Positions 1-64,000 of a stretch of DNA of 64,000 bases are shown one piece after another. This stretch comes from Fragilaria crotonensis (lineage: Eukaryota > Bacillariophyta > Fragilariophyceae > Fragilariales > Fragilariaceae), in assembly GCA_022925895.1 (NCBI GenBank), contig JAKSYS010000009.1, forward strand, positions 124,001 to 188,000, written 5' to 3'. A program made the position numbers and the translations under genes. The notes under the pieces were generated by a model that did not search any database, was not told the origin of the DNA, and saw only the letters and a program-made list of their open reading frames with translations. How positions within the stretch are numbered: position 1 is the stretch's first letter; every line of letters begins with the position of its first letter.

Positions 1-95
1 TGGTGAAAAAGGAGCAGCGGCTTCAGAATACTAGATTATCACGTTATTTGGGAAGTAGCAGACATGAGGTTGCGTTAGCAATAATATGTGTTGAT

Positions 96-749
96 CTACG
101 ACGATCCACTCGCAGCTGCTTCCTCAAATTCCGCAGCCGCTTTCTCAGTCAGAGGCTCGTCAAACAACGCGCGAGCTACAAATGGTGAGAAAGTAAACGT
201 ATCAAGTCCAGCCTCGGCGAGACGGGCGATGCTTTCAACACTGCGAAGACTAGCAGCAAGAATTCTAGTTTCACCTTTCAATCCGTCTACGATATCCAGC
301 ATTCTCATGCATTCCTCCTCCCCCTTCTTCCCTGCGTCGGTCATGCGACCACAATAGGGCGCAATGTACTCGGCACCCACTGATGCTGCCAACAGGGCTT
401 GTTTCGAGTCGTAGCAAGCGGTTAAACAGATTCGCACTCCCGCCTGGTGCAATAGATGCGCAGCCTCTACTCCCATCATGGTAACTGGCACCTTGACAAC
501 AATGCGATCTCGGTCTGGTCGACTTAAAGCCATGCCCGTTTCATAAAGTTCCTGCGCAGTTGATCCCCAGGATTGGCACATAAATTCCTCCGTCTGTGTT
601 AGAGCCCTTCTGGCCAAGTGATGGATGTTTTCGATTGTACAGGGCTGCTGACATTGCTTCAGAATTGTAGGGTTGGTCGTTACCCCGTAGAAAATACCCA
701 ACTTTAGCAGGGCATCCCACTCAGCAGTATCAGCAGTGTCCAAAAAGAA
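96..749 (-). CDS. Transaldolase-like (TalC / fructose-6-phosphate aldolase type) protein, 5' end unresolved
   Basis: The roughly 217 codons read from here match the short transaldolase/F6P-aldolase family, class I TIM-barrel aldolases that act on dihydroxyacetone units in sugar-phosphate metabolism. Visible motifs in order: FFLDTADTAEW (strand 1), GVTTNPTI, DRIVVKVPVTMMGVEA with the Schiff-base lysine in KVP, RICLTACYDSKQALLAASVGAEYIAPYCGR, and TRILAASLRS. The FFLDTAD strand lies before any methionine; the frame stays open upstream to about 843 without an ATG, so the true start is probably in an upstream exon that I could not place. An ATG at 831 in another frame, followed by a hydrophobic stretch, could be the leader exon if an intron lies between. 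The C-terminus ends in an acidic/alanine tail, near family length. Confidence 0.75.
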   Translation of the reverse strand, partial: FFLDTADTAEWDALLKLGIFYGVTTNPTILKQCQQPCTIENIHHLARRALTQTEEFMCQSWGSTAQELYETGMALSRPDRDRIVVKVPVTMMGVEAAHLLHQAGVRICLTACYDSKQALLAASVGAEYIAPYCGRMTDAGKKGEEECMRMLDIVDGLKGETRILAASLRSVESIARLAEAGLDTFTFSPFVARALFDEPLTEKAAAEFEEAAASGSS

Positions 750-1345
750 ACGATTTTTCCTCGATAGAGAGGTGTGAATGCAAGAGCTATCGGAACAAAA
801 TTGCGATGACGAATGCTTGAAATAGTACCATGGTGCTAATGGTCAGTGGGACTGAAGGGGATTGCGAAACAGTTAATTAAACGATTCTAAAATCCAAGCA
901 ATGCAAAATGCAATATGTTTCGTTCAATTTCCCATGCGCTGTAATTTTCATGAGGCCAGTCGAGTACGCATATTGCTCAGTATATTCAGTATTCGTGAGC
1001 CGCATACTGGGTTTGATCATTAATAGTACTGTAGTATTACTGAGCACTGGTAGTATGAAATACTGAGTATATGTTCCTCTATATCGGGCGCCTACGTAGC
1101 TGTGCATGTGTATAGGTTATACGTCATACGTGACGTGTTCCTACAATAGTTTAGTTACAGAAAAACTGAATGAATCATCAATCATCAGTGATGATTGGAT
1201 GATTGATTGGTGATTCATCAGAGATATTGAGATACCTGCCCGCTCGGTTTTCGCGACATCGTGATGCCCCTCTCATATCGCCACACAAATCATTTTCATT
1301 CACATCAGACGTTCCCGACGACGAGGAACAACAGAAACAACACCG
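750..1345. other. Spacer, no gene supported
   Basis: No convincing gene. AT-rich, with short repeats such as AGTACTG/ATACTGAGTAT. An imperfect palindrome lies at about 1167-1220, where GAATCATCAATCATCA is mirrored by TGATTGATTGGTGATTC. It sits about 130 bp before the next start codon and could be a cis-regulatory or foldback sequence. Confidence 0.4.
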
Positions 1346-2125
1346 ATGAGCTCCGTCTTATTCCACGAACCACCGACAGCGATCGATGTCATCAACGTGG
1401 CAAAGGTCATTTCTGGAGTCGTGATCCTATTCGCCGCCGGAAAGTACGGCTGGACTCCACGTTCCACCATCTATGCAAGCCTCCACATGTCGTATCTAGC
1501 ATGGTTTATGCTAGAACAGTACTTCCTCCCTTCCTTCTGGAATCGCTTCTCAACAGAGGCGAAAGGCCAGGATTGGATGTTTCTAACCTTGTTTATTGGA
1601 GTATTCTACACTCTTCCGGCCTACAATGTGTTCTGTCGCAAGGATCGAGTGACACAAATCTCGCCCCTCATGACCGTAGTTTGCGTCATGATGTTTACTA
1701 TTGGAAGTCTCATCAACACTTCAAGCGATGTATTCATGTATGCGATGAAGGAAGCAACGGCTCCTAAAAAGGTTCTCATAACCACCGGATTGCACCGACT
1801 GTGTCAGAATCCGAATTGGTTCGGTGACTACTTGAGATATTCTTCCTTTTGTTTGAGTTCCGGAAAGGCGTCATCCTTCCTTGTCCTGGCTTTTGTCATG
1901 TTCCTGAATTATGCTACGACAACGCAAGCCGATTTGAAGGGAGGAATGCGCGAAAGATATGGACCCGCTTACGACGAATGGGTGGAGAATGTTCCCAACG
2001 TCATTGTCCCTTCCTTGGACAACAACCATGTGATGGAAATTATTTGTGGCGTCATAGCAATTTGGTGCGCAAGTTACGGACTAGGAGCTGTAGTCAGCTC
2101 AAAATCAAAGGTCAAGACCCTCTAA
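1346..2125 (+). CDS. ICMT / DUF1295-like integral membrane protein
   Basis: Predicted 259-aa multi-pass membrane protein with about six hydrophobic segments (residues ~16-30, 42-60, 78-95, 108-122, 176-192, 232-250). The region reading GLHRLCQNPNWFGDYLRY followed by MRERYGPAYDEWVENVP resembles the C-terminal signature of the isoprenylcysteine carboxyl methyltransferase / DUF1295 / phospholipid methyltransferase superfamily, where an R/H-x-P-N-x-x-G-[ED] motif and an E-x-x-Y/F-G-x-x-Y motif bind S-adenosylmethionine. The family methylates or reduces lipid-linked substrates at the ER; the substrate cannot be told here. The start at 1346 is the first methionine and gives the full hydrophobic N-terminus. 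Single exon. The ORF starting at 1261 in another frame is a shadow. Confidence 0.55.
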   Translation: MSSVLFHEPPTAIDVINVAKVISGVVILFAAGKYGWTPRSTIYASLHMSYLAWFMLEQYFLPSFWNRFSTEAKGQDWMFLTLFIGVFYTLPAYNVFCRKDRVTQISPLMTVVCVMMFTIGSLINTSSDVFMYAMKEATAPKKVLITTGLHRLCQNPNWFGDYLRYSSFCLSSGKASSFLVLAFVMFLNYATTTQADLKGGMRERYGPAYDEWVENVPNVIVPSLDNNHVMEIICGVIAIWCASYGLGAVVSSKSKVKTL

Positions 2126-4884
2126 ATCAAGTCATATCCTAGTTTGACTCGTCGTGCGGGTACAGCGTAGTAGTCTAAGGTGACTACCGGTAGATGAATG
2201 CTTGTCTCAACAGAAAAGGTGACGTGTGATGTGTGACCTCTGATTCAGCTGGTGACAGGCAAGTTGTAGTACGTGGTATGGCGCGAACCGGTACGACCTC
2301 TCTACAGTATCTTGTACTCCAGTGCAACTTATACCGCAGTATCGTTGCAAATCAGCATTACGAATAGCAACGAACTGCTGAGAGTAATGCCGGTACTATG
2401 CCTACGGTAGCCACGCAACAGGGTCAGAATTACCCCCGTTTTTGCCCATCTCGGATATGCCTCCCCAAACGTCCATTGGACTCCAGACTTGGCCAATCTC
2501 CTTAGAACACTGAAAGGTTGCTCTGTTAAATTGGCAATCGTTCCATATTATTGTTCAATATTATTGTTTGTTATTGAGTTATGAAATGAAATCTCAAGCA
2601 AAATATTTATGCATTGACTTTTTGGCATGCATAGTTGACCATGACATCACATCATCCACAGTCCACAGCTCATACGTGCAAATCTACTTGAGCTCAAAAG
2701 TGGCAGAAAGATGCTCATGTCATTGCTGAAGCAAAGGCTGTTGAGAATGGGATTGATGCAATCTCATCCAATGAGTAGCCGCAGATGCAACATGAATGTT
2801 GTTTCATTTGTTTCCCATGACAAGGTCTTGCAAGATCGGTGGCTGCTCACTAACTTTTAAACTTCTTCTGCTCTTTGGGACAAGTAGGACTTTCAAGGAT
2901 GCAGCCAATCAGAGCGAGATCAAATGAGGTGGCCTACAGGGTGGCATTGGTGGATTACATTGCATTTCTTGGCTTGATGGTCACCACAAGAGTTGCATTC
3001 CTTTGAGGTTACAGGAATCTGCAATGATGGGGGGAGCCAATTGGAACATCTAGCATGCAATGCTGAATTCCTTGGTGACTTGTTTTGTGTAGTCTGAGGA
3101 GGCCAATCTGCTCTTATTACTGTCAAGATGTTCATATTGACTGTCATGGCTGGTCAACTCTATTATATGAGTAGACAGCAGTAATATTCCTACAAAATTG
3201 TGAATTTCTCATGGGGTTAATTAAGGCACAAGATGGGATTCATCAAGTCACATGGACTGCGGCTGGGTAGACACAAACCATACTGTACAAATCCAGATGT
3301 GTCTATGGAAGCAACTCGTGCTCAAACAGTTAAGTCTGGACAACTATCATAGGAAATTTGCTTTTTTCCTCCCTCTCAATGTGGACACCGCCATTTGCCG
3401 GGTCTTGTCCAGAGTTTCGTCAAACCATGGAACAGGTCCGACGTCCGACATGTGCTGATTGCTGATGCTCTGATACAGCAATACGGAGAACTGTACTCCA
3501 GTATCCAGTACATTGTACCACATAAAAATGGCTTTGGCCCAATAAAATGGCTTTGAACCAATCTCTTGTGAAATTCAAGGAACTCTACACAAAAACAATC
3601 CATTCTCCATAATTTCACACCGTGACCTATTATAAAGCTCTCCTTAGTTAACCAATAGAGGTATGTTCTGCTGATAGAAAAGCATTTTCATTGCTCAATT
3701 CTCTGAAAACCGCATACTGTAGATGAGTCGTCAAAACATTGTTGCACAACCATTTTTCACATTTCGAGGATGCCCTCCCAATTTCTACAAGCTACAGTTC
3801 TGAATGTTTTCATACGTTTGAGAGAATTCCACTTGACGTTCGTTCTACACTGTGTGGTACAAACAGCTCGTACAAAACCCTGTACCAATATCAATTTTGA
3901 TTGACGATTTACTCATCAAACTCTTGTGAAAAATATTTAGAATGGAATATAAAATATTATATATATATATGTATACATATTTATACACAACTTTGAACCA
4001 GTAAATGAAAAAGGAAGACTTGTATATCATGGTTAGGCAATTCGGATCTTGCTCCAGTACTTTGATCATTCTTCATTGCTGTTGACAAGCAGATGAAGGA
4101 TCAATGATACAAGAACTGTTTGTTCAACATTTATGTTTCTATGCAGATATGGTAATTTTAAACTCTTGTGAAACTATTGGTTCCAAGCCATTTTTATGTG
4201 GTACCTGTACCAGGTATGACAGCAAATATGCATAGCAAGTGCCATACAGTACCTGGTAGTCTACTGGCACTTGTACCTCGTAAAGTATGTACGCATACAA
4301 TGTACAGTACCTGGTACCCGGTACCAACATCTAACTCGTTTGCTGGACCCCCACGACCGCGTTTGAGAGTGGAGACAGCTGATTGAAGAGAATTGTAGTA
4401 TGCATATTATGCATGCTACTACGTACTGGAGTAGTGCACAAGAATTACTGCATACCAGTACTGGAATACCTCAAGCACTGTATTTGAAACGGGAGACGGG
4501 AGTCTAATCCCGGGGTCAATATCCCACACCCCCCACATGTAAAAAAAAATTGGCAGGGGACCCCCTCCGCTGGAGCCGGGAGTTGTTCGTTCGCGTGGGA
4601 ACGGGCGTTCAAAAAAAAACTGGATCTCAACGGGTGAATCGGATTGTCGTACGCGGAGTATGTTTTTACGCCGCAGACGCAGGGGCGTATCATATGCATA
4701 CCTGGTACCAGGTACCAGGTAATACCGGTAGTACATGGTACAGCAAGTACAACGTAGAGTACCAAGTCCCAACCTGGGGGGTACCAGTACATGTGGATAC
4801 GACTTGCTTCCACGACAGAGTGAGCGCAGTGCACAGTGAGCAGACCACAAACCACAAGCACACATTCTGCACGGCAGGAAGTCA
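2126..4884. other. Long gene-poor spacer with degraded repeats
   Basis: About 2.7 kb without a supportable gene. It contains short open stretches of transposon-like look (about 2690-3150) that are too broken to assign, AT microsatellite (TATATATATATG near 3960), a candidate foldback element (see 3515-4204), and from 4200 to 4780 many copies of GGTACCAGGTACC-type palindromic microrepeats. The same GTAC/CCGG microrepeats recur in most spacers of the window. Confidence 0.4.
3515..4204. repeat. Candidate foldback/MITE-like element with inverted ends
   Basis: The sequence GTACCACATAAAAATGGCTT at 3515-3534 recurs in inverted orientation at 4185-4204, and the similarity continues inward (TGGCTTTGAACCAAT against TGGCTTGGAACCAAT, then a CTCTTGTGAAA block). 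The ends are thus inverted repeats about 690 bp apart. A further AAACTCTTGTGAAA block lies at ~3920. No coding capacity and no clear target-site duplication. The non-autonomous transposon assignment is inferred. Confidence 0.35.
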
Positions 4885-6161
4885 ATGGATCATCGCCGTT
4901 CTTCTGGAGTCAGTGTCCGTCCCATCTCAGGCCCCGCCTCATCTCCTCGAAAAGTCGCTCATACGATGATGTTGAACGATGAGCGTTTCCGCAACGGCCG
5001 GCAGCAAAGGGCGATTTGGTTTGGATTGACAAGTCTTGCCGTCATTGCCATTGTTGTTCTCAACTCAGATCGCAACATTGCGAGCCTCGACAAGGTGGAC
5101 ACGCATAATATCGAGGCCGTAATGGCTGAGGGTCCTGTTGGACGAATGAGCCCCATGCAACCCAAACCGATTGAATGGATATCAGTGTTGGGGGAACGGA
5201 ATTCTGGAACGAGATGGTTGTACGAGTAAGTGTATACTTTGGTCTGCGAGGCTTGCATCGCGGTAAGCGTTCAACAAGAAATGAGAACACTCATCATTAC
5301 AATTTTCACTTTTACTCTCGTCATCGTGATATGGCACGTCCTACTCTTCTGATTTCGTTCTGCTGGTGCTTTACATCGCAGTCACATTGGTGAATGTTTC
5401 AATCACACGCTAGGCGTGAAGAGATACTTGACCAGATACAAGCATTGGGTACGTTACGATCAAGTGGCTCTTCTAGCTGCAGGCTCTCTACCACGTACAC
5501 TAACAGTTTGTCTCCTATCCAGTTTCAATATCGCAATGCCTCCAAGTATCCCCATGACACGCTAGTCCTCGCTCAGTTCCGCAACCCTTACGACTGGTTG
5601 GAGGCCATGCGCAATGTTCCACATCATGCACCTGCCCACTTGTATATGAAATGGGAAGAATTTATCGTCAAAGAGTGGTCTATCCCTCGCGTGGGCTTGG
5701 ACTTGAATATGACTGATGGTGCTATCTGTCAAGAAGATTTTCAATACAATCAAGTTATCTCTTGTAACGAAGAACCGCTCCCGAAAGAAACATATGGAGA
5801 TAAGATTCGATATTCTGAGCACCAACCATTTTACGAACTTCGCCAAGATGGTTCTGGCCTGCCCTTCAAGAATATTATGGAGATGCGGGCTGCCAAGATA
5901 CGCAACTTTTTGGAGGTTCGCGATTATCCTGGAATTGCTGATGTCTGGTCCATTCAATATGAATACTTGTTGACCAAGGGAACTGATCATTTACTGACGA
6001 AGATTGAAGAATGGACTGGTGCCAAGCGGCAGTGCAAAGCCTTTCCAGCTCAAAATCGTCGCAAGCGGCCATTGTCACGGACGTTTGCGAAATATGTCAA
6101 TGTGAATTTGGACTGGACTGCCGAGGGTTTGATTGGTTACGTACAGGAAGAAATTCCTTGA
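4885..6161 (+). CDS. Sulfotransferase-like type II membrane protein (three exons)
   Basis: Exons 4885-5225, 5382-5448 and 5523-6161 (introns GTAAGT..GCAG and GTACGT..CCAG) give a 348-aa protein. The exon 2 reading (DHIGECFNHTLGVKRYLTRYKHW) and both joins are supported by the uninterrupted paralogue at 6423-7395. Layout: short cytosolic N-terminus, one membrane segment (IWFGLTSLAVIAIVVL, residues ~45-60), then a lumenal catalytic domain. GERNSGTRWLYE looks like the 5'-phosphosulfate loop for PAPS and LAQFRNPYDWLEAM like the 3'-phosphate-binding strand-helix of Golgi sulfotransferases, which sulfate glycans or proteins. Acceptor unknown. It converges on its paralogue with about 260 bp between the stops. 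The 4885 start was chosen because it keeps the membrane anchor. Confidence 0.6.
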
Positions 6162-6422
6162 AACAGCGAACTATTGAATCCATTCCTTGAGTCCCAGAAA
6201 TCAGTCCTGCCAACAATCCTGAACAGTTGGTCATTCTCCTTTCTCATAACAGCATAGTACGCACGAGGACACCAACAGCGTACATCGTATGTCAGCAAAA
6301 CGTTAGCCATGCATGCAGGTAAATGCTTATAACGCGATCTTTATCTAAAGTTGACTTCTTTAATGTGCAGAATCAGGATAGCCTTTGTGTCGATGCCGGG
6401 TGTGAGCAGTGCGAACATACGC

Positions 6423-7395
6423 CTATTTGTATTCAGAGACATGATAACCAATCAGCGCCTCCGAGTAATTCCAATCAACATGATCTTTCATCCACTCAAC
6501 ATATTCTTGTGAAAGTTTGTGACGGTTCATCCTCTGCTCTGTAGGGTTGCTTGGTCGACATGTTGCCGCAACTCCTAAAACCCCTTCTAACTCCTTCAGC
6601 AACTGCGAAGATCCATGCTGCACTATATCCTCAAACTTCCAAGCATCGAAATATTTGACACCTTTGTAGTGCTCCACTGACAAGAAGTTGACAATCTTGT
6701 CTCGTCTCAAATGTAAAATAGATGGATACGGGATTCCGGTGATCGGGTCATGTTCGTAGAGCGGATGCATGTCACCAACAAGACTATCCTCCACGCACGG
6801 TACCACTTGATTGTAATAAAAATTGTTCTCGCAGAAACGCGAGTCGCTGTTTCTTTTCTTCTCGGTAGCATTGGCGTCGTCAATCAGCAAGTCTCGACCA
6901 AACCGAGGCATGGTCCACGATGTTGTGACGAAATCATTCCATTCCATGTCCTTATGACGAGGACTGTGATAGGGCACCTGGCGCATCATTTCGATCCAAT
7001 CGTAGGGATTTCGAAACAAGGCAATCACGTAAAGATCTTCAAAAGCGCCAACGCGGTTTTCGTCCTCGTACTGGAACCAGTGCTTAAAGCGCGTCAGCTT
7101 TTCAGAGACTGCGACGGAGGTACTGAAACAATCACTCAAGTGCTGATACATCCAACGGGTCCCCCGAATGTCGCTCTCCAATCAAATGCAATGTCTTGAC
7201 ACGCTCTTCTCGCTGTGTGAGAAAGAATTCGTTTCGATGACAGTGTTTCATGGAGCGGATTGTCGTTGCACCCTGCGGCGACCACCAGCGGAACGACGAC
7301 GCAAGGCCAAAAGCAGCAACCAGCACCAGACCTATGGTCGAAAGGATCATGTAACGATAGGAGCCTACCCTGTTGAAAACGCTTCGTTGCTCCAT
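6423..7395 (-). CDS. Sulfotransferase-like paralogue, intronless, one apparent frameshift
   Basis: Paralogue of the neighbouring sulfotransferase, on the opposite strand. It starts at the ATG at 7395, has a membrane anchor (MILSTIGLVLVAAFGLA), then LHLIGERHSG. The frame changes at the G5 run (C5 on the + strand, 7161-7165), after which TRWMYQHLSDCF, LTRFKHWFQYEDE, VIALFRNPYDWIEMM and a C-terminus like that of the paralogue follow. The break is exactly inside the phosphosulfate-binding motif. A run of four Gs would restore the family motif GxRxSGTRW, so this is either an assembly error or a young inactivating mutation. It has none of the two introns of its sister, which suggests intron loss or a retrocopy followed by inversion. 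Function as for the paralogue, if active. Confidence 0.6.
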
Positions 7396-7651
7396 CGTGA
7401 ATCGTGTCGGATGATGAAAATGTGAGAGGCACTCAAATCCTGGGGTGTGTGGGTTGTAATATGTACCATAATGTGCAATATGCATATGTGTTTTAAGACG
7501 AATCGTGAAATCGTGACATCCATATGTTCACGGTTGTCCTATGCATATTCATTCACATTTCGAGTATTTTGGAGTACATTATACACTGTAGTACCAGGTG
7601 GCTACATACCATCCTAAATAATTATTCACATTTGACAACCACTGCAGCTCC

Positions 7652-9347
7652 CTAGTAGTCACCCTCAACTTGCTCGGCACTAATGTTCATGTCAAGGTCT
7701 TCACCAGAAACTCTCTTGTAAAGGTCAAGCAAATCAACAACGTCTTCTTCGAAGTGCGATGTCGCATCAAAAGATGACGAAATGTAGCACTTGTCAGCAT
7801 GCCCATCCGACACGGGCTTCATCGTGGTGCTGACACTGGTGAAGCGCTTGAGAATGGGTCCCAAAAGCTTCAAGCCCGGCTCAATATCCTCATCTGGCGT
7901 TCCCTTCTCGACAATGGTGGAAACAATGGCAATGAAAATGCCCTTGGCGGAAACATTCAACGAGTTACTCAAACTGCAGACAAAAATATCGTTGACGCGA
8001 CCAACTTGTGGTCCGGGAATGACAACTTGCACTGATTCGGAATCGTTTGTATTAGGGATTGGGTGGTTCAAAAGGCAGATGCATCGCACCAACACTCCGG
8101 TGGGTTGGATCTTCTCAGGAGGAAAGTAGGATGGGTCGCCGACGACAACTTTTCCAATCGCCATCTGATTCCCGGCTTTGACTCCGTATGCCTCGCCCTT
8201 CTTTTGTTGAAGAGAATCTCGTCGATGTCCTGGTTGAGCATGAAGGTTCCGCCATGAATTGCGCAAATACGAGAAAATCCTTCTGGAAGACCGCCAAGAC
8301 CATAGACAGGATAGATGTAAGGACTGCATCCGTAACGCGCCAACGAGTCACAATAAGTCTTAAGCTTCGCAACAGTGGGAGCAGCTGGCATATCCATGTG
8401 CTTCTCGTCGAGCTCAAGACACATTGCATGGGAAATGAATTGGTGAGTATCAGGCAAAAGTCCGAAGTCAGTGTACAATTCGCGCATCGTCATGGTAGAA
8501 AGGTCACGATCCTTGTAGGTTTCCACTTTGCCGTGTTCATAATCGTTAATGTAAATGAGAAAGTTACGGAAGCGACGCTTCTCAAAGAGTCCCATGAGGG
8601 GAGACCTGAGTGCTTCCTCAGGAGTGGCAGGGACCTTGAGAATCTTTCCCTCCTTGTACACATAAGATCCAGTGATCGACTTGAATTCAAGATAGCGAGT
8701 GACCTTGGTGTGGAGCAACATCTTGGTAAGATTTCCGTAGGCCATGATGAACTTCGGGATGAGATCGACGTTGTAGTCGCGATTCTCTCCGAGAGTGTTA
8801 GGCGCCGGGCCAGCCTGGAACTTCTCAAAAAGGTTCGAAAGGTTCAAAGATGCACCGTCGCCTCCGTAGTAGTTGTTACGGTCGAGTTGAAGCACTTTCT
8901 TCCCCTTGACCGAGAGGAGGCCAGATACCACACACTCCTTCAAGCCAGTTCCAAGAACAATCGCATCATACTCTCCGTCGGCAAGAGCCTCCATGCCCTC
9001 AGGAAGCCACTCAAAGGTCTATTAGAAGCGGAGAATGTGAGCCCGGGGATGACATGGTGAACAGCGCATGTTGCCACAACAATGTAAGACGAGCCTTTTT
9101 TTCGCAATTCCAACCATAATGTTGGATCCAACGGTTCACAGGTCATCCGTCTTCGTTCTACGGAATGCCTCTGTACAGTCAGTACGGAAAAAGCGTCGGA
9201 CAATTTCCGCCGTAATGAAATGCAATGCACCGCCCGACAGAGTCGCCATCATTGTCGAAAAAGATCATTCGATTTCATTACCACCACAGCGCGTCGTGAC
9301 AGTGAGACTTACGGGTGTTACGGGTCCTTGCTCTCCTTCGTCGGCCA
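7652..9347 (-). CDS. GDI: Rab GDP dissociation inhibitor (GDI)
   Basis: Cytosolic chaperone that extracts prenylated GDP-bound Rab GTPases from membranes and recycles them. Exon 1 is 9312-9347 (MADEGEQGPVTP), the intron is 9019-9311 (GTAAGT..ATAG), and exon 2 begins TFEWLPEGMEALADGEYDAIVLGTGLKEC. Signatures: the Rossmann nucleotide-fold start DAIVLGTGLKEC, LDRNNYYGGDGASL, YNVDLIPKFIMAYGNL, and RYGCSPYIYPVYGLGGLPEGFSR (Rab-binding/MEL region). Near DIDEILFN the frame changes at an A4 run (T4 on the + strand, 8202-8205). After it the protein goes on as KKGEAYGVKAGNQ to the acidic C-terminus EQVEGDY. One extra A would give a continuous protein of about 450 aa, the normal GDI length. Since GDI is essential in known eukaryotes, an assembly error is the likelier cause. 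Confidence 0.93.
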
Positions 9348-11044
9348 TGATTATCTTCGGTTTCTAACGAACTGTATCAGTAGTGGGGATCTAATGACAG
9401 ATGTCAGATGTGATTCTCCGACAAGCGCCTGCAAACTGGTCACCTTGGCAGGACTGGAACAGCAAAACTGGAACAACCTACCGCTATTAAAATGTAGTAC
9501 CAGGATCCACTTGTATACTGTGATAAATAAACGTGGAGTACTGTCGAAGACATTCGAAACTCGAAGGGTCACGGTTCACGGTCCACGGTCACACACTTCA
9601 AGTGTTCGGGGTTCGGGCGTGCGAGGGCTATCCTGTATCTAATACCACCAGTTCGTACCAGTAGTAGTATGGCATACTGCGAAACACTTGTATAATGAAT
9701 ACAATGATCATTCCAACGAGGTGGACCAAGTAACCATTCAACAAGCCGTAGGTCTTGCTGCTCGCATGACATTGCAACAAGGAGAAGTAAGTAATCATTC
9801 AACAAGCTGTAGGAATTGCTGCTCACATGACAATGCACATACGGCAGCAACACCTGCACCATTGTAATGTGATGATCAGATCACTGATGCTGTTTGAATT
9901 CAAGTACCAACAGGAAGCTATGAATGTGTCTTTTAGCTTGACACTTGACACCCTTGACCTACAGTGATTAGGAACTGGTGCATCTTTGCTGGAATATCTG
10001 GAGATGAGAGTCACATCAATCAATGATTACCATTGTAACAGCAGCACAATCAAGGCTTCAACCTTGCCAAGACTTAACACAGCCATCCATGAGAATCTCT
10101 ATGAAATGATCAAAACTTGCAATGATGTGGCTAGGATGCATACCTGAAACAGCATAGCACTGTGACAGAAACTTTAAATGTATGACAACTTTACTAGTTT
10201 AGCTTCGTATTATTTCAAATTTATGAAATATAGTGTTGTTATTCCCTGGTATGTATGGCATGCATATGAACAAGATGAGCTTGATGATCACACCCAGTGG
10301 GCTGATGCCATCAAGAAAGAAGGGGATTCCCTCTAGTGATCACACTGCTTCCACTTCCACTTCCATCCACCATCTTACCAACCCAACTTGCTGGACCACC
10401 AGCTAGCATAGCTCTCCATGATATCTGAAATCAAAAAGATGGGAATTGCAAGGCATGTCTCATCGGTGCAGGTGGCCACATGGTTGATCTGACGGGAATT
10501 TACCGTCGGTCCGCTGTCATTAAAGGGATAAGTGTTTGCCTCCTTGACCTGCCTGATCCCCTCTTGTGATGTTCTTGAGGTTTTATGTGGGGACATTGCA
10601 ACGCTTTCAGTACAGCAGGCTGTAGTGAGAAAAATGTTCCTGAGCTGCTACGCTGGACTTTGGAGACCGAATAGATTCTGTTCTTGTCTTCAACAGCAAA
10701 GGCTTTGTATGCCGGCCTGCCTCCAATAATACTACAGTCGGGCTTTTTGTGCTGATAATTGTGAGTTTCTCTGCCTCAAATAGTGATTGCATTTGTACGT
10801 ATGTCAATTATTTCTTTACTGTTGCTGCTTGTGATCGCGTACAACGCCCCTTGTTTTAGCTGTGCTGTTCCCGACAGAAGGCAAGGTAAGTGCTATTAGA
10901 TGTGGGGCATGTACTTCCTTTAGGAGTAGGGGGTCAATTTGAGTCCAAGGTCAGGAACGACGACATGAAATGATGACGGCGATTTTCCAGCCCCCCTAGC
11001 AAACTAGCATGCTTTTAGAAATTGAATTAGTGATTTTGCTTCAT
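9348..11044. other. Gene-poor spacer
   Basis: About 1.7 kb with no gene that I can support. It has a short direct repeat (CATTCAACAAGC(C/T)GTAGG at ~9736 and ~9798, each followed by a TTGCTGCTC(A/G)CATGACA block) and short open reading frames without recognisable domains. The stretch at about 10240-10337 reads as a short acidic peptide remnant (EQDELDDHTQWADAIKKEGD) and could be transposon debris. Confidence 0.35.
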
Positions 11045-11774
11045 TCACCGTTGACCACCTCGTCCTCGTCCATTAATTCTGCCACGCCCACCGCCCCGGG
11101 AGCGAGAGGACCCTCGTCCACTCATCTTCACAGGCTTGAGCCCCGTGACAATTTCTGCCTCGAGTGCTGCCAATTCTGATTCTGCCTTCAAAATGGCGTG
11201 GACATTCCCAGAGGCCTGTGCCGAAATCACGCTCGCCCGTGCAGCCTGTAATCGTTCTTCCTTCGACCCCTGCAGCGTCTTAGCCTCATCGGCCAATGCA
11301 GTGTCAACACAAGGTCGACACTTTGATTTTCCCTCTCCTTTATTCCATTGATTCTTATTGAATAATTCCATGGGTTTTATTTGATTGCAGGCGGCACAGG
11401 CTCGTGTTTCGTTTTCCATTGTTGTATTAGATGCGGAAGATTGCGCTCGCTTCGACGCCGCCGCGGCTCGTTCTTTCTCTTCCGTTTCTTGAACGCATTT
11501 TTTACATTTCATAGGACTACCGTCCTTGCGAAAGCGTTCCAGCGCCTGGAATGTGAAAATGGTTGGATTCATCATGTGTTTGAATTGTGAGTCTCTGACA
11601 CATGATGATTCCACACTGCCAATCGGTCGTCATCGACCCACTGAGCACGTGATGATTAATGATTCATCAGGAACACACCTTTTTGGAAAATTCATCGCCC
11701 ATGAGCCGTTTGCGGCGACAGACATGGCAATCGAAAATACCAGCCCATTTGTCGGTTACAACGGGAGTCGACAT
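11045..11774 (-). CDS. Stc1-domain zinc-binding protein with RGG tail (two exons)
   Basis: Exon 1 is 11679-11774 (32 codons), the intron 11546-11678 (GTGTGT..CCAG), exon 2 11045-11545; 198 aa. Two Cys4 modules follow each other: CHVCRRKRLMGDEFSKK..CKKC (residues ~16-53) and CAACNQIKPMELFNKNQWNK..CRPC. Spacing and the F-S/N-K-x-Q-like core match the Stc1 domain, a LIM-like zinc module. In fission yeast Stc1 links the RNAi effector complex to the H3K9 methyltransferase complex; in other eukaryotes the domain is mostly uncharacterised. The C-terminus is an Arg/Gly-rich tail (GRGSSRSRGGGRGRINGRG), suggesting RNA binding. An RNA or chromatin role is inferred. The domain call rests on my reading of the cysteine pattern and is only fully visible when the intron is removed. 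Confidence 0.65.
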
Positions 11775-12039
11775 GGTTGTGTTCTGTGCGTTCGAAGTTC
11801 AAAGTCAATCGTTGACAACCTACTTCTGAATGATTCCAAGTTGAAAAACTACAACTGTAAGCCTACTACTGAAACACCAGTACTCGTTAGTAGCAGTACT
11901 CCACCGTAAGATGCTCTTTCGTATGAGTGTCGTACTGTCGTACGAGTACAAATTACACATCGTATAGACACTGGCACACAAAGAGCAAAGACCATCACAA
12001 TCAACCTCAGTTGCGACACAGCAGCAACCATCAGGAACA

Positions 12040-14292
12040 ATGACAGGGCTTGCTGACAAGACCGTCCAAGAGGCGGCCATGTCGCTGACAGCCGCGAAGA
12101 AGATCGAAGAGACAGATCCTTTGCTAGAAGAAGAACGACTATCCGCAGATTTGGCCCAGTTTCTGTCGAATCCCTCTCTCAAGGCTGCCTTGGCGGATGG
12201 ATCTTTAGACTTAACATCATATTCGTCAACCGTTGAACAGGAGCTTCATGAGTTGGAGACTCAATGTATTGACGTGTATCGAGCGAAGAAAGATGAGATC
12301 AAGTCCTTGCGCGATGAACTCGAATCGTGTGATTCCGTTTTGGCAGCATTGCAAGAAATGTTGCTGGGGTTTCAAGCGGATCTCGGCGGTCTTTCTGGTG
12401 ATATTCGGAATTTACAAGACAAATCACGTTCCCTGGGTATTCAACTTAGGAATCGTAGGCATGCCGAAGGTGGTTTGAGAGACTTCCTCAATCATATCGT
12501 CATTGCTCCAAACCTCGTTCACACGATTTGTCGAGGACCGGTCAATGACAAATTCCTTCACTCCGTTCAAGAATTGAATAGCATTTACACAGACGTTCAC
12601 GACACGATACCTCGTGACTGGTCCTGCGGAATGGCGCCGTGTCGCACCGTCGCCGGTCGTGAGATGCAAACCCATGTACACAAGCTCCGTCTGGTGGCTG
12701 TCAGTCGCATCCGCGATTATTTCTTGGCACAAATGGCCATGTTGCGACGTCCACAGACCAATGTCCGAATGATTCAATTGCATGGCCTGTTGAAGTATGC
12801 AGAGTTGCAAGATTTTCTAGAGACAGCGTCGCCAGAAATCGCGTCGGAAATATACAAAGTTTATGTGGAATCTATGAGCAAGACACTATACGCTCTCTTC
12901 CGAACGTACCAGGCTCAGCTGCTGCAATTGGACGCCACGAAGACTGGAGCGACTCGTCAAGATGTCATTGCAATTGACGATGCAGCGCTTCGAGATGCCT
13001 TGACATCCAAAGCAAAGAAACGTGTGGACAGCTTCACCTTGGGGAATCGAGCAAATGAAGTGTTGGATGATGCCACGGCGCGGCCCATTCTAGCGCACGT
13101 GGCCCTGGCTGAGGACAAGAGCTATCCATACGAGATTCTTTTCAGATCTATCATGCTGCACTTGATGGATGCTGTTACCAATGAGTATGTCTTTTGTCGC
13201 CAGTTCTTCAAACGCGATGCCTTTCAACCTCTTTTCTCCCCAACGTTGGGTTTACTCCTTGAACAGACGGAAAACTACCTCTTTGGTTGTCACGATGCCT
13301 TGGCACTCTTGCTAATGATCAAGGTCACACACTCCCATCGACGCATATTGCATGCCCGGCACGTCGATTCGTTGGACTCATTTTTGGATTCCATCGCCAG
13401 TTTATTGTGGCCTCGGCTCAAGACTGTCATGGATTCGCATTTACGAAGTCTCAAGACCGCCAATGCTGCCAAATTGGGAGGCATTGATCTCCATCCACAC
13501 TATGTGTCACGTCGGTATGCGGAATTCGCCTGCTCGATTCTTACCATTCTGCATAAGGGCAACAAAGAAAGTAGTAAGGAAGCATACATATCTGCTCGAA
13601 AGCATCAAGACCAAGGCAGAAATGAGAAGAAAAATGACGCCGTTGAAACCCCGGAAAAGGCGCAACAAGCTACAGCATTGTCGTCTTCCAAACCAAAGTC
13701 TAATGCCGGTGACATGGTTCTTAACGACCTGGCGACTATCCAGGAGGAAATTGTCGCCTTGCTCGAACGCCTCAGCGACAAGCATTCGACAAACAAAAAG
13801 CGCATTGTCTTTTTGATCAATAACCTCGATCAGATTGTATGTATCTTTCAGGAGCGTCGAGTTGTTGGAAAAGAGTTCAACCGATTCGTTGAGTTGCTTA
13901 TGAAACAAAGAGAACTCTTCGTGGAGGAGGAGTTGTTAGCCAGTTTTTCGAAAATGATTGCCTTTGTTCAGCAGACTGAATTGCACATGTTGTCCAACCC
14001 TTCCAACGCGGATGTCAATCCGCAGGTCGTAGAGTCCTTAATTCGAGAGTTCTCTTCTGGATGGAAAGCCGCCATTGAGCAGATAAATCGCAACGTCTTG
14101 TCCTATTTTTCGAACTTTCGCAATGGGATGGAGATCCTCAAGCAAGTGCTCACTCAACTCTTGCTCTACTACACCCGATTCCAGGATGTCATTCGCAAGG
14201 TCTGGCGAAACAAGCCACCTGCTTTCTGCAGGGATCTCGTAAGCACGTCTGTGATTCTCGCCGAGATCAAAAAATATGCCCTTGCCATATGA
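12040..14292 (+). CDS. VPS52: Vps52-like subunit of the GARP/EARP tethering complex
   Basis: A 750-aa intronless protein. Vps52 is a CATCHR-type subunit of GARP, which tethers endosome-derived vesicles at the trans-Golgi network. Recognisable parts: an acidic N-terminus with a helical segment (EQELHELETQCIDVYRAKKDEI, residues ~66-88), the conserved stretch GDIRNLQDKSRSLGIQLRNR (~115-140) followed by GLRDFLNHIVIAPNLVHTI, which is the Vps52/Sac2 core, and YAELQDFLETASPEIASEIYKVYVESMSKTLYALFR (~260-295). The remainder is alpha-helical with the typical YEILFRSIMLHLMDAVTNEYVFCRQFF block (~370-398). A low-complexity charged insert (residues ~515-560) is a plausible lineage-specific loop. The length is in the family range. 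Confidence 0.85.
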   Translation: MTGLADKTVQEAAMSLTAAKKIEETDPLLEEERLSADLAQFLSNPSLKAALADGSLDLTSYSSTVEQELHELETQCIDVYRAKKDEIKSLRDELESCDSVLAALQEMLLGFQADLGGLSGDIRNLQDKSRSLGIQLRNRRHAEGGLRDFLNHIVIAPNLVHTICRGPVNDKFLHSVQELNSIYTDVHDTIPRDWSCGMAPCRTVAGREMQTHVHKLRLVAVSRIRDYFLAQMAMLRRPQTNVRMIQLHGLLKYAELQDFLETASPEIASEIYKVYVESMSKTLYALFRTYQAQLLQLDATKTGATRQDVIAIDDAALRDALTSKAKKRVDSFTLGNRANEVLDDATARPILAHVALAEDKSYPYEILFRSIMLHLMDAVTNEYVFCRQFFKRDAFQPLFSPTLGLLLEQTENYLFGCHDALALLLMIKVTHSHRRILHARHVDSLDSFLDSIASLLWPRLKTVMDSHLRSLKTANAAKLGGIDLHPHYVSRRYAEFACSILTILHKGNKESSKEAYISARKHQDQGRNEKKNDAVETPEKAQQATALSSSKPKSNAGDMVLNDLATIQEEIVALLERLSDKHSTNKKRIVFLINNLDQIVCIFQERRVVGKEFNRFVELLMKQRELFVEEELLASFSKMIAFVQQTELHMLSNPSNADVNPQVVESLIREFSSGWKAAIEQINRNVLSYFSNFRNGMEILKQVLTQLLLYYTRFQDVIRKVWRNKPPAFCRDLVSTSVILAEIKKYALAI

Positions 14293-14417
14293 GTCAACAT
14301 AGTAACGGATCTATACACCGTATCGTTTACGATATCTCTAGTCCCGCAATTCTTGATCTTGTGAAAGTATTGCCTACAAGATGCGCTTCTCGTTGAAATG
14401 TTTTGCTAAACCTTAGT

Positions 14418-16641
14418 CTACCGATCGCCCCAGACAAAGCCTTGGAATACGCGAGGATCGAAGTCAGCCATCATGTCGTTCCAATCATTGTTGTCAATGT
14501 ACTCTCTGTTGGATTCGGAAAACTTGGCACTCGCATAATATCGCACGTATGCTTCAAACGCAGGAAGGTCAAAACAACGGGTCCGTGTCGCCATTCCATT
14601 CGATCCTGGCAGCGAATCAATCATGTCATAGGACCACTTTCCTCCAGAGTGTGGCACTTTAACGATACTGACAACGTGCTCTCGAAAAAATAATGCAGCT
14701 CCAGTCCTCTTCCTGGAGTGGGAATTTTTTTCACCGCCGTCCACGAGCCGAACGAATTCGGCCAGGTGGTCGGTGTCCATAATGTTACCGCCAGTGGCAC
14801 CAACAAACGCCTCTTGATGCAGCAACTTCTTGTCGACGAGATAGTCGTGCACGTCGGAAGGGATGATAAGGGCCTCGCCTCCCAATCCAAGCTTTCCTCG
14901 AACCTCCCTTAACAAGGGGCCGCATTCTCGGTCAATTACGTCCACAATCTCTTGATCTGAAACCGCTGATCGACTTTGAAGATGATGCGACACCACCAAG
15001 GGTGAAATAACCGCACATCCATTTGTCGAGTGACTGTATCGGCCCTGGTAGGTAGACAGACGGAAGACTTGAATGCGATTTGCAGCTCGGAGTTCATTAA
15101 ACCTTTCCGTTGCCTTTTGCCTAATCATTCGGAATGGTACTCGTTCCTTTCTAACTGCCCGCTGCTGCTTCTCAAGTTCTCGATTAGCGTAAACACTTCC
15201 GACGCTTTGCAATGGGGGAAATGGGTCGCGCATACTGCTGTGTCCTCGGTAACCCCACTTGTCGCAGCGGCATGCGCTGCTGCTTGTTCCAGAGCACTAG
15301 GAGGGTAATTCACCGGAGGCAAATGCTTACCATTCTCCCTCTGGTGCCTCTCGGCCACGGTCTCATAGCTGGGTGGTGGCGGGAACCCAATTCCCCCTAT
15401 AGGAGGCGGTGCCATGGGTGGTGGCAAAGGCAGATCATCAAGCGGAAGGTCCTCTCGGGAACGACCTCTTCTAATTTGTTCTCGATCGAAGGAACTTGGT
15501 CGTCGCTGCATTGGCTCGTTCATTGGAACCTCGTCGCTGCGGTTGATCTTGTTTATAGGAACCTCGTCGCTGCGTTGGCTCTTGTTGAAACGAACCTCGT
15601 CGTTGCGCGGGGTCTCGTTCATTGGAATCTCGTCGCTGCGTGACTCGCGTTCATGGGATCCTCGTCGCTGCATTTGTCCGCTACTCAGCCTTCGTTGAGG
15701 AGGTCGCATTCCGTCGTCGGAAGCGCTGCTGTGCGTCGAGGAAACAGAATCACTGGATCTCATACTGGACTGAGCGCACTGCCTCGCGCCTGTTGAAGGA
15801 CGACAACAAATCGCTCGTGTAGTCGTCGTTGTCGTTTCTGGGCTTGAGACTAAGGTCCGAGAACCTTTCTTCCCAACCGTCATTAGGTTTTTGTGGCGCA
15901 CTGCCCTGCAACATCCTCAATTTATCCAGAGCCGATTGTTCGACATTCTTCCCGTTGCTGCGCTTCGATTGCAGATTTGCCTCAAACACATCCCTTTGAA
16001 ACTGTAGGAGTCTCGCTCGGGCGGCTTCGGCTTCGTGACGGGCAATCTCTTCTTCTCGTCGCAAACGCTCTGCTTCTTGACGTCGTCGTTGCTTTTCCTT
16101 CTCAAGTTCTTCAATGTCCATCCATTTTGCCACTTGCTCCAGTTTGTGCACGACATCTGCCATATCCAGTTGATTCTTGTGTCTTGCCTTGGCAAATTTG
16201 GGAGCACCGTAATAGTTGTGGGTCGGCAACGCATTGAGAGAGAAAATTGCAAATCGCTTTCCATAGACATACGCATCGTCCAGATGACCAGCACCGTAGG
16301 CTTCGTTGAAAGCCATTAGCACCTAACAATAATCAGAAGAGTGTCAGCCAATTGTACGGTTTGATAGGTGTGGAACAGAGAAAGGACAGCGACGCTCTGT
16401 TCGGCCTGGGTTTAGGCTCGAGTCGTGCAGGAAAGCAGTTTCCTCAACGCATTCATGCCTGTTCCAATCCACAGGGAGCAATAACACAGTCCGGCAATAC
16501 ACTCACCGTGTCAGCTGCAGCATAATATCGATCCAACGAGAACATGTTGCTCACGAGTGGAACACCCTTTTCTCCCATGTCGGTTGCACTTGATAACGCG
16601 GCTCGACGAGCATCACTAGGCCTTGCCACTTTGGCACTCAT
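14418..16641 (-). CDS. USP8/AMSH-type dimerisation domain protein with putative papain-like C-terminal domain
   Basis: Exon 1 is 16508-16641 (MSAKVARPSD..YYAAADT, donor GTGAGT); after an intron ending TTGTTAG at about 16323 the protein reads VLMAFNEAYGAGHLDDAYVYGKRF. This helical N-terminus resembles the USP8 dimerisation/AMSH N-terminal domain that docks deubiquitinases on ESCRT proteins. A coiled coil (EELEKEKQRRRQEAERLRREEEIARHE) and an Arg/Ser/Pro-rich linker follow, then a ~200-aa C-terminal domain with STNGCAVISPLVVSHHL, FFREHVVSIVKV and KWSYDMIDSLPG. I read these as a possible Cys/His/Asp papain-like set (inference); AMSH instead has a JAMM metallopeptidase. Two frame changes are needed: one near 15750-15800 (a ~70-nt intron is possible) and one at a G4 run (C4 at 15253-15256 on +). 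The function could be ubiquitin removal at endosomes, but this is unproven. Confidence 0.5.
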
Positions 16642-17590
16642 GGTGAATGCTCCAAAAGCGTGTTATAAAAATGTTCAACAATCAAGACCTGTTTGATTAA
16701 TTCGAGAATGCCGGAAAGTAGTTGGTTTGATTCATTCAACAGTGTCGCTAGACGGAGAAGAATCTGTGTGTTCTCTCTAGAATGATCTGCCAAGGGGACT
16801 GGAGTATGAAGAATAGGTATAACAGGCAGACAACAATGAACTGAGTCGCCTTTGGGTTGTCAGCCTCGAACTCCGTCGATGACCTCGCTCCATCAATCCT
16901 ACTGGATCGACCACTCCGAGTACAACCTGTGTATGCAAGCATCCAGCATTATCCACGACACCCGCTTTTCAGAGCCTGCACGACCCGGAAATACTTCGGG
17001 TGCATTCTGTTGGCGATTCCTCCAATCAGATATTAAATGTACCTAAAGTTCATTTTTGCACCCTAATTGTTTATGGATTCCACATAAAGACACGTGACTA
17101 TGGGCTCTGTGGGCTTCCTTCCAATTTAACGAAAACCGGCAGGAATATACGGATCCGTCCTCGGAGTGACTGGCACTCGTATTTCGGGAGACCCTACTCT
17201 TCCTTAAAAAGTTACTGGTACATTGTACTGGTACTAGTACCTGGGTACACACTGTAACATACTCAAGTATAGTCGTACTTACAGTAGGTTATTGTACTGG
17301 GACCCAGTGTACTGTGTACGTCCCCTCATCGTGCCGATCGAGCTATTACAGGTCAACATTATTACATACAAATCTAATGCTGCTCCTCGGTGGAGAGAAA
17401 AACCGTACCAGTAGTCAGTTGGAGACAGTACTTCCGTACTACACTACTGCAGTTGATGGACGGCTCGATTAGGGGACATAGAGCCAAGCACACTTCCAGG
17501 GGTCAACTACCGGTAGAGGCCATTGAAACGTGCGCGCCAGCCTGGGGCTGGCTGGCATGAAGCGAAGTTTTCAGAAGTGGTGTTGATCCA
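16642..17590. other. Spacer with dispersed repeat
   Basis: No gene supported. It contains GTAC-rich microrepeats near 17210-17330. A ~75-bp segment at 17407-17480 (CAGTAGTCAGT..CGGCTCGATTAGGGGACA) recurs in the same orientation at about 31688-31760. Confidence 0.35.
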
Positions 17591-18110
17591 TTGAGCCAGC
17601 AAGGTTTTTCATCATTGTCAGCAGGTTTGGTTTTTTGCAAGCAGATTCTGTCAGCAAATTCTGTCAGCAGGTTTTCATTATCAGCAATTTGTTTTTTGTC
17701 AGCAGATATTTTTGTCAGAAGTTTTGCTTTTTGTCAGCCGATTCTGTCAGAAAATTTCTCTCTTCAGAAAATTTCTCTCTTCAGAACATTTCACTCTAGT
17801 CAGCAGATTCTGTCCGCATATTTCTTAAGTCAGCAGTCTCTCTTGTCAACCAATTCTACCAACAGATTTCTCTTGTCAGCCAATTCCTAGTAGACATAAA
17901 ACTCAGCAGGAGTCACCACTACCACTTGATGACACTTTTTCTGTCACAGTTACCTTATGCAATCCAAGCAGATTTTTCAGGAGGTTTCCATCATCAGAAG
18001 TTTTTCTTTTCTTAGTAAGCAGATTTCATCTGAAGATGTTTTGTGTCAGCAGATCTTGTCTTTGTCAGCAGATTGTCTTTGTCAGTAGATTTGTTTTTGT
18101 TAGCAAATGT
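17591..18110 (+). repeat. Degenerate TCAGCAG(A)TT minisatellite
   Basis: About 500 bp in which variants of TTTTGTCAGCAGATT recur every 12-40 bp (for example 17617, 17649, 17664, 17697, 17733, 17799, 17829, 18046, 18064). A few more copies lie at 18316-18345. The spacing is irregular and units vary, so it is an old, decaying tandem repeat. A reading frame stays open through part of it (17591-17890) but is simple repeat translation, not a gene. Confidence 0.6.
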
Positions 18111-18984
18111 TTTTTCATATGTTATCAAAATGACACTTGCATTGGCGTAGTCTTCAGTTTCGGGCCAGCCTATTACTTCACCGAAACATTTTTTCCTACT
18201 ACGGCCGGTGCGCATATTCGCTTGGTGAATCATGATGGCATTCCTCCTTATGCCGCGGACCATAATGACCATCTTCTCGGACACTGCCTCCGAGTGGTCA
18301 GCTACTCATTGTCTTTTGTCAGCACTTTTGCTGTGTCAGCAAAGTTATATTGTTTTGCCAGGAAATTTTCATTCGCTAGCGTAGCGTCAAAGCCATCAGG
18401 ACCATTTCAAGCGGTCCAGAAATGTTGAACCTTCACTAACATTGCATTGGACTGTAAAGAATGTTGGATCAATTCGAGCACAGACGTCAAACAGCTGCTG
18501 CAACCCCACTTCTTGATTGTCCAGTCATTGTTATCAAACTCGAAGGGCCATCTCGGTCACTAAAACAATGGATTATTCAATACTGCTGTTCCATTTCTTT
18601 CTCTCCTGTTGCAGTAGCATTCATAAGAATAGGAGGAGACATGGTGTTATCAAAAAGAACAGAAGAGCCGCATTCTCAGCGGAACCAGACAGGATTGATT
18701 TATGGAGGGAAGATTGCAAAAATTTAAAAAACATTTGACTTGTGATTCAAGACTGCCTTAGGAAAACGTCAGAACAAGTCAGCCAGCCAAGGAGGCAGGA
18801 AGCGTACATTTTGGTTGAACCATCATGAAGCCAGGATATCAATAATATGTCACTACTATTGCGTCGTTTGACTAAAAAATGCTGTCTTCCTTAAATACGG
18901 TCTTAGTATTGTCATTGAACAGTTGCATGGAGGATGAGTTCCTCGAGCATAGGTATGGCATACAACTAACGGAAAGATATAGGA

Positions 18985-19474
18985 AGTGTGCAGTGTGCAG
19001 TGTCACAATGGTCACAACAAAAAAGTCAAAGTAGAAATCTACGGTACCGGTAGCCGCTTCATTTGACCGCCTGTGGTGTTGTGTCATAATTGTATCCTGT
19101 GTAAGGTCGTAACGAAAGAAAATTGTCACCTTGGCATCGAATGCACATCCCAAACAGGTTCGCTTTCAGCAAGACCATGAACCGCAAGTGGAGGACGCAG
19201 ATAACAATCCTGCCCAATGAAGCATGACTGCCACCCATCCGCTGCAAGATCAGCAAGTTGTTTCAGAAGATGGTCTTGAACGGCATCCTCACCCAGGAGA
19301 TTTTTTCGTCCATGCTCCACCATTTCTCCCCCATCAACAACAAGCCATGGAGATGGCACCGTGTCAGCTGCAGCATAATATTGATCCAAAGAGAACATGT
19401 TGCTCACGAGTGGAACACCTTTTTTGTCTCCCATGTCGGTTGCACTTGATAACGCGGCTCGACGAGCATCACTA
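18985..19474 (-). pseudogene. Chimeric duplicate: dsRNA-binding gene 5' region joined to an exon of the USP8-dimerisation gene
   Basis: 18985-19358 is a diverged copy of 33955-34412, the 5' region and first codons of the dsRNA-binding gene; shared blocks include GAAATCTACGGTAC, AATTGTCA..TGGCGTC/CATCGAATGC and the long GATCAGCAAGTTGTTTCAGA stretch. From 19359 to about 19474 the sequence instead copies exon 1 of the USP8-dimerisation gene (16508-16622). The join falls right at that exon's splice donor (GACACG/GT). The two pieces are in opposite orientations relative to their source genes. On the minus strand a frame of 124 codons (19126-19500) remains open across the join. The dsRNA-binding piece has lost its own frame. 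This looks like segment capture or template switching; it is unlikely to encode either parent function. Confidence 0.7.
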
Positions 19475-20446
19475 TGTAAAACGCAGAAGTTAAGATCCAC
19501 CGCCAGGGAATTTCATGTACATGCATCATAAAAGAACAACAAGTTGTCGGCAATAAGCGCCACCCAATTCTTCGAGAGACAATTTTCATGCAGTGTAAGC
19601 ATTGTGCTCCTGTTGATGTACCTGCAGCAACAAGAATCTCATTCCATGGCTTGCCATCAGTGGGCATGAGTGTTTCATGCAGAAAAGTGGATTCTAAAAA
19701 TGATGCCATGATGATCTGTGCACTATCACGACGCAGCAGCCAATGGCACGGAAACTGGTCGTGGAGATGACTACTATCCGAAGAGAGACAGCGATTGTTA
19801 GCAATGGCATTGGGTGAAGAGTTATGTAGCTCTGTTGAGATGGTGCTTGCCATTTAAACAATGAGCTTCATAAATTATGAGCTAGATTTTGGTGGCCCTG
19901 TGTCAAGAGCTACAGTGCTACTGTCAAGATGCTGATTACCGAGACTACTAGTAGCTACTGTATCGATTGCAGTATTGTACACTGCTGATGAGTTACATGA
20001 TGATGGCTGGATTAGCATCATCAAGAGGAACAAGACTGGAAGAGTAGGAATTCTTCCTAGGATGCAGGGTCACTTTGAGAGACCCAGGGAGGCATCCCCA
20101 TGTGAGAATGAAAGACTGCAATGGGGTATAACCTACAGGATAAGAAGATTTAGGTTTGTTGTGTGGAATCTACTGAGGAAGGCTTTAATATCTGATTGGA
20201 GGGCTTTTATAGCTTTCATCACTGCAATTCACTTGAACAAACAAACTAAGCTCACAATACCAAGAAACAGCAAGAGAGTAGAGGACTATCTACTGTCACT
20301 TTTTGCACGAGTATTTTCGATCTACTGTACGGTTACTACAGTACGGAGTATCAACAATAAACAGCCCTGGACTCAGTCAGAGAGACGCGTTCTTGTGGTA
20401 TATTGGCACTGGACCGACCTACGGTTGTGGTGTACTGTGCTGAGTC
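19475..20446. other. Spacer up to the Mutator-like element
   Basis: No supportable gene. A minus-strand open stretch (about 19475-19853) with the words PWNEILVAAGTSTGAQCLHC could be debris of a zinc-finger transposase, and a plus-strand stretch (19975-20446) is open but carries no recognisable motif. Both are left unassigned. Confidence 0.3.
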
Positions 20447-20470
20447 CCCGTCTGTGTCCCCATTTCGAGC
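20447..20470 (+). repeat. Left terminal inverted repeat of the Mutator-like element
   Basis: 24 bases beginning CCCGTCTGTGTCCCC and ending TTTCGAGC, identical to the reverse complement of 29398-29421. It is the first strong match between the two ends of the element. Confidence 0.75.
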
Positions 20471-20776
20471 CGTCCATGCATTTCAAAGCGAACTTCATAG
20501 TGAAGGGATATATCTTATGATGTGAATGGAAAAAATATAGCACATGTATACTTTTATATTAATATATTTTAACGGCTAAATCACAGATCGATCGATGTTG
20601 CGACAGCATAGGAATCTTGGTTTCCCTTTTTTTGAGAAAAAATGTGCTGTTCAAGTTCGAGGATGTTACTAGCATTTTTGTGTGTCCTTCACACAAAACA
20701 CACACAAATTTCAAACCAGCCCCATTACCATTCTTGTCCCTCCTACTCTTCTCCTTTGTTCCCCACTTTGCATTTT

Positions 20777-21236
20777 GTTTCTGTAACGCTCACAGTTCAC
20801 AGAGGAGTCAGGTAAGTTGGGCAATGATGTTTTTGCGGTGTTTGTGATGGATGTTTGTTACTGTTTTTTGACGCTTGTTATTTCATTTCATTTTGGCGCG
20901 GCTTGTTGTACTGTATGGGACTGCCGCTTGTTTCTGCAACGCTCACAGTTCACAGAGGAGTCAGGTAAGTTGTGCAATGATGTTGTTGCAGTGTTTGTGA
21001 TGGATGTTTGTTACTGTTTTGTTGATGCTTGTTACTTCATTTCATTTTGGCGCGGCTTGTTGTACTGTATGGGACTGCCGCTTGTTTCTGCAACGCTCAC
21101 AGTTCACAGAGGAGTCAGGTAAGTTGTGCAATGATGTTTTGCGGTGTTTGTGATGGATGTTTGTTACTGTTTTGTTGATGCTTGCTGTTACTTCATTTCA
21201 TTTTGGCGCGGCTTGTTGTACTACTGTGCCGCTTTT
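20777..21236 (+). repeat. Tandem repeat, 153/154-bp unit, about three copies
   Basis: The block CGCTCACAGTTCACAGAGGA recurs at 20787, 20940 and 21094. Between copies comes a nearly identical segment (GGTAAGTT..GATGTTTGTTACTG..TTTTGGCGCGGCTTGTTGTA). The unit contains GTCAGGTAAGT, a consensus-like splice donor, in each copy. It lies just inside the left end of the element. Confidence 0.75.
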
Positions 21237-21261
21237 TGTACTGTATGGGACTACCGTTTGT

Positions 21262-21612
21262 TTCTTGTACTGTCTGGGATCTCGTACTACTGCTGCGTGG
21301 GATCTTGTACTACCGTGCCGTTTCTCGTACTCGTACTGTATGGGATCTCGTACTACTGCTGCATGGGATCTCGTACTACCGTGTCATTTCTTGTACTGTA
21401 TGGGATCTTGTACTACTGCTGCATGGGATCTTGTACTACCGTGCCGTTTCTCGTGCTCATACTGTATGGGATCTCGTACTACTGCTGCATGGGATCTTGT
21501 ACTACCGTGTCATTTCTTGTACTGTATGGGATCTTGTACTACCGCGTGGGATCTCGTACTACCGTGTCATTTCTTGTACTGTGTGGGATCTCGTACCGCG
21601 TGGAATCTCGTT
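21262..21612 (+). repeat. GGGATCTCGTAC minisatellite, array 1
   Basis: Repeats of TGGGATCT(C/T)GTACTAC, interspersed with CTGCTGCA and CGTGCCGTTTCTCGTACTG words, in a higher-order unit of about 60-100 bp. It lies upstream of the dioxygenase gene. All three frames stay open through it, giving spurious long reading frames. Confidence 0.8.
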
Positions 21613-21929
21613 CAAAACCAAACGGCCAACGCTCAATGGCGCACTCCAACGCTCGATGGTGCACTCAACCAGCACTCCTAACGTATCATTACTGCGCCAT
21701 GTATGATTGTCTGATACGTTATGGGCTGGCGTTGGAGTGCGCCATTGAGCGTTGCACGGTTCGATGGATGATAGTATCCGACACCCGTTGCATACTCACA
21801 AGACCGCGTTGCATACTCACAAGACCGCTGCTGGGAAAGGTCCTCCATCCTCACTCAGTGACTTAAAGAGCTTCTCTCATTAATTCAAATAGCTCCCATT
21901 TTTACTCATTGACATTGTATGTGGCAGCA

Positions 21930-22270
21930 GTAGTGCCGCGACCAATGGTACTTGGACCATGTTGCAAGCTTCATCGTGAAAAAGGTCACTGCTAGCCCCC
22001 AGCACATTGTACCTGGTAGCAGTAGCGCCGAGATCATCGGGAGTGGGAACATGATTCGTAGTTGCGTTGTGAAAAAGGTCACTGCTAGCCATCATGGTAG
22101 CAGTAGCACCGAGATCAACGCGACAACAATCATGAGGCCTGCTACCGGTGTGAAAAAGGCCACTGCTAGCCATGACATTGTACTTGGTGGCAGCAGTAGC
22201 ACCGAGATCAATGCAAGTTTCAGCATGATGCCTCGTACTGTTGCAAAAAAGGCCACTGCTAGCCATGACA
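21930..22270 (+). repeat. Tandem repeat, ~80-95-bp unit, at the 5' end of the dioxygenase frame
   Basis: About four copies of a unit with AGTAGCACCGAGATCA and AAAAAGGCCACTGCTAGCCA (blocks near 21930, 22020, 22102 and 22196). Both strands stay open across it. On the plus strand it encodes an N-terminal repeat (KKATASHDIV..GSSSTEINA) in frame with the dioxygenase; whether that part is translated is not known. Confidence 0.65.
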
Positions 22271-22286
22271 TTGTTATAAGTACTAA

Positions 22287-23378
22287 CAGGAGCACTGATG
22301 ACATCGAATCAAAACGTGGCTTCGAATGCAAACGTGGCTTCCAACACCTGTACAAGTCAACAACTACAAACTCGAGCCGCAGAGTGAATGAGGCCTACAA
22401 GGCTACAGTTAGGAATGGTGCTCCAAAAAGCAAAAATGCCATGAGACGTGACAAAGCAAAAACGAGAAAGATTGCGTGCCTGACGGAAGTTGTGTCATCA
22501 AGTGTTCATGCATTGGGAAGGGCATTTCTGAGCACTCGACCAGTGTTTTACAGTGGAACCAAAAATAGAACGCTTCCAAACCCAATTCCGAATGGGATTA
22601 TGTTATCTGCAGTTGAGGATTTGCGTGTGATTGATACAATTTCTGGTGCTCGAATGTTGTCATCGACCGGAGATACCGTTTTTATTTTGATTCCACGTCA
22701 TGACGCAATCAAGGACAATACTTATGTGAAGAGGACATTGATGGCACTGTATGCTCTAGACAAAGGGAAAAGGGTTTCCGAAGTGAGAGGGAAATCAAGA
22801 ATCACAGTTGCGGAAGACAATGGGAAGTACGCAACTGTCGGCTTGAAACCAAGGAGAGGGTCGACAGGCGTATCCGAGTTTTGGCCTGAGAAGTTGGGTG
22901 AGACTGATAGAGAGGTGATTAGAAAAGTAATGAGTAGATGTCAGGAAGTTGCCAAAGGGTATCTACCATCAACTGAAGTCCGAGGACTTCTTTTTGCTCA
23001 ATTGCTTGGGGGGTGGCAGCAAATAAGTGGAGTGACATTGAATCCCCTCTGGGGTAGCCTTGCATGTGGGAAGAATTACTATTTGAATTCTCATGTGGAT
23101 GAAGACTTTTTCTATTCCTTGACAACTGTTGCTTCGAACAGGGAGTGCAAGACAATGATTGTTACATGATGGAAGCCGCCATTTGCAACTACTTTACGTT
23201 TGCCGAACAAGGAATTGCTGTGGCGCTGAGGCCTGGTGACATGCTGATCTTCAATCCGCTTTATCATCACTGCTTGTCGTCACGAACGGCAAGGTATGAA
23301 AACGATGATGTCTTCTGCTTGTCTTTGTATTTGAAAACTGCAGTTGTTGGACAGAATGACAATCGTTTACCTATGTAA
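22287..23378 (+). CDS. 2OG-Fe(II) dioxygenase-like protein carried by the transposon
   Basis: Plus-strand frame with a basic N-terminal part (KSKNAMRRDKAKTRKIACLT) and a C-terminal double-stranded beta-helix type domain. The iron ligands can be read as H and D in YLNSHVDEDFFYSL, then H in IFNPLYHHCLSSRT, with the 2OG-binding Arg in SSRTARYEND; ALRPGDMLIFNP is the usual strand before the distal His. Such enzymes oxidise DNA/RNA bases or protein side chains; the TET/JBP group of DNA-base hydroxylases occurs inside eukaryotic transposons, so a DNA-modifying role is a reasonable but unproven guess. A one-base frame change near 23125-23140 is needed between SLTTVAS and FEQGVQDNDCYMM. The start is uncertain: the frame is open from 21952 through the tandem repeat. 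Confidence 0.6.
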
Positions 23379-23454
23379 TTTGTTTAATTGTGTTCTTGGT
23401 AGCTTGCGTTTGCTATCATCGTCGTCGCAGTTGTTGTCACTTTGGTTGCAGTCG

Positions 23455-23722
23455 TCCTGGGATCTCGTACCGCGTACCGCGTGGGATCTCGTACTACCGT
23501 GCCGTTTCTCGTACTGTATGTGCCTATGGGATCTCGTACTATCGCGTGGGATCTCATACCGCGTTGGATCTCATACAACACCGTTTCTCGTACTGCGTGG
23601 GATCGTATGGCGTGGGATCTCGTACTAGCAACCGCGTGGGATCTCGTACTGTGTGGGATCTCGTACAGCGTGGGATCTCGTACAATTGTACAGCGTGGGA
23701 TCTTGTACAGCGCGGGATCAAA
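23455..23722 (+). repeat. GGGATCTCGTAC minisatellite, array 2
   Basis: About a dozen GCGTGGGATCTCGTAC units in the spacer between the 3' ends of the dioxygenase and the JmjC-like gene. Unit and orientation are the same as array 1. Confidence 0.8.
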
Positions 23723-23803
23723 ACATGAGTCACTACAAATATGTGACCATGAGGAACTACAACATGAGTTTGTAATTGATGTTTAAGTACTTCTACTAAC
23801 TTT

Positions 23804-24909
23804 TTATTCATTTTCTTTTCTTTCGACGACACTAGCGTGAGTACTTCCAACTCTCTTCTTTCTTACCTTTCTAGTACTCTTTGTCATCTGTTGCGAAGCA
23901 CCTTCACGAAAGTTTGCAACTGCCTCTAAGCGGGGAGAAACCTCGTCAAAGAAAGGAATCCTCTGCATCCCAACTATCTTCCTTGTTGCTGACAGCAGCT
24001 TAGACAACCCGTCATTGCTGAAGAAGCGTTGCTCGATCGAAAAGTTTGAGTGACATGTGCAACAGCATTCCTGCCCACCTGCGCACTTCGGGCACAGGTT
24101 TCCTTCATCACAAGAACCCTTATGGGCAGTTGATGCACCAAAAGCTCCAGTGTGATTGAAAGCACTGTTCTGTGCATCAACATTGATGTTCATGACATGG
24201 AACCGACGATGCATTTCCAAGCCATAACACTGGCTGCACACGTTGAAATCCTTTTGTAGCAGCTGCTCACATCCCCAACAGTGCATATATGTGTTTGATA
24301 ACTCATGATAGCAAAGACTGCAAGAGTATCCTGTGTTATCATATGGATCAACAGGAAACACAGACAGATTCTCAGATGTATTCGGCAATTTTTGTGGGAA
24401 AACCTCAGCAACCACGCACATTTCATGCCTGATGACAAATTCCAATGATGGCAATAGACCTCGTAGTAAATTCCGATGGAATTCTGGATCCTCAGGCTTC
24501 CCAGCTGATAAATGAGATTCACTCTGAGCACTTTGTTTGAGCAAACACAGTTTGGGGATGCCAAGAGACTGTTTTGGTGGTGCAAAGTTTCTGTTGCGAA
24601 ACGCAGATTCCAGTGCCGACGTCATTTCTCTGTTGATGCCCTCTGCTGTGTGCCCCATGAAGCACCAGTCCCAGGCTATGGAGAAGTTCACCATGTTCTT
24701 GAACTCCAACATCCCCCTTTTGCTTCTGACTTTCTTTTCCTTAAAATTTCCTTCCTCAGATATGAATGGCAATCATCTTTTGCCAGTGCCTCCAACCCAA
24801 GCTTTCGAAATGCGTGGAACCTACCCTTCCCGATGTGTAAATGTTCACCAGGTCCCAATACCAGAACAACTGGGCAATAGCTATGATAGACAAAAGTGTT
24901 AGTTGACAC
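23804..24909 (-). CDS. JmjC/cupin-like and Cys-rich protein carried by the transposon
   Basis: From the ATG at 24909: CPVVLVLGPGEHLHIGKG followed by RFHAFRKL, which looks like the C-terminal half of a JmjC/cupin barrel (strand, Pro-Gly turn, then H before a buried strand). After a one-base change at a G5 run (C5 on +, 24713-24717) comes FSIAWDWCFMGHTAEGINREM, then a Cys-rich region with several CxxC pairs (CSLCYHEL, CWGCEQLL, CSQCYG, CPKCAGGQECCCTC) likely to bind zinc, and a basic C-terminus (RKVRKKR). The first half of a JmjC fold is not seen upstream, so a missing exon or truncation is possible. GTAAGT..TTTCAG (about 24912-24945) could be a 34-nt intron joining this frame to the next one upstream. 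Chromatin or DNA binding is a guess. Confidence 0.45.
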
Positions 24910-24954
24910 GCTGAAATGAGGAATGAGAAGTCATAAATACTTACTTTAGTGATT

Positions 24955-25400
24955 TCATTTGCATGATTTCATCGTAGGAGCAACACCAGTACCGACAGAT
25001 GGAGCTGGTTCCGCCTCACCTTTTAACACCCAACAGAAGCCAATGTTGTCCAGGAGCTTGACACGGGAAGCCTTCAATAAGCCGTTCCTATACGCTTTTC
25101 TTTGATTGCTCATCCAGTAGCTGAGATGACTCCTGTACTTTGGAACACCAGAAATGCCGTTGGACCTAACAAACTCCTCATAGTCCTGGAATGACTCATT
25201 CCATGTCCTCTCCCGTGCATCCCAATCGAAATTAACAGAATCTAATTTGTCAATTCTGCATATTCTCGTTGTTTCCTGACCCATCGACCCAATTGTTGGT
25301 TGGAAATATCACTTTTTGCAAACGTCAAGTGCCCATGTGTCTCCTTATATTTCATCATTTCCTTGAATTTCTCATTCCATGGGTCATCCAAAAATGACAT
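24955..25400 (-). CDS. Helicase-associated (HA) domain protein carried by the transposon
   Basis: From the ATG at 25400: MSFLDDPWNEKFKEMMKYKE..LTFAKSDISNQQLGRWVRKQR, then WDARERTWNESFQDYEEF..GVPKYRSHLSYWMSNQRKAY..LLDNIGFCW. These are two helicase-associated repeats: W at the start, a G-x-x-x-V-P-like segment, and the L-x-x-W-x-x-x-Q-R core. HA repeats are small trihelical, probably DNA-binding modules, very common in diatom and other algal genomes. A one-base change at an A3 run (T3 on +, 25246-25248) joins the two repeats. There is no helicase domain. It may be part of the same gene as the Cys-rich frame downstream. Confidence 0.65.
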
Positions 25401-25509
25401 TGTGGAAACAGACTACAGTCCTTTGAGTTGTCAGACTACAGTCCTTTGAGTTGTCGTTTGTTGTTTGATTGTGCTTTCATTCCTTTGTGAGCGCGCTGTG
25501 TGTCAATAA

Positions 25510-25735
25510 TCAGAGTGAGATACTGCGCTGTACGAGATCCCATGCGGTATGAGATCTCACACAGTACGAGATCCCATGTGGTACGAGATCCCACGCGGTG
25601 GTACGAGATCCCATACAGTACAAGAAACGGCACGGTGATACGAGATCCCACGCGGTAGTACGCGAGCCCACGAGGTACAAGATCCCACACAGTAAAAGAT
25701 CCAACGCGGTACGAGATCCCATCCCAGTACAATGT
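25510..25735 (-). repeat. GGGATCTCGTAC minisatellite, array 3 (inverted)
   Basis: Units read GTACGAGATCCCA(C/T) on the plus strand, so this array is in the opposite orientation to arrays 1 and 2. It lies between the HA gene and the 3' end of the transposase. Confidence 0.8.
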
Positions 25736-25878
25736 ACTAAGCTTTTCTACTAGACATGTTTGTCCACAATGTATTTCTAGGTTGGGGCGTTTCATGTTGC
25801 TGGCATCAGCAGAAAGAAACAAGAACCCTAACCAGAAGGGAGGGTAGCTTAGAGTTCAATGAGTAACTGCTTCCTAAC

Positions 25879-28800
25879 TCAACCTTTACCTCGTTTCTGC
25901 GGACTGAGAGATGGCCTCAGTCTTTTGTTCTTCCTTGACTTATCAACTTGAGGAAGACTTGCAAATTCATGTTGTGCTGTTGCAGCACTCTCCACACGAT
26001 TCCTCTGCTGGATAAAGCTTGACAACAAGCTCTCCAGGCCCCTTCTCAATTCAAGTGCCATAGCACCGCTCCCTTGTGCATACGTACTAACTTGTGTATA
26101 CAATGCCAAGTTGGAGGAGTATACACTTGTCCCCCCAACCAATGCAATACTGCTATCACTCTTGTCTTTCCCAGAAGATGCCGAAATGAACACTTCCTGG
26201 GAGCAGCCAGCAGTCATCACTGATATGGAATCTTGGGAAAGGGCATAAGTGTCCTGTTCATGAGTTCCTAGAGGAACATCATTAATTGGTTGCCCCCACT
26301 TTGAACCTGGTAACAATGCAGAAGTACAGTTCTGGTTGTGGGCGCGTAGAAACATGTCATGCAAGAGATTGTGATTGTTGTCCACTGTGGGCCCCTCCAA
26401 AGCAGAACTCAGAAGCCACAGTTCATCAATCTTCTCCCTACTTGAATAGGGACCACGTCGTTCTCCATCTCTTGCGCGGTCATAAAGGAAAGTCAACATG
26501 TCATGTTTGCCATGATAATAAAGATAATCCTTTCTCCACCTAGCCGATGCATGATATGCCGACAGTGTGCCAGAATCAAAGGAATGGCCATGGGGAGAAA
26601 TGATGGAAAAAATGTGACGACATGTAATCCCAAATCGACTGAAGTAACCACAACTGCACTCAAGATTGATGGCATTACGTAACACCATATTCTCTTCAGT
26701 TGATGACGCATACATGTGCTCCACCAGTCGAACCTCACGAACCCGAGAAAACTGAGGAGTGACTTTGTCAAACTTCGTAGAGGCAGAATTGGCATCACAT
26801 TCCTCCACGCCAGGTGAGGAATATCTCCTCTTGAGGAGGAAGGCGTCCGTAGAAATTTGTGTCACCAAGTAACAGAGGCGTGCATTGTATTGATGCGCAA
26901 GCAGTTTGGACCCATATTCAGTTAGTACGTCACCAACAATTTGTGGACGCATACTTTTGTAGTCAAGCGCAGAAGCTGCATCAACCTCCCTCCGGCTCAT
27001 CTGGCGTGATAAAATGGTAGAGAGAGCAACACAGGATCGATCTATACCATGGAACGGACAAGGACCCAAAGGATGTCTCTTGATTGTGCTTGACTCACTT
27101 TCCACATTCGAGGTGGTCCTCATGTTGAAGCAGCGGACATGCAATTTATTGGAAAATGAAATGCTCATCTTCCTTGGCGCAATGGACGTCATCACAAAAT
27201 TAGTCAAGGCCTCTGCCATCACATTCCCCATGGCAGAAGGGTCAACAACCTCAGCACTTCCAAGGAAGATGTACAAAAGCTTCAATGAGATGTCAAACTC
27301 ATCAGATGTTTCGGGATAGTCGGACAAAGAGTACATCCATTGCTGAACAGCTTCAAATTGTGCCTTACCCAAGGCACTGAGTCTGCCATCACTCAGGTGC
27401 GAATGTTTGAGGCCTCGATTTATCAAATGCCACATGCACAGCATATGCTTACTGTTCCGCCACGGACTACCACGGTCGCCAATAAGATCCACAAGGGGGG
27501 AATACATCTGAAGATCGCCATCAGTCAAAATAATTTGATTCCGCTCAACAGAGGTACTTCCATGGAGTTGCACAAATGCATCACGGAAGCACCAATCAAA
27601 AATCCAGCGGCATTGTGATGGTAGAAATGCCTGGAACACACGGACAATTCGGTTCTCAGAAGTCTTCGCTGTCATGACAAGCAAGGGCCGTTTCTCAGCA
27701 TTGGTTCCCATGGTAACATCGGCACACAGTGTTTCCGGAAACATACCAAAGATTCGCTGCTGCTGTTTTGATGCCCAAGCTGCACCAAGGAGCAGCTTTG
27801 TATTCCCACTAAGACCAAGCGCTTTTCTCACCGATTCAGCATAGGAAAGAGTTGAAGCATCAGTCTCACGTGAGCAATAATGATTGTGCTCAGAACTGGA
27901 TCCCTGTTCCTCCCAGTCCTGATTATAGTGAGAAGCCGGGTGGCTGTATTGTCGTGTACAAGAAGAATGTAATCAAGGCTTTCCTCATTGCGCAAGTAGT
28001 GCACAAGTCTTTCAGCTGGTGATTGACCTAAGTCCACTGCAGTACCGCCACCAGGACCGACCTGATTTCCTCGTGTGCCAGCACACCTCCTCAGCTGGTC
28101 AGAGGAAAGAGAGATGCCAGTTCGCTCCACAATCAGAGCCTGCACAATTGCAGGCTCTGAATTCAGTGAAATGCATTGCCTAGATAACTCAAGTTCCAAT
28201 TGCGGCACAGTGTGATACGACAATCGGACATCAGCAGGTTCCTTTTTGGTGACCTTCATGGGATTTACACCCTGTCCCATCCGCACAAAAGTACCAGCGT
28301 CCAGCAACGTTGTTGTTAAGGCCATCATTTGGTTCCCAATATAGTGAGAATGCAAATGGACATATTGACTCCTTGTTTGCTGCTGAGGGCGAATGCGTTT
28401 TGACGAACGACCGGAAGACTTGTACTGGTTGATGTTGTTGTCGTTGTTGTTGTCGTTATTATCATTGTCATTGTCGTTGTCATCAATCTTGTTCCTCAAA
28501 AGATCCTTCTTGTCGTCATGAGCTCGAGAGTGCTGACAAAAGAATCGCAGTTTATTCGATGCCTTCTCCCAACCTTTGGATGCCACTTTGAAACCTGCCT
28601 GGGCACATGCCACTGCAATAAATGGGATCACATGCTCTTTTCGGGATGAGGGACTGTTGGAATTAAAGCGACGAGGCAGATATTGACGAAGGTGCTTGCA
28701 ATTGTCATCCCGGTTGCTACGCATTCCGGTCCCAATGAAGTCAGCAAGATTAACAGTCCTGATGGACTCATCACCGTCGCCAACTTGAACTTCACTGTCA

Positions 28801-28997
28801 CCAACCTGAACTTCACTGTCACCAACCTGAACTTCATCCTCACCAACAACCTGAACTTTGTCCTCACCAACAACCTGAACTTCGTCCTCACAAACCTGCC
28901 CTTCAACAAGCTGAACTTCTATAGGAAGAAATTCAGTGACCCATTGTTTATTCACCTCAACAAGAGCAGTAATGCGACTGAGGACAAATGGATCCAT
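25879..28997 (-). CDS. MULE-type transposase with SWIM zinc finger
   Basis: The main frame (25879 to about 27940) continues upstream of its first GTG as YNQDWEEQGSSSEHNHYCSRE..YAESVRKALGL. The DDE core is visible: D in CADVTMGTNAEKRPLLVM, D in IILTDGDLQMYSPL, CMWHLINRGLK, and E in MRTTSNVESESSTIKR. A SWIM zinc finger CSCGYFSRFGITCRHIF follows, then a long tail. The upstream frame (about 27940-28997) joins by one base at a C3 run (G3 on +, 27938-27940). It holds an acidic repeat (EVQVVGED/EVQVGDS), a basic helical part (KEHVIPFIAVACAQAGFKVASKGWEKA) that may be the DNA-binding region, and an Asp/Asn run. The total of about 1040 aa is a usual size for MULE proteins. Apart from the single homopolymer change it looks whole. 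Confidence 0.85.
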
Positions 28998-29397
28998 TAG
29001 TAGTGAAGTAGCTCGTGTGCCCCTCCTTCACAATGGTTGCCCCGCAGTCGATCAATTGTTGTTGTGTGCTGTGTTGATCGTGATGTGTTGTTGTGTGTGC
29101 GTTGTGTTGCTTAGTTTGTTTGTTCTCAGTTTTGTGATGAGAGAACCCGCGCCAAAAAACAAATGACAACAAGAGCAGAGGATGATAGATCCAAGTCACA
29201 AAACTTTTTTGAATATCACATCATGCAAGATTCCATTGAGGCAGTTGTAACACATGTATTAAATAACGTCTCACAACCGTAAGTCAAATAGTCAAAAAAA
29301 TGAAACGGTAAAAAAACGGCAATTGTATGACATAGACCATATAGTACTTTAATAGTATTTAATTGTAGAGTGTAAAAATTATTAGCTCGCTTGATGC

Positions 29398-29421
29398 GCT
29401 CGAAATGGGGACACAGACGGG
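29398..29421 (-). repeat. Right terminal inverted repeat of the Mutator-like element
   Basis: Reverse complement of 20447-20470, ending ..GGGGACACAGACGGG at 29421. It lies about 400 bp upstream of the transposase start. Confidence 0.75.
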
Positions 29422-29842
29422 CTCTCGTCTTTCGGTCAACGTTCTTCTGGCACCAAAAGTGATTCCCGCGAGAAAGGGCTATCCCCTCTTTCGAGAGTTA
29501 TGGTGATGGCACATCACTGAACTAAACTTCCCAGACATCAGATGGTTGAACTCGTCAAACCAAATGAACGATTGCGAAGGAGTACATTCGGCAAACGCAA
29601 TACGATAGGTGTCAAGGGAGGCGTCAACTTCATAGAGCTACTGTAGCTTCTAATTAGTGTAGCTCACAACATACGAACTACTAATTCTCACTCTCGTCCC
29701 CGTAACAGCACTCCCAAGTAACTCTCTCTCTTATTCCGCACTCCAGCACCTAACGAGTATCTTCCCCGGGCAATATCCGTTTCCCACAGTTCTGTGTTAC
29801 CGTTACGGGGACCGGCCGGGTTCCCTGGGGATAGAAACAGAC
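29422..29842. other. Spacer
   Basis: No gene seen. A pyrimidine-rich stretch with direct CTCTC/CACTCC words occupies 29680-29760. The chitinase stop codon overlaps a GGTAAGT word at 29838-29844, so an additional 3' exon in this spacer cannot be excluded. Confidence 0.3.
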
Positions 29843-31294
29843 TTACCCGTTATCGTGTCTCGCGTTTCCAGTTTTCCGGGATATGCTTTCAATAATGCTC
29901 CTAGGTCCTGTCGTATCATTGGTGAGTTCCCAAATAATGACACCTCCACAGCCTGCCATCTTTGCGAACTCCATTTTCTCCGCGGCGGTACTTGGAGTTT
30001 CGTAGTAAATGTTGTGTTCATATGAGTAATTGCCTGAAATGCCCGTGAAACTTGGATGAGGCGTACTTCCATGGACCTTTATATTGCCATTGTTTGAATC
30101 GCTGCTTTCTTGCGGAAATGATACCATGATATCCTGGTATCGAAGCGTTTTGTATCCGGGTGGAATCTCCCCACTGAGGTCATCGGCAACTTTGGAGAAC
30201 GCAAAATCGTAGCCATACGTTGCCACACCCAGCAAAATCTTTTGGCGAGTCGTGATATTAGATCCGCGTCCTTGCCAATTGACGAAGTAAGGATTCGTCC
30301 AGTACCATAGAGACTCTTCGACACTTTGAATGGGATTGTTGGTACTACCACTACCTGGCCAATCACCGTGTTGTTCACTTTCGTAGACTTGCTGGTCTCG
30401 TATCACATGAAGGGCAGAAGGTGGGCCCACCGGTGATTGATTCCAAGATCCTGTTAAATCGTAGGTCATGATGCCAATCCAGTCCAATGAATCAATCATG
30501 TCCGGATCGTAATTGTTTCCATACCAAGACGTGGCGAAGACAGCTGACGAGATGATTTTCTGTGGCAGAAGTTTTCGCAATTGCTTGGCCAAAGCCGTCA
30601 AGCCCATTCCAGCTGGATGGGCGCCATCGTTCCGATGTCTACCACCCATATCCGCAGCATTGCCGCCGTCTTTGGAGGAACCCCACCAACATTCCAAATC
30701 CAAATCCACGCCATCCAAATCATTTTTGAGAACAAATTGACTGATAATGTCACCGGTTTGCTGGAGTAGATTGTTGTTATTGGCAGCTTGGCTGCCAATC
30801 TTTGTCATGAGGTCCAAAAACGCATTATCCGTCGCACCACCCACAGCCACCATCACTTTCACTCCCAAAGATTGCGTCGCCGATTTAACATTGACAAGAA
30901 CTTCTTGGACATCGTGAACAGTCTTGCCGTCGAATCGAGGACGGGTACTACTGTCAACAATGTTAGAGGATTCAAACATGAGAAAGGAAATAATCACATG
31001 GGTCAAACCGAGGTATTTGTTGGTATCCCCGTACGGAAAATTCTCTGCTTGGCGCCAAGTTGGCAAGTATCCCACTATTTTCATTCTGATTCCACCCTCA
31101 TCATCATCATTATGATGGGAACGACGAGAATCGTAGAGTTCCGCGTCCAGGGTCCATCCTGAGTCGGGTGTTCCGGGAGGTTCTCCCGATGGCCACCATT
31201 TCGCGAGAAACACATTGCCGCCATGTCGGACTTTGGATCCGGCTCTATACGAGTCGACGTCGCTGGCGTTCCATTCGGGTGGCAGTGGCATCAA
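29843..31294 (-). CDS. GH18 chitinase with N-terminal chitin-binding module
   Basis: A 483-aa reading. Residues ~6-48 (WNASDVDSYRAGSKVRHGGN..AKWWPSGEPPG) match a CBM5/12 chitin-binding module, with the exposed aromatic pair of AKWW. Residues ~71-475 form the GH18 TIM barrel: KIVGYLPTW (strand 1), VKVMVAVGG (strand 3), DGVDLDLE with the catalytic Glu201 (DxxDxDxE), MTYDLTGSW and GVIIWELTND at the last strand. It would hydrolyse chitin; beta-chitin is made by some diatoms. No signal peptide follows the 31294 methionine, so a leader exon upstream is likely; an acceptor-like ATAG lies just before it and a GTGAGT about 50 nt further up. The stop overlaps a GGTAAGT word. Confidence 0.85.
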   Translation of the reverse strand: MMPLPPEWNASDVDSYRAGSKVRHGGNVFLAKWWPSGEPPGTPDSGWTLDAELYDSRRSHHNDDDEGGIRMKIVGYLPTWRQAENFPYGDTNKYLGLTHVIISFLMFESSNIVDSSTRPRFDGKTVHDVQEVLVNVKSATQSLGVKVMVAVGGATDNAFLDLMTKIGSQAANNNNLLQQTGDIISQFVLKNDLDGVDLDLECWWGSSKDGGNAADMGGRHRNDGAHPAGMGLTALAKQLRKLLPQKIISSAVFATSWYGNNYDPDMIDSLDWIGIMTYDLTGSWNQSPVGPPSALHVIRDQQVYESEQHGDWPGSGSTNNPIQSVEESLWYWTNPYFVNWQGRGSNITTRQKILLGVATYGYDFAFSKVADDLSGEIPPGYKTLRYQDIMVSFPQESSDSNNGNIKVHGSTPHPSFTGISGNYSYEHNIYYETPSTAAEKMEFAKMAGCGGVIIWELTNDTTGPRSIIESISRKTGNARHDNG

Positions 31295-32006
31295 GTCTAT
31301 TGTATTAATAGATCTCGCTGATGTCGGTGATTTTGTGTCGCAGACTCACACGTTTAAACTAACCAACAACACAATCAAAAATTCTTAGAGCATCTTCTGA
31401 AGCAAATAAATGTAACAGTGACGAGGATGTTGAATACCGTAACTGTTTCATGTGTGGAATGTTTTCCAGTGCGGCGGAACGACAGTCCCAACCACAACGT
31501 GAGTTCTTTCTCGCGCAAGGCGATCCCGGTCTTGTCAGAGAAGATATATATATACAAGTAACGTTCCTGTTTTCTGAATTTCAAGTTACAGAACATTGCC
31601 TTTACCAACGAATCTCAATACTCTCTTAGTACGGTACCGTAGTAAAGGGCTACTCTTCGCCTGTCGCCTGTGTGTAAAAATACCGTACGCAGTATCAGTA
31701 GTCAGTAGAAGGCAGTACTCCCGTACGCCACTTCAGTTAATTGTCGGCTTGATCAGGGGACACGGTTTGTGAGTTTGTGATTTTGTGAGTTTGTGACTTG
31801 TGACAATGAACTCGTGACACGCGAGTATCGCGTAACAATTCGATCATCGCTCATGACTCATGGCGCTTTAATCGACAGCTCGAACTGACATAAGGGAACC
31901 AAGGAAAGGGAAACCCTCCAAGGAGGAGGTCGCAAACCAATGATTTGCATCGTTCATAAGACTGAAGAATCCCTCACTTTTTCAGATCTTCTCCTACAAC
32001 CACGTT
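31295..32006. other. Spacer with dispersed repeat
   Basis: Probably holds the unresolved 5' end of the chitinase gene, then a copy (about 31688-31760) of the repeat seen at 17407-17480, then a short GTGAGTTTGTGATTTTGTGAG simple repeat (31765-31800), then the 5' flank of the fusion gene. No other gene. Confidence 0.35.
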
Positions 32007-33254
32007 ATGCGAGGACTTTTTCAGACACGGCGCCAACAGCGCCACTCATCGTCAAATCGTGGTGGCAATAATCCCATCCGCATTTTCGTCAAGATATTTG
32101 CCGGCAAGACCATCGCTCTTGATGTTTATGCCACTGACTCCATCGAGAATATCATGACCAAGATCCAGGACGAGGAAGGACTTCCACCGGATCCGCAGTG
32201 TCTGATTTTTGAAGGAAAGCAGCTCGAGGACGGCCGCACCCTCATGTCTTACGGCATCAAGGAGGACTCCAAATTACATATGTTACTACGATTGCGGAGA
32301 ATGATTAGCACATTTCCATCCAACGACACCTCCGACACTTTGGTACGCTTTCTAATGCTGGCTGACGATGAAAGAGAGGTAGCTGCTGTTCCAATGGATG
32401 AACTTCGCGCTGTGGCAGAGGAGGAGAACGTGAACCCATGCAGTACCTTTGCTTTCAACCCGGATTGCAGGATTCTTTGCGTCGAACAGTGTCGGTTTTT
32501 GTGTTCATTTCTTGACTTTGTATGGACTAGCTTTGCCGTTGATAACGCCAGTGACCGAGTTGATATGCGCCTAGAGATTGACGACGACACATTTGTACAA
32601 TTGTTGAGGTGCCTCGACCCTGTTGTTTCTTCAATCCAGCAATCCAGCGCTCTTGTTCGGAACTTGCACAACCAGTATCGCAAAGTGTCCGGAGGTAAGA
32701 GCGGTCCATCCAAACTTGCACTACGAATGACATGTGGACCCACAAATGCGTGTATCAACTTCCATTGTGACGGGGACTACGCTACGAGTACGTGCGAAAT
32801 AGCATTGAATTGTCCATCCGAATACAAGGGTGGCCGTTTGTGTTTCTTTGTCAATGACACTCTCCATGTCTTGGAACGCCCTGTCGGATCCATCACTCAG
32901 CACCCTGCAGGAGTGCTTCATGGCGTTACTGCACTTACGGAAGGCACGCGAAAGAGCTTGTTCGTTGTCGATCAAACCAATAGTCTCGGAGAAGGGGCGG
33001 TTATTAAAGTGCGCAGCGATCACGCTCAACTGTTCTTGGCGCTTCAAGTCTTCTTGGCACAGCAGGGAGCTCGGCCGAGTGCGAACGACATGAATACTAT
33101 GCCGACATGTGTCGTGTGTTGTGAGCGTGCAGCGGACCATGTGGTTTTGCCTTGTGGACACATCTGTCTTTGTTCTGTTTGTGAATCGGGGATAATCACG
33201 AGCTGTCCGATTTGCCGGTTGGATTTTCAACGCAAACAGCGTGTGTTCATGTAA
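32007..33254 (+). CDS. Ubiquitin-like / 2OG-Fe(II) oxygenase / RING finger fusion protein
   Basis: A single-exon 415-aa protein with three parts. (1) Residues ~24-96 are ubiquitin-like ([42 protein letters not shown]); the end is RRMI rather than a di-glycine, so it is probably not processed or conjugated. (2) Residues ~235-325 read as a prolyl-4-hydroxylase-type 2OG-Fe(II) domain: NFHCDGDYA (H253, D255), YKGGRLCFF, then [20 protein letters not shown] (distal His305, Arg315). (3) Residues 368-404 are a C3HC4-type RING ([20 protein letters not shown]), as in E3 ubiquitin ligases. I infer an E3 whose activity or substrate choice is tied to 2OG and oxygen. All catalytic residues of both domains appear to be present. 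The start is the first ATG after a CACGTT leader; the frame is intact. Confidence 0.85.
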
Positions 33255-34190
33255 GAGCGAAGCTTCAAAGGCTTCAAAGGGCGAAGAGGGTTCACGTAAA
33301 AGTGGAGCGTCAAGGGGTCATTAGTTGCGTTATTGGGCTACCAATCCACAACAAGACCACTGGCTTCATTCTCCAAGTGCTACATGTCGCGACGAAACTG
33401 GGTGCGCCGCTACAGCCGTAAAGTCCCATGTATGTGGCAAGTGTTCCCTGCACGACACCTGCGTGGGCTGGACCACGGTATGTCCCATCAAACCAGCAAC
33501 TATACCTACTTTTCCAGCGGAGTGGGGGCGATGCTGCAGACCATGGCGATCGATTTCCTCGATCCAAAACGCGCGAAAGTTGAATCATTTTCCGAGATCG
33601 ATGCTACTGCATATCAAGCTGATGAAGATGAACAGGATCAATGCTACTGCAAGATGTGCTTGCATCGATGGATTCGTCGTCGGAAAATCTTAAACGTAGA
33701 TCTGACGCAAATCGTGCCGCTCTGGAGAAGTCGTCGCGAACGGAATTCGAAAGCCTATTTGAGAGCATTTGTTAACGATCTTTTTCACAGTAAAAAGATC
33801 CAATGGTTAATTACGAGCAGGTTGCTTGTCGTCGGGTGCGAGTACAGTACTTATATTCATCTTTCTTTACAGTTTTTTTTCTAGTAGAGAGAGAGGTAGT
33901 ATATTTCAAGTTTTGCCAACAACACTGGAACGACCATACCAGGATGTGCAGGGTGTAGTGTGTAGTGTGGACCTGTATGTCATAGTATGTACAGTATGAG
34001 TGTGGACAATGGACAAGTCGAGGAAGAAATCTACGGTACTAGAGTACTGGTACAAGTACCGGTAGAAGACTTCTTTTAACCGCCTTTGGTACTGTACTGT
34101 GTCTTCGTTTGAATCCTGTGTATGTATGTTTTATATGTATGCATACTGTGCTTTACCCTCAACACAGAAAAACGAAGAAAATTGTCAAAA
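33255..34190. other. Spacer
   Basis: No supportable gene. A short direct repeat (GCTTCAAAGGCTTCAAAGGG) follows the stop of the fusion gene. The part from 33955 on is the 5' flank and leader of the dsRNA-binding gene and is the source of the copy at 18985-19358. Confidence 0.35.
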
Positions 34191-36771
34191 TGGCGTCAAA
34201 TGCGCATCCCGAACAGGTTCGCATTCAGCAAGACCATGAACCTCAAGCGGAGGACGCAGATAATAATCCTGCCCAACGAGACATGCCTGCGGCCCATCCG
34301 CTGCAAGATCAGCAAGTTGTTTCAGACGATGGTCTTGAACGGCATCCTCACCCAGGAGATTTTTTCGTCCATGCGCCACCATTTCTCCCCCATCAACAAC
34401 AAGCCATGGCGATGGCACAGTACTATGAAGCTAGAATGAGAGACCATGCTGCGGCGTACGCTTCTGCTGCAGCTGGTGCGGCTTAGGCGGCTGCCCAGAT
34501 TGCTGTATCTGCCCAGATGCCACCGACGCTACCTCCTCCCATTGTCTATCCCCCGACCTATCCTTCCCATCACCAAAACTTTTCCTCGTATACGAATTAT
34601 CCGCATGCATACGAATACTTCAATCGTCCCAGTGGATGTCACAGCTCAGAGTTTGCTCCAGAGGAACGTCCAGTCAAGAGACACCATCGAATGCCTCTCG
34701 GCACCACCAACGAACAACAGGAACGTCGCGGACGTCGCCGGCAACGCGTCGATTTCAGTTCGTCATCTGACGGGGGGCGATTCAATCTCAAATCGCAGCG
34801 TCAGAATAACAATACGAACCACCATTGCAAGAAGCGACGCGAAAAACTCAATCTCGTGGGAAAGACAGGAGTTTCGGCCCTGCACGAATGGTGCGTGCAT
34901 TGCAAAAAACAGCCGCCGAACTTTGTATTGTTGCCGAGTCGGCCGGATTTCTTTTGCTTTGCGGCATATGTAGATGATTTAGAATGGAGTCGTGGTCGGG
35001 GCGCTACCAAAGCGAGTGCGAAACAAGATGCAGCTCGGAAAGCCTTGCAAGCACTTGTACCTGGAGTTATCTTTGACGATAGTGGCTTAGTAACCGACAT
35101 GACTGCAAACGAAGCCATTGAAGATCTGCCCAATCTCGCTGAGCGATTGGCAATTGACGCCACCAAGAAACGTCGCTGTGACGTCTATCCTGGGACGAGC
35201 ACAACTACTGACGACGATGGGGAAGATGAGAATGCCTACTATGCCAATCGTGGCGCATCCGTGTGCTCCGCTCTGTTGCACGCAATGTGGCAGATCAACG
35301 ATGATATTCCCGAGCCTCCATCCTACTCATATGATGTTCCTTCCAGCAGCACCAATAGCATCAAAGATGGTTCTCGGCCATCGTCCTTTTCCTGTACTGC
35401 CACCATATGTCTGCGAGTGAGGGAGGCAACGCAAGGTTCAGAATACGAAGCGAAGGAGAGTAATGCAGATGAGGACGAGCTCGATACCAAGCCCAAAGCA
35501 AAGCGAAAAGGTTGTGTTGATAACGAATCCTCAGATCCCACGCCTTCTCGGAACAATGCCATCACGGGCGACCTTTCCTCGACGGTTACCACAAAGGTCA
35601 AAGTGTTGACGGGAGTTGGGATCGGCGCTACAAAGCGAGAAGCTCGGCACGTTGCCTCGGCCAAATTGTTGTCCCTGTTGTTCCCTGACTGCGAAGGCAT
35701 GGTGGAGGTCAAAGCATGCGCTGAAGCTGCGCGCGAAAGATATGCTGCAAGTAAGGCCTTGAAACAGCAAACGAAACGATTTGGCGGCCCGTCCAAGCAA
35801 GTGCGCCACGGTGGGAGTTTTTTGTGAGCAATGGAAATCGTTGGTTGGCTAAACAGTCGGATCCAAGCGTGCCACAAACAGTGGTCAGCATGATACGTTC
35901 TCTCACTGGGCAAGGAGTGAAGTTTCCATCGATTAGCTCGAGCGCCCTTGTCGATGAAGACGAAGTGAGCGTTGAATCATTATCACTTTCGGAAACGAAG
36001 TCGACCTCAAAATCAGATGTCTATTGTAAATCTCGTGAGGTTGAAGCGAAGCGCGAAGCACGAGCGTTGAGTCGACAGCAGCAGCTTGTGAAGATGGTCG
36101 ACAACGCCTTACAAACGCTTAACGAATTTGACGAGGTGGGTCGCATTTTGCCTCATGCAACTAATTATGACGATGTCGGGAGGACAGTCCTTCGACGAGC
36201 AGACGTCGGAGATGCGAGATTTGTCAATAAATTACTGCAGAAGAAGGGACCAAATGCGATGAGCAATACGTCGCCGATGCAACCCATTCTTTCCGGAGGG
36301 TCATCGAGTCTGTTTTGGGGTCCAGCGTCTGTGACGTTGTTGCTTTGTCGGGCGATTGCATCGTACGACGAGCCTCCACTCGGTTGCGCCATCCTTACGT
36401 TCGGGTTCACGATCCCCAAGGGAAGGGTGCTTCGGGTGGCAGATATTGGGAGCGAACGACATTTACCACGGGAACGTTTCGTCGAATGCTTGGAGCAGTT
36501 CGCGGTTAACATGAGATGTCAACTGGAAAGTGAGCTGTCTGAAGCTTGTGAAGCAAGTGGAGATCTGCAAACACTTACAGTACCACAGCTGACAACGATC
36601 GTCGAATCATTCCTCAAGCGAAAGGATTCCCTTCGTGACGAGTCGGGCTCTAAACTTCAGTCAGTCAAGGAAGAAGACCCGGACGTGGAAGACGATGTCA
36701 AGGATCCGGGACGGCTCAACTTGGCGGAGAGCGTGAAGGATAAGCCGAGCAAGAGGAGCCGTATCGATTAA
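34191..36771 (+). CDS. Double-stranded RNA-binding protein with two dsRBD-like regions
   Basis: 34191-34486 encodes a Gln/Pro/His-rich N-terminus ending at an in-frame TAG inside an Ala run. The same frame is open again straight after the TAG and the next ATG (34517) starts MPPTLPPPIVYPP, so the first part is either a uORF or the gene has one nonsense codon. 34880-35070 is a dsRBD (ALHEWCVHCKKQPPNF..FCFAAYV..GRGATKASAKQDAARKAL). A second dsRBD-like block, split by an acidic insert, ends GVGIGATKREARHVASAKLL (about 35590-35690). A one-base change at a T6 run (35818-35823) leads to a further 315 residues with LGCAILTFGFTIPKGRVLRVADIGSERHLP, and a basic nuclear-type C-terminus (KDKPSKRSRID). A role in dsRNA processing is inferred. 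Its 3' half and its 5' region are each duplicated in this window. Confidence 0.65.
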
Positions 36772-36779
36772 TCAAATAG

Positions 36780-37293
36780 ATGCCTTATTCACCCTTGTCA
36801 TTACTCGCTTGTGGCATTGAATCAAAAATTTCGTGTAGTCAAGTTTTCAAGCTTGCCACAAACAGTGTTCAGCATGCATGCGTTCTCTCTTTGGGTAGGA
36901 GTGATGTTTCCATCGAATAGCACTAGCGCCCTGGTGGATTAAGACTAAGTGAGCGTTGAATCATTGTCGCTCTCGGAAACGAAAGTGACGTCAAAGCCAT
37001 ATGCCTGTTGTAGTTCTCGTGTGGTTGAAGCGAAGCAAGAAGCACGAGTATTGAGTCGGCAGCAGCAGCTGTGAGGAGGGTCGACAACGCCTTGCAAATA
37101 CTTAACGAATTTGACGAGCTAGGTTGCATTTTGCCTCATGCAACTAATTCTGACAATGTTGAGAGGACAGCTCATCTACAAGCAGACAACGTAGATGCTA
37201 GATTTATCAATAAGTCACTGCACAAAAAGGGCCCCCATGCGGATGCGATGAGTCATACGTCGCCGATGCAAGCAATTCTTTCCGGAGGGTCAT
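36780..37293 (+). pseudogene. Decayed tandem copy: SEC24 3' tail fused to inner part of the dsRNA-binding gene
   Basis: 36780-36845 resembles the last codons of SEC24 at 38421-38490 (CTTATTCACCC..GTGTAGTCAAGTT). From about 36847 the sequence resumes inside the dsRNA-binding gene, copying about 35865-36311 (GCCACAAACAGTG..ATGCAAGCAATTCTTTCCGG) with small indels and stops. This is the junction expected of a tandem duplication whose unit ran from inside the dsRNA-binding gene into the end of SEC24. Non-functional. Confidence 0.75.
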
Positions 37294-37301
37294 CAGGCAG
37301 C

Positions 37302-37967
37302 TTACTCCTCCTTCTTCAAAGGTTTGTCATGCTTCTTTCCTCCATTTATTAGCATGCTGACAATCTTGGTGTACCAGAAACAGTTGAGTCCGTAGAATGC
37401 CAGCAACGAGAGCATAATCCAGTGAGTCCATTCGATACCATGTTTTCGAACTGGATTGATGAGCGCGACAGGAATCAACACCACTCGACACAGAGTAAAT
37501 GTCAAGGCGAAGAGCACAAAATGGAGCGGCTTCCTTGTCTTGCGAGATATAAACAGCAACGGAGTGCTCAACTCACATTGAGCGGCGCGAGAGTTCATTC
37601 GCAGTGTCCTCAGCATGGGAGTAGTGTAATTTGCAACCCCCAATGTGATGCAGAGAACGGCATGTACCGAGTAGGGACCGTCAAGTCTGCAAATGCAATT
37701 AATGAGGTCGACTATGAAATAGGACAGTGACCACATTATGCCGATGCGTTCATTAAAAATTGCATCGTCGTCGAAGTACAGTGATAACCATCCGATGATA
37801 ATGATGAGGTTGTGTAATTGATGCACAAACGTCCATTCGACCCATTTCGGTCGAGGCGTTTTCGATGGCAGAATGGTGTACACAAGCGTGGCAATCCAAA
37901 TCGTCAAGGGAGCGAGGAACGGAAGCCACGAGTCTTCTGAATTATACGCTTTCCACAGGGAATCCAT
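37302..37967 (-). CDS. TLC-domain (TRAM/LAG1/CLN8) membrane protein
   Basis: A 221-aa protein with about six to seven membrane segments (WLPFLAPLTIWIATLVYTIL, LIIIIGWLSLYF, WSLSYFIVDLI, AVLCITLGVANY, LHFVLFALTFTLCRVVLI, WIMLSLLAFYGLNCFWY). The segment order, the VHQLHNLIIII stretch and the SYFIVDLINCI segment match the TLC/TMEM56-type family, whose members bind or make sphingolipid-type lipids at the ER. The LAG1-type HH pair is not seen, so it is closer to the non-catalytic TLC proteins. It ends in a KKHDKPLKKEE tail that may act as an ER-retrieval signal. The gene lies between two remnants of the duplicated dsRNA-binding gene, where it replaces about 290 bp. The frame is intact and intronless. 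Confidence 0.65.
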   Translation of the reverse strand: MDSLWKAYNSEDSWLPFLAPLTIWIATLVYTILPSKTPRPKWVEWTFVHQLHNLIIIIGWLSLYFDDDAIFNERIGIMWSLSYFIVDLINCICRLDGPYSVHAVLCITLGVANYTTPMLRTLRMNSRAAQCELSTPLLFISRKTRKPLHFVLFALTFTLCRVVLIPVALINPVRKHGIEWTHWIMLSLLAFYGLNCFWYTKIVSMLINGGKKHDKPLKKEE

Positions 37968-38231
37968 TGCGGGAACATGTATTTGGTGCTGGTGCGTGCT
38001 ATTGTGAGGGTTGCGGTGCTGACGCTCGTTGACGCTTGGTCATTTTGTGCAACCCCCGTGCTGTACCTGGTACCAAGTGGGGTTCCGGAACTTTGAATCA
38101 TGTCTCCGTAGATTCTACAGATTTTTCATTACCAGGTGAGCAAGAATTCCGTAACCTCGTCAGTACAACACTAAAACAAGGTACTACCGGTAGTACTTGT
38201 ACTTTTTTACTATTCTGGATTAACCAGGGAC

Positions 38232-38414
38232 CAGGGACTTTTGGTCGAATCATTCCTCAAGCAAAAGGATTCCATTCGTGACGAGTCGGGCTCTAAACTT
38301 CAGTCAGTCAAGGAAGGGGAACCGGACGTGGAAGAAGATGCCAAGGATTCGGGTCGGCTCAACTTGGCAGAGTGCGTGAAGGACAAGCCGAGCAAGAGGA
38401 GCTGCATCGATTAA
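38232..38414 (+). pseudogene. 3' remnant of the duplicated dsRNA-binding gene
   Basis: 38232-38414 copies about 36600-36771, the last codons and stop of the dsRNA-binding gene (GTCGAATCATTCCTCAAGC..AAGCCGAGCAAGAGGAGC). It reaches the stop codon region of SEC24 on the other strand, as the source copy does. Confidence 0.8.
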
Positions 38415-41400
38415 TCAATAGACCCCTTATTCACCCTGCTCATCACTCGCTTGTGGCATTCGATCAGAAAGTTTGTGTAGTCAAGTTCTCCACCGATCTG
38501 ATCATCAACCATCAAGTTCATAACCTTCTCCTCAAATGCATCCTTGTGTGAAGCATGACCTTGCGCTACGATCAGGGGGGCGAACGTTGGGCGTAACATC
38601 GATTCGGAGCCAGGACCGATGGACGAGAACGTTCTCATTTGCCACACGAGTCGCTCCACTTGTTGTCCCAAATCGGACGATGTGGATAGTGTGCAACCCA
38701 AAACTGATGTCTCCAACAATTCGTTCTTGACGTCAACTTTCACATCGCGCCCAACGAAGACGTAAATATGCAGACCATCATCGACCAAGTATACTTGGTC
38801 GTCCTCGATGCAAGCGATGCTCGGGTGTGTCGTTTTAGGCATCAAAACATACTCATGATGAGCGGCATGGAGGTGCTCCGATTGAGGCGTTTCTGTCATT
38901 TCTGGCATGTACCATTCTCCAGCATCGTCTAGGTTTGCAAGAGGGAAGATATTTGGATGGACCATGAGCATGGCCATCGCTGGGTGGACAGAGGATCCAT
39001 AAAACAAGGCGTACGCTCGCTCGTCAGCGGTCGGGTTCGCATGATCAGCACGAAGTCCTGATCGAGCCAAAGGTAAACTGGAACGTAGCATGGGGCTTTT
39101 GAGCAGGGCCATGCAAAATAAGGGAAGCATGGTAAGTTGGGAAGGGAGCATTAGTTGCCCGCGTGGTTCATTCCACGCTTTTGTATTCAATCGATATCCA
39201 GCCAGTGCGTTGGTCATCTCCTCCATCAGATTACTCCGTGCTGCTTCCAATGCATTTTCCTCCGATGGATTCCATGCGTGAGTTATCGCATGCCGGGTCC
39301 AAAAGGCAGCCAGACACCCGAAGTCTATGCCTCGATAGACATCTGCTGCAACATTGCCAATGCGTAGAGCAAGAGTAGACACTCGGACACGTCGTTCCCC
39401 CCGCATAGTCGTGTACAAAAGCGCAGATTGAACAAAGCAGAATTTATCTTTCTTGGGCAGCCCGCCGACTCGATGCTCTATTTCCACTGCGATGCAACTA
39501 TCCTGTCCCACTGCGGATAGCTCTAATTCAGGCGACGCTGTCAGACTTTCAATGGAAACGCCTGCTTCGGTACTAAGATAGCGTTTGACCTGTAACCCGG
39601 TGGAGCAGCGAACCTTGAAAACAGCATCCCTTCCGTAAAATGAAACAATTGGACGCAACAATTCCTCTTGAAAGGGCTCTTTCCAACTTCCCGATGTCCT
39701 TATCCATTTGAGCTTGCCACACGTGATCCGGCAGAGCTGTCCAAGTGTAGCCACATCCATAAATGCCATGGGTTTGGGCAAAGTGTGCAATATTACATCC
39801 AGTACAACTCGATTCTTTGCACATTTGGTACCCAAATGCCTGTAAAACGCGGCGGCGTCTTCATCCATGGGTTCGGGACATTTGTTCTTTCTAAGTTGCA
39901 GCGGAAGAAATAGTGGATGCTCAGTCTCGGCCGACTTGTACAATGCCAAATTGTTGCGTTCTCGATCACGAATGGCGCCCGCTCCAAAATTTGGACGTCG
40001 CCACGATATCCACGTTCCTCGCCCGCCTGTTTCAGCCAGGGCCTCGGCCAAAAAGGCCAATGCCGCACCACAGGAGCTGGCGTGTCCCATGGTCCCATAT
40101 GGAGTTCGACAATCCAGCTGTGTCTGAAGGAATGGTTGCCAGGAATCCCACAGAGACGACATGAACGTATTCCACTGATCCATTTGTGTTTCGACGGAAA
40201 AGGTCCATTCGTCCAAGGGCAGCGGTGAAAAGGGTTTTTCTGTCACGTCGGACATGACCAGAAATCCATCGCAACTCCCATCCTTTGGATTCAATCTTGG
40301 TACATAAATACCATAGACGGACACGAGTACAATACCTATCCGACGTTTCCCACAATCGACTTCTGGCAATGACCTTCCGACTTGAGCAATCAATTCCAAA
40401 TAGTCCTTTAGATGCGGACACGTTGCATCAACTGCATACAATGTATGGGATGCAACTGGTGCAGACCTGGTAATGTAAGGACCATCCACAGCGTATTCGA
40501 CTGTTCCTTTGTCGCAATAGGCCGGTGGGGGGCCGCGAGCCCCGTAAAAATTGCAGTGATCGTTCCAGAAACTCGATACGTATGCTTGGCAGTCGCTGCA
40601 TCGAGGTGGAATCGTGGATTCGTAAGGCAGGGGAATACGCATAGGATCGCTCCAGTTCTGAGATGGTTCTCCGTTTGGTAAGCGTCGAGGTCGGGGTGGG
40701 ACATCGTGACTAACGGTAGCCATAGGTGTGCAGAGAAGGGCCATGGATAGATTTCCTGATTTTCTCTTCACAGTCTTGTCGAGTGGTACGACCGAGAGAG
40801 TGGATCTTAGGAGTTGGGGAGCAGCATTACCGTCATCTTGCGTTAGGAATCTCGAATCTGGTGGTGGAGGTGGACGAATTTCGGAAAACAGAGCTGCTTT
40901 GGGATGGTAGATAGGAATCGGTTGGTCGTCCTGCGGACGAGTGAACAAGGGAGGACGAGGAACTTGAGACGGGTCAATTTTTCGGCGCTGTTGTTGTTCA
41001 AAATCTTTTTGTTGCTGGTATTGTTTCTGAGTCAATAATTCCGGTGCAGTATGCTGTTGCTGATAGGGTGGAGGTGGAGGATGTGTGTGTTGAGGCATTG
41101 GAGGCGTTAGATTGGAGTGAGCAGGTGTGGGGAGAGGAGGGTGGGGTTGCGCGTATGCATTGGCAAGCAGTGGAGGAGGGTTACTGCTAACGGAAACAGA
41201 AGGTGGATGCTTGTTTGGTGGGAGGTGAAGTGGGTGAGGTAGCGATGATGATTGCTGTGAGAGATTCGTCGGCATTTGCGTCAGGTTGTTCGGCAGAGGT
41301 GGAGGCAATCCAACGGGTGGAGGAGGATACTGTGCGTATATACGTCCATTTCCATGACCTTGGGGCGGAGGAAGAGGTGGATCATAATGAATAGGAGCTG

Positions 41401-41628
41401 GCGCTGCAGTTGGCAATGGCCTTTGACTTGAAAAAGGTGGAGGGGGGGCAACGTGTTGTATCCGACTCTACTTGTTGTCGTTTGAGACGACCCTTGCGGT
41501 GGCCATGATTGTTGTTGACTATTTCTCGGCGGTGGTTGGAATTGTTGCTGACTAAACCCACCAGGAGGCGGTGGAGGAGGAGGCGGCGGCAGAGGCGGAG
41601 GTGGAGGCGGAGGCGGAGGAAACGACAT
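38411..41628 (-). CDS. SEC24: SEC24-like COPII coat subunit
   Basis: About 1072 aa. SEC24 binds cargo in the COPII coat that buds from the ER. The N-terminus is a long Pro/Gln-rich tail beginning MSFPPPPPPPP at 41628; a one-base change at a C7 run (G7 on +, 41442-41448) joins it to the main frame. Then follow: RIPLPYESTIPPRCSDCQAY (zinc finger start), DHCNFYG (second zinc knuckle, see findings), VEYAVDGPYITR, the vWA-type trunk (TLYAVDATCPHL..IGIVLVSVYGIYVPRL), a helical domain (ANPTADERAYALFYGSSVHPAMAMLMVHPNIF) and the gelsolin-like end (DDQVYLVDDGLHIYVFVGRDV), finishing in DYTNFLIECHKRVM. Length and order are those of SEC24. The start was chosen as the first ATG giving the proline tail. Confidence 0.88.
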
Positions 41629-41711
41629 CTTCTCTTGCTGTGGCTTGAGTTTATGTTTTATAGTTGTTGAGGTAGGCAAGGGACCCAATCAGCTGACAAC
41701 AAAGCTTACTG

Positions 41712-42039
41712 TGTTGAAACCACAATATCAACACACAGTACCTACGTGCCAATCAGACAACGGTACAGTACTGTAGTAGACACTGGGAGATTAAATCGCT
41801 TGTAAATCGGAAAATTAAAATAGAATGAGACTATCATTCGTTTCCCAAGCTGGTCCGTTTACAATTGACCTTTTCGTTCACACGTGATACGTTCTCAGTC
41901 TTGCCGGCACTCAACCGTGACCGCTTCCGTTTCTCTTTAACATCTTGTTTAGACTCAACGGTTCTCCATCCGGTATTCGTTTCGTCTCCGTTTGTCCTCT
42001 CACTATGTCCGGTCATTCCGTCGATAACATTATTCAACA
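41712..42039 (-). repeat. LTR (3' LTR of the copia element)
   Basis: 328 bp, nearly identical to 47147-47474, with the TG..CA ends and a 7-bp terminal inverted repeat TGTTGAA/TTCAACA. Confidence 0.92.
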
Positions 42040-42179
42040 CACTCCTGCAATCCTGTGATCCATCATCGTGGGTCGTAGGATTGACGTTCATGATCTCGTC
42101 GCGGAACTTTATAAATTGCATACCTTGCAAGGGTTTAGTAAAGAAGTCACCAACCATCTCGTTAGTAGGACAATACTCA

Positions 42180-43630
42180 ATCTTGACCTCTCCAGAGGCC
42201 ACCCGATCCTTGATAAAGAAGTAGCGAATATTGATATGTCGAGTTCGCTTTCCACTCGACGCCTTCCCCGTTTTCAGCCAATAGGATCGTACTCTTATTG
42301 TCTTGATAGACAATGGACTCTTTAACTGCGTATCCCTGGGCCTCCAAGAAGTATCGGGTCCATAGGGCTTGTGGCAGAATGTCGTTCACCCCAACCAGTT
42401 CGGCCTCAGTCGAACTTTTCGTATTAATCTTTTGTCGAGTGGAAGTGCCGTAGATCGCCCCCTTGCCCAGTGTCATCACGCCACCTGTGTGGCTTCGCAT
42501 GTCAGGGTGGACCGCAAACGAGGCGTCAACCCACCATTTAACGACGTTGCATCCGTCAGCCTCCAACGTCAATGGCATCTTGGCGGTGCCTCGCAGATAC
42601 ATCATAGTCCTGCCCAACTTCTTGTAATCGTCCACGTCCGGCTCTTTCACGCGAGTGCACAGGAACGCGACTGCTGTCTGTATATCTGGACGGGCACGCT
42701 TGCATAGAAACAGAAGCTTAGCCACATTGTGATGGAAGAAATCGGACAGCTCGGTGTTCAGCTTTTCCGCATCATCATTAACATCAAACAGATGCGATGA
42801 TGCCGGTGACCTGACCGTTCCAGACATGTCGGCAGGTAGTTCCGTTATCATATTCTCGATGTAATCGATCATCGTAAACTTAACCTTGCCCTTAACGCTG
42901 AAGTCAATCGTCATACCAAGGTATTCGTGTACCTTTCCTCTCGAAATTGTGAGCGGGGCTTCCTTTCCAAATTCGGACTTAAGCAGCTCGATCACGTCGT
43001 CAACAACTTTCGGGTCGACATGGGAGATCTTAAGATCGTCCACATGCCACAAAATGGTACATTGCTTACCATTGATCATTTTGTTGGCAACACAACTGTC
43101 GTAAGGATTCAGAACAAATCCCCATTTAACCAGCTGCTTGCTCAGCTTCTTCCAAAACAGAAATGCGCCCGTGTGCCGTATAATGCCTTCTCCAGCTCCA
43201 CATAGAGCACCATCCGTCCGTTTTCCATCTGAATGTACTTTCGATACATTTTGGGATCGATCCGACCATCAGCTCAGCCATCTTCCCTTCCAGTTTCATG
43301 TGGACTGTTCTTTCGCCCTCCATCCCGACCTGCATGAACGCAGCTGGGAGGTCGACCACCCCCACATCTCTCTCTTCCTCGGCGTCAATTGTGCATGATA
43401 GCATGACTGACTCAGTTGCGACCGTTGGTGAACTCGCCTCTTCCTTGGTGGTGTATGATCGCTGTTTTCTGCCGTCTGCACAGCCTCTTCCTTTTACCGT
43501 GCCATCTCGTTTCTGCTTCAGGAACATTAGGTATTGCAGTGCCGCCTCGCGTTCTTCGTCGGTCATCTCGTCTTTGCCCCTTGGCCTTATGACCTCGCGG
43601 TCGTATAGTTGCATTAGTTCTTTGAGCACG
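42180..43630 (-). mobile_element. copia element part: reverse transcriptase and RNase H region
   Basis: Carries the copia-type RT/RNase H region: YGLYQ-like RT core with HVDDLK, the DYKKLGRTMMYL and SHTGGVMTLGKGAIY segments before RNase H, and the end with SKSTEAELVGVND and NKSTILL. Family assignment is by these motifs and by the order within the element. Confidence 0.85.
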
Positions 43631-43749
43631 GCGTCAACGCCTGCTTCGCCAAAAATTCGGGAGTCCCTTTCGTACGCTGTGCTGTGTCATGGCGATCGAC
43701 TCGAGCGTAGCGTGAAGGTGGCCATAGTCTCGCGGCTTTCGGGCCCGGA

Positions 43750-46004
43750 GATTATATTTTCCCAGCCTCCTTCCGTATCGCTCGTCCATGAGTTCGTCGA
43801 CTTGCATTGCAGGCCGCGCAGCTTCGGCTCGTGCTGCTGGCACAAGTGGGGCAATCTCGGGGGGCGATTTCGCCCTCGTTCGCTTCGTTATGGGCATCTC
43901 TCGTCACCTCGTTCGCGTTTGCTCTCGTCATTTCGTTTGCGTCATCTTCGGCGTTCACTTCGTCGTTTTCGGCATCCTCTCTCGTCACCTCGTTCGCGTT
44001 TGCTCTCGTCACTTCGTTTGCTTCGTCGTCAGCGTTCGCGTTTGCTCTCGTTGCTTCGTCGTTAGCGTTCACTTCGTCGTCTCTCGTCACCTCGTTCGCG
44101 TTTGCTCTCGTCACTTCGTTCGCTTCGTCGTCGATGATGACTTCGTCGTCCATATTTATGATTTCGTTTGCATCCTCTTCTATGGCAACATCTGGTGGGA
44201 TGTTCTCTTCAACAATCTCAACGATCTCATCATCCACTCCTGCGATCTGGCCGTCGATCCAGTCGTCATCATCATCATCTGGGTCGTCGTTCGGATCGAA
44301 ATCGTCACCATCGTCGTCTTCATCATTCGCATCGTCGCCATCGTCACCATCGTCGTCATTATCGGGAATGAGCACTCCTGCCCGATCGGAAAACTCAAGG
44401 GGAGTCAGTTCGAGATCGCGCCGAGATAGTCTGTGCACCCGATCAATGACATCTGCAGGGATTGGGAGTTCTGTCCATTGTGTGCGGTGCAGGCGCTTAC
44501 CAGTTGTAAGGCTGTAGAAATAGTGTCCCCCTTGTGCGTTACCTGTCGGGCGGAGCGCAATGGCACCTGTCGTGCGCGGTGTCATAGAGTTGTCGTGGGG
44601 TTCATGGGTCTGGACGTAAGCGCCAAACTCGATTTTGCAATGAGTGGCATAGTCAATCGTCGACCCCACCACGATAGCTCGAGGGCTCAACACATCGGAA
44701 ATGCCCCTCTGGGCAGGGAAACTGTTGAGCCAGAACACCACGTAGTGTATGAGCTCGATAACGATTCTTGCGGGCAATTGCTTGAACGGCAGTGTGCTGA
44801 CCACACTTCTGGACCTTTCTTTGATGGTCCTGATGTGGCGCTCTATCTCGGGCACATGTTCTTCGGCGGCCACACAATTTATGGTGATCCCTAACTCCGC
44901 AACGTCACCAACGAGACCGTCCTTGTCAAACTCGCCGTCCATCAGTATCACCTCAATGTGGAACCCACGCTTTGCATACGTCTGGTGCACATGCGTGATG
45001 GCCTTAAAAATCGTCTCGGATTTTCGGTTGGTTAGGAACTCAGATGTCGAAAACCGAATATTCCTCGAAATTGTAACGAAAAATGGAAGCTTGTTTACGA
45101 ACATGATATCACCGGCAAGAGTCACTTTCCGGTACCGAGACATTATGGTAGCTGGTATATTGGTGTACGTAGCCTGGACTGCTTTTGGCGTCTTTCGGAT
45201 TGTCTTGCCCATGAGCGATCCGACCTCTGGGCCAAATATCCGCTCCGCTGCAATGATGTCCTCACGCTTGACAGGGCAATTTTGGAACAGGTTCTTGTCC
45301 ACGATGCCCAGGAATGTCTTAGTGCTTGGTCTTCCGATGATTTTTTGTACCTTTCGAGCCAGTACCGCCTTCGAGTAATCGCGTTCGGAGTACTTAATAC
45401 GGTTATCCTCTACCGTATTGATCAGGTTCACGCCATAGTGTCCTGCTGTGTCTTCATGGTCCTGTTCCTTGGTATCGATGTAGTATAGCCCCTTCGGGGA
45501 CTGCTTGAAAACACGCACCGTCCCGTCATGTTTGGTTAGGTGGAAAGCATTTCCTTCCTCGGTATCGAATGTCACGCGGTATCCACGTTCTTTCGCCTTC
45601 GCGAGAGACAGAATGTTCGCAATGCCTGCAGGGTTGTACCACACGGTTCCGTATCCACGGAGCTCGCCGATCAACTTAGTACTGGCGATGCCAGCGTTGC
45701 AGTGAATGTCCATCGAGTTTGAATGCTCGCGAATATTCGACAACAGATTCTTGTTGCAGAAAACATCCACTGTAGACTGGTTATCAAGAAGGATCCAGTT
45801 TCGCGGAAGCTTACCGTCGTGCTCGATTTGCATGACAACCCCGTGGTCAGGTCCAACCGCGCCGACGTTTACGAAGGCATAGTTGGCAACCTCATCTTGG
45901 TCGTCAAGGAAGTCAATGTCGTAGATGCCACTTGTGAGTAGCGTCGTACCCGACTGTTTCTTGGCTGCTTCAGCTGCTGGCTTTTTCTCATCACCCTCCG
46001 CCAC
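43750..46004 (-). mobile_element. copia element part: protease and integrase region
   Basis: Contains an aspartic-protease-like WILLDNQSTVDVF, an integrase region (PFKQLPARIVIELIHYVVFWLN and following) and, towards the reverse transcriptase side, a long simple repeat of NEVTRANA/DDEVNANDEA and Asp-rich units, also visible at DNA level (43900-44350). Confidence 0.85.
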
Positions 46005-46009
46005 ACGTT

Positions 46010-47116
46010 CACCGTCGCACTCGTTTGCGTAGTGTCCTTTCTTTTTTGCAGCGGTGACACGTTATGTGCTCCTTGCTTCTGGGTTTGGCCTTTTTGTCAG
46101 CTTTCTCGCTGTCGGCGTTCACGAAGGCAATTTCCCCCTTCGCCTCCCACCTCGCGCTGTCCGAGTCGAGGATTGTTCTGGTAGTTGGAGAGGCGATGAA
46201 ATGCATCGGCCCTGCTGTTGGGATAGCGGGCGTTACCCTCATTGTAATCGTTGTTGATCCCTTCGATGTACTTGCCGAAACGGGCACGATCGCACGTCAA
46301 CATAAACGCAACTCCCAGGATCCTGTCCCTGACTTCGGCCTTCATAGCACCGAGCTCGGCAGGGGTCATCGCGGCCTTGTCTCTTCCGTTTAGAACATAC
46401 CGTTCCATCCCGACGTCGTCATCGATGTTGCCGCCAGTATGTTCGAGCACATCAACGAGATTGTTGAAAACGGTGAGATGCTCCTTCAGAGTAGTGCTTC
46501 CGTTTTGCATCAGGTTGAAATATCGTTTCTTTGCTTCGTGGATGGCCCTTCCTGGATAATTCTGGCTTTGGAAGGCATACGCAATGTTCTTGATAAGTAT
46601 GAGCAGTTTCAGGCCATCGCCGCTTCGCCAGATCTCGTCCCAGCCAGCGCTCGATTCCAGCTTCTGCTGCATCATGTCGGTGCATTGGCCCCATACAAGG
46701 GCGTATAGCTTCTTGATGTTTTCGTTGAAGCCCGCCATCTGTTTTCCGACCATTGTGACTGCGTCTCCCCACAATTTCGTCTGACCAGCAGTTGCTGTTG
46801 GAGGTAAGTCGTCTGGTAGGAAGAACGTTGGCGCCTCAAGAGTGTCGATAGCGAGACGAATGTCGCCACCATGCTTGAAAGTCCTACCGCAATAAGCGGA
46901 TAACTCCTTCTTGGTTCTGACGAACGTATCTGCCATTTTAGATTCAGAACAATCAAAAATAGCTCCGTTCAGCTCGTCGCATTTTCCTTCAAATTTCTTC
47001 GACGCGACACGATGACCCTTGTTGAAGTTGTAGCCTCTCTTTTTGGCTTCACCTTCTTCCTTGTCCTTCTGTCCTGCATCACTGTTTCGCTCGGTCCTTT
47101 CCTTGGCCTCTGCCAT
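46010..47116 (-). mobile_element. copia element part: gag region
   Basis: A gag-like helical protein begins at 47116 (MAEAKERTERNS) and a zinc-knuckle-like CHRC word lies towards its end, just before the protease. This is the usual copia position. Confidence 0.75.
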
Positions 47117-47146
47117 GATTAGGACTTGAGTTTTCTAATTTAATTT

Positions 47147-47474
47147 TGTTGAAACCACAATATCAACACACAGTACCTACGTGCCAATCAGACAACGGTA
47201 CAGTACTGTAGTAGACACTGGGAGATTAAATCGCTTGTAAATCGGAAAATTAAATTAGAATGAGACTATCATTCGTTTCCCAAGGTGGTCCGTTTACAAT
47301 TGACCTTTTCGTTCACACGTGATACGTTCTCAGTCTTGCCGGCACTCAACCGTGACCGCTTCCGTTTCTCTTTAATATCTTGTTTAGACTCAACGGTTCT
47401 CCATCCGGTATTCGTTTCGTCTCCGTTTGTCCTCTCACTATGTCCGGTCATTCCGTCGATAACATTATTCAACA
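47147..47474 (-). repeat. LTR (5' LTR of the copia element)
   Basis: 328 bp, matching 41712-42039 with about three visible differences. It precedes the gag region on the minus strand. Confidence 0.92.
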
Positions 47475-47796
47475 GGTGTGTCGACATCCCCATTGGCACT
47501 TGCTCTTGGCTCATGGCTCATGGTGACATCATTCCCACAGGTGGCTTGCAAGCGGAATTGAATGCTATTATGCAGAATCAAGAAGTTAGACAACGAGTCG
47601 ATCGTGCCATATAATTGGTATAAGTTGTAACACATTCTGCCACTCGCATCGCTCCAATATCATTTCTATACCAGAATATCTCCTTCTTGAACTGATTCGA
47701 CGACTTGAGTGCTACTGCTGCCAGTTACCGATTCAATTCCTTTTGCCAAGTCCTGCAGCATCGACTGTTGATGTTGAAGCAATTCTTCCGCGTTTT
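47475..47796. other. Spacer with possible 3' exon remnant
   Basis: An acceptor-like CATTCCCACAG at 47530-47540 is followed by an open stretch ending in TAA at 47614 (GLQAELNAIMQNQEVRQRVDRAI). It reads like the last exon of a host gene whose upstream part is not visible, since the copia element starts just before it. Low support. Confidence 0.25.
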
Positions 47797-48798
47797 TCAC
47801 ACCGACTTTGATCCCTCTTCTATAAGAGATCTAATCACATCCTGTTGGCGGAGACATTCGTCCAACTTGGCCTGCTTGCCTTGTTTTTCAAGGTTGTGAC
47901 CGAATGACTCATCAGGTCCGCGCCCAACACTATCGTTGACTTGCATATCCAGTTTCGGTTTAGCACCCTCGCAGTGATTCCGCGTCTCACGTTCCATGTG
48001 TTCCTGCAAGAGACGTACAACATCAAATTGCGAACGACCGCGAGCCACATCAAGAGCTGTCCTGCCATACAAAAATCCCTTTTTATCCCTGATATTGACG
48101 TCAACCCCTCTGTGATTCAACAAGGCACGAACAACAGCTAAATGACCCTTCCCGCTTGCTTGGAAGAGAGCTGTGTAACCAAAGCTATCTGTGGCATTTA
48201 CTTCCGTCCCTTTGTGATTCAATAACTCACGAACCACGTCCAAATGACCCGAGCAACTTGCTTGGATGAGAGCTGTGGAACCAGAGTTATCTGTGGCATT
48301 TACTTCCGTCCCTTTGTGATTCAATAACTCACGAACCACGTGCAAATGATCCTCAACGCTTGCAATCATTAGAGCTGTGCTGCCATTGTAACACTTGATA
48401 TTGACATCCACCCTCTCGTGATTCAACAAAGCGCGGACCATTTCCACATGGCCATTATTGATTGCACGGATGAGAGGTGTTCCGCCATTCCCATCCCTGA
48501 TATTCACATTCAACCCCTCGTGATTCAACAAAGCACGGACCATTTCCACATGGCCATTCTTGATTGCACCGAAAAGAGCGGAACGGTTCTGACGACTCTG
48601 GATATTCGCATTCACCCCCTCGACTTTCAATAACGCACGAACCACTTCCAAATGGCCATTATAGCTTGCCAAGATGAGAGCAGTGTCGCCAAAAAAGTCG
48701 CTTTTGGCATTCACATTAGCCCCTTTTTGCAAGAGTTCAAGAACCGCGTCAAGATTCCCATCTCCTGCATTCTGAATCAATTCTAAGTGCAAACTCAT
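47797..48798 (-). CDS. Ankyrin-repeat protein
   Basis: A 333-aa protein from the ATG at 48798 (MSLHLELIQNAGDGNLDAVLELLQKGANVN); an in-frame upstream start at 48888 would add a non-ankyrin leader. It has about seven to eight ankyrin repeats of 33-34 residues (G-x-T-A-L-I-x-A-S-x-x-G-H-L-x-V-V-R-x-L-L-N), then a charged C-terminal tail (HMERETRNHCEGAKPKLDMQV) that ends in a coiled-coil-like stretch. Neighbouring repeats are nearly identical at DNA level, so the array expanded recently. It is a protein-interaction scaffold of unknown target. Intronless and intact. Confidence 0.8.
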   Translation of the reverse strand: MSLHLELIQNAGDGNLDAVLELLQKGANVNAKSDFFGDTALILASYNGHLEVVRALLKVEGVNANIQSRQNRSALFGAIKNGHVEMVRALLNHEGLNVNIRDGNGGTPLIRAINNGHVEMVRALLNHERVDVNIKCYNGSTALMIASVEDHLHVVRELLNHKGTEVNATDNSGSTALIQASCSGHLDVVRELLNHKGTEVNATDSFGYTALFQASGKGHLAVVRALLNHRGVDVNIRDKKGFLYGRTALDVARGRSQFDVVRLLQEHMERETRNHCEGAKPKLDMQVNDSVGRGPDESFGHNLEKQGKQAKLDECLRQQDVIRSLIEEGSKSV

Positions 48799-48888
48799 AC
48801 TCGAGTACTGGATTATCCACGTATTTGCGTTTTGTGTGCATTTGTGCACCGTTTGCAATGAAAATCGAGTCGTTCGGCATATTCCCAA

Positions 48889-49354
48889 AGCTTCACAACT
48901 TCACAACATATTAGGAACAGTACGACGTACAGCTGGTTTTCTGTTCTAAAATCCGGGCGCACGTCCCAGTATTAATTCTACGCTAGACCGATTTCACTGC
49001 CAATATGACGTCACGAGGGCGGGACTTTGTCGTGTTGGAAGCAAGGCTTCCACAATGAGATTTTCAAGCCGTCGTTTGCAACATTTCCATTCTAATCTAT
49101 AGATTTACCTCCTGCAGTCACCTTCCTATGTAACTCAGTGAACCTACTGTTGGTGATAAATCTATAGATACAATGGTTGACAAAGGTAAATATGCTATTT
49201 TGACTGATGCCGTCATGCTACTTCGAACAGACATCACGTATGGTCCGAGATTGTCAAATTGCTGGCTTCCTGCATCAACTTGGGCTGAAGCTTTAGGAGA
49301 TTTGATGTCAATGCGTCCCTTGGCGTCATTGATGTAAGAAGGTTCAATACAGGG
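48889..49354. other. Spacer
   Basis: No gene. The words CTATAGATTTACC (about 49099) and GATAAATCTATAGATAC (about 49156) form an inverted pair 60 bp apart and could be part of the end of the transposon that follows. No matching right end was found. Confidence 0.3.
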
Positions 49355-52300
49355 ATGTCCAAGTCGGCTTCTTTCGGAGAATTGATGCACCGATTTGATG
49401 GATCAAACACAACAGGAGTGTTCAGAGTCACATACAAGAACACATTCTATTACTACTTCACAGAGAAATCAAGGCAGATACGGTACCCATGTCCACTTAA
49501 CAGTGCATGGAACGAAAAAGTAATGGAAGCAGCCGCAAATGTGCTAGTCATTCCAAGCACAAGATCAAGACCCGCTCTCGACACAATGATAACTACACCT
49601 GTCAACACGGAGGCTACAACGGGAGGAAGGATCGGAGACATTGTTGAGCAATCACCGAGCAAACGAGCAAGGATAGGAGATACTGGTGCGGCCGCTGTAA
49701 TGATTGCTGCTGATGCTTCTAGCTCAAGTTACTGGCCATGTAGCCCAGAGGCATACCGAGTGTTCAAACCACCAAAGAAACATGGGACAACGAATTGCGA
49801 GGATGGGAATGATACTGATTTCGATTCTGAAACTCCAATGGAAGCACTTCAGAGAAGGATTGTACTGCTTCAAAGCGTTCATGAGGAAGAAAATAATTGG
49901 AGGAATGTTGTGCAAGGTAGAGATATCGACAACGTGTGTACCAAAGCTGAGATATGCGCTGTCAGGCAAAGGGCGACGTTTCTTTGTTATGCGTACCGAT
50001 TGGCTCTTGCAAAAATGAATGAATGGACGTGGCAAGACTGTTGCACTGAATCTTGTAAGGTATTGAACACTGTTGGTATGACGCAAGCAACCTTCTATAA
50101 AACCATCGCAAATTGGAACATTGTGTTCCGTAATTTTGAATGCTTCCCAAACCCAAACTTGTCTGTTCAGTGTGGGAAACGACCTCTTCCTCGAGTTCTC
50201 GAAGTGTTTCCATGCGCAAAGGAGCAGATTGTTGCATTTGGCGTCGAGAACTTGTCACATCTTTCAATTGAAGCAGTCTATCAATTCGTTCATTCGTCTG
50301 TAATCCCAAGGCTGGCTGCGTTGTGGAAACGTGAATCGGTAGTAGACGAAGATACTGCAGAAACGTCAACATTGAGTACAAGTACTACAGCCATTAATCC
50401 TACTAGCAATCCTGTCGATGTCGATCAAGATGAGGATGATATTGCGCTATTCCTTCGCGCACATAGACTTAAAAACATGAGCTTCACAACAGCATGGCGC
50501 TGGATGCGATTACTCGGATTCAAGTATGATACGAGAAGGAAGAGCTTCTACGTCGATGGCCATGAACGTGAAGATGTTGTCGCACATCGAAATGCATTCT
50601 GCAAGAACTACCTTACCGTGCTTGAGCCACGTTGTCGGCGTTGGATTCAGCTTCCACTCAGTGAAGCTGCTACGATCAAGACCTTAGACACAGATTTCGG
50701 ACATCATTACTATGATATTATATCTGATGAGACTCGGGTTGAGTTTCACGTTGACTATTGGAAGAATTGCATATCAAGAATCAAAAGGAGAAGAGGCAGC
50801 GCGAGATGTTGAAGCAAAAACAAGCATACGAGTGTCATCATCAGTCAGGCCCTTGATGATTATTGGTCAAGATGAGTCTGTCTTCGCGCAGTATCTACTG
50901 TCCTCCAAACAATGGGTTGGGCCAAAAGGACAAGTGCCACTTCTGCCCAAGTCGGAGGGCGATGGGTATATGCTTTCTGCGTTCGTGTCACGCGAATTCG
51001 GCTTTGGCAGGCAGATGACAGAGGATGAGTTACAAAGAGTGAATATGGCAAGGCAAACAGCAGCTCTCGGCGGTGGAAATTACCTCGATACAACAGCTGC
51101 GATGGAAATCTTGGGAACAACGAGGAAGCCGATTTTGTTGGAATCCCCCCTTCGTAAAATACTTGTTCATCGGAATCAATAATCAGGGTTATTGGAATTC
51201 ATACCACATGAGTCTTCAGCTTGAGGATGTGGTTGATTGCCTACGAATCCTATATCCAAGCTTCGATTTTGTATTTTTGTTCGATCATTCTCAGGGACAC
51301 GCTCGCAAACGTGATGGTGCACTCAGTGCGATCAACATGCAAAAGAACTTTGGAGGATCAAAACAGCAGATGAGAGACACAGTCATAATGTCACAAGAGG
51401 GTTATCTGGGCACACACTCACCAACCCTGGGCATCGGAGACACACAGTCAATGGTATTCAATACTGACGACTGTGGCCCATGGTATTTGACACCAGAGCA
51501 ACGTGACTTACAACGTCATGATCGAATAATGGGGAAAAGAAGCAAGCCAATTGAAAAAACAAAGAAGACCCTTCTTGAAGAGCTCAACGAAAAGGGTGTG
51601 ACGCTCCAACAAAAACGCGGGTACACTAAAGCCGAACTTCAGGAATTGGCAAGAAACAATTCAATCGAAACTCACAAAGAAGTCGACAAAATCCTATCTG
51701 GATGGGAAGGAAAATCTAAAGGCATGCTACAAGTTCTGTGGGAAAGAGGACTGATTGATCCAAGTGAGTTAGATAAATACACTGTCGACGGAAAGAAAGA
51801 CACAATTTCAGGGAAGATTGACTTACGGTATTCCCTACGCCATCTCATCGCAGAGTGTGCTGATTTCAAGGATGAGGAAACGGCACTTCAGTACCTTGGA
51901 TCTCAGCTGGGCATCACGGTACTTCTAACACCAAAGTTCCATGCCGAATTAGCAGGGGAAGGCATTGAATTTTGCTGGGGTCACGCAAAGGCTTTCTACC
52001 GACGGGTTCCTGTATCTCAAAAAGAGGACGAGAGAATTTCAAACAACTTGTGAGAGATTCAACGTGTTCAATCAAGGAGTTGACCAAAGAAAGGATGGGA
52101 AAGTTTGCTTCGAGAGCACGCGCATATATTTGTACTTACCATCATCTTTTGAGAGTCAGCAGAGAATGAGGCAGCAAGGTCGTACCCACAACTTCATCGC
52201 CACAAGTATAACAGAAGATCAAGGACTTCTGTACTCCGAAATCCAACGCCTGATGAAATTGTTCAAGTCTCACAGGTGTGCATTGGACTTCGATCGTGGC

Positions 52301-52357
52301 TTCGTCAACAGTGCACTCAAAGAAGCAAAGACAAGAAACGAGGAGGACGAGGTGTGA
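49355..52357 (+). mobile_element. DDE transposase gene of a large DNA transposon (IS630/Tc1-like fold)
   Basis: About 1000 codons, interrupted by single-base frame changes (near 50750, at C6 51145-51150, at A5 52019-52023 and near 52160). N-terminal part: helical DNA-binding region. Catalytic part: D in IKTLDTDFGHHYYDI, then IIGQDESVFAQYLLSSKQWV with PKGQVPLLPKSEGDGYMLSAF, then FVFLFDHSQGHARKRDGALS; this D..DE..D/E succession with W-x-x-P-x-G resembles IS630/Tc1/mariner transposases. Then conserved blocks MVFNTDDCGPWYL, GWEGKSKGMLQVLWERGL, AELAGEGIEFCWGHAKAFYR, RARAYICTYHHL and KSHRCALDFDRGFV. I did not find terminal inverted repeats, so only the gene is marked. Because most breaks are at homopolymers, some may be sequencing errors. 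Confidence 0.65.
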
Positions 52358-52717
52358 TCATCATGTCGACAGAGATGGATTTTTATGGTCGCAGGAGACA
52401 GCTGCTACTAAAACTTGATAAAGGATATGGAAATAATATGCGTGCATGGTACGAATTGTACACAACCTACGTTCGGACGCTTCAACGAAAAACCAGCTGT
52501 ACCTGGTACTCTGCCAGCACGTGGAAAAGGTATTAGTTCAACCAGTCGTCGACGAAGGGACTTTGCGGCATAGACATGGCATAGTGGAACATTTGATATA
52601 CACAGTGTCATTTGGCATAAGACATCTAGTACTGTCACTTGGCATATTGTGGCTCTGGAATGACCTCAATCACTCGAGGCATACTTTGTGCTTCGTGGTG
52701 AACTCATTTTGCCGACA

Positions 52718-55131
52718 ATGAAGCCTTTATCCAAACTGAACATGTCGAGCAGGGGCTTTCTCGTCGTCATTCCAGCCCTTGCTATCTTTTCATTGTTCAC
52801 ATCAGAAAGTGTTACTCGGGTCTTCCGTCGTCTCGCCGTGGATTGTATTCAGAACGTGTTCGCCTCGTCGACCAAAATTCTCACCATACCCGAGATTCCC
52901 AGTCCGAATGTGAGCCATGTTCCTGCTTACCTAGCGCTTTGTCAGGTACGTTTCTCCAGTCCGATTCAATTTTGATCCTTCCATTTCTTATGCTGATCAT
53001 TTTTTCGCTGAACACTGTAGGAATGGATTAGACAAGACGCTTACCACCCTACAGGTGATTGGGAAAGTTTTCAGATTGTCGAGGATATTGATGTGTGCTT
53101 AGACTGGTCAGCTCCGCACTTGGCGCTTATGGAGATTTACGCTGCCAGTATTGTTTCCAACCAACTGCCCAGGATCAAATATAGACATAATTGTGATCGC
53201 ACAGTTGTCAGAAACGAAGCTGCTCCTGGGTTCGACTATACAACTGTTCAACAGGTCTTGAACACACCAGGATTGAGATCGAACCTAAATGTACTTTCGG
53301 TGGACGCTTTGAAGCAGCAATGTCGCCGATGTTTGTTGTCCTACGACCCTCAGCTCGAAGAAGCTCGCGTTGCCGCTAAGGGATATCACCATTGTTTCGC
53401 GTTTCCAGAGGACACGAGCCGCCTTCGCAATTGGGACCCTTCTAAAGTTCCTTACGTTCCCTACAGTTATCCAGGAGTGGCCCCATTCTCAACGATTATC
53501 GTGGCTTTCCGCCAGCGTCTCTATCACTCGGCCCTGGAATGGCAAGACGTTGTTGATGCACCACCGAAAGAGCGAACCAGCGGGGTCGTCTATTGGCTCG
53601 ACCCTACAACTATTGGCTTGGCGTATGCAGATGTCATGTCGGAGATTCCAAACATTCACAATGTGACATCAATTTCGATTCTTGCCGGCCCTCTCTGTGC
53701 TACTGCCTACCTTCCAACTGGACAAGTGTGCCATCAGTACGGAGAAGCATTGAGGGACTACCTCGCTACGAAACTCCCTCGTCTCCTGGGAAAGGGATAC
53801 AAAGGAGAACATGGTGTGACATTCAAGATGATGACTAGTACCGCAGCGGCCAACTCTCGTATGATCATCGCGAAAACGCTCATATGCCCTCCTCGTTCAC
53901 CGTCTTGCCTCTTCCCGGCGGTGGCAAAGAGGGTCAATATAAACAAGGCGATCGTATTGGAGGATCCTGGATGGATGAAAGCTGTTGATTTCATGTGTAA
54001 GTGTCTTTCGTGAACCTGAATGCTCGCAGCGTTCGAATTCTTCAACTCACGGCTTGAATATTTTGATACTTCAGCTATTGCCGGTCATCATGGAACCACC
54101 CAGACCAAGATACTTCCGCCTTACAAGATCCCACGAACTTACACGGAGCCTCCAAGCATCATACACAGAAACTTGGTGACGGAGGAACACACGCGCATCA
54201 ACGCCGTAACGGACAGCGAGGTACGCACATGGCAAGGGTGGGAAATCCAAGATCAACTTTTGTTTTCACCTCAATCTCACATTTTTCCCATGTATAGGGA
54301 TATCCACAAGGCGTAGTCAAACGCGCTATCCCAGACGATGCGACAATCGCATCATTATCTCCTCAGCAAATCCTTGACGACTTTGCAATCGCCATGGAAC
54401 GTTACAACAGGAACCCCAACAAGTTCATTACTCGTCTTGAAATCATTCCATCTGCTGTCGATATTCAGCGTGCTCTCGCCAACAAGATTACTCTGACTGC
54501 CAACCAGGTCATCAAATGGAACTATCCCAAGTACGGAACCGGTGGGCCTGGCTACCGTCATGGTGAGCTTTGTACGGACGCTGATTCCCGACGAAATGGC
54601 GTCTTTCCAACCGTGGAGTACTACACCACAGCTGCTGATCGTCGTCACGAGTCCATGCTGCGCATGAAAACCGAATGGGCTACTGCATTCTACGGACACA
54701 TTAAGAACAATCGTAACCTTGACGATTCTTCTACAGTCTTTGAGATCAAATGCCCCTCCGGCGTCCAACCGGATGGTTCCTTAGTTCACTTTGCCACAAC
54801 GGGAGATGTCGTGACCCGAACGACTGCCAACACCATCATTGTTGCATCGCAATACGGAATTACCATTCGTGATGCCACCACGGGCGTGACAGTCGCCACT
54901 GGAATTCAGAATGTACCATATGGAACTGTGTACAGAGAAAAAGACGGGTACAAGATCAAGAACGACAATTCGCCACACATCTTGGTCCGTCGTACGGTTG
55001 AAATTGATCCCGAACGAGAGACCCTGGCATTCCGAAGTGAAGTCCAAAAGATGTGCGAGAAGTATCAGATACGATTGGATGAAGCGGTCATGGCGCATGC
55101 GCAATCGCAATCACAACCGCAATCTGAATAA
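52718..55131 (+). CDS. Unrecognised four-exon protein with N-terminal membrane anchor
   Basis: Exons 52718-52945, 53021-53996, 54075-54220 and 54298-55131; introns GTACGT..TGTAG, GTAAGT..TTCAG and GTACGC..TATAG keep one frame and give 727 aa. One hydrophobic segment near the N-terminus (GFLVVIPALAIFSLFT, residues ~13-28) suggests a signal anchor or signal peptide. The rest is soluble, with several Cys (RRCLLSYDP, KGYHHCFAF), WDPSKVPYVPYSYPGVAPF, VVYWLDPTTIGLAYADVM, and a Gln-rich end (AQSQSQPQSE). I do not recognise a domain. The CDS opens in a short ATG leader after the transposase region, and each exon joins to a plausible continuation, so I consider it a real gene. Confidence 0.65.
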
Positions 55132-55453
55132 AGTGGGGTTGGGTTACATTGATTTTGTTGATTAACTACTGGTATAACAAAAAATGTATTCGTATATGTA
55201 TAGACTATTATACGAGTACTGTGCTACAGTATTGGTCATTGTCATTTTCATGGTACTGGTACTACTTCATATTCCAGTATACCAGACCGACTAGTACAGT
55301 ACCTGGTATCTGGCACTCCAGTACTAGTACACTTCTCTCTAACTGAAGTCAGAATTTCAAGTACGTGTCCGTCAAACAGCAACTCTGCATCAGAAAACAC
55401 AGATCGCACATATCACGATCATCACCACATAATATCGCAGATTAAAGCAAGAA
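55132..55453. other. Spacer
   Basis: About 320 bp rich in GTACTGGTACTA-type microrepeats; no gene. It should hold the promoter and leader of the antiporter gene. Confidence 0.35.
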
Positions 55454-57937
55454 ATGAAACATGCCGACAATGTCATGCTGTTTCTGTGCTTGCTAGCAAT
55501 AGTTCGTTCCAAAAACGAAGGAGCACATGCCTTCCAACTTCCATCAAGAACAGCAGCATCAACAGCTACATACCGGTACTCCATACCACATACTCCGATA
55601 CCCTCGCTTCAACCCTACACAACACCTCACAACTCCGTCACGGCACTGAACGCACTTCCAGAGACCATGCAACACATCTTGGATCATTTCCATATCATCA
55701 GCACGAGCACAAGCAGCATTATAAGTAGTTCCAACATGCTGAGTTTGCCGACAACAATCGAGCTTCCTTTCCAACAACGTGGACAAACGCTATTTGAAAT
55801 GTTGGACGTTGGTGGTGCACTCCGAAGTAACGTAGCTCGTGTTCCCGAAGCTGCCACCAGCATGGTTCTAGAGTCTGTTGGTCGGGATTTGCTTGTCTTT
55901 TTGATGGCATCTGTAGTGGTCACACCCCTGGCCACCTACCTCAAAGTGACACCCATTCTGGGATATTTGTTGGCGGGTGCACTGTTGGGACCCCACGCGA
56001 TGGATGTATTCTCAAATTCAAAGGCCGATGTCGAACTCGGTGACTTTGGGATCTTATTTCTGCTCTTCTCCGAAGGATTGGAGGTATCGACTGCCCGATT
56101 GCAAAAGCTTGCAAATTACTTGCCACTCGGATTGGCCCAATTGTCGCTGACTGCGGGCGTATTGACAACTGCCATTTTGGCGGGAGCGCCCGCCTTTTTG
56201 GATCGATTCATAGATTTGGATGATGGGGTCATTGACATTCAAAATCCATCGGAAGCGCTTGTATTGGCCCTCGCCGGGGCACTGTCTACCTCGGCATTTA
56301 TCTTTCCTGTATTGAAGGATTTGGAATGGGAAGAAGATGAATCCGGACAGGCGGCAACGTCCATTCTGTTGTTGCAAGATTTGGCGGTTGCGCCCTTGTT
56401 GGTGCTCATGCCCTTTGTCATTGGACAAGGTGAAACGGATTATGCCGCCATTGGATTCTTAACGGCCAAGGCCACGTTGGGTTTCGGATCTGTCATTTTC
56501 ATTGGTTCCTTTGTCCTGCGACGTCTTTTTGCTCTCGTCGCCCGAGCGCGATCGACGGAAACGTTTGTGGCACTTTGTCTGTTGGTATCAGTCGGCATTG
56601 GGGAACTTGCCAAAATGTTGGGACTCACAGACACTGCCGGTGCCTTTGCTGCAGGTGTCTTGCTGGCAAATACGAATTACCGAGCTCAGATTCAGGCCGA
56701 TATTCTGCCCTTCAAAGGAATCCTATTAGGGATATTCTTCATGGACGCAGGCAGCAGTTTTGACGTCGAACTCGTGATGAACGAGCTTCCTACTGTCCTG
56801 ACAGGCGCAGCGGCGCTCCTGATTCTGAAAGCGATCACCCTTTTCTCGGCAACAAGAGTCCCCCGGTGGATGGAACCGAATCGACTACCGACAGTTGACG
56901 GTGTTCGATTGGCACTGCTCCTGTCTGGTGGAGGTGAGTTTGCGTTTGTGGTCCTGGCTCTGGCAGAAAGGCTGGAAGTGTTGCCGCGTGAACTGGGTGG
57001 ATTGTTAACTGCCATTGTCCTGATCACCATGTCGGCGACGCCGATTCTTGGCGAACTGGCAAAGGCGTTAACCAAAAATATGTCGGAATCATCAGATCGT
57101 TCTAGCGAAATGTCAAGGATAAACGAAGAGGCAAGCGTTGTGGCACCAAATGCAGTCATTGTCTGTGGTTATGGCGAAATTGGACAGTCGCTGCTGCGCG
57201 CACTCGCAGTTGATCATCAAGCAACAGTAGGCAACAAGGACGTTGAGGAGATTCAGCCATCTCTCCCCAACGTGGTTGCATTCGATACTGACACTTCTCT
57301 GTCAGATATCGTTCTCATGCCTCAAGAAGGGGCTATTGTTCTTTTCGGCGATGCAGCTAATCCTCAAGTCCTTCGCTCCAGCGGAATCACAGATCCTGAA
57401 GCCATTTACGTCACTTACGAAGACCATTACCGCGTGCTATCTGCAACTTCCAGACTTCGAGCCGGTTTCGACCACACTCCAATATTCGCCAGGGCACAAA
57501 CACGAGCAGAAGCTCACTCTTTGAAGGCAGCCGGTGCTACCGAAGTAGTGGTTGAATCCGATGAGCTGCCACGTTCGGCAGCCACATTACTCCGAATGTC
57601 AAAATCCATGGCTCTGACATCACCGTCCATGACACAGGAGCAATTGCGCCTTGCAATGGCAGCAGCAGCTCGTATTACCCCAGAAGAAGTTGATCATTTG
57701 CTTGACTTGTTTAAATGCATGGATGAAACCGATTCCGGCTTCATTTCAGCATCCAAGATATTGAATGTGCTGCGCACTTCAAATTCAGGAATTGTTTCGG
57801 ACGATGAGATGGCTCGCATGGAGACCTGGGTGTCATCAATCGTCAAATCGCCAATCCCACCGATTGAGTTTTGTAGGCTATACTTGCAGGCACCAGAGAT
57901 CATACGCAGATCGCTATCTGATGCCTGCATGATTTAA
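55454..57937 (+). CDS. Plastid-type K+/H+ antiporter (KEA/CPA2) with RCK domain and EF-hand-like C-terminus
   Basis: An 827-aa intronless protein. Residues ~1-27 form a signal peptide ending in AHAFQLP, like the ASAFAP cleavage motif with F at +1 that sends proteins into diatom plastids; a Ser/Thr-rich transit part follows. Residues ~145-535 are a CPA2 (KefB/C, KEA) antiporter with about 12 membrane segments: LLAGALLGPHAMDVF, GILFLLFSEGLEVS, LALAGALSTSAFIFPVL, ATSILLLQDLAVAPLL, and LTDTAGAFAAGVLLANT. Residues ~565-725 are a TrkA-N/RCK domain (AVIVCGYGEIGQSLL with GxGxxG). Residues ~750-790 include DETDSGFISASK, an EF-hand-like loop with Lys in the last ligand position. It would exchange K+ for H+ in a plastid membrane to set stromal or lumenal pH. 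The C-terminal extension is not usual for KEA proteins. Confidence 0.82.
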   Translation: MKHADNVMLFLCLLAIVRSKNEGAHAFQLPSRTAASTATYRYSIPHTPIPSLQPYTTPHNSVTALNALPETMQHILDHFHIISTSTSSIISSSNMLSLPTTIELPFQQRGQTLFEMLDVGGALRSNVARVPEAATSMVLESVGRDLLVFLMASVVVTPLATYLKVTPILGYLLAGALLGPHAMDVFSNSKADVELGDFGILFLLFSEGLEVSTARLQKLANYLPLGLAQLSLTAGVLTTAILAGAPAFLDRFIDLDDGVIDIQNPSEALVLALAGALSTSAFIFPVLKDLEWEEDESGQAATSILLLQDLAVAPLLVLMPFVIGQGETDYAAIGFLTAKATLGFGSVIFIGSFVLRRLFALVARARSTETFVALCLLVSVGIGELAKMLGLTDTAGAFAAGVLLANTNYRAQIQADILPFKGILLGIFFMDAGSSFDVELVMNELPTVLTGAAALLILKAITLFSATRVPRWMEPNRLPTVDGVRLALLLSGGGEFAFVVLALAERLEVLPRELGGLLTAIVLITMSATPILGELAKALTKNMSESSDRSSEMSRINEEASVVAPNAVIVCGYGEIGQSLLRALAVDHQATVGNKDVEEIQPSLPNVVAFDTDTSLSDIVLMPQEGAIVLFGDAANPQVLRSSGITDPEAIYVTYEDHYRVLSATSRLRAGFDHTPIFARAQTRAEAHSLKAAGATEVVVESDELPRSAATLLRMSKSMALTSPSMTQEQLRLAMAAAARITPEEVDHLLDLFKCMDETDSGFISASKILNVLRTSNSGIVSDDEMARMETWVSSIVKSPIPPIEFCRLYLQAPEIIRRSLSDACMI

Positions 57938-58229
57938 CAGCACTAAAGATTTATTCGCTAGCTAGGGTAATTGCGAGGAACGCAACACATGCTATAGACG
58001 CATACCTGGAATACCAACGCTGGACTATGTTTTGAGTACATCCCATCGTACGAACCTGGGTGACAAAAATTATGGTGAATGGTTGCTATGAGGGTGTCTC
58101 GTTCATCGATTGGGAAGCTGAAGGACGAAGTCGACGTTAGGACAGTCGCATTAAACTCTGCCTTAGCCTTTGGTTCACTACGAGTTGGATGTGAAGCATA
58201 AGGTATTACTTGAGAGCATTAAAATGTCT

Positions 58230-59691
58230 TTACATCTGGACATACGCAACATTCGAAACCTTCCTGTATTCATTCTCTTCCACTTCTGTCTCACAGTATT
58301 CGGTATCGCACACGGCCGCCTTGTATAGATGGTACCCATTCTGTTCATACTTTTCTTGAATGTCGTTCCATGTCTGACCTTCGTCGTTGTAGGCACGAAC
58401 TACCTTACCAAGATAATCAACATACAATGATTGGTATATCGATTTCATGTATTCCTCCGACAGGAGATACTTTCCCAACTGGGTCGCTCGCTCAGCGATA
58501 TCACGACCACCATTTTGTTCAGCCCACTGATATTGATGCCAGAGGTTGGACAGATCAGTCTTGACAGGGATGTAATGTACCCAAGGAATCATTAGATCGT
58601 AGAACCAATCCTTGAAGGGTGTCTCGTGATGAAACAGTAGGCCCGGCATTAGGAGCTTGGTGAGAGTACCATCCCATGTCGTACCTCCACCTCCTGCCAA
58701 GTCGATCTGATACCGGTACTGACTCATGTCATAAGGATCAACCGGGTCAGCTGTCACTTTAATCCCCTTCTTTTCAAAAATGGAGTGAAGATATTGGTTA
58801 AATTTGCTGGTTGTCGCAAACCGTACGTCGATCCAAGCAAAATCTTCGTGTCCCTTGATCTGTGTCAGAATAGTATAGGAGAGAGCGATCCATCGAGGAG
58901 GGATATCGTATTGATTTGCAAATAATCGCTCAATGATTTCGTCGTGGGTCATCTTTTCCATCATGGGTGCATTGAAAAGATTGTTAATTCCAATTTCCTT
59001 GTGACGGTAGGCTGGTGTGTAATCCATGAGATAGTTGGAAAAGTCACTTCCTCTCCAAAAGATTTGTCTTTTGAGGTCGTCATAGTCGAGCTTATCGTTG
59101 ACTTCCTTCCATTTGCATTCCTTGTGGCCAAATACTCGGTAGTGATATAGACAATTCGAGTAGTACGGATTAGGGAATCCCTTGACGCTGGGCATGAGGG
59201 AGTCATTTTGGGCACAGAACCAAACATCACCAGGGCGCAAATTTATCGGAAGGGCAGTCATTCTTCTCGTTGATGCATTGTCCAGCTATCGAGTCATCTC
59301 CTGACCATAACAGTTCGAACGGAGGTGATCCCGGCTGGAATCTTTCTGGAAAATTCGTTTTCAGAGAGAGTACCACCAGCGGGATGTCGTACATGTTGCG
59401 ATACGATAGATATTTGGTTTTACCTCGACGCACATTGTAGGAAGAGAAATTGTATCCATCCCATACAAGAAGCTGAGGATGTGAGTTCATAACATAGGGT
59501 AGGGTTAAGAGAATGTCCCCCGATGTGTAATTTATTACTGTGTCCTCAGGAACAATTGCAGAGAGCTCTCGTTGCTTCTGCAATAATACCTGTTGGATCG
59601 CAGCATTTCCATTGTTATGACATGTTAATATGGTGAGGAAGGCGATGGCGGCGGAGGCTAAGGCTGATACCCTCAGCTTCGTGAACTTCAT
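58230..59691 (-). CDS. GT90-type glycosyltransferase 1 (one apparent frameshift)
   Basis: First of three related genes. From the ATG at 59691: a signal anchor (VSALASAAIAFLTILTC), a lumenal N-terminal domain with a C..C pair (CINEKNDCP), a frame change near 59250-59262 (KFAP to GDVWFCAQN), then the catalytic region: IFWRGSDFSNYL, FAWIDVRF, YRYQIDLAGGGGTTWDGTL, LLFHHETPFKDWFYD, VHYIPVKTDLSNL and LSEEYMKSIYQSLYVDYL. These are motifs of the GT90 (CAP10/POGLUT-like) family, which transfers xylose, glucose or similar sugars in the ER/Golgi. Exact donor and acceptor unknown. It is divergent with the second copy. The frame change could be error or decay. Confidence 0.7.
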
Positions 59692-59960
59692 CGTTGGAGA
59701 GTTTTTCTGTGTATTTATAGGCACATTCATTGCTCCACGGTTACGTTTTGTCTATGACTCCAAAATGTGAGCATCGTCATAGAAGACATATTAAATGACT
59801 AGGGGGTTATGGAGAGAGTCACAATGTCACAATGCCTATGCCTACGATTTGGACAAATCTACGACATATATCGTCATAGTCAACACAACTTGCCATGACC
59901 ATCACGAAATGAACACGATGCTTGCAATTGGCATATTTTCCATACGAGGGCGATTCGACC
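59692..59960. promoter_or_regulatory. Shared promoter region of two divergent GT90 genes
   Basis: About 270 bp between the start codons of divergent paralogues, so it must hold both promoters. No TATA box or other known element can be singled out with confidence; an in-frame upstream ATG for the minus gene is at 59730. Confidence 0.4.
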
Positions 59961-61445
59961 ATGAGAACGATATTTTACTATCTGCTACTTGCAATATCCT
60001 TTCTTATCGTCTTTCGAGATCCAGATATAGATAGCGTCAACATCGAACGAAGATATCTGCAGGTGAACGGTGGCGATGAGGATCCACCAGTCAAGGAGTA
60101 CAACCAAGTCAAAATCGAACATGCGGCACCGAAACTCAATTCGTTTGTTCCAAGGCTACTGGTCTTTACTGGGGAGCGTTTCATGGTGTACAATCTCAAG
60201 CACAACACCACTTTATATCACGATGTGCTTGATTTTAACAATCGCCCGGTCATGATTGTACCTATGCTCGTACATGCCCTCAGAACGCATTTTCCTCAAC
60301 GATTTGCCCATGGCATGCCACCATTCCAACTGCTGTTTACAGAATCCGATTCGTTACGCACCGACTGTGTCAACGACCAAGTCTCGTGTTCCACACAGGA
60401 TTGGCCACCAATTCTTGTGTTTGGGTCGCTCATGAAGGATGCAGCCCAAACATTCCCAAGCGCCAAACTGATGCCCGTCCCCCCATTTGTCGAATGTTTG
60501 TACAAGTACAGAATACGCGGGGATACCGATTGTGAGTGGGCCGACAAGTCACAAGAGAGCAATGTACCTATGAAGGATCTCAAACCGACCGTCATTTGGA
60601 GAGGTTCGGATTACGCGTTCCTTTTTCAATACGAGAAGTTTCGCTTCAAGGACATTGCCGACGTGATTGGTGACGACGTTCAAAATCTTACCAAACAGGA
60701 TGTTGCGGTGCGCATTTTCCAAAACTGGAATGAGATTGGTCCCCGATGGCGGGCCATCGCGCTCTCATTACAGGCCGAGATTGAGCATTATAACATGAAT
60801 GAGCCAGTCTGGTTAGATAGCAAGTTTGCTGGAGGTATGCCAGAATTGTCTCAAGAAACGTTGGATCACTTTACCAAGATTGGTGTCCATGTCAAGACGG
60901 CGGGGATGAGCCCTGATCAAATGTCAAAGTATAGATATCAAATCGACTTTGGTGGAGGCGGAGGCACTACTTGGTCGGGAACACTGAGCAAGCTAAGCAT
61001 GCCTGGGGTCCTCTTTCACCACGAAACTCCAACGATGGATTGGTTTCACAAGGAAATGGTCCCATGGAAACACTACCTTCCCATCAACTGGGACCTCACA
61101 GACCTGCGGGCCAAATATGATTGGGCGGAAGCCAATTTGGACAAAATTTCCGATATTTCACGCGAGGCAACGAAGCTATCGAATTATCTTTTGAGCACAG
61201 CGTACATGCAAACGACTTATCAAGATCTGTTCGTGGACTATCTTGCCAAGGTTGTGCGAGCGTACCGAGTTCAGCATCCTTCCTGGGAAGATTCTGTGCA
61301 TCGTTACAAAAAAATGGGCTTTGATTTACAACCCCTGGCGACTTGTGATGCCGTTCATTGCACAGTTAGAGCGGAACGAATGGAGTCGGCATCAAGCTCA
61401 AGAACGCTGCGACATGTTCCCACACCGAAAACGTCCTTGCGCTAG
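59961..61445 (+). CDS. GT90-type glycosyltransferase 2 (intact)
   Basis: 494 aa from the ATG at 59961. N-terminal signal anchor (TIFYYLLLAISFLIVF), lumenal N-terminal domain (PPFQLLFTESDSLRTDCVND), then VIWRGSDYAFLFQY, VWLDSKFAG, YRYQIDFGGGGGTTWSGTL, VLFHHETPTMDWFHKEM, KHYLPINWDLTDLRAKYDWAE and LSTAYMQTTYQDLFVDYLAKVVRAY, then a Cys-containing tail (CDAVHCTV). It is the only one of the three copies that reads through with no break, so it serves as reference. GT90 members modify glycoproteins or polysaccharides in the secretory pathway. The start is chosen as the first ATG that leads directly into the membrane anchor. Confidence 0.8.
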   Translation: MRTIFYYLLLAISFLIVFRDPDIDSVNIERRYLQVNGGDEDPPVKEYNQVKIEHAAPKLNSFVPRLLVFTGERFMVYNLKHNTTLYHDVLDFNNRPVMIVPMLVHALRTHFPQRFAHGMPPFQLLFTESDSLRTDCVNDQVSCSTQDWPPILVFGSLMKDAAQTFPSAKLMPVPPFVECLYKYRIRGDTDCEWADKSQESNVPMKDLKPTVIWRGSDYAFLFQYEKFRFKDIADVIGDDVQNLTKQDVAVRIFQNWNEIGPRWRAIALSLQAEIEHYNMNEPVWLDSKFAGGMPELSQETLDHFTKIGVHVKTAGMSPDQMSKYRYQIDFGGGGGTTWSGTLSKLSMPGVLFHHETPTMDWFHKEMVPWKHYLPINWDLTDLRAKYDWAEANLDKISDISREATKLSNYLLSTAYMQTTYQDLFVDYLAKVVRAYRVQHPSWEDSVHRYKKMGFDLQPLATCDAVHCTVRAERMESASSSRTLRHVPTPKTSLR

Positions 61446-62204
61446 GTGTTGAATAAGCCTACACAAAGCGACATAATATCTAACGTGGACCTACATTCTA
61501 GCACATGTTAATATGGTGACCCTTTATTGAGAATGTGCCAGTTTGATGCATTTCTATTCACATCTCACACCAGCTTCCTTGTTGAGGGTCAACCCGCATT
61601 TTTATCCTCCTAACATCCATTGTTATCTGACTGATCCGTTGTGGATACAACCGCATTCATTCTCTATCAGTTGTACCGGTAGTATGACATACGGCAAAGG
61701 AACAAGGTTTTACCGGCGGAATCCCACCTTCCACTAACCTACTGGCGCAGAATTTACCTTGGTAGGTCATTTGTTCCCATCAATCGGGACTCGAAATGTC
61801 TCGAAATGTCTTTTCCCAATGACCCGGTGACCGACATTTTCAGTTTAGGAAATCACCGGAGGACATTGGAAGTCATGGGTACAACACTCAAAATGTCGTC
61901 ATTTGCTTCACATCGCATAATTCTCGTGACCATTGTTATGACCTGAATTGCCACGGAGTGGTTCGGTACTACGATCTAATTCGTAATTCCATATTTATAT
62001 GGAATTCTCTTTAGTATGAATAAATTCGATATGAATACGTAAATACCAGAAAGGCATAGGTGTTAAACCACAAGACACGGCCAGCGCATAAGAGGAGACA
62101 TCTGTCGAAAGACATAAATGCTCCCCCCCTACTCTCTATGCATAGCGACATCACCATCTCCGGCATCGTTACTATTTGCTCTATTCACCTGCGACTATAC
62201 AGCC
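61446..62204. other. Spacer
   Basis: About 760 bp without a gene. It has an imperfect direct repeat of TGTCTCGAAATGTC words near 61795 and a CCGGTAGTATGACATA microrepeat. An in-frame upstream ATG for the next gene is at 62118. Confidence 0.35.
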
Positions 62205-63954
62205 ATGGCACGGAGCAGCAGTCAACAACGAACACACACCATGAGCAAGGGCTTGCATTTGTTTTCCTTGTGCTGCTTGTTATTGATGGGAATAGCGGCC
62301 GTGGTGGTGCAGGATTATAAATTGCTTGTCGCGTTCTCATTATCTGCACATGAACATCGTATGTTGCGAGTGGACGACGAGCCGCCGCAACCCATTGCCA
62401 CAGTGAGCATCAATACTACTACTATCGCTATCAAAAATGGAGATTTGATACCAATATTTTCACAACTAGACATCCAAGAGGCATTGCCGTATTTTCATTC
62501 ATGGTACATGCGACTATTGGTCTTTGACGGTCAAACCTGGAAAACCTACGCTATTGGCCACAAGTCAACCAAACTGCTACCAGAATTCAAATCTACTGGA
62601 CGACTGTATCAACTGATTCCTATGCTGGTCCATTCCTTCGTCCATAATTTTCCGAAACGATTTCAACCTGGTCAGCCAGTCTTTCAAGTCCTCTTTAGTG
62701 AAGCCGATCTCATATCATCAGATTGTGTCTTTACCAATAAAGCTTGTCCTTCTGACAAGTTTCCTCCCATTCTCGGATTTGGTTCCGTCTTCAAGGATGA
62801 AACGTTGCTGCCGACATTGAAAATGTTTCCAGCACCAGCTCGATGGTTTGCATGTTTGTACAATTACAAAACTAGAAATCAACGATGCAAATTGAATCAA
62901 CAAGTCAATTATGCCAAGCTCTATCAGGAGTTGACACCACAAGTTGTATGGGTAAGTTTTTCCAAACCTTGGTCATACACGCACAATTCATAATTGCCAT
63001 TTCTGATGATTCTCTTCCATTGTTTTACACGACAGAGAGGAGCGGATTGGCCATTCTTACCGCACGTGAAAGAATTGCTAAGTGAAGGATTTTAGAGTTA
63101 CGATGGAAGACCGAGATCCATTGGAGCAAGGAGAAGAATTGTACCAGCATGCTCGAACATTTGCGAAAGTATACTGATGATTTACCTCCCAGGTGGAAAA
63201 CAGTCCTGTGGACCGTGGAAGAAGATGAGAAGCAAAAGACAGCCGCACCAGGGACTCCGTGGATTGATTCGCGATTCTACGGTGGTTTGAACAATCAGTT
63301 CCGTGATGACCTGATAAAGAATGGCCTGCAAGTCAATGGCGAGCGTATGGAGGAATTCGAAATGAGTGGATACAGGTATCAGATTGATATTGGAGGGTAA
63401 GATATTTGGTCTGGCCCTTCATGCTTGTGGGTGTATTCAGAACAATCCGATTCTTACACACATTTTCCTCCTGTATTCCCAGTGGCGGTGGTACAACTTG
63501 GGACGGAACTCTGTTCAAACTGCTCTACCCTGGATTACTTCTCCATCATGAAACACCAACCAAGGACTTCTTCTACGACGAAATGCTGCCCTGGAAACAC
63601 TATATTCCCGTGCAAACTGATTTAAGCGATCTCAAACAAAAGTTTGATTGGGCGGAGGCCAATCCAGAAGGTGCCATGCTAATTGCAGCAGAGGGCACAC
63701 GCTTCGCCGAGTATTTGACAAGTCCCAAGTACATGAACAAGGTATATCGAGAACTCTTCACGACCTATCTGGGAAAGGTTGTGAACGCCTATCAACCTAC
63801 CCAAGGAATGACTTGGACCCAATCATTACAACAATATGTCGACTCTGGACATGAAGTCATTCAATTATCTACTTGCGATGACACGCATTGTGAGACAGAG
63901 GGTGCAGACGGCGTGATCAAGAAATTCCTTTATCGTCAAACTAAGAACTATTAG
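62205..63954 (+). pseudogene. GT90-type glycosyltransferase 3 (three exons, frame broken)
   Basis: Starts at 62205 (GCCATGGC context). N-terminal anchor (FSLCCLLLMGIAAVVV), DLISSDCVFTNKACPSDKFPPILGFGSVFKDE, exon 1 end at 62951 (VVW), intron GTAAGT..GACAG 62952-63034, then RGADWPFLPHVKELL. Two frame changes follow around 63090-63160 (DFRVTMEDRDPLEQGEELY, then LRKYTDDLPPRWKTVL). A second intron (63397-63482, inside GGGG of the GGGGGTTWDGT motif) is followed by LLLHHETPTKDFFYDEM, KHYIPVQTDLSDLKQKFDWAE and LTSPKYMNKVYRELFTTYLGK. Splice sites are clean, so decay is recent or partly artefact. It has introns at conserved motif positions where copies 1 and 2 have none. Confidence 0.65.
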
Positions 63955-64000
63955 TGCGAATACGTTGTACCACCAATTGGAGAGTGCTAACAGCGTCCGT

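Follow-up and report, generated by a model that had tools for sequence, protein, structure and literature searches.

Oxygenases dependent on 2OG are tied to ubiquitin ligases in several described systems. In the pairs PHD2 with VHL and PhyA with Skp1 (Dictyostelium, Toxoplasma), the oxygenase is of the same fold superfamily as the enzyme described below and the partners are separate polypeptides. KDM2A/B of animals combine a JmjC domain with an F-box. The ubiquitin ligase itself can be the substrate, PHD-type enzymes having been reported to modify the SCF subunit Skp1 in Dictyostelium, Toxoplasma and the oomycete Pythium (PMC7864055). A 2OG-oxygenase fold and a RING E3 share one chain in JMJ24 and OsJMJ715, plant proteins of KDM3 type with a JmjC domain, in which E3 activity was found and H3K9 demethylase activity was not; in OsJMJ715 one 2OG-binding residue is replaced (PMC8657654). 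Algae provide a further kind of fusion, in which a zinc RING finger shares a single frame of 145-273 aa with one ubiquitin unit or two (Guillardia theta, Bigelowiella natans); the words 'oxygenase' and 'hydroxylase' are absent from the main text of that report (PMC6332867).

Two other families bear on the locus through its parts. The IAPs (BIRC7, cIAP1/2, XIAP) have a C3HC4 RING at the extreme C-terminus with an Arg-x-Phe tail. In cIAP1 the linchpin R606 directly follows C605, and R606, R614 and F616 are described as contacting donor ubiquitin or E2, the tail residues R614 and F616 touching donor ubiquitin in trans and F616H being defective; the helix that precedes the RING takes part in IAP dimerisation (PMC6349121). 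XIAP is reported to have Tyr at the linchpin position (PMC12326332). The PKHD/PiuC (YbiX) enzymes and the phage oxygenases of phrog_61 have in common an H-x-D...H...R motif, a fold and a conserved stretch around GG, and in the loci compared below they are encoded in separate frames with no match to the UBL or the RING.

Here we describe a 415-aa protein in which a ubiquitin-like domain (UBL), an oxygenase and a RING follow one another. Its oxygenase has the motif, the fold and the GG stretch of the PKHD/PiuC and phage enzymes, at a domain identity of ∼18-28%. Unlike PHD2/VHL and PhyA/Skp1 it is one chain, and it is closer to PKHD/PiuC. Its RING shares the C-terminal position and tail of the IAPs and, as in cIAP1, has a linchpin Arg, but it is preceded by the oxygenase and the UBL instead of BIR. 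JMJ24 and OsJMJ715 differ from it in being of the JmjC class, in length (the OsJMJ715 ORF of 3172 bp is longer) and in the RING, which in OsJMJ715 lies at the N-terminal side, whereas here it is C-terminal; no UBL is mentioned for them in the accessible portion of PMC8657654. A protein combining UBL, P4H/PKHD-type oxygenase and RING was not found in the open-licence literature, among the matches listed, by title and opening of the abstract. The combination is therefore best read as new, a novelty that is softened because plant JmjC-RING E3s and algal ubiquitin-RING fusions are already known.

Results

One frame encodes three domains

The window, by which we mean the whole 64-kb stretch of DNA that was analysed, contains a frame of 415 codons that runs from ATG to stop without an internal stop (Table 1). 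Its start is bounded by the nearest upstream in-frame stop at 31941-31943, 22 codons 5' of the ATG. When the entire window was shuffled 20 times by mononucleotide, stop-free runs reached 252 codons at most. No second copy of the gene was seen within the window, where all other tblastn matches had E ≥ 3. A sequence-only reading of the DNA had proposed a fusion of three domains on this polypeptide, and domain searches bear it out: the UBL and the RING score above Pfam cut-offs, and the oxygenase is recognised through PHROG and, below cut-off, through NCBIfam. Three domains with their catalytic and zinc residues and a predicted jelly-roll lie in one frame. The IAP-type tail, the linchpin Arg and the missing diglycine of the UBL, described below, go beyond that reading.

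Table 1. Features of the locus and neighbouring genes, in window coordinates.
Feature	Coordinates	Strand	Remarks
Complete gene, UBL - 2OG-Fe(II) oxygenase - IAP-type RING	32007..33254	+	415 aa, no intron needed
Arg/Ser-rich N-terminal extension, residues 1-23	32007..32075	+	No domain in Pfam
Ubiquitin-like domain, residues 24-97	32076..32297	+	Pfam, pairwise alignment
2OG-Fe(II) oxygenase domain, approx. residues 145-325	32439..32981	+	Predicted jelly-roll strands 237-322
Predicted iron ligands H253-x-D255	32763..32771	+	H, D in 60/60 viral relatives aligned
Predicted iron ligand H305	32919..32921	+	H in 60/60 viral relatives aligned
Predicted 2OG-binding R315	32949..32951	+	R in 60/60 viral relatives aligned
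Predicted helix before RING, residues 340-352	33024..33062	+	Model helix H240-252 of the 101-359 construct, low confidence
RING C3HC4: C368, C371, C383, H385, C389, C392, C400, C403	33108..33215	+	
IAP-type C-terminal tail: linchpin R404, R412, F414	33216..33251	+	Ungapped vs BIRC7
Vps52	12040-14292		
GH18 chitinase frame	29843-31294	-	CBM5/12 match below cut-off
dsRNA-binding protein gene	34517-35827		
Sec23/24	38411-41416	-	

A ubiquitin-like domain without diglycine

The first domain, predicted from the letters alone to be ubiquitin-like, matches Pfam ubiquitin (PF00240) over residues 26-97 with E 1.3e-22 and is identical to human ubiquitin at 46/74 residues in a pairwise alignment, which points to a ubiquitin fold. 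I44 and H68 of ubiquitin are kept as I67 and H91, L8 and V70 are changed conservatively to F31 and L93, and K6, K11, K29 and K48 are all retained. The domain ends in LRLRRM, the diglycine of ubiquitin being replaced by R98-M99, and for lack of that diglycine it should escape cleavage and conjugation. It is thus probably an embedded domain, neither cleavable nor conjugatable. Its matches in the PDB include a ubiquitin-RNF165 chain (7r70), which we infer to be an engineered fusion; RNF165 is presumably Ark2C.

A 2OG-Fe(II) oxygenase between UBL and RING

Pfam left the oxygenase unmatched at E ≤ 10, whether the whole or the trimmed sequence was scanned. The PHROG family phrog_61, '2OG-Fe(II) oxygenase', matched residues 251-318 (E 1.9e-6), and four NCBIfam PKHD models matched residues 263-323 (E 3.2e-5 to 3.7e-4), none of them reaching its curated cut-off. 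Around the motif, the oxygenase can be aligned with four phage proteins. A profile built from three of these and the query recovered at least 66 relatives from viral contigs, and 60 of these ORFs, 59 of them distinct in sequence (two are identical), were used for an alignment of residue columns after removal of those whose frame stops short of the end of the match (L069, L012, L036, L025) or is open at the contig start (L022, L006). H253, D255, H305 and R315, the residues that had been named as the catalytic set, stand exactly at the positions given, and their columns hold H, D, H and R in every one of the aligned relatives. G275, G276, P300 and G313 are invariant in the same alignment, and the four catalytic positions are also invariant in a second alignment (A4) of 54 rows, comprising 53 of the at least 66 viral relatives and the query. 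Columns were used instead of a triad pattern of fixed spacing, which matched 37/66 viral ORFs, since loop lengths vary. Against the HMM of the relatives the oxygenase part scored E 1e-11, compared with E 83 for the best of 200 shuffles, a value that is favourable by construction because the relatives were picked with a profile containing the query and confirmed against the query. The PHROG and NCBIfam matches are independent of that profile.

From the single sequence, AlphaFold2 yielded nothing usable (mean pLDDT 34.7). A construct of residues 101-359, modelled with an alignment of 53 phage-type relatives, gave a mean pLDDT of 65.5, with both ends poorly predicted and a core (residues 261-320) of block-mean pLDDT 90-94. 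Ten strands are predicted between residues 237 and 322, the iron triad is present, and the core is confidently predicted as a jelly-roll, the double-stranded beta-helix of the P4H/PKHD type of the oxygenase superfamily. In Foldseek searches of the PDB, PiuC/PKHD structures came first (PiuC 9qn4, E 2.7e-9), followed by the prolyl hydroxylase of P. putida (6e-7) and then PHD2 (2e-6); TM by query length was a modest 0.40-0.47 in the best 12 rows, with a large rmsd; both are perhaps due to the disordered ends of the model. Searched against viral models, it had 2OG oxygenases of phages and giant viruses as the named hits close to the top.

Sequence comparison also put PKHD/PiuC first. The oxygenase alone, searched against PDB sequences at E ≤ 10, found four PKHD/PiuC entries, weakly (E 0.05-0.09), plus a single thioredoxin; EGLN1 stayed unmatched at this threshold. 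With a profile to which relatives had been added, itself mostly viral, PKHD/PiuC ranked first (9e-22), ahead of bacterial and algal P4Hs (2e-11 to 6e-7) and EGLN1 (2.4e-5), so that EGLN is not the closest sequence match. We therefore assign the middle domain to the 2OG-Fe(II) oxygenases; its predicted site is intact, and HIF PHDs are more distant from it than PKHD/PiuC. The label 'prolyl-hydroxylase-type, sensor-type oxygenase' given to it earlier holds as to oxygenase and goes too far as to prolyl or sensor type. Neither prolyl specificity nor oxygen sensing is supported, for the nearest matches are PKHD-like and Pfam finds no hydroxyproline reader.

A RING of IAP type at the C-terminus

The predicted C-terminal RING is confirmed by Pfam (PF13920, residues 367-408, E 4.6e-10; score 39.6 bits, cut-off 27), and all eight C3HC4 zinc ligands are present. 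Its best matches among PDB sequences are BIRC7 (4auq, E 1.3e-7), BIRC3 and BIRC2, in alignments that extend to the final residue of the frame or the one before it. The linchpin Arg and the Arg/Phe tail of IAPs are both found: R404, R412 and F414 follow the last zinc Cys at +1, +9 and +11, the spacing of R606, R614 and F616 in cIAP1. The helix predicted with low confidence at residues 340-352 occupies the position of the dimerisation helix of IAP RINGs. From these cIAP1 positions the RING is predicted to be an active, dimeric E3. Pfam scans of the protein found no BIR domain. To judge by its sequence, the RING is of IAP type and the protein is not an IAP.

Viral and prokaryotic relatives have the oxygenase in a frame of its own

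Searches for the same architecture covered viral and prokaryotic sequences and have no bearing on algae. With close peptide matches required, single-sequence searches with the whole protein found no relative in viral contigs or prokaryote genome contigs, and neither residues ∼232 to the end (oxygenase core and RING) nor the UBL found one in viral contigs. A profile search of prokaryote genome contigs returned 43 oxygenases, every one in a separate frame (166-282 aa, 43/43), as were the viral ones (152-371 aa, 66/66 of the at least 66 found, a few frames being cut). Within the few kilobases at most around each match, the RING pattern was absent from 113/113 oxygenase loci, and in all 113 neither the UBL nor the RING was matched by tblastn at E ≤ 0.1. 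When residues 101-359 were compared with phages by tblastn, none of 103 records reached 80% coverage, and E was 0.02 at best among the best 25 of the 103, a remote similarity. A separate tblastn against plasmids gave 18 records, again with 80% coverage in none: 16 match at 262-324 and are PKHD-type or Fe2+-dependent dioxygenases where annotated, one is a ubiquitin-family protein of Ruminococcus albus (22-107, E 1e-18), and the remaining one is an Ig-like protein.

Genomic surroundings

The surroundings are eukaryotic in content, with Vps52, Sec23/24, a GH18 chitinase, a dsRNA-binding protein and transposon genes. The chitinase frame adjoins the 415-aa gene on the opposite strand. Next to the dsRNA-binding gene, the frames 35824-36771 (+) and 37071-37352 (+) are 68% identical over residues 89-155 and 1-69, respectively (E 1e-27); the second looks like a decayed partial tandem duplicate of the first.

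Elsewhere in the window, units resembling GGGATCTCGTAC, with one mismatch allowed, form clusters at 21276-21585 and 23459-23697 (forward) and at 25530-25709 (reverse). These hold 20 forward and 7 inverted copies, and 2 more forward copies lie outside them; the inverted cluster adjoins a MULE-type transposase frame at 25879-27831 (-), and the clusters could be subterminal repeats of a DNA transposon. Frames 42177-43079 (-) and 46097-47116 (-) have weak RVT_2 reverse-transcriptase and gag matches, below Pfam cut-offs, and are possible retrotransposon remains. The gene of an ankyrin-repeat protein, 47797-48888 (-), contains 102-base tandem repeats in its DNA, which suggests a recent expansion of repeat units. 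Matches to GT90 glycosyltransferases occur at 58230-59261 (-) and 59922-61445 (+), adjacent and on opposite strands.

Discussion

We lean towards a single-chain RING E3 that engages its substrate through a catalytically competent Fe(II)/2OG oxygenase of the PKHD/P4H superfamily. In such a protein the IAP-like RING would homodimerise, and E2~ubiquitin would be activated by the linchpin R404 and, in trans, by R412/F414, while the middle oxygenase would bind and hydroxylate a target, presumably a protein and not a small molecule, in a reaction dependent on 2OG, Fe and O2, and would hold the bound target for ubiquitylation. Non-covalent (backside or regulatory) ubiquitin on E2 or RING is reported to raise transfer for cIAP1 and Ark2C and the activity of RING/UbcH5B (PMC6349121, PMC8897509). 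The UBL, which has no diglycine but keeps I44 and H68 with conservative changes at L8 and V70, could make a built-in regulatory contact of this backside type to E2; alternatively, it could serve to dock the protein at the proteasome or at ubiquitin receptors. Ligase and oxygenase activity would both be expected from knowledge of the two families, and we infer the protein substrate, the coupling of both activities, the role of the UBL and any sensing of O2. Against this reading weigh the failure to find the same architecture in viral and prokaryotic contigs, the remote similarity of the oxygenase to its relatives, whose loci contain neither of the other two parts, and the modest TM-scores and poorly predicted ends of the model. 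Since the catalytic residues of both enzyme parts are in place, one and the same molecule may hydroxylate a target and tag it for destruction. The fullest form of this scheme strikes us as unlikely: a single-chain switch in which a protein hydroxylated by the oxygenase is then ubiquitylated by the attached dimeric RING, the UBL serves as a built-in E2-activating ubiquitin, and 2OG, iron or O2 sets degradation without a VHL-like reader.

Of the other explanations, the one that survives best, though we consider it rather unlikely, is that the RING mainly ubiquitylates its own chain or dimer partner and the UBL delivers the oxygenase to the proteasome, so that an otherwise ordinary enzyme limits its own amount. 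RING E3s can autoubiquitylate, as reported for the RING fusion OsJMJ715 (PMC8657654), and a UBL without diglycine fits such a role, but no feature of the sequence is specific to self-limitation or sets it apart from the reading we prefer. Distinctly unlikely is a hydroxylation gate, whereby only the hydroxylated target (or the hydroxylated protein itself) would be ubiquitylated and O2, iron or 2OG would set stability. Both predicted catalytic sites look intact in one chain, and the reported action of PHD-type enzymes on Skp1 in protists (PMC7864055) offers a precedent. Against this, the nearest matches of the oxygenase are PKHD/PiuC, not HIF PHDs, and Pfam scans of the protein found neither a VHL-like nor any other hydroxyproline-reading domain. 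A switch resembling that of HIF PHD and VHL, which had been suggested for this gene, is not supported, because it needs a reader of the hydroxyl mark and Pfam finds none.

Very improbable, in our judgement, is a protein that is simply an E3, with an oxygenase fold that binds and no longer catalyses, on the pattern of JMJ24/OsJMJ715, whose reported E3 activity is not accompanied by H3K9 demethylase activity (PMC8657654). Against this, H253, D255, H305 and R315 are retained together with G275, G276, P300 and G313, unlike in OsJMJ715 with its reported replacement of a 2OG-binding residue. That adjacent genes have run together, or that a decayed gene is open by chance, is barely conceivable despite the transposable-element genes in the window, given the single gap-free frame with known domains at both ends, a stop that coincides with the end of the matched IAP RINGs, and zinc and catalytic residues that are kept.

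The single-chain ligase with an oxygenase as its substrate-engaging module, which we prefer, is small (415 aa) and amenable to standard in vitro E1/E2 and 2OG assays. Its oxygenase site is apparently intact, unlike that of the plant JmjC-RING proteins compared, as far as these are described in PMC8657654. With its own UBL, the protein may be a natural counterpart of the ubiquitin-RING chain (7r70) used to study regulatory ubiquitin. Should its predicted activities hold, protein hydroxylation and ubiquitin transfer would be united in one molecule, and nature would offer a minimal equivalent of the PHD-VHL and PhyA-SCF arrangements.
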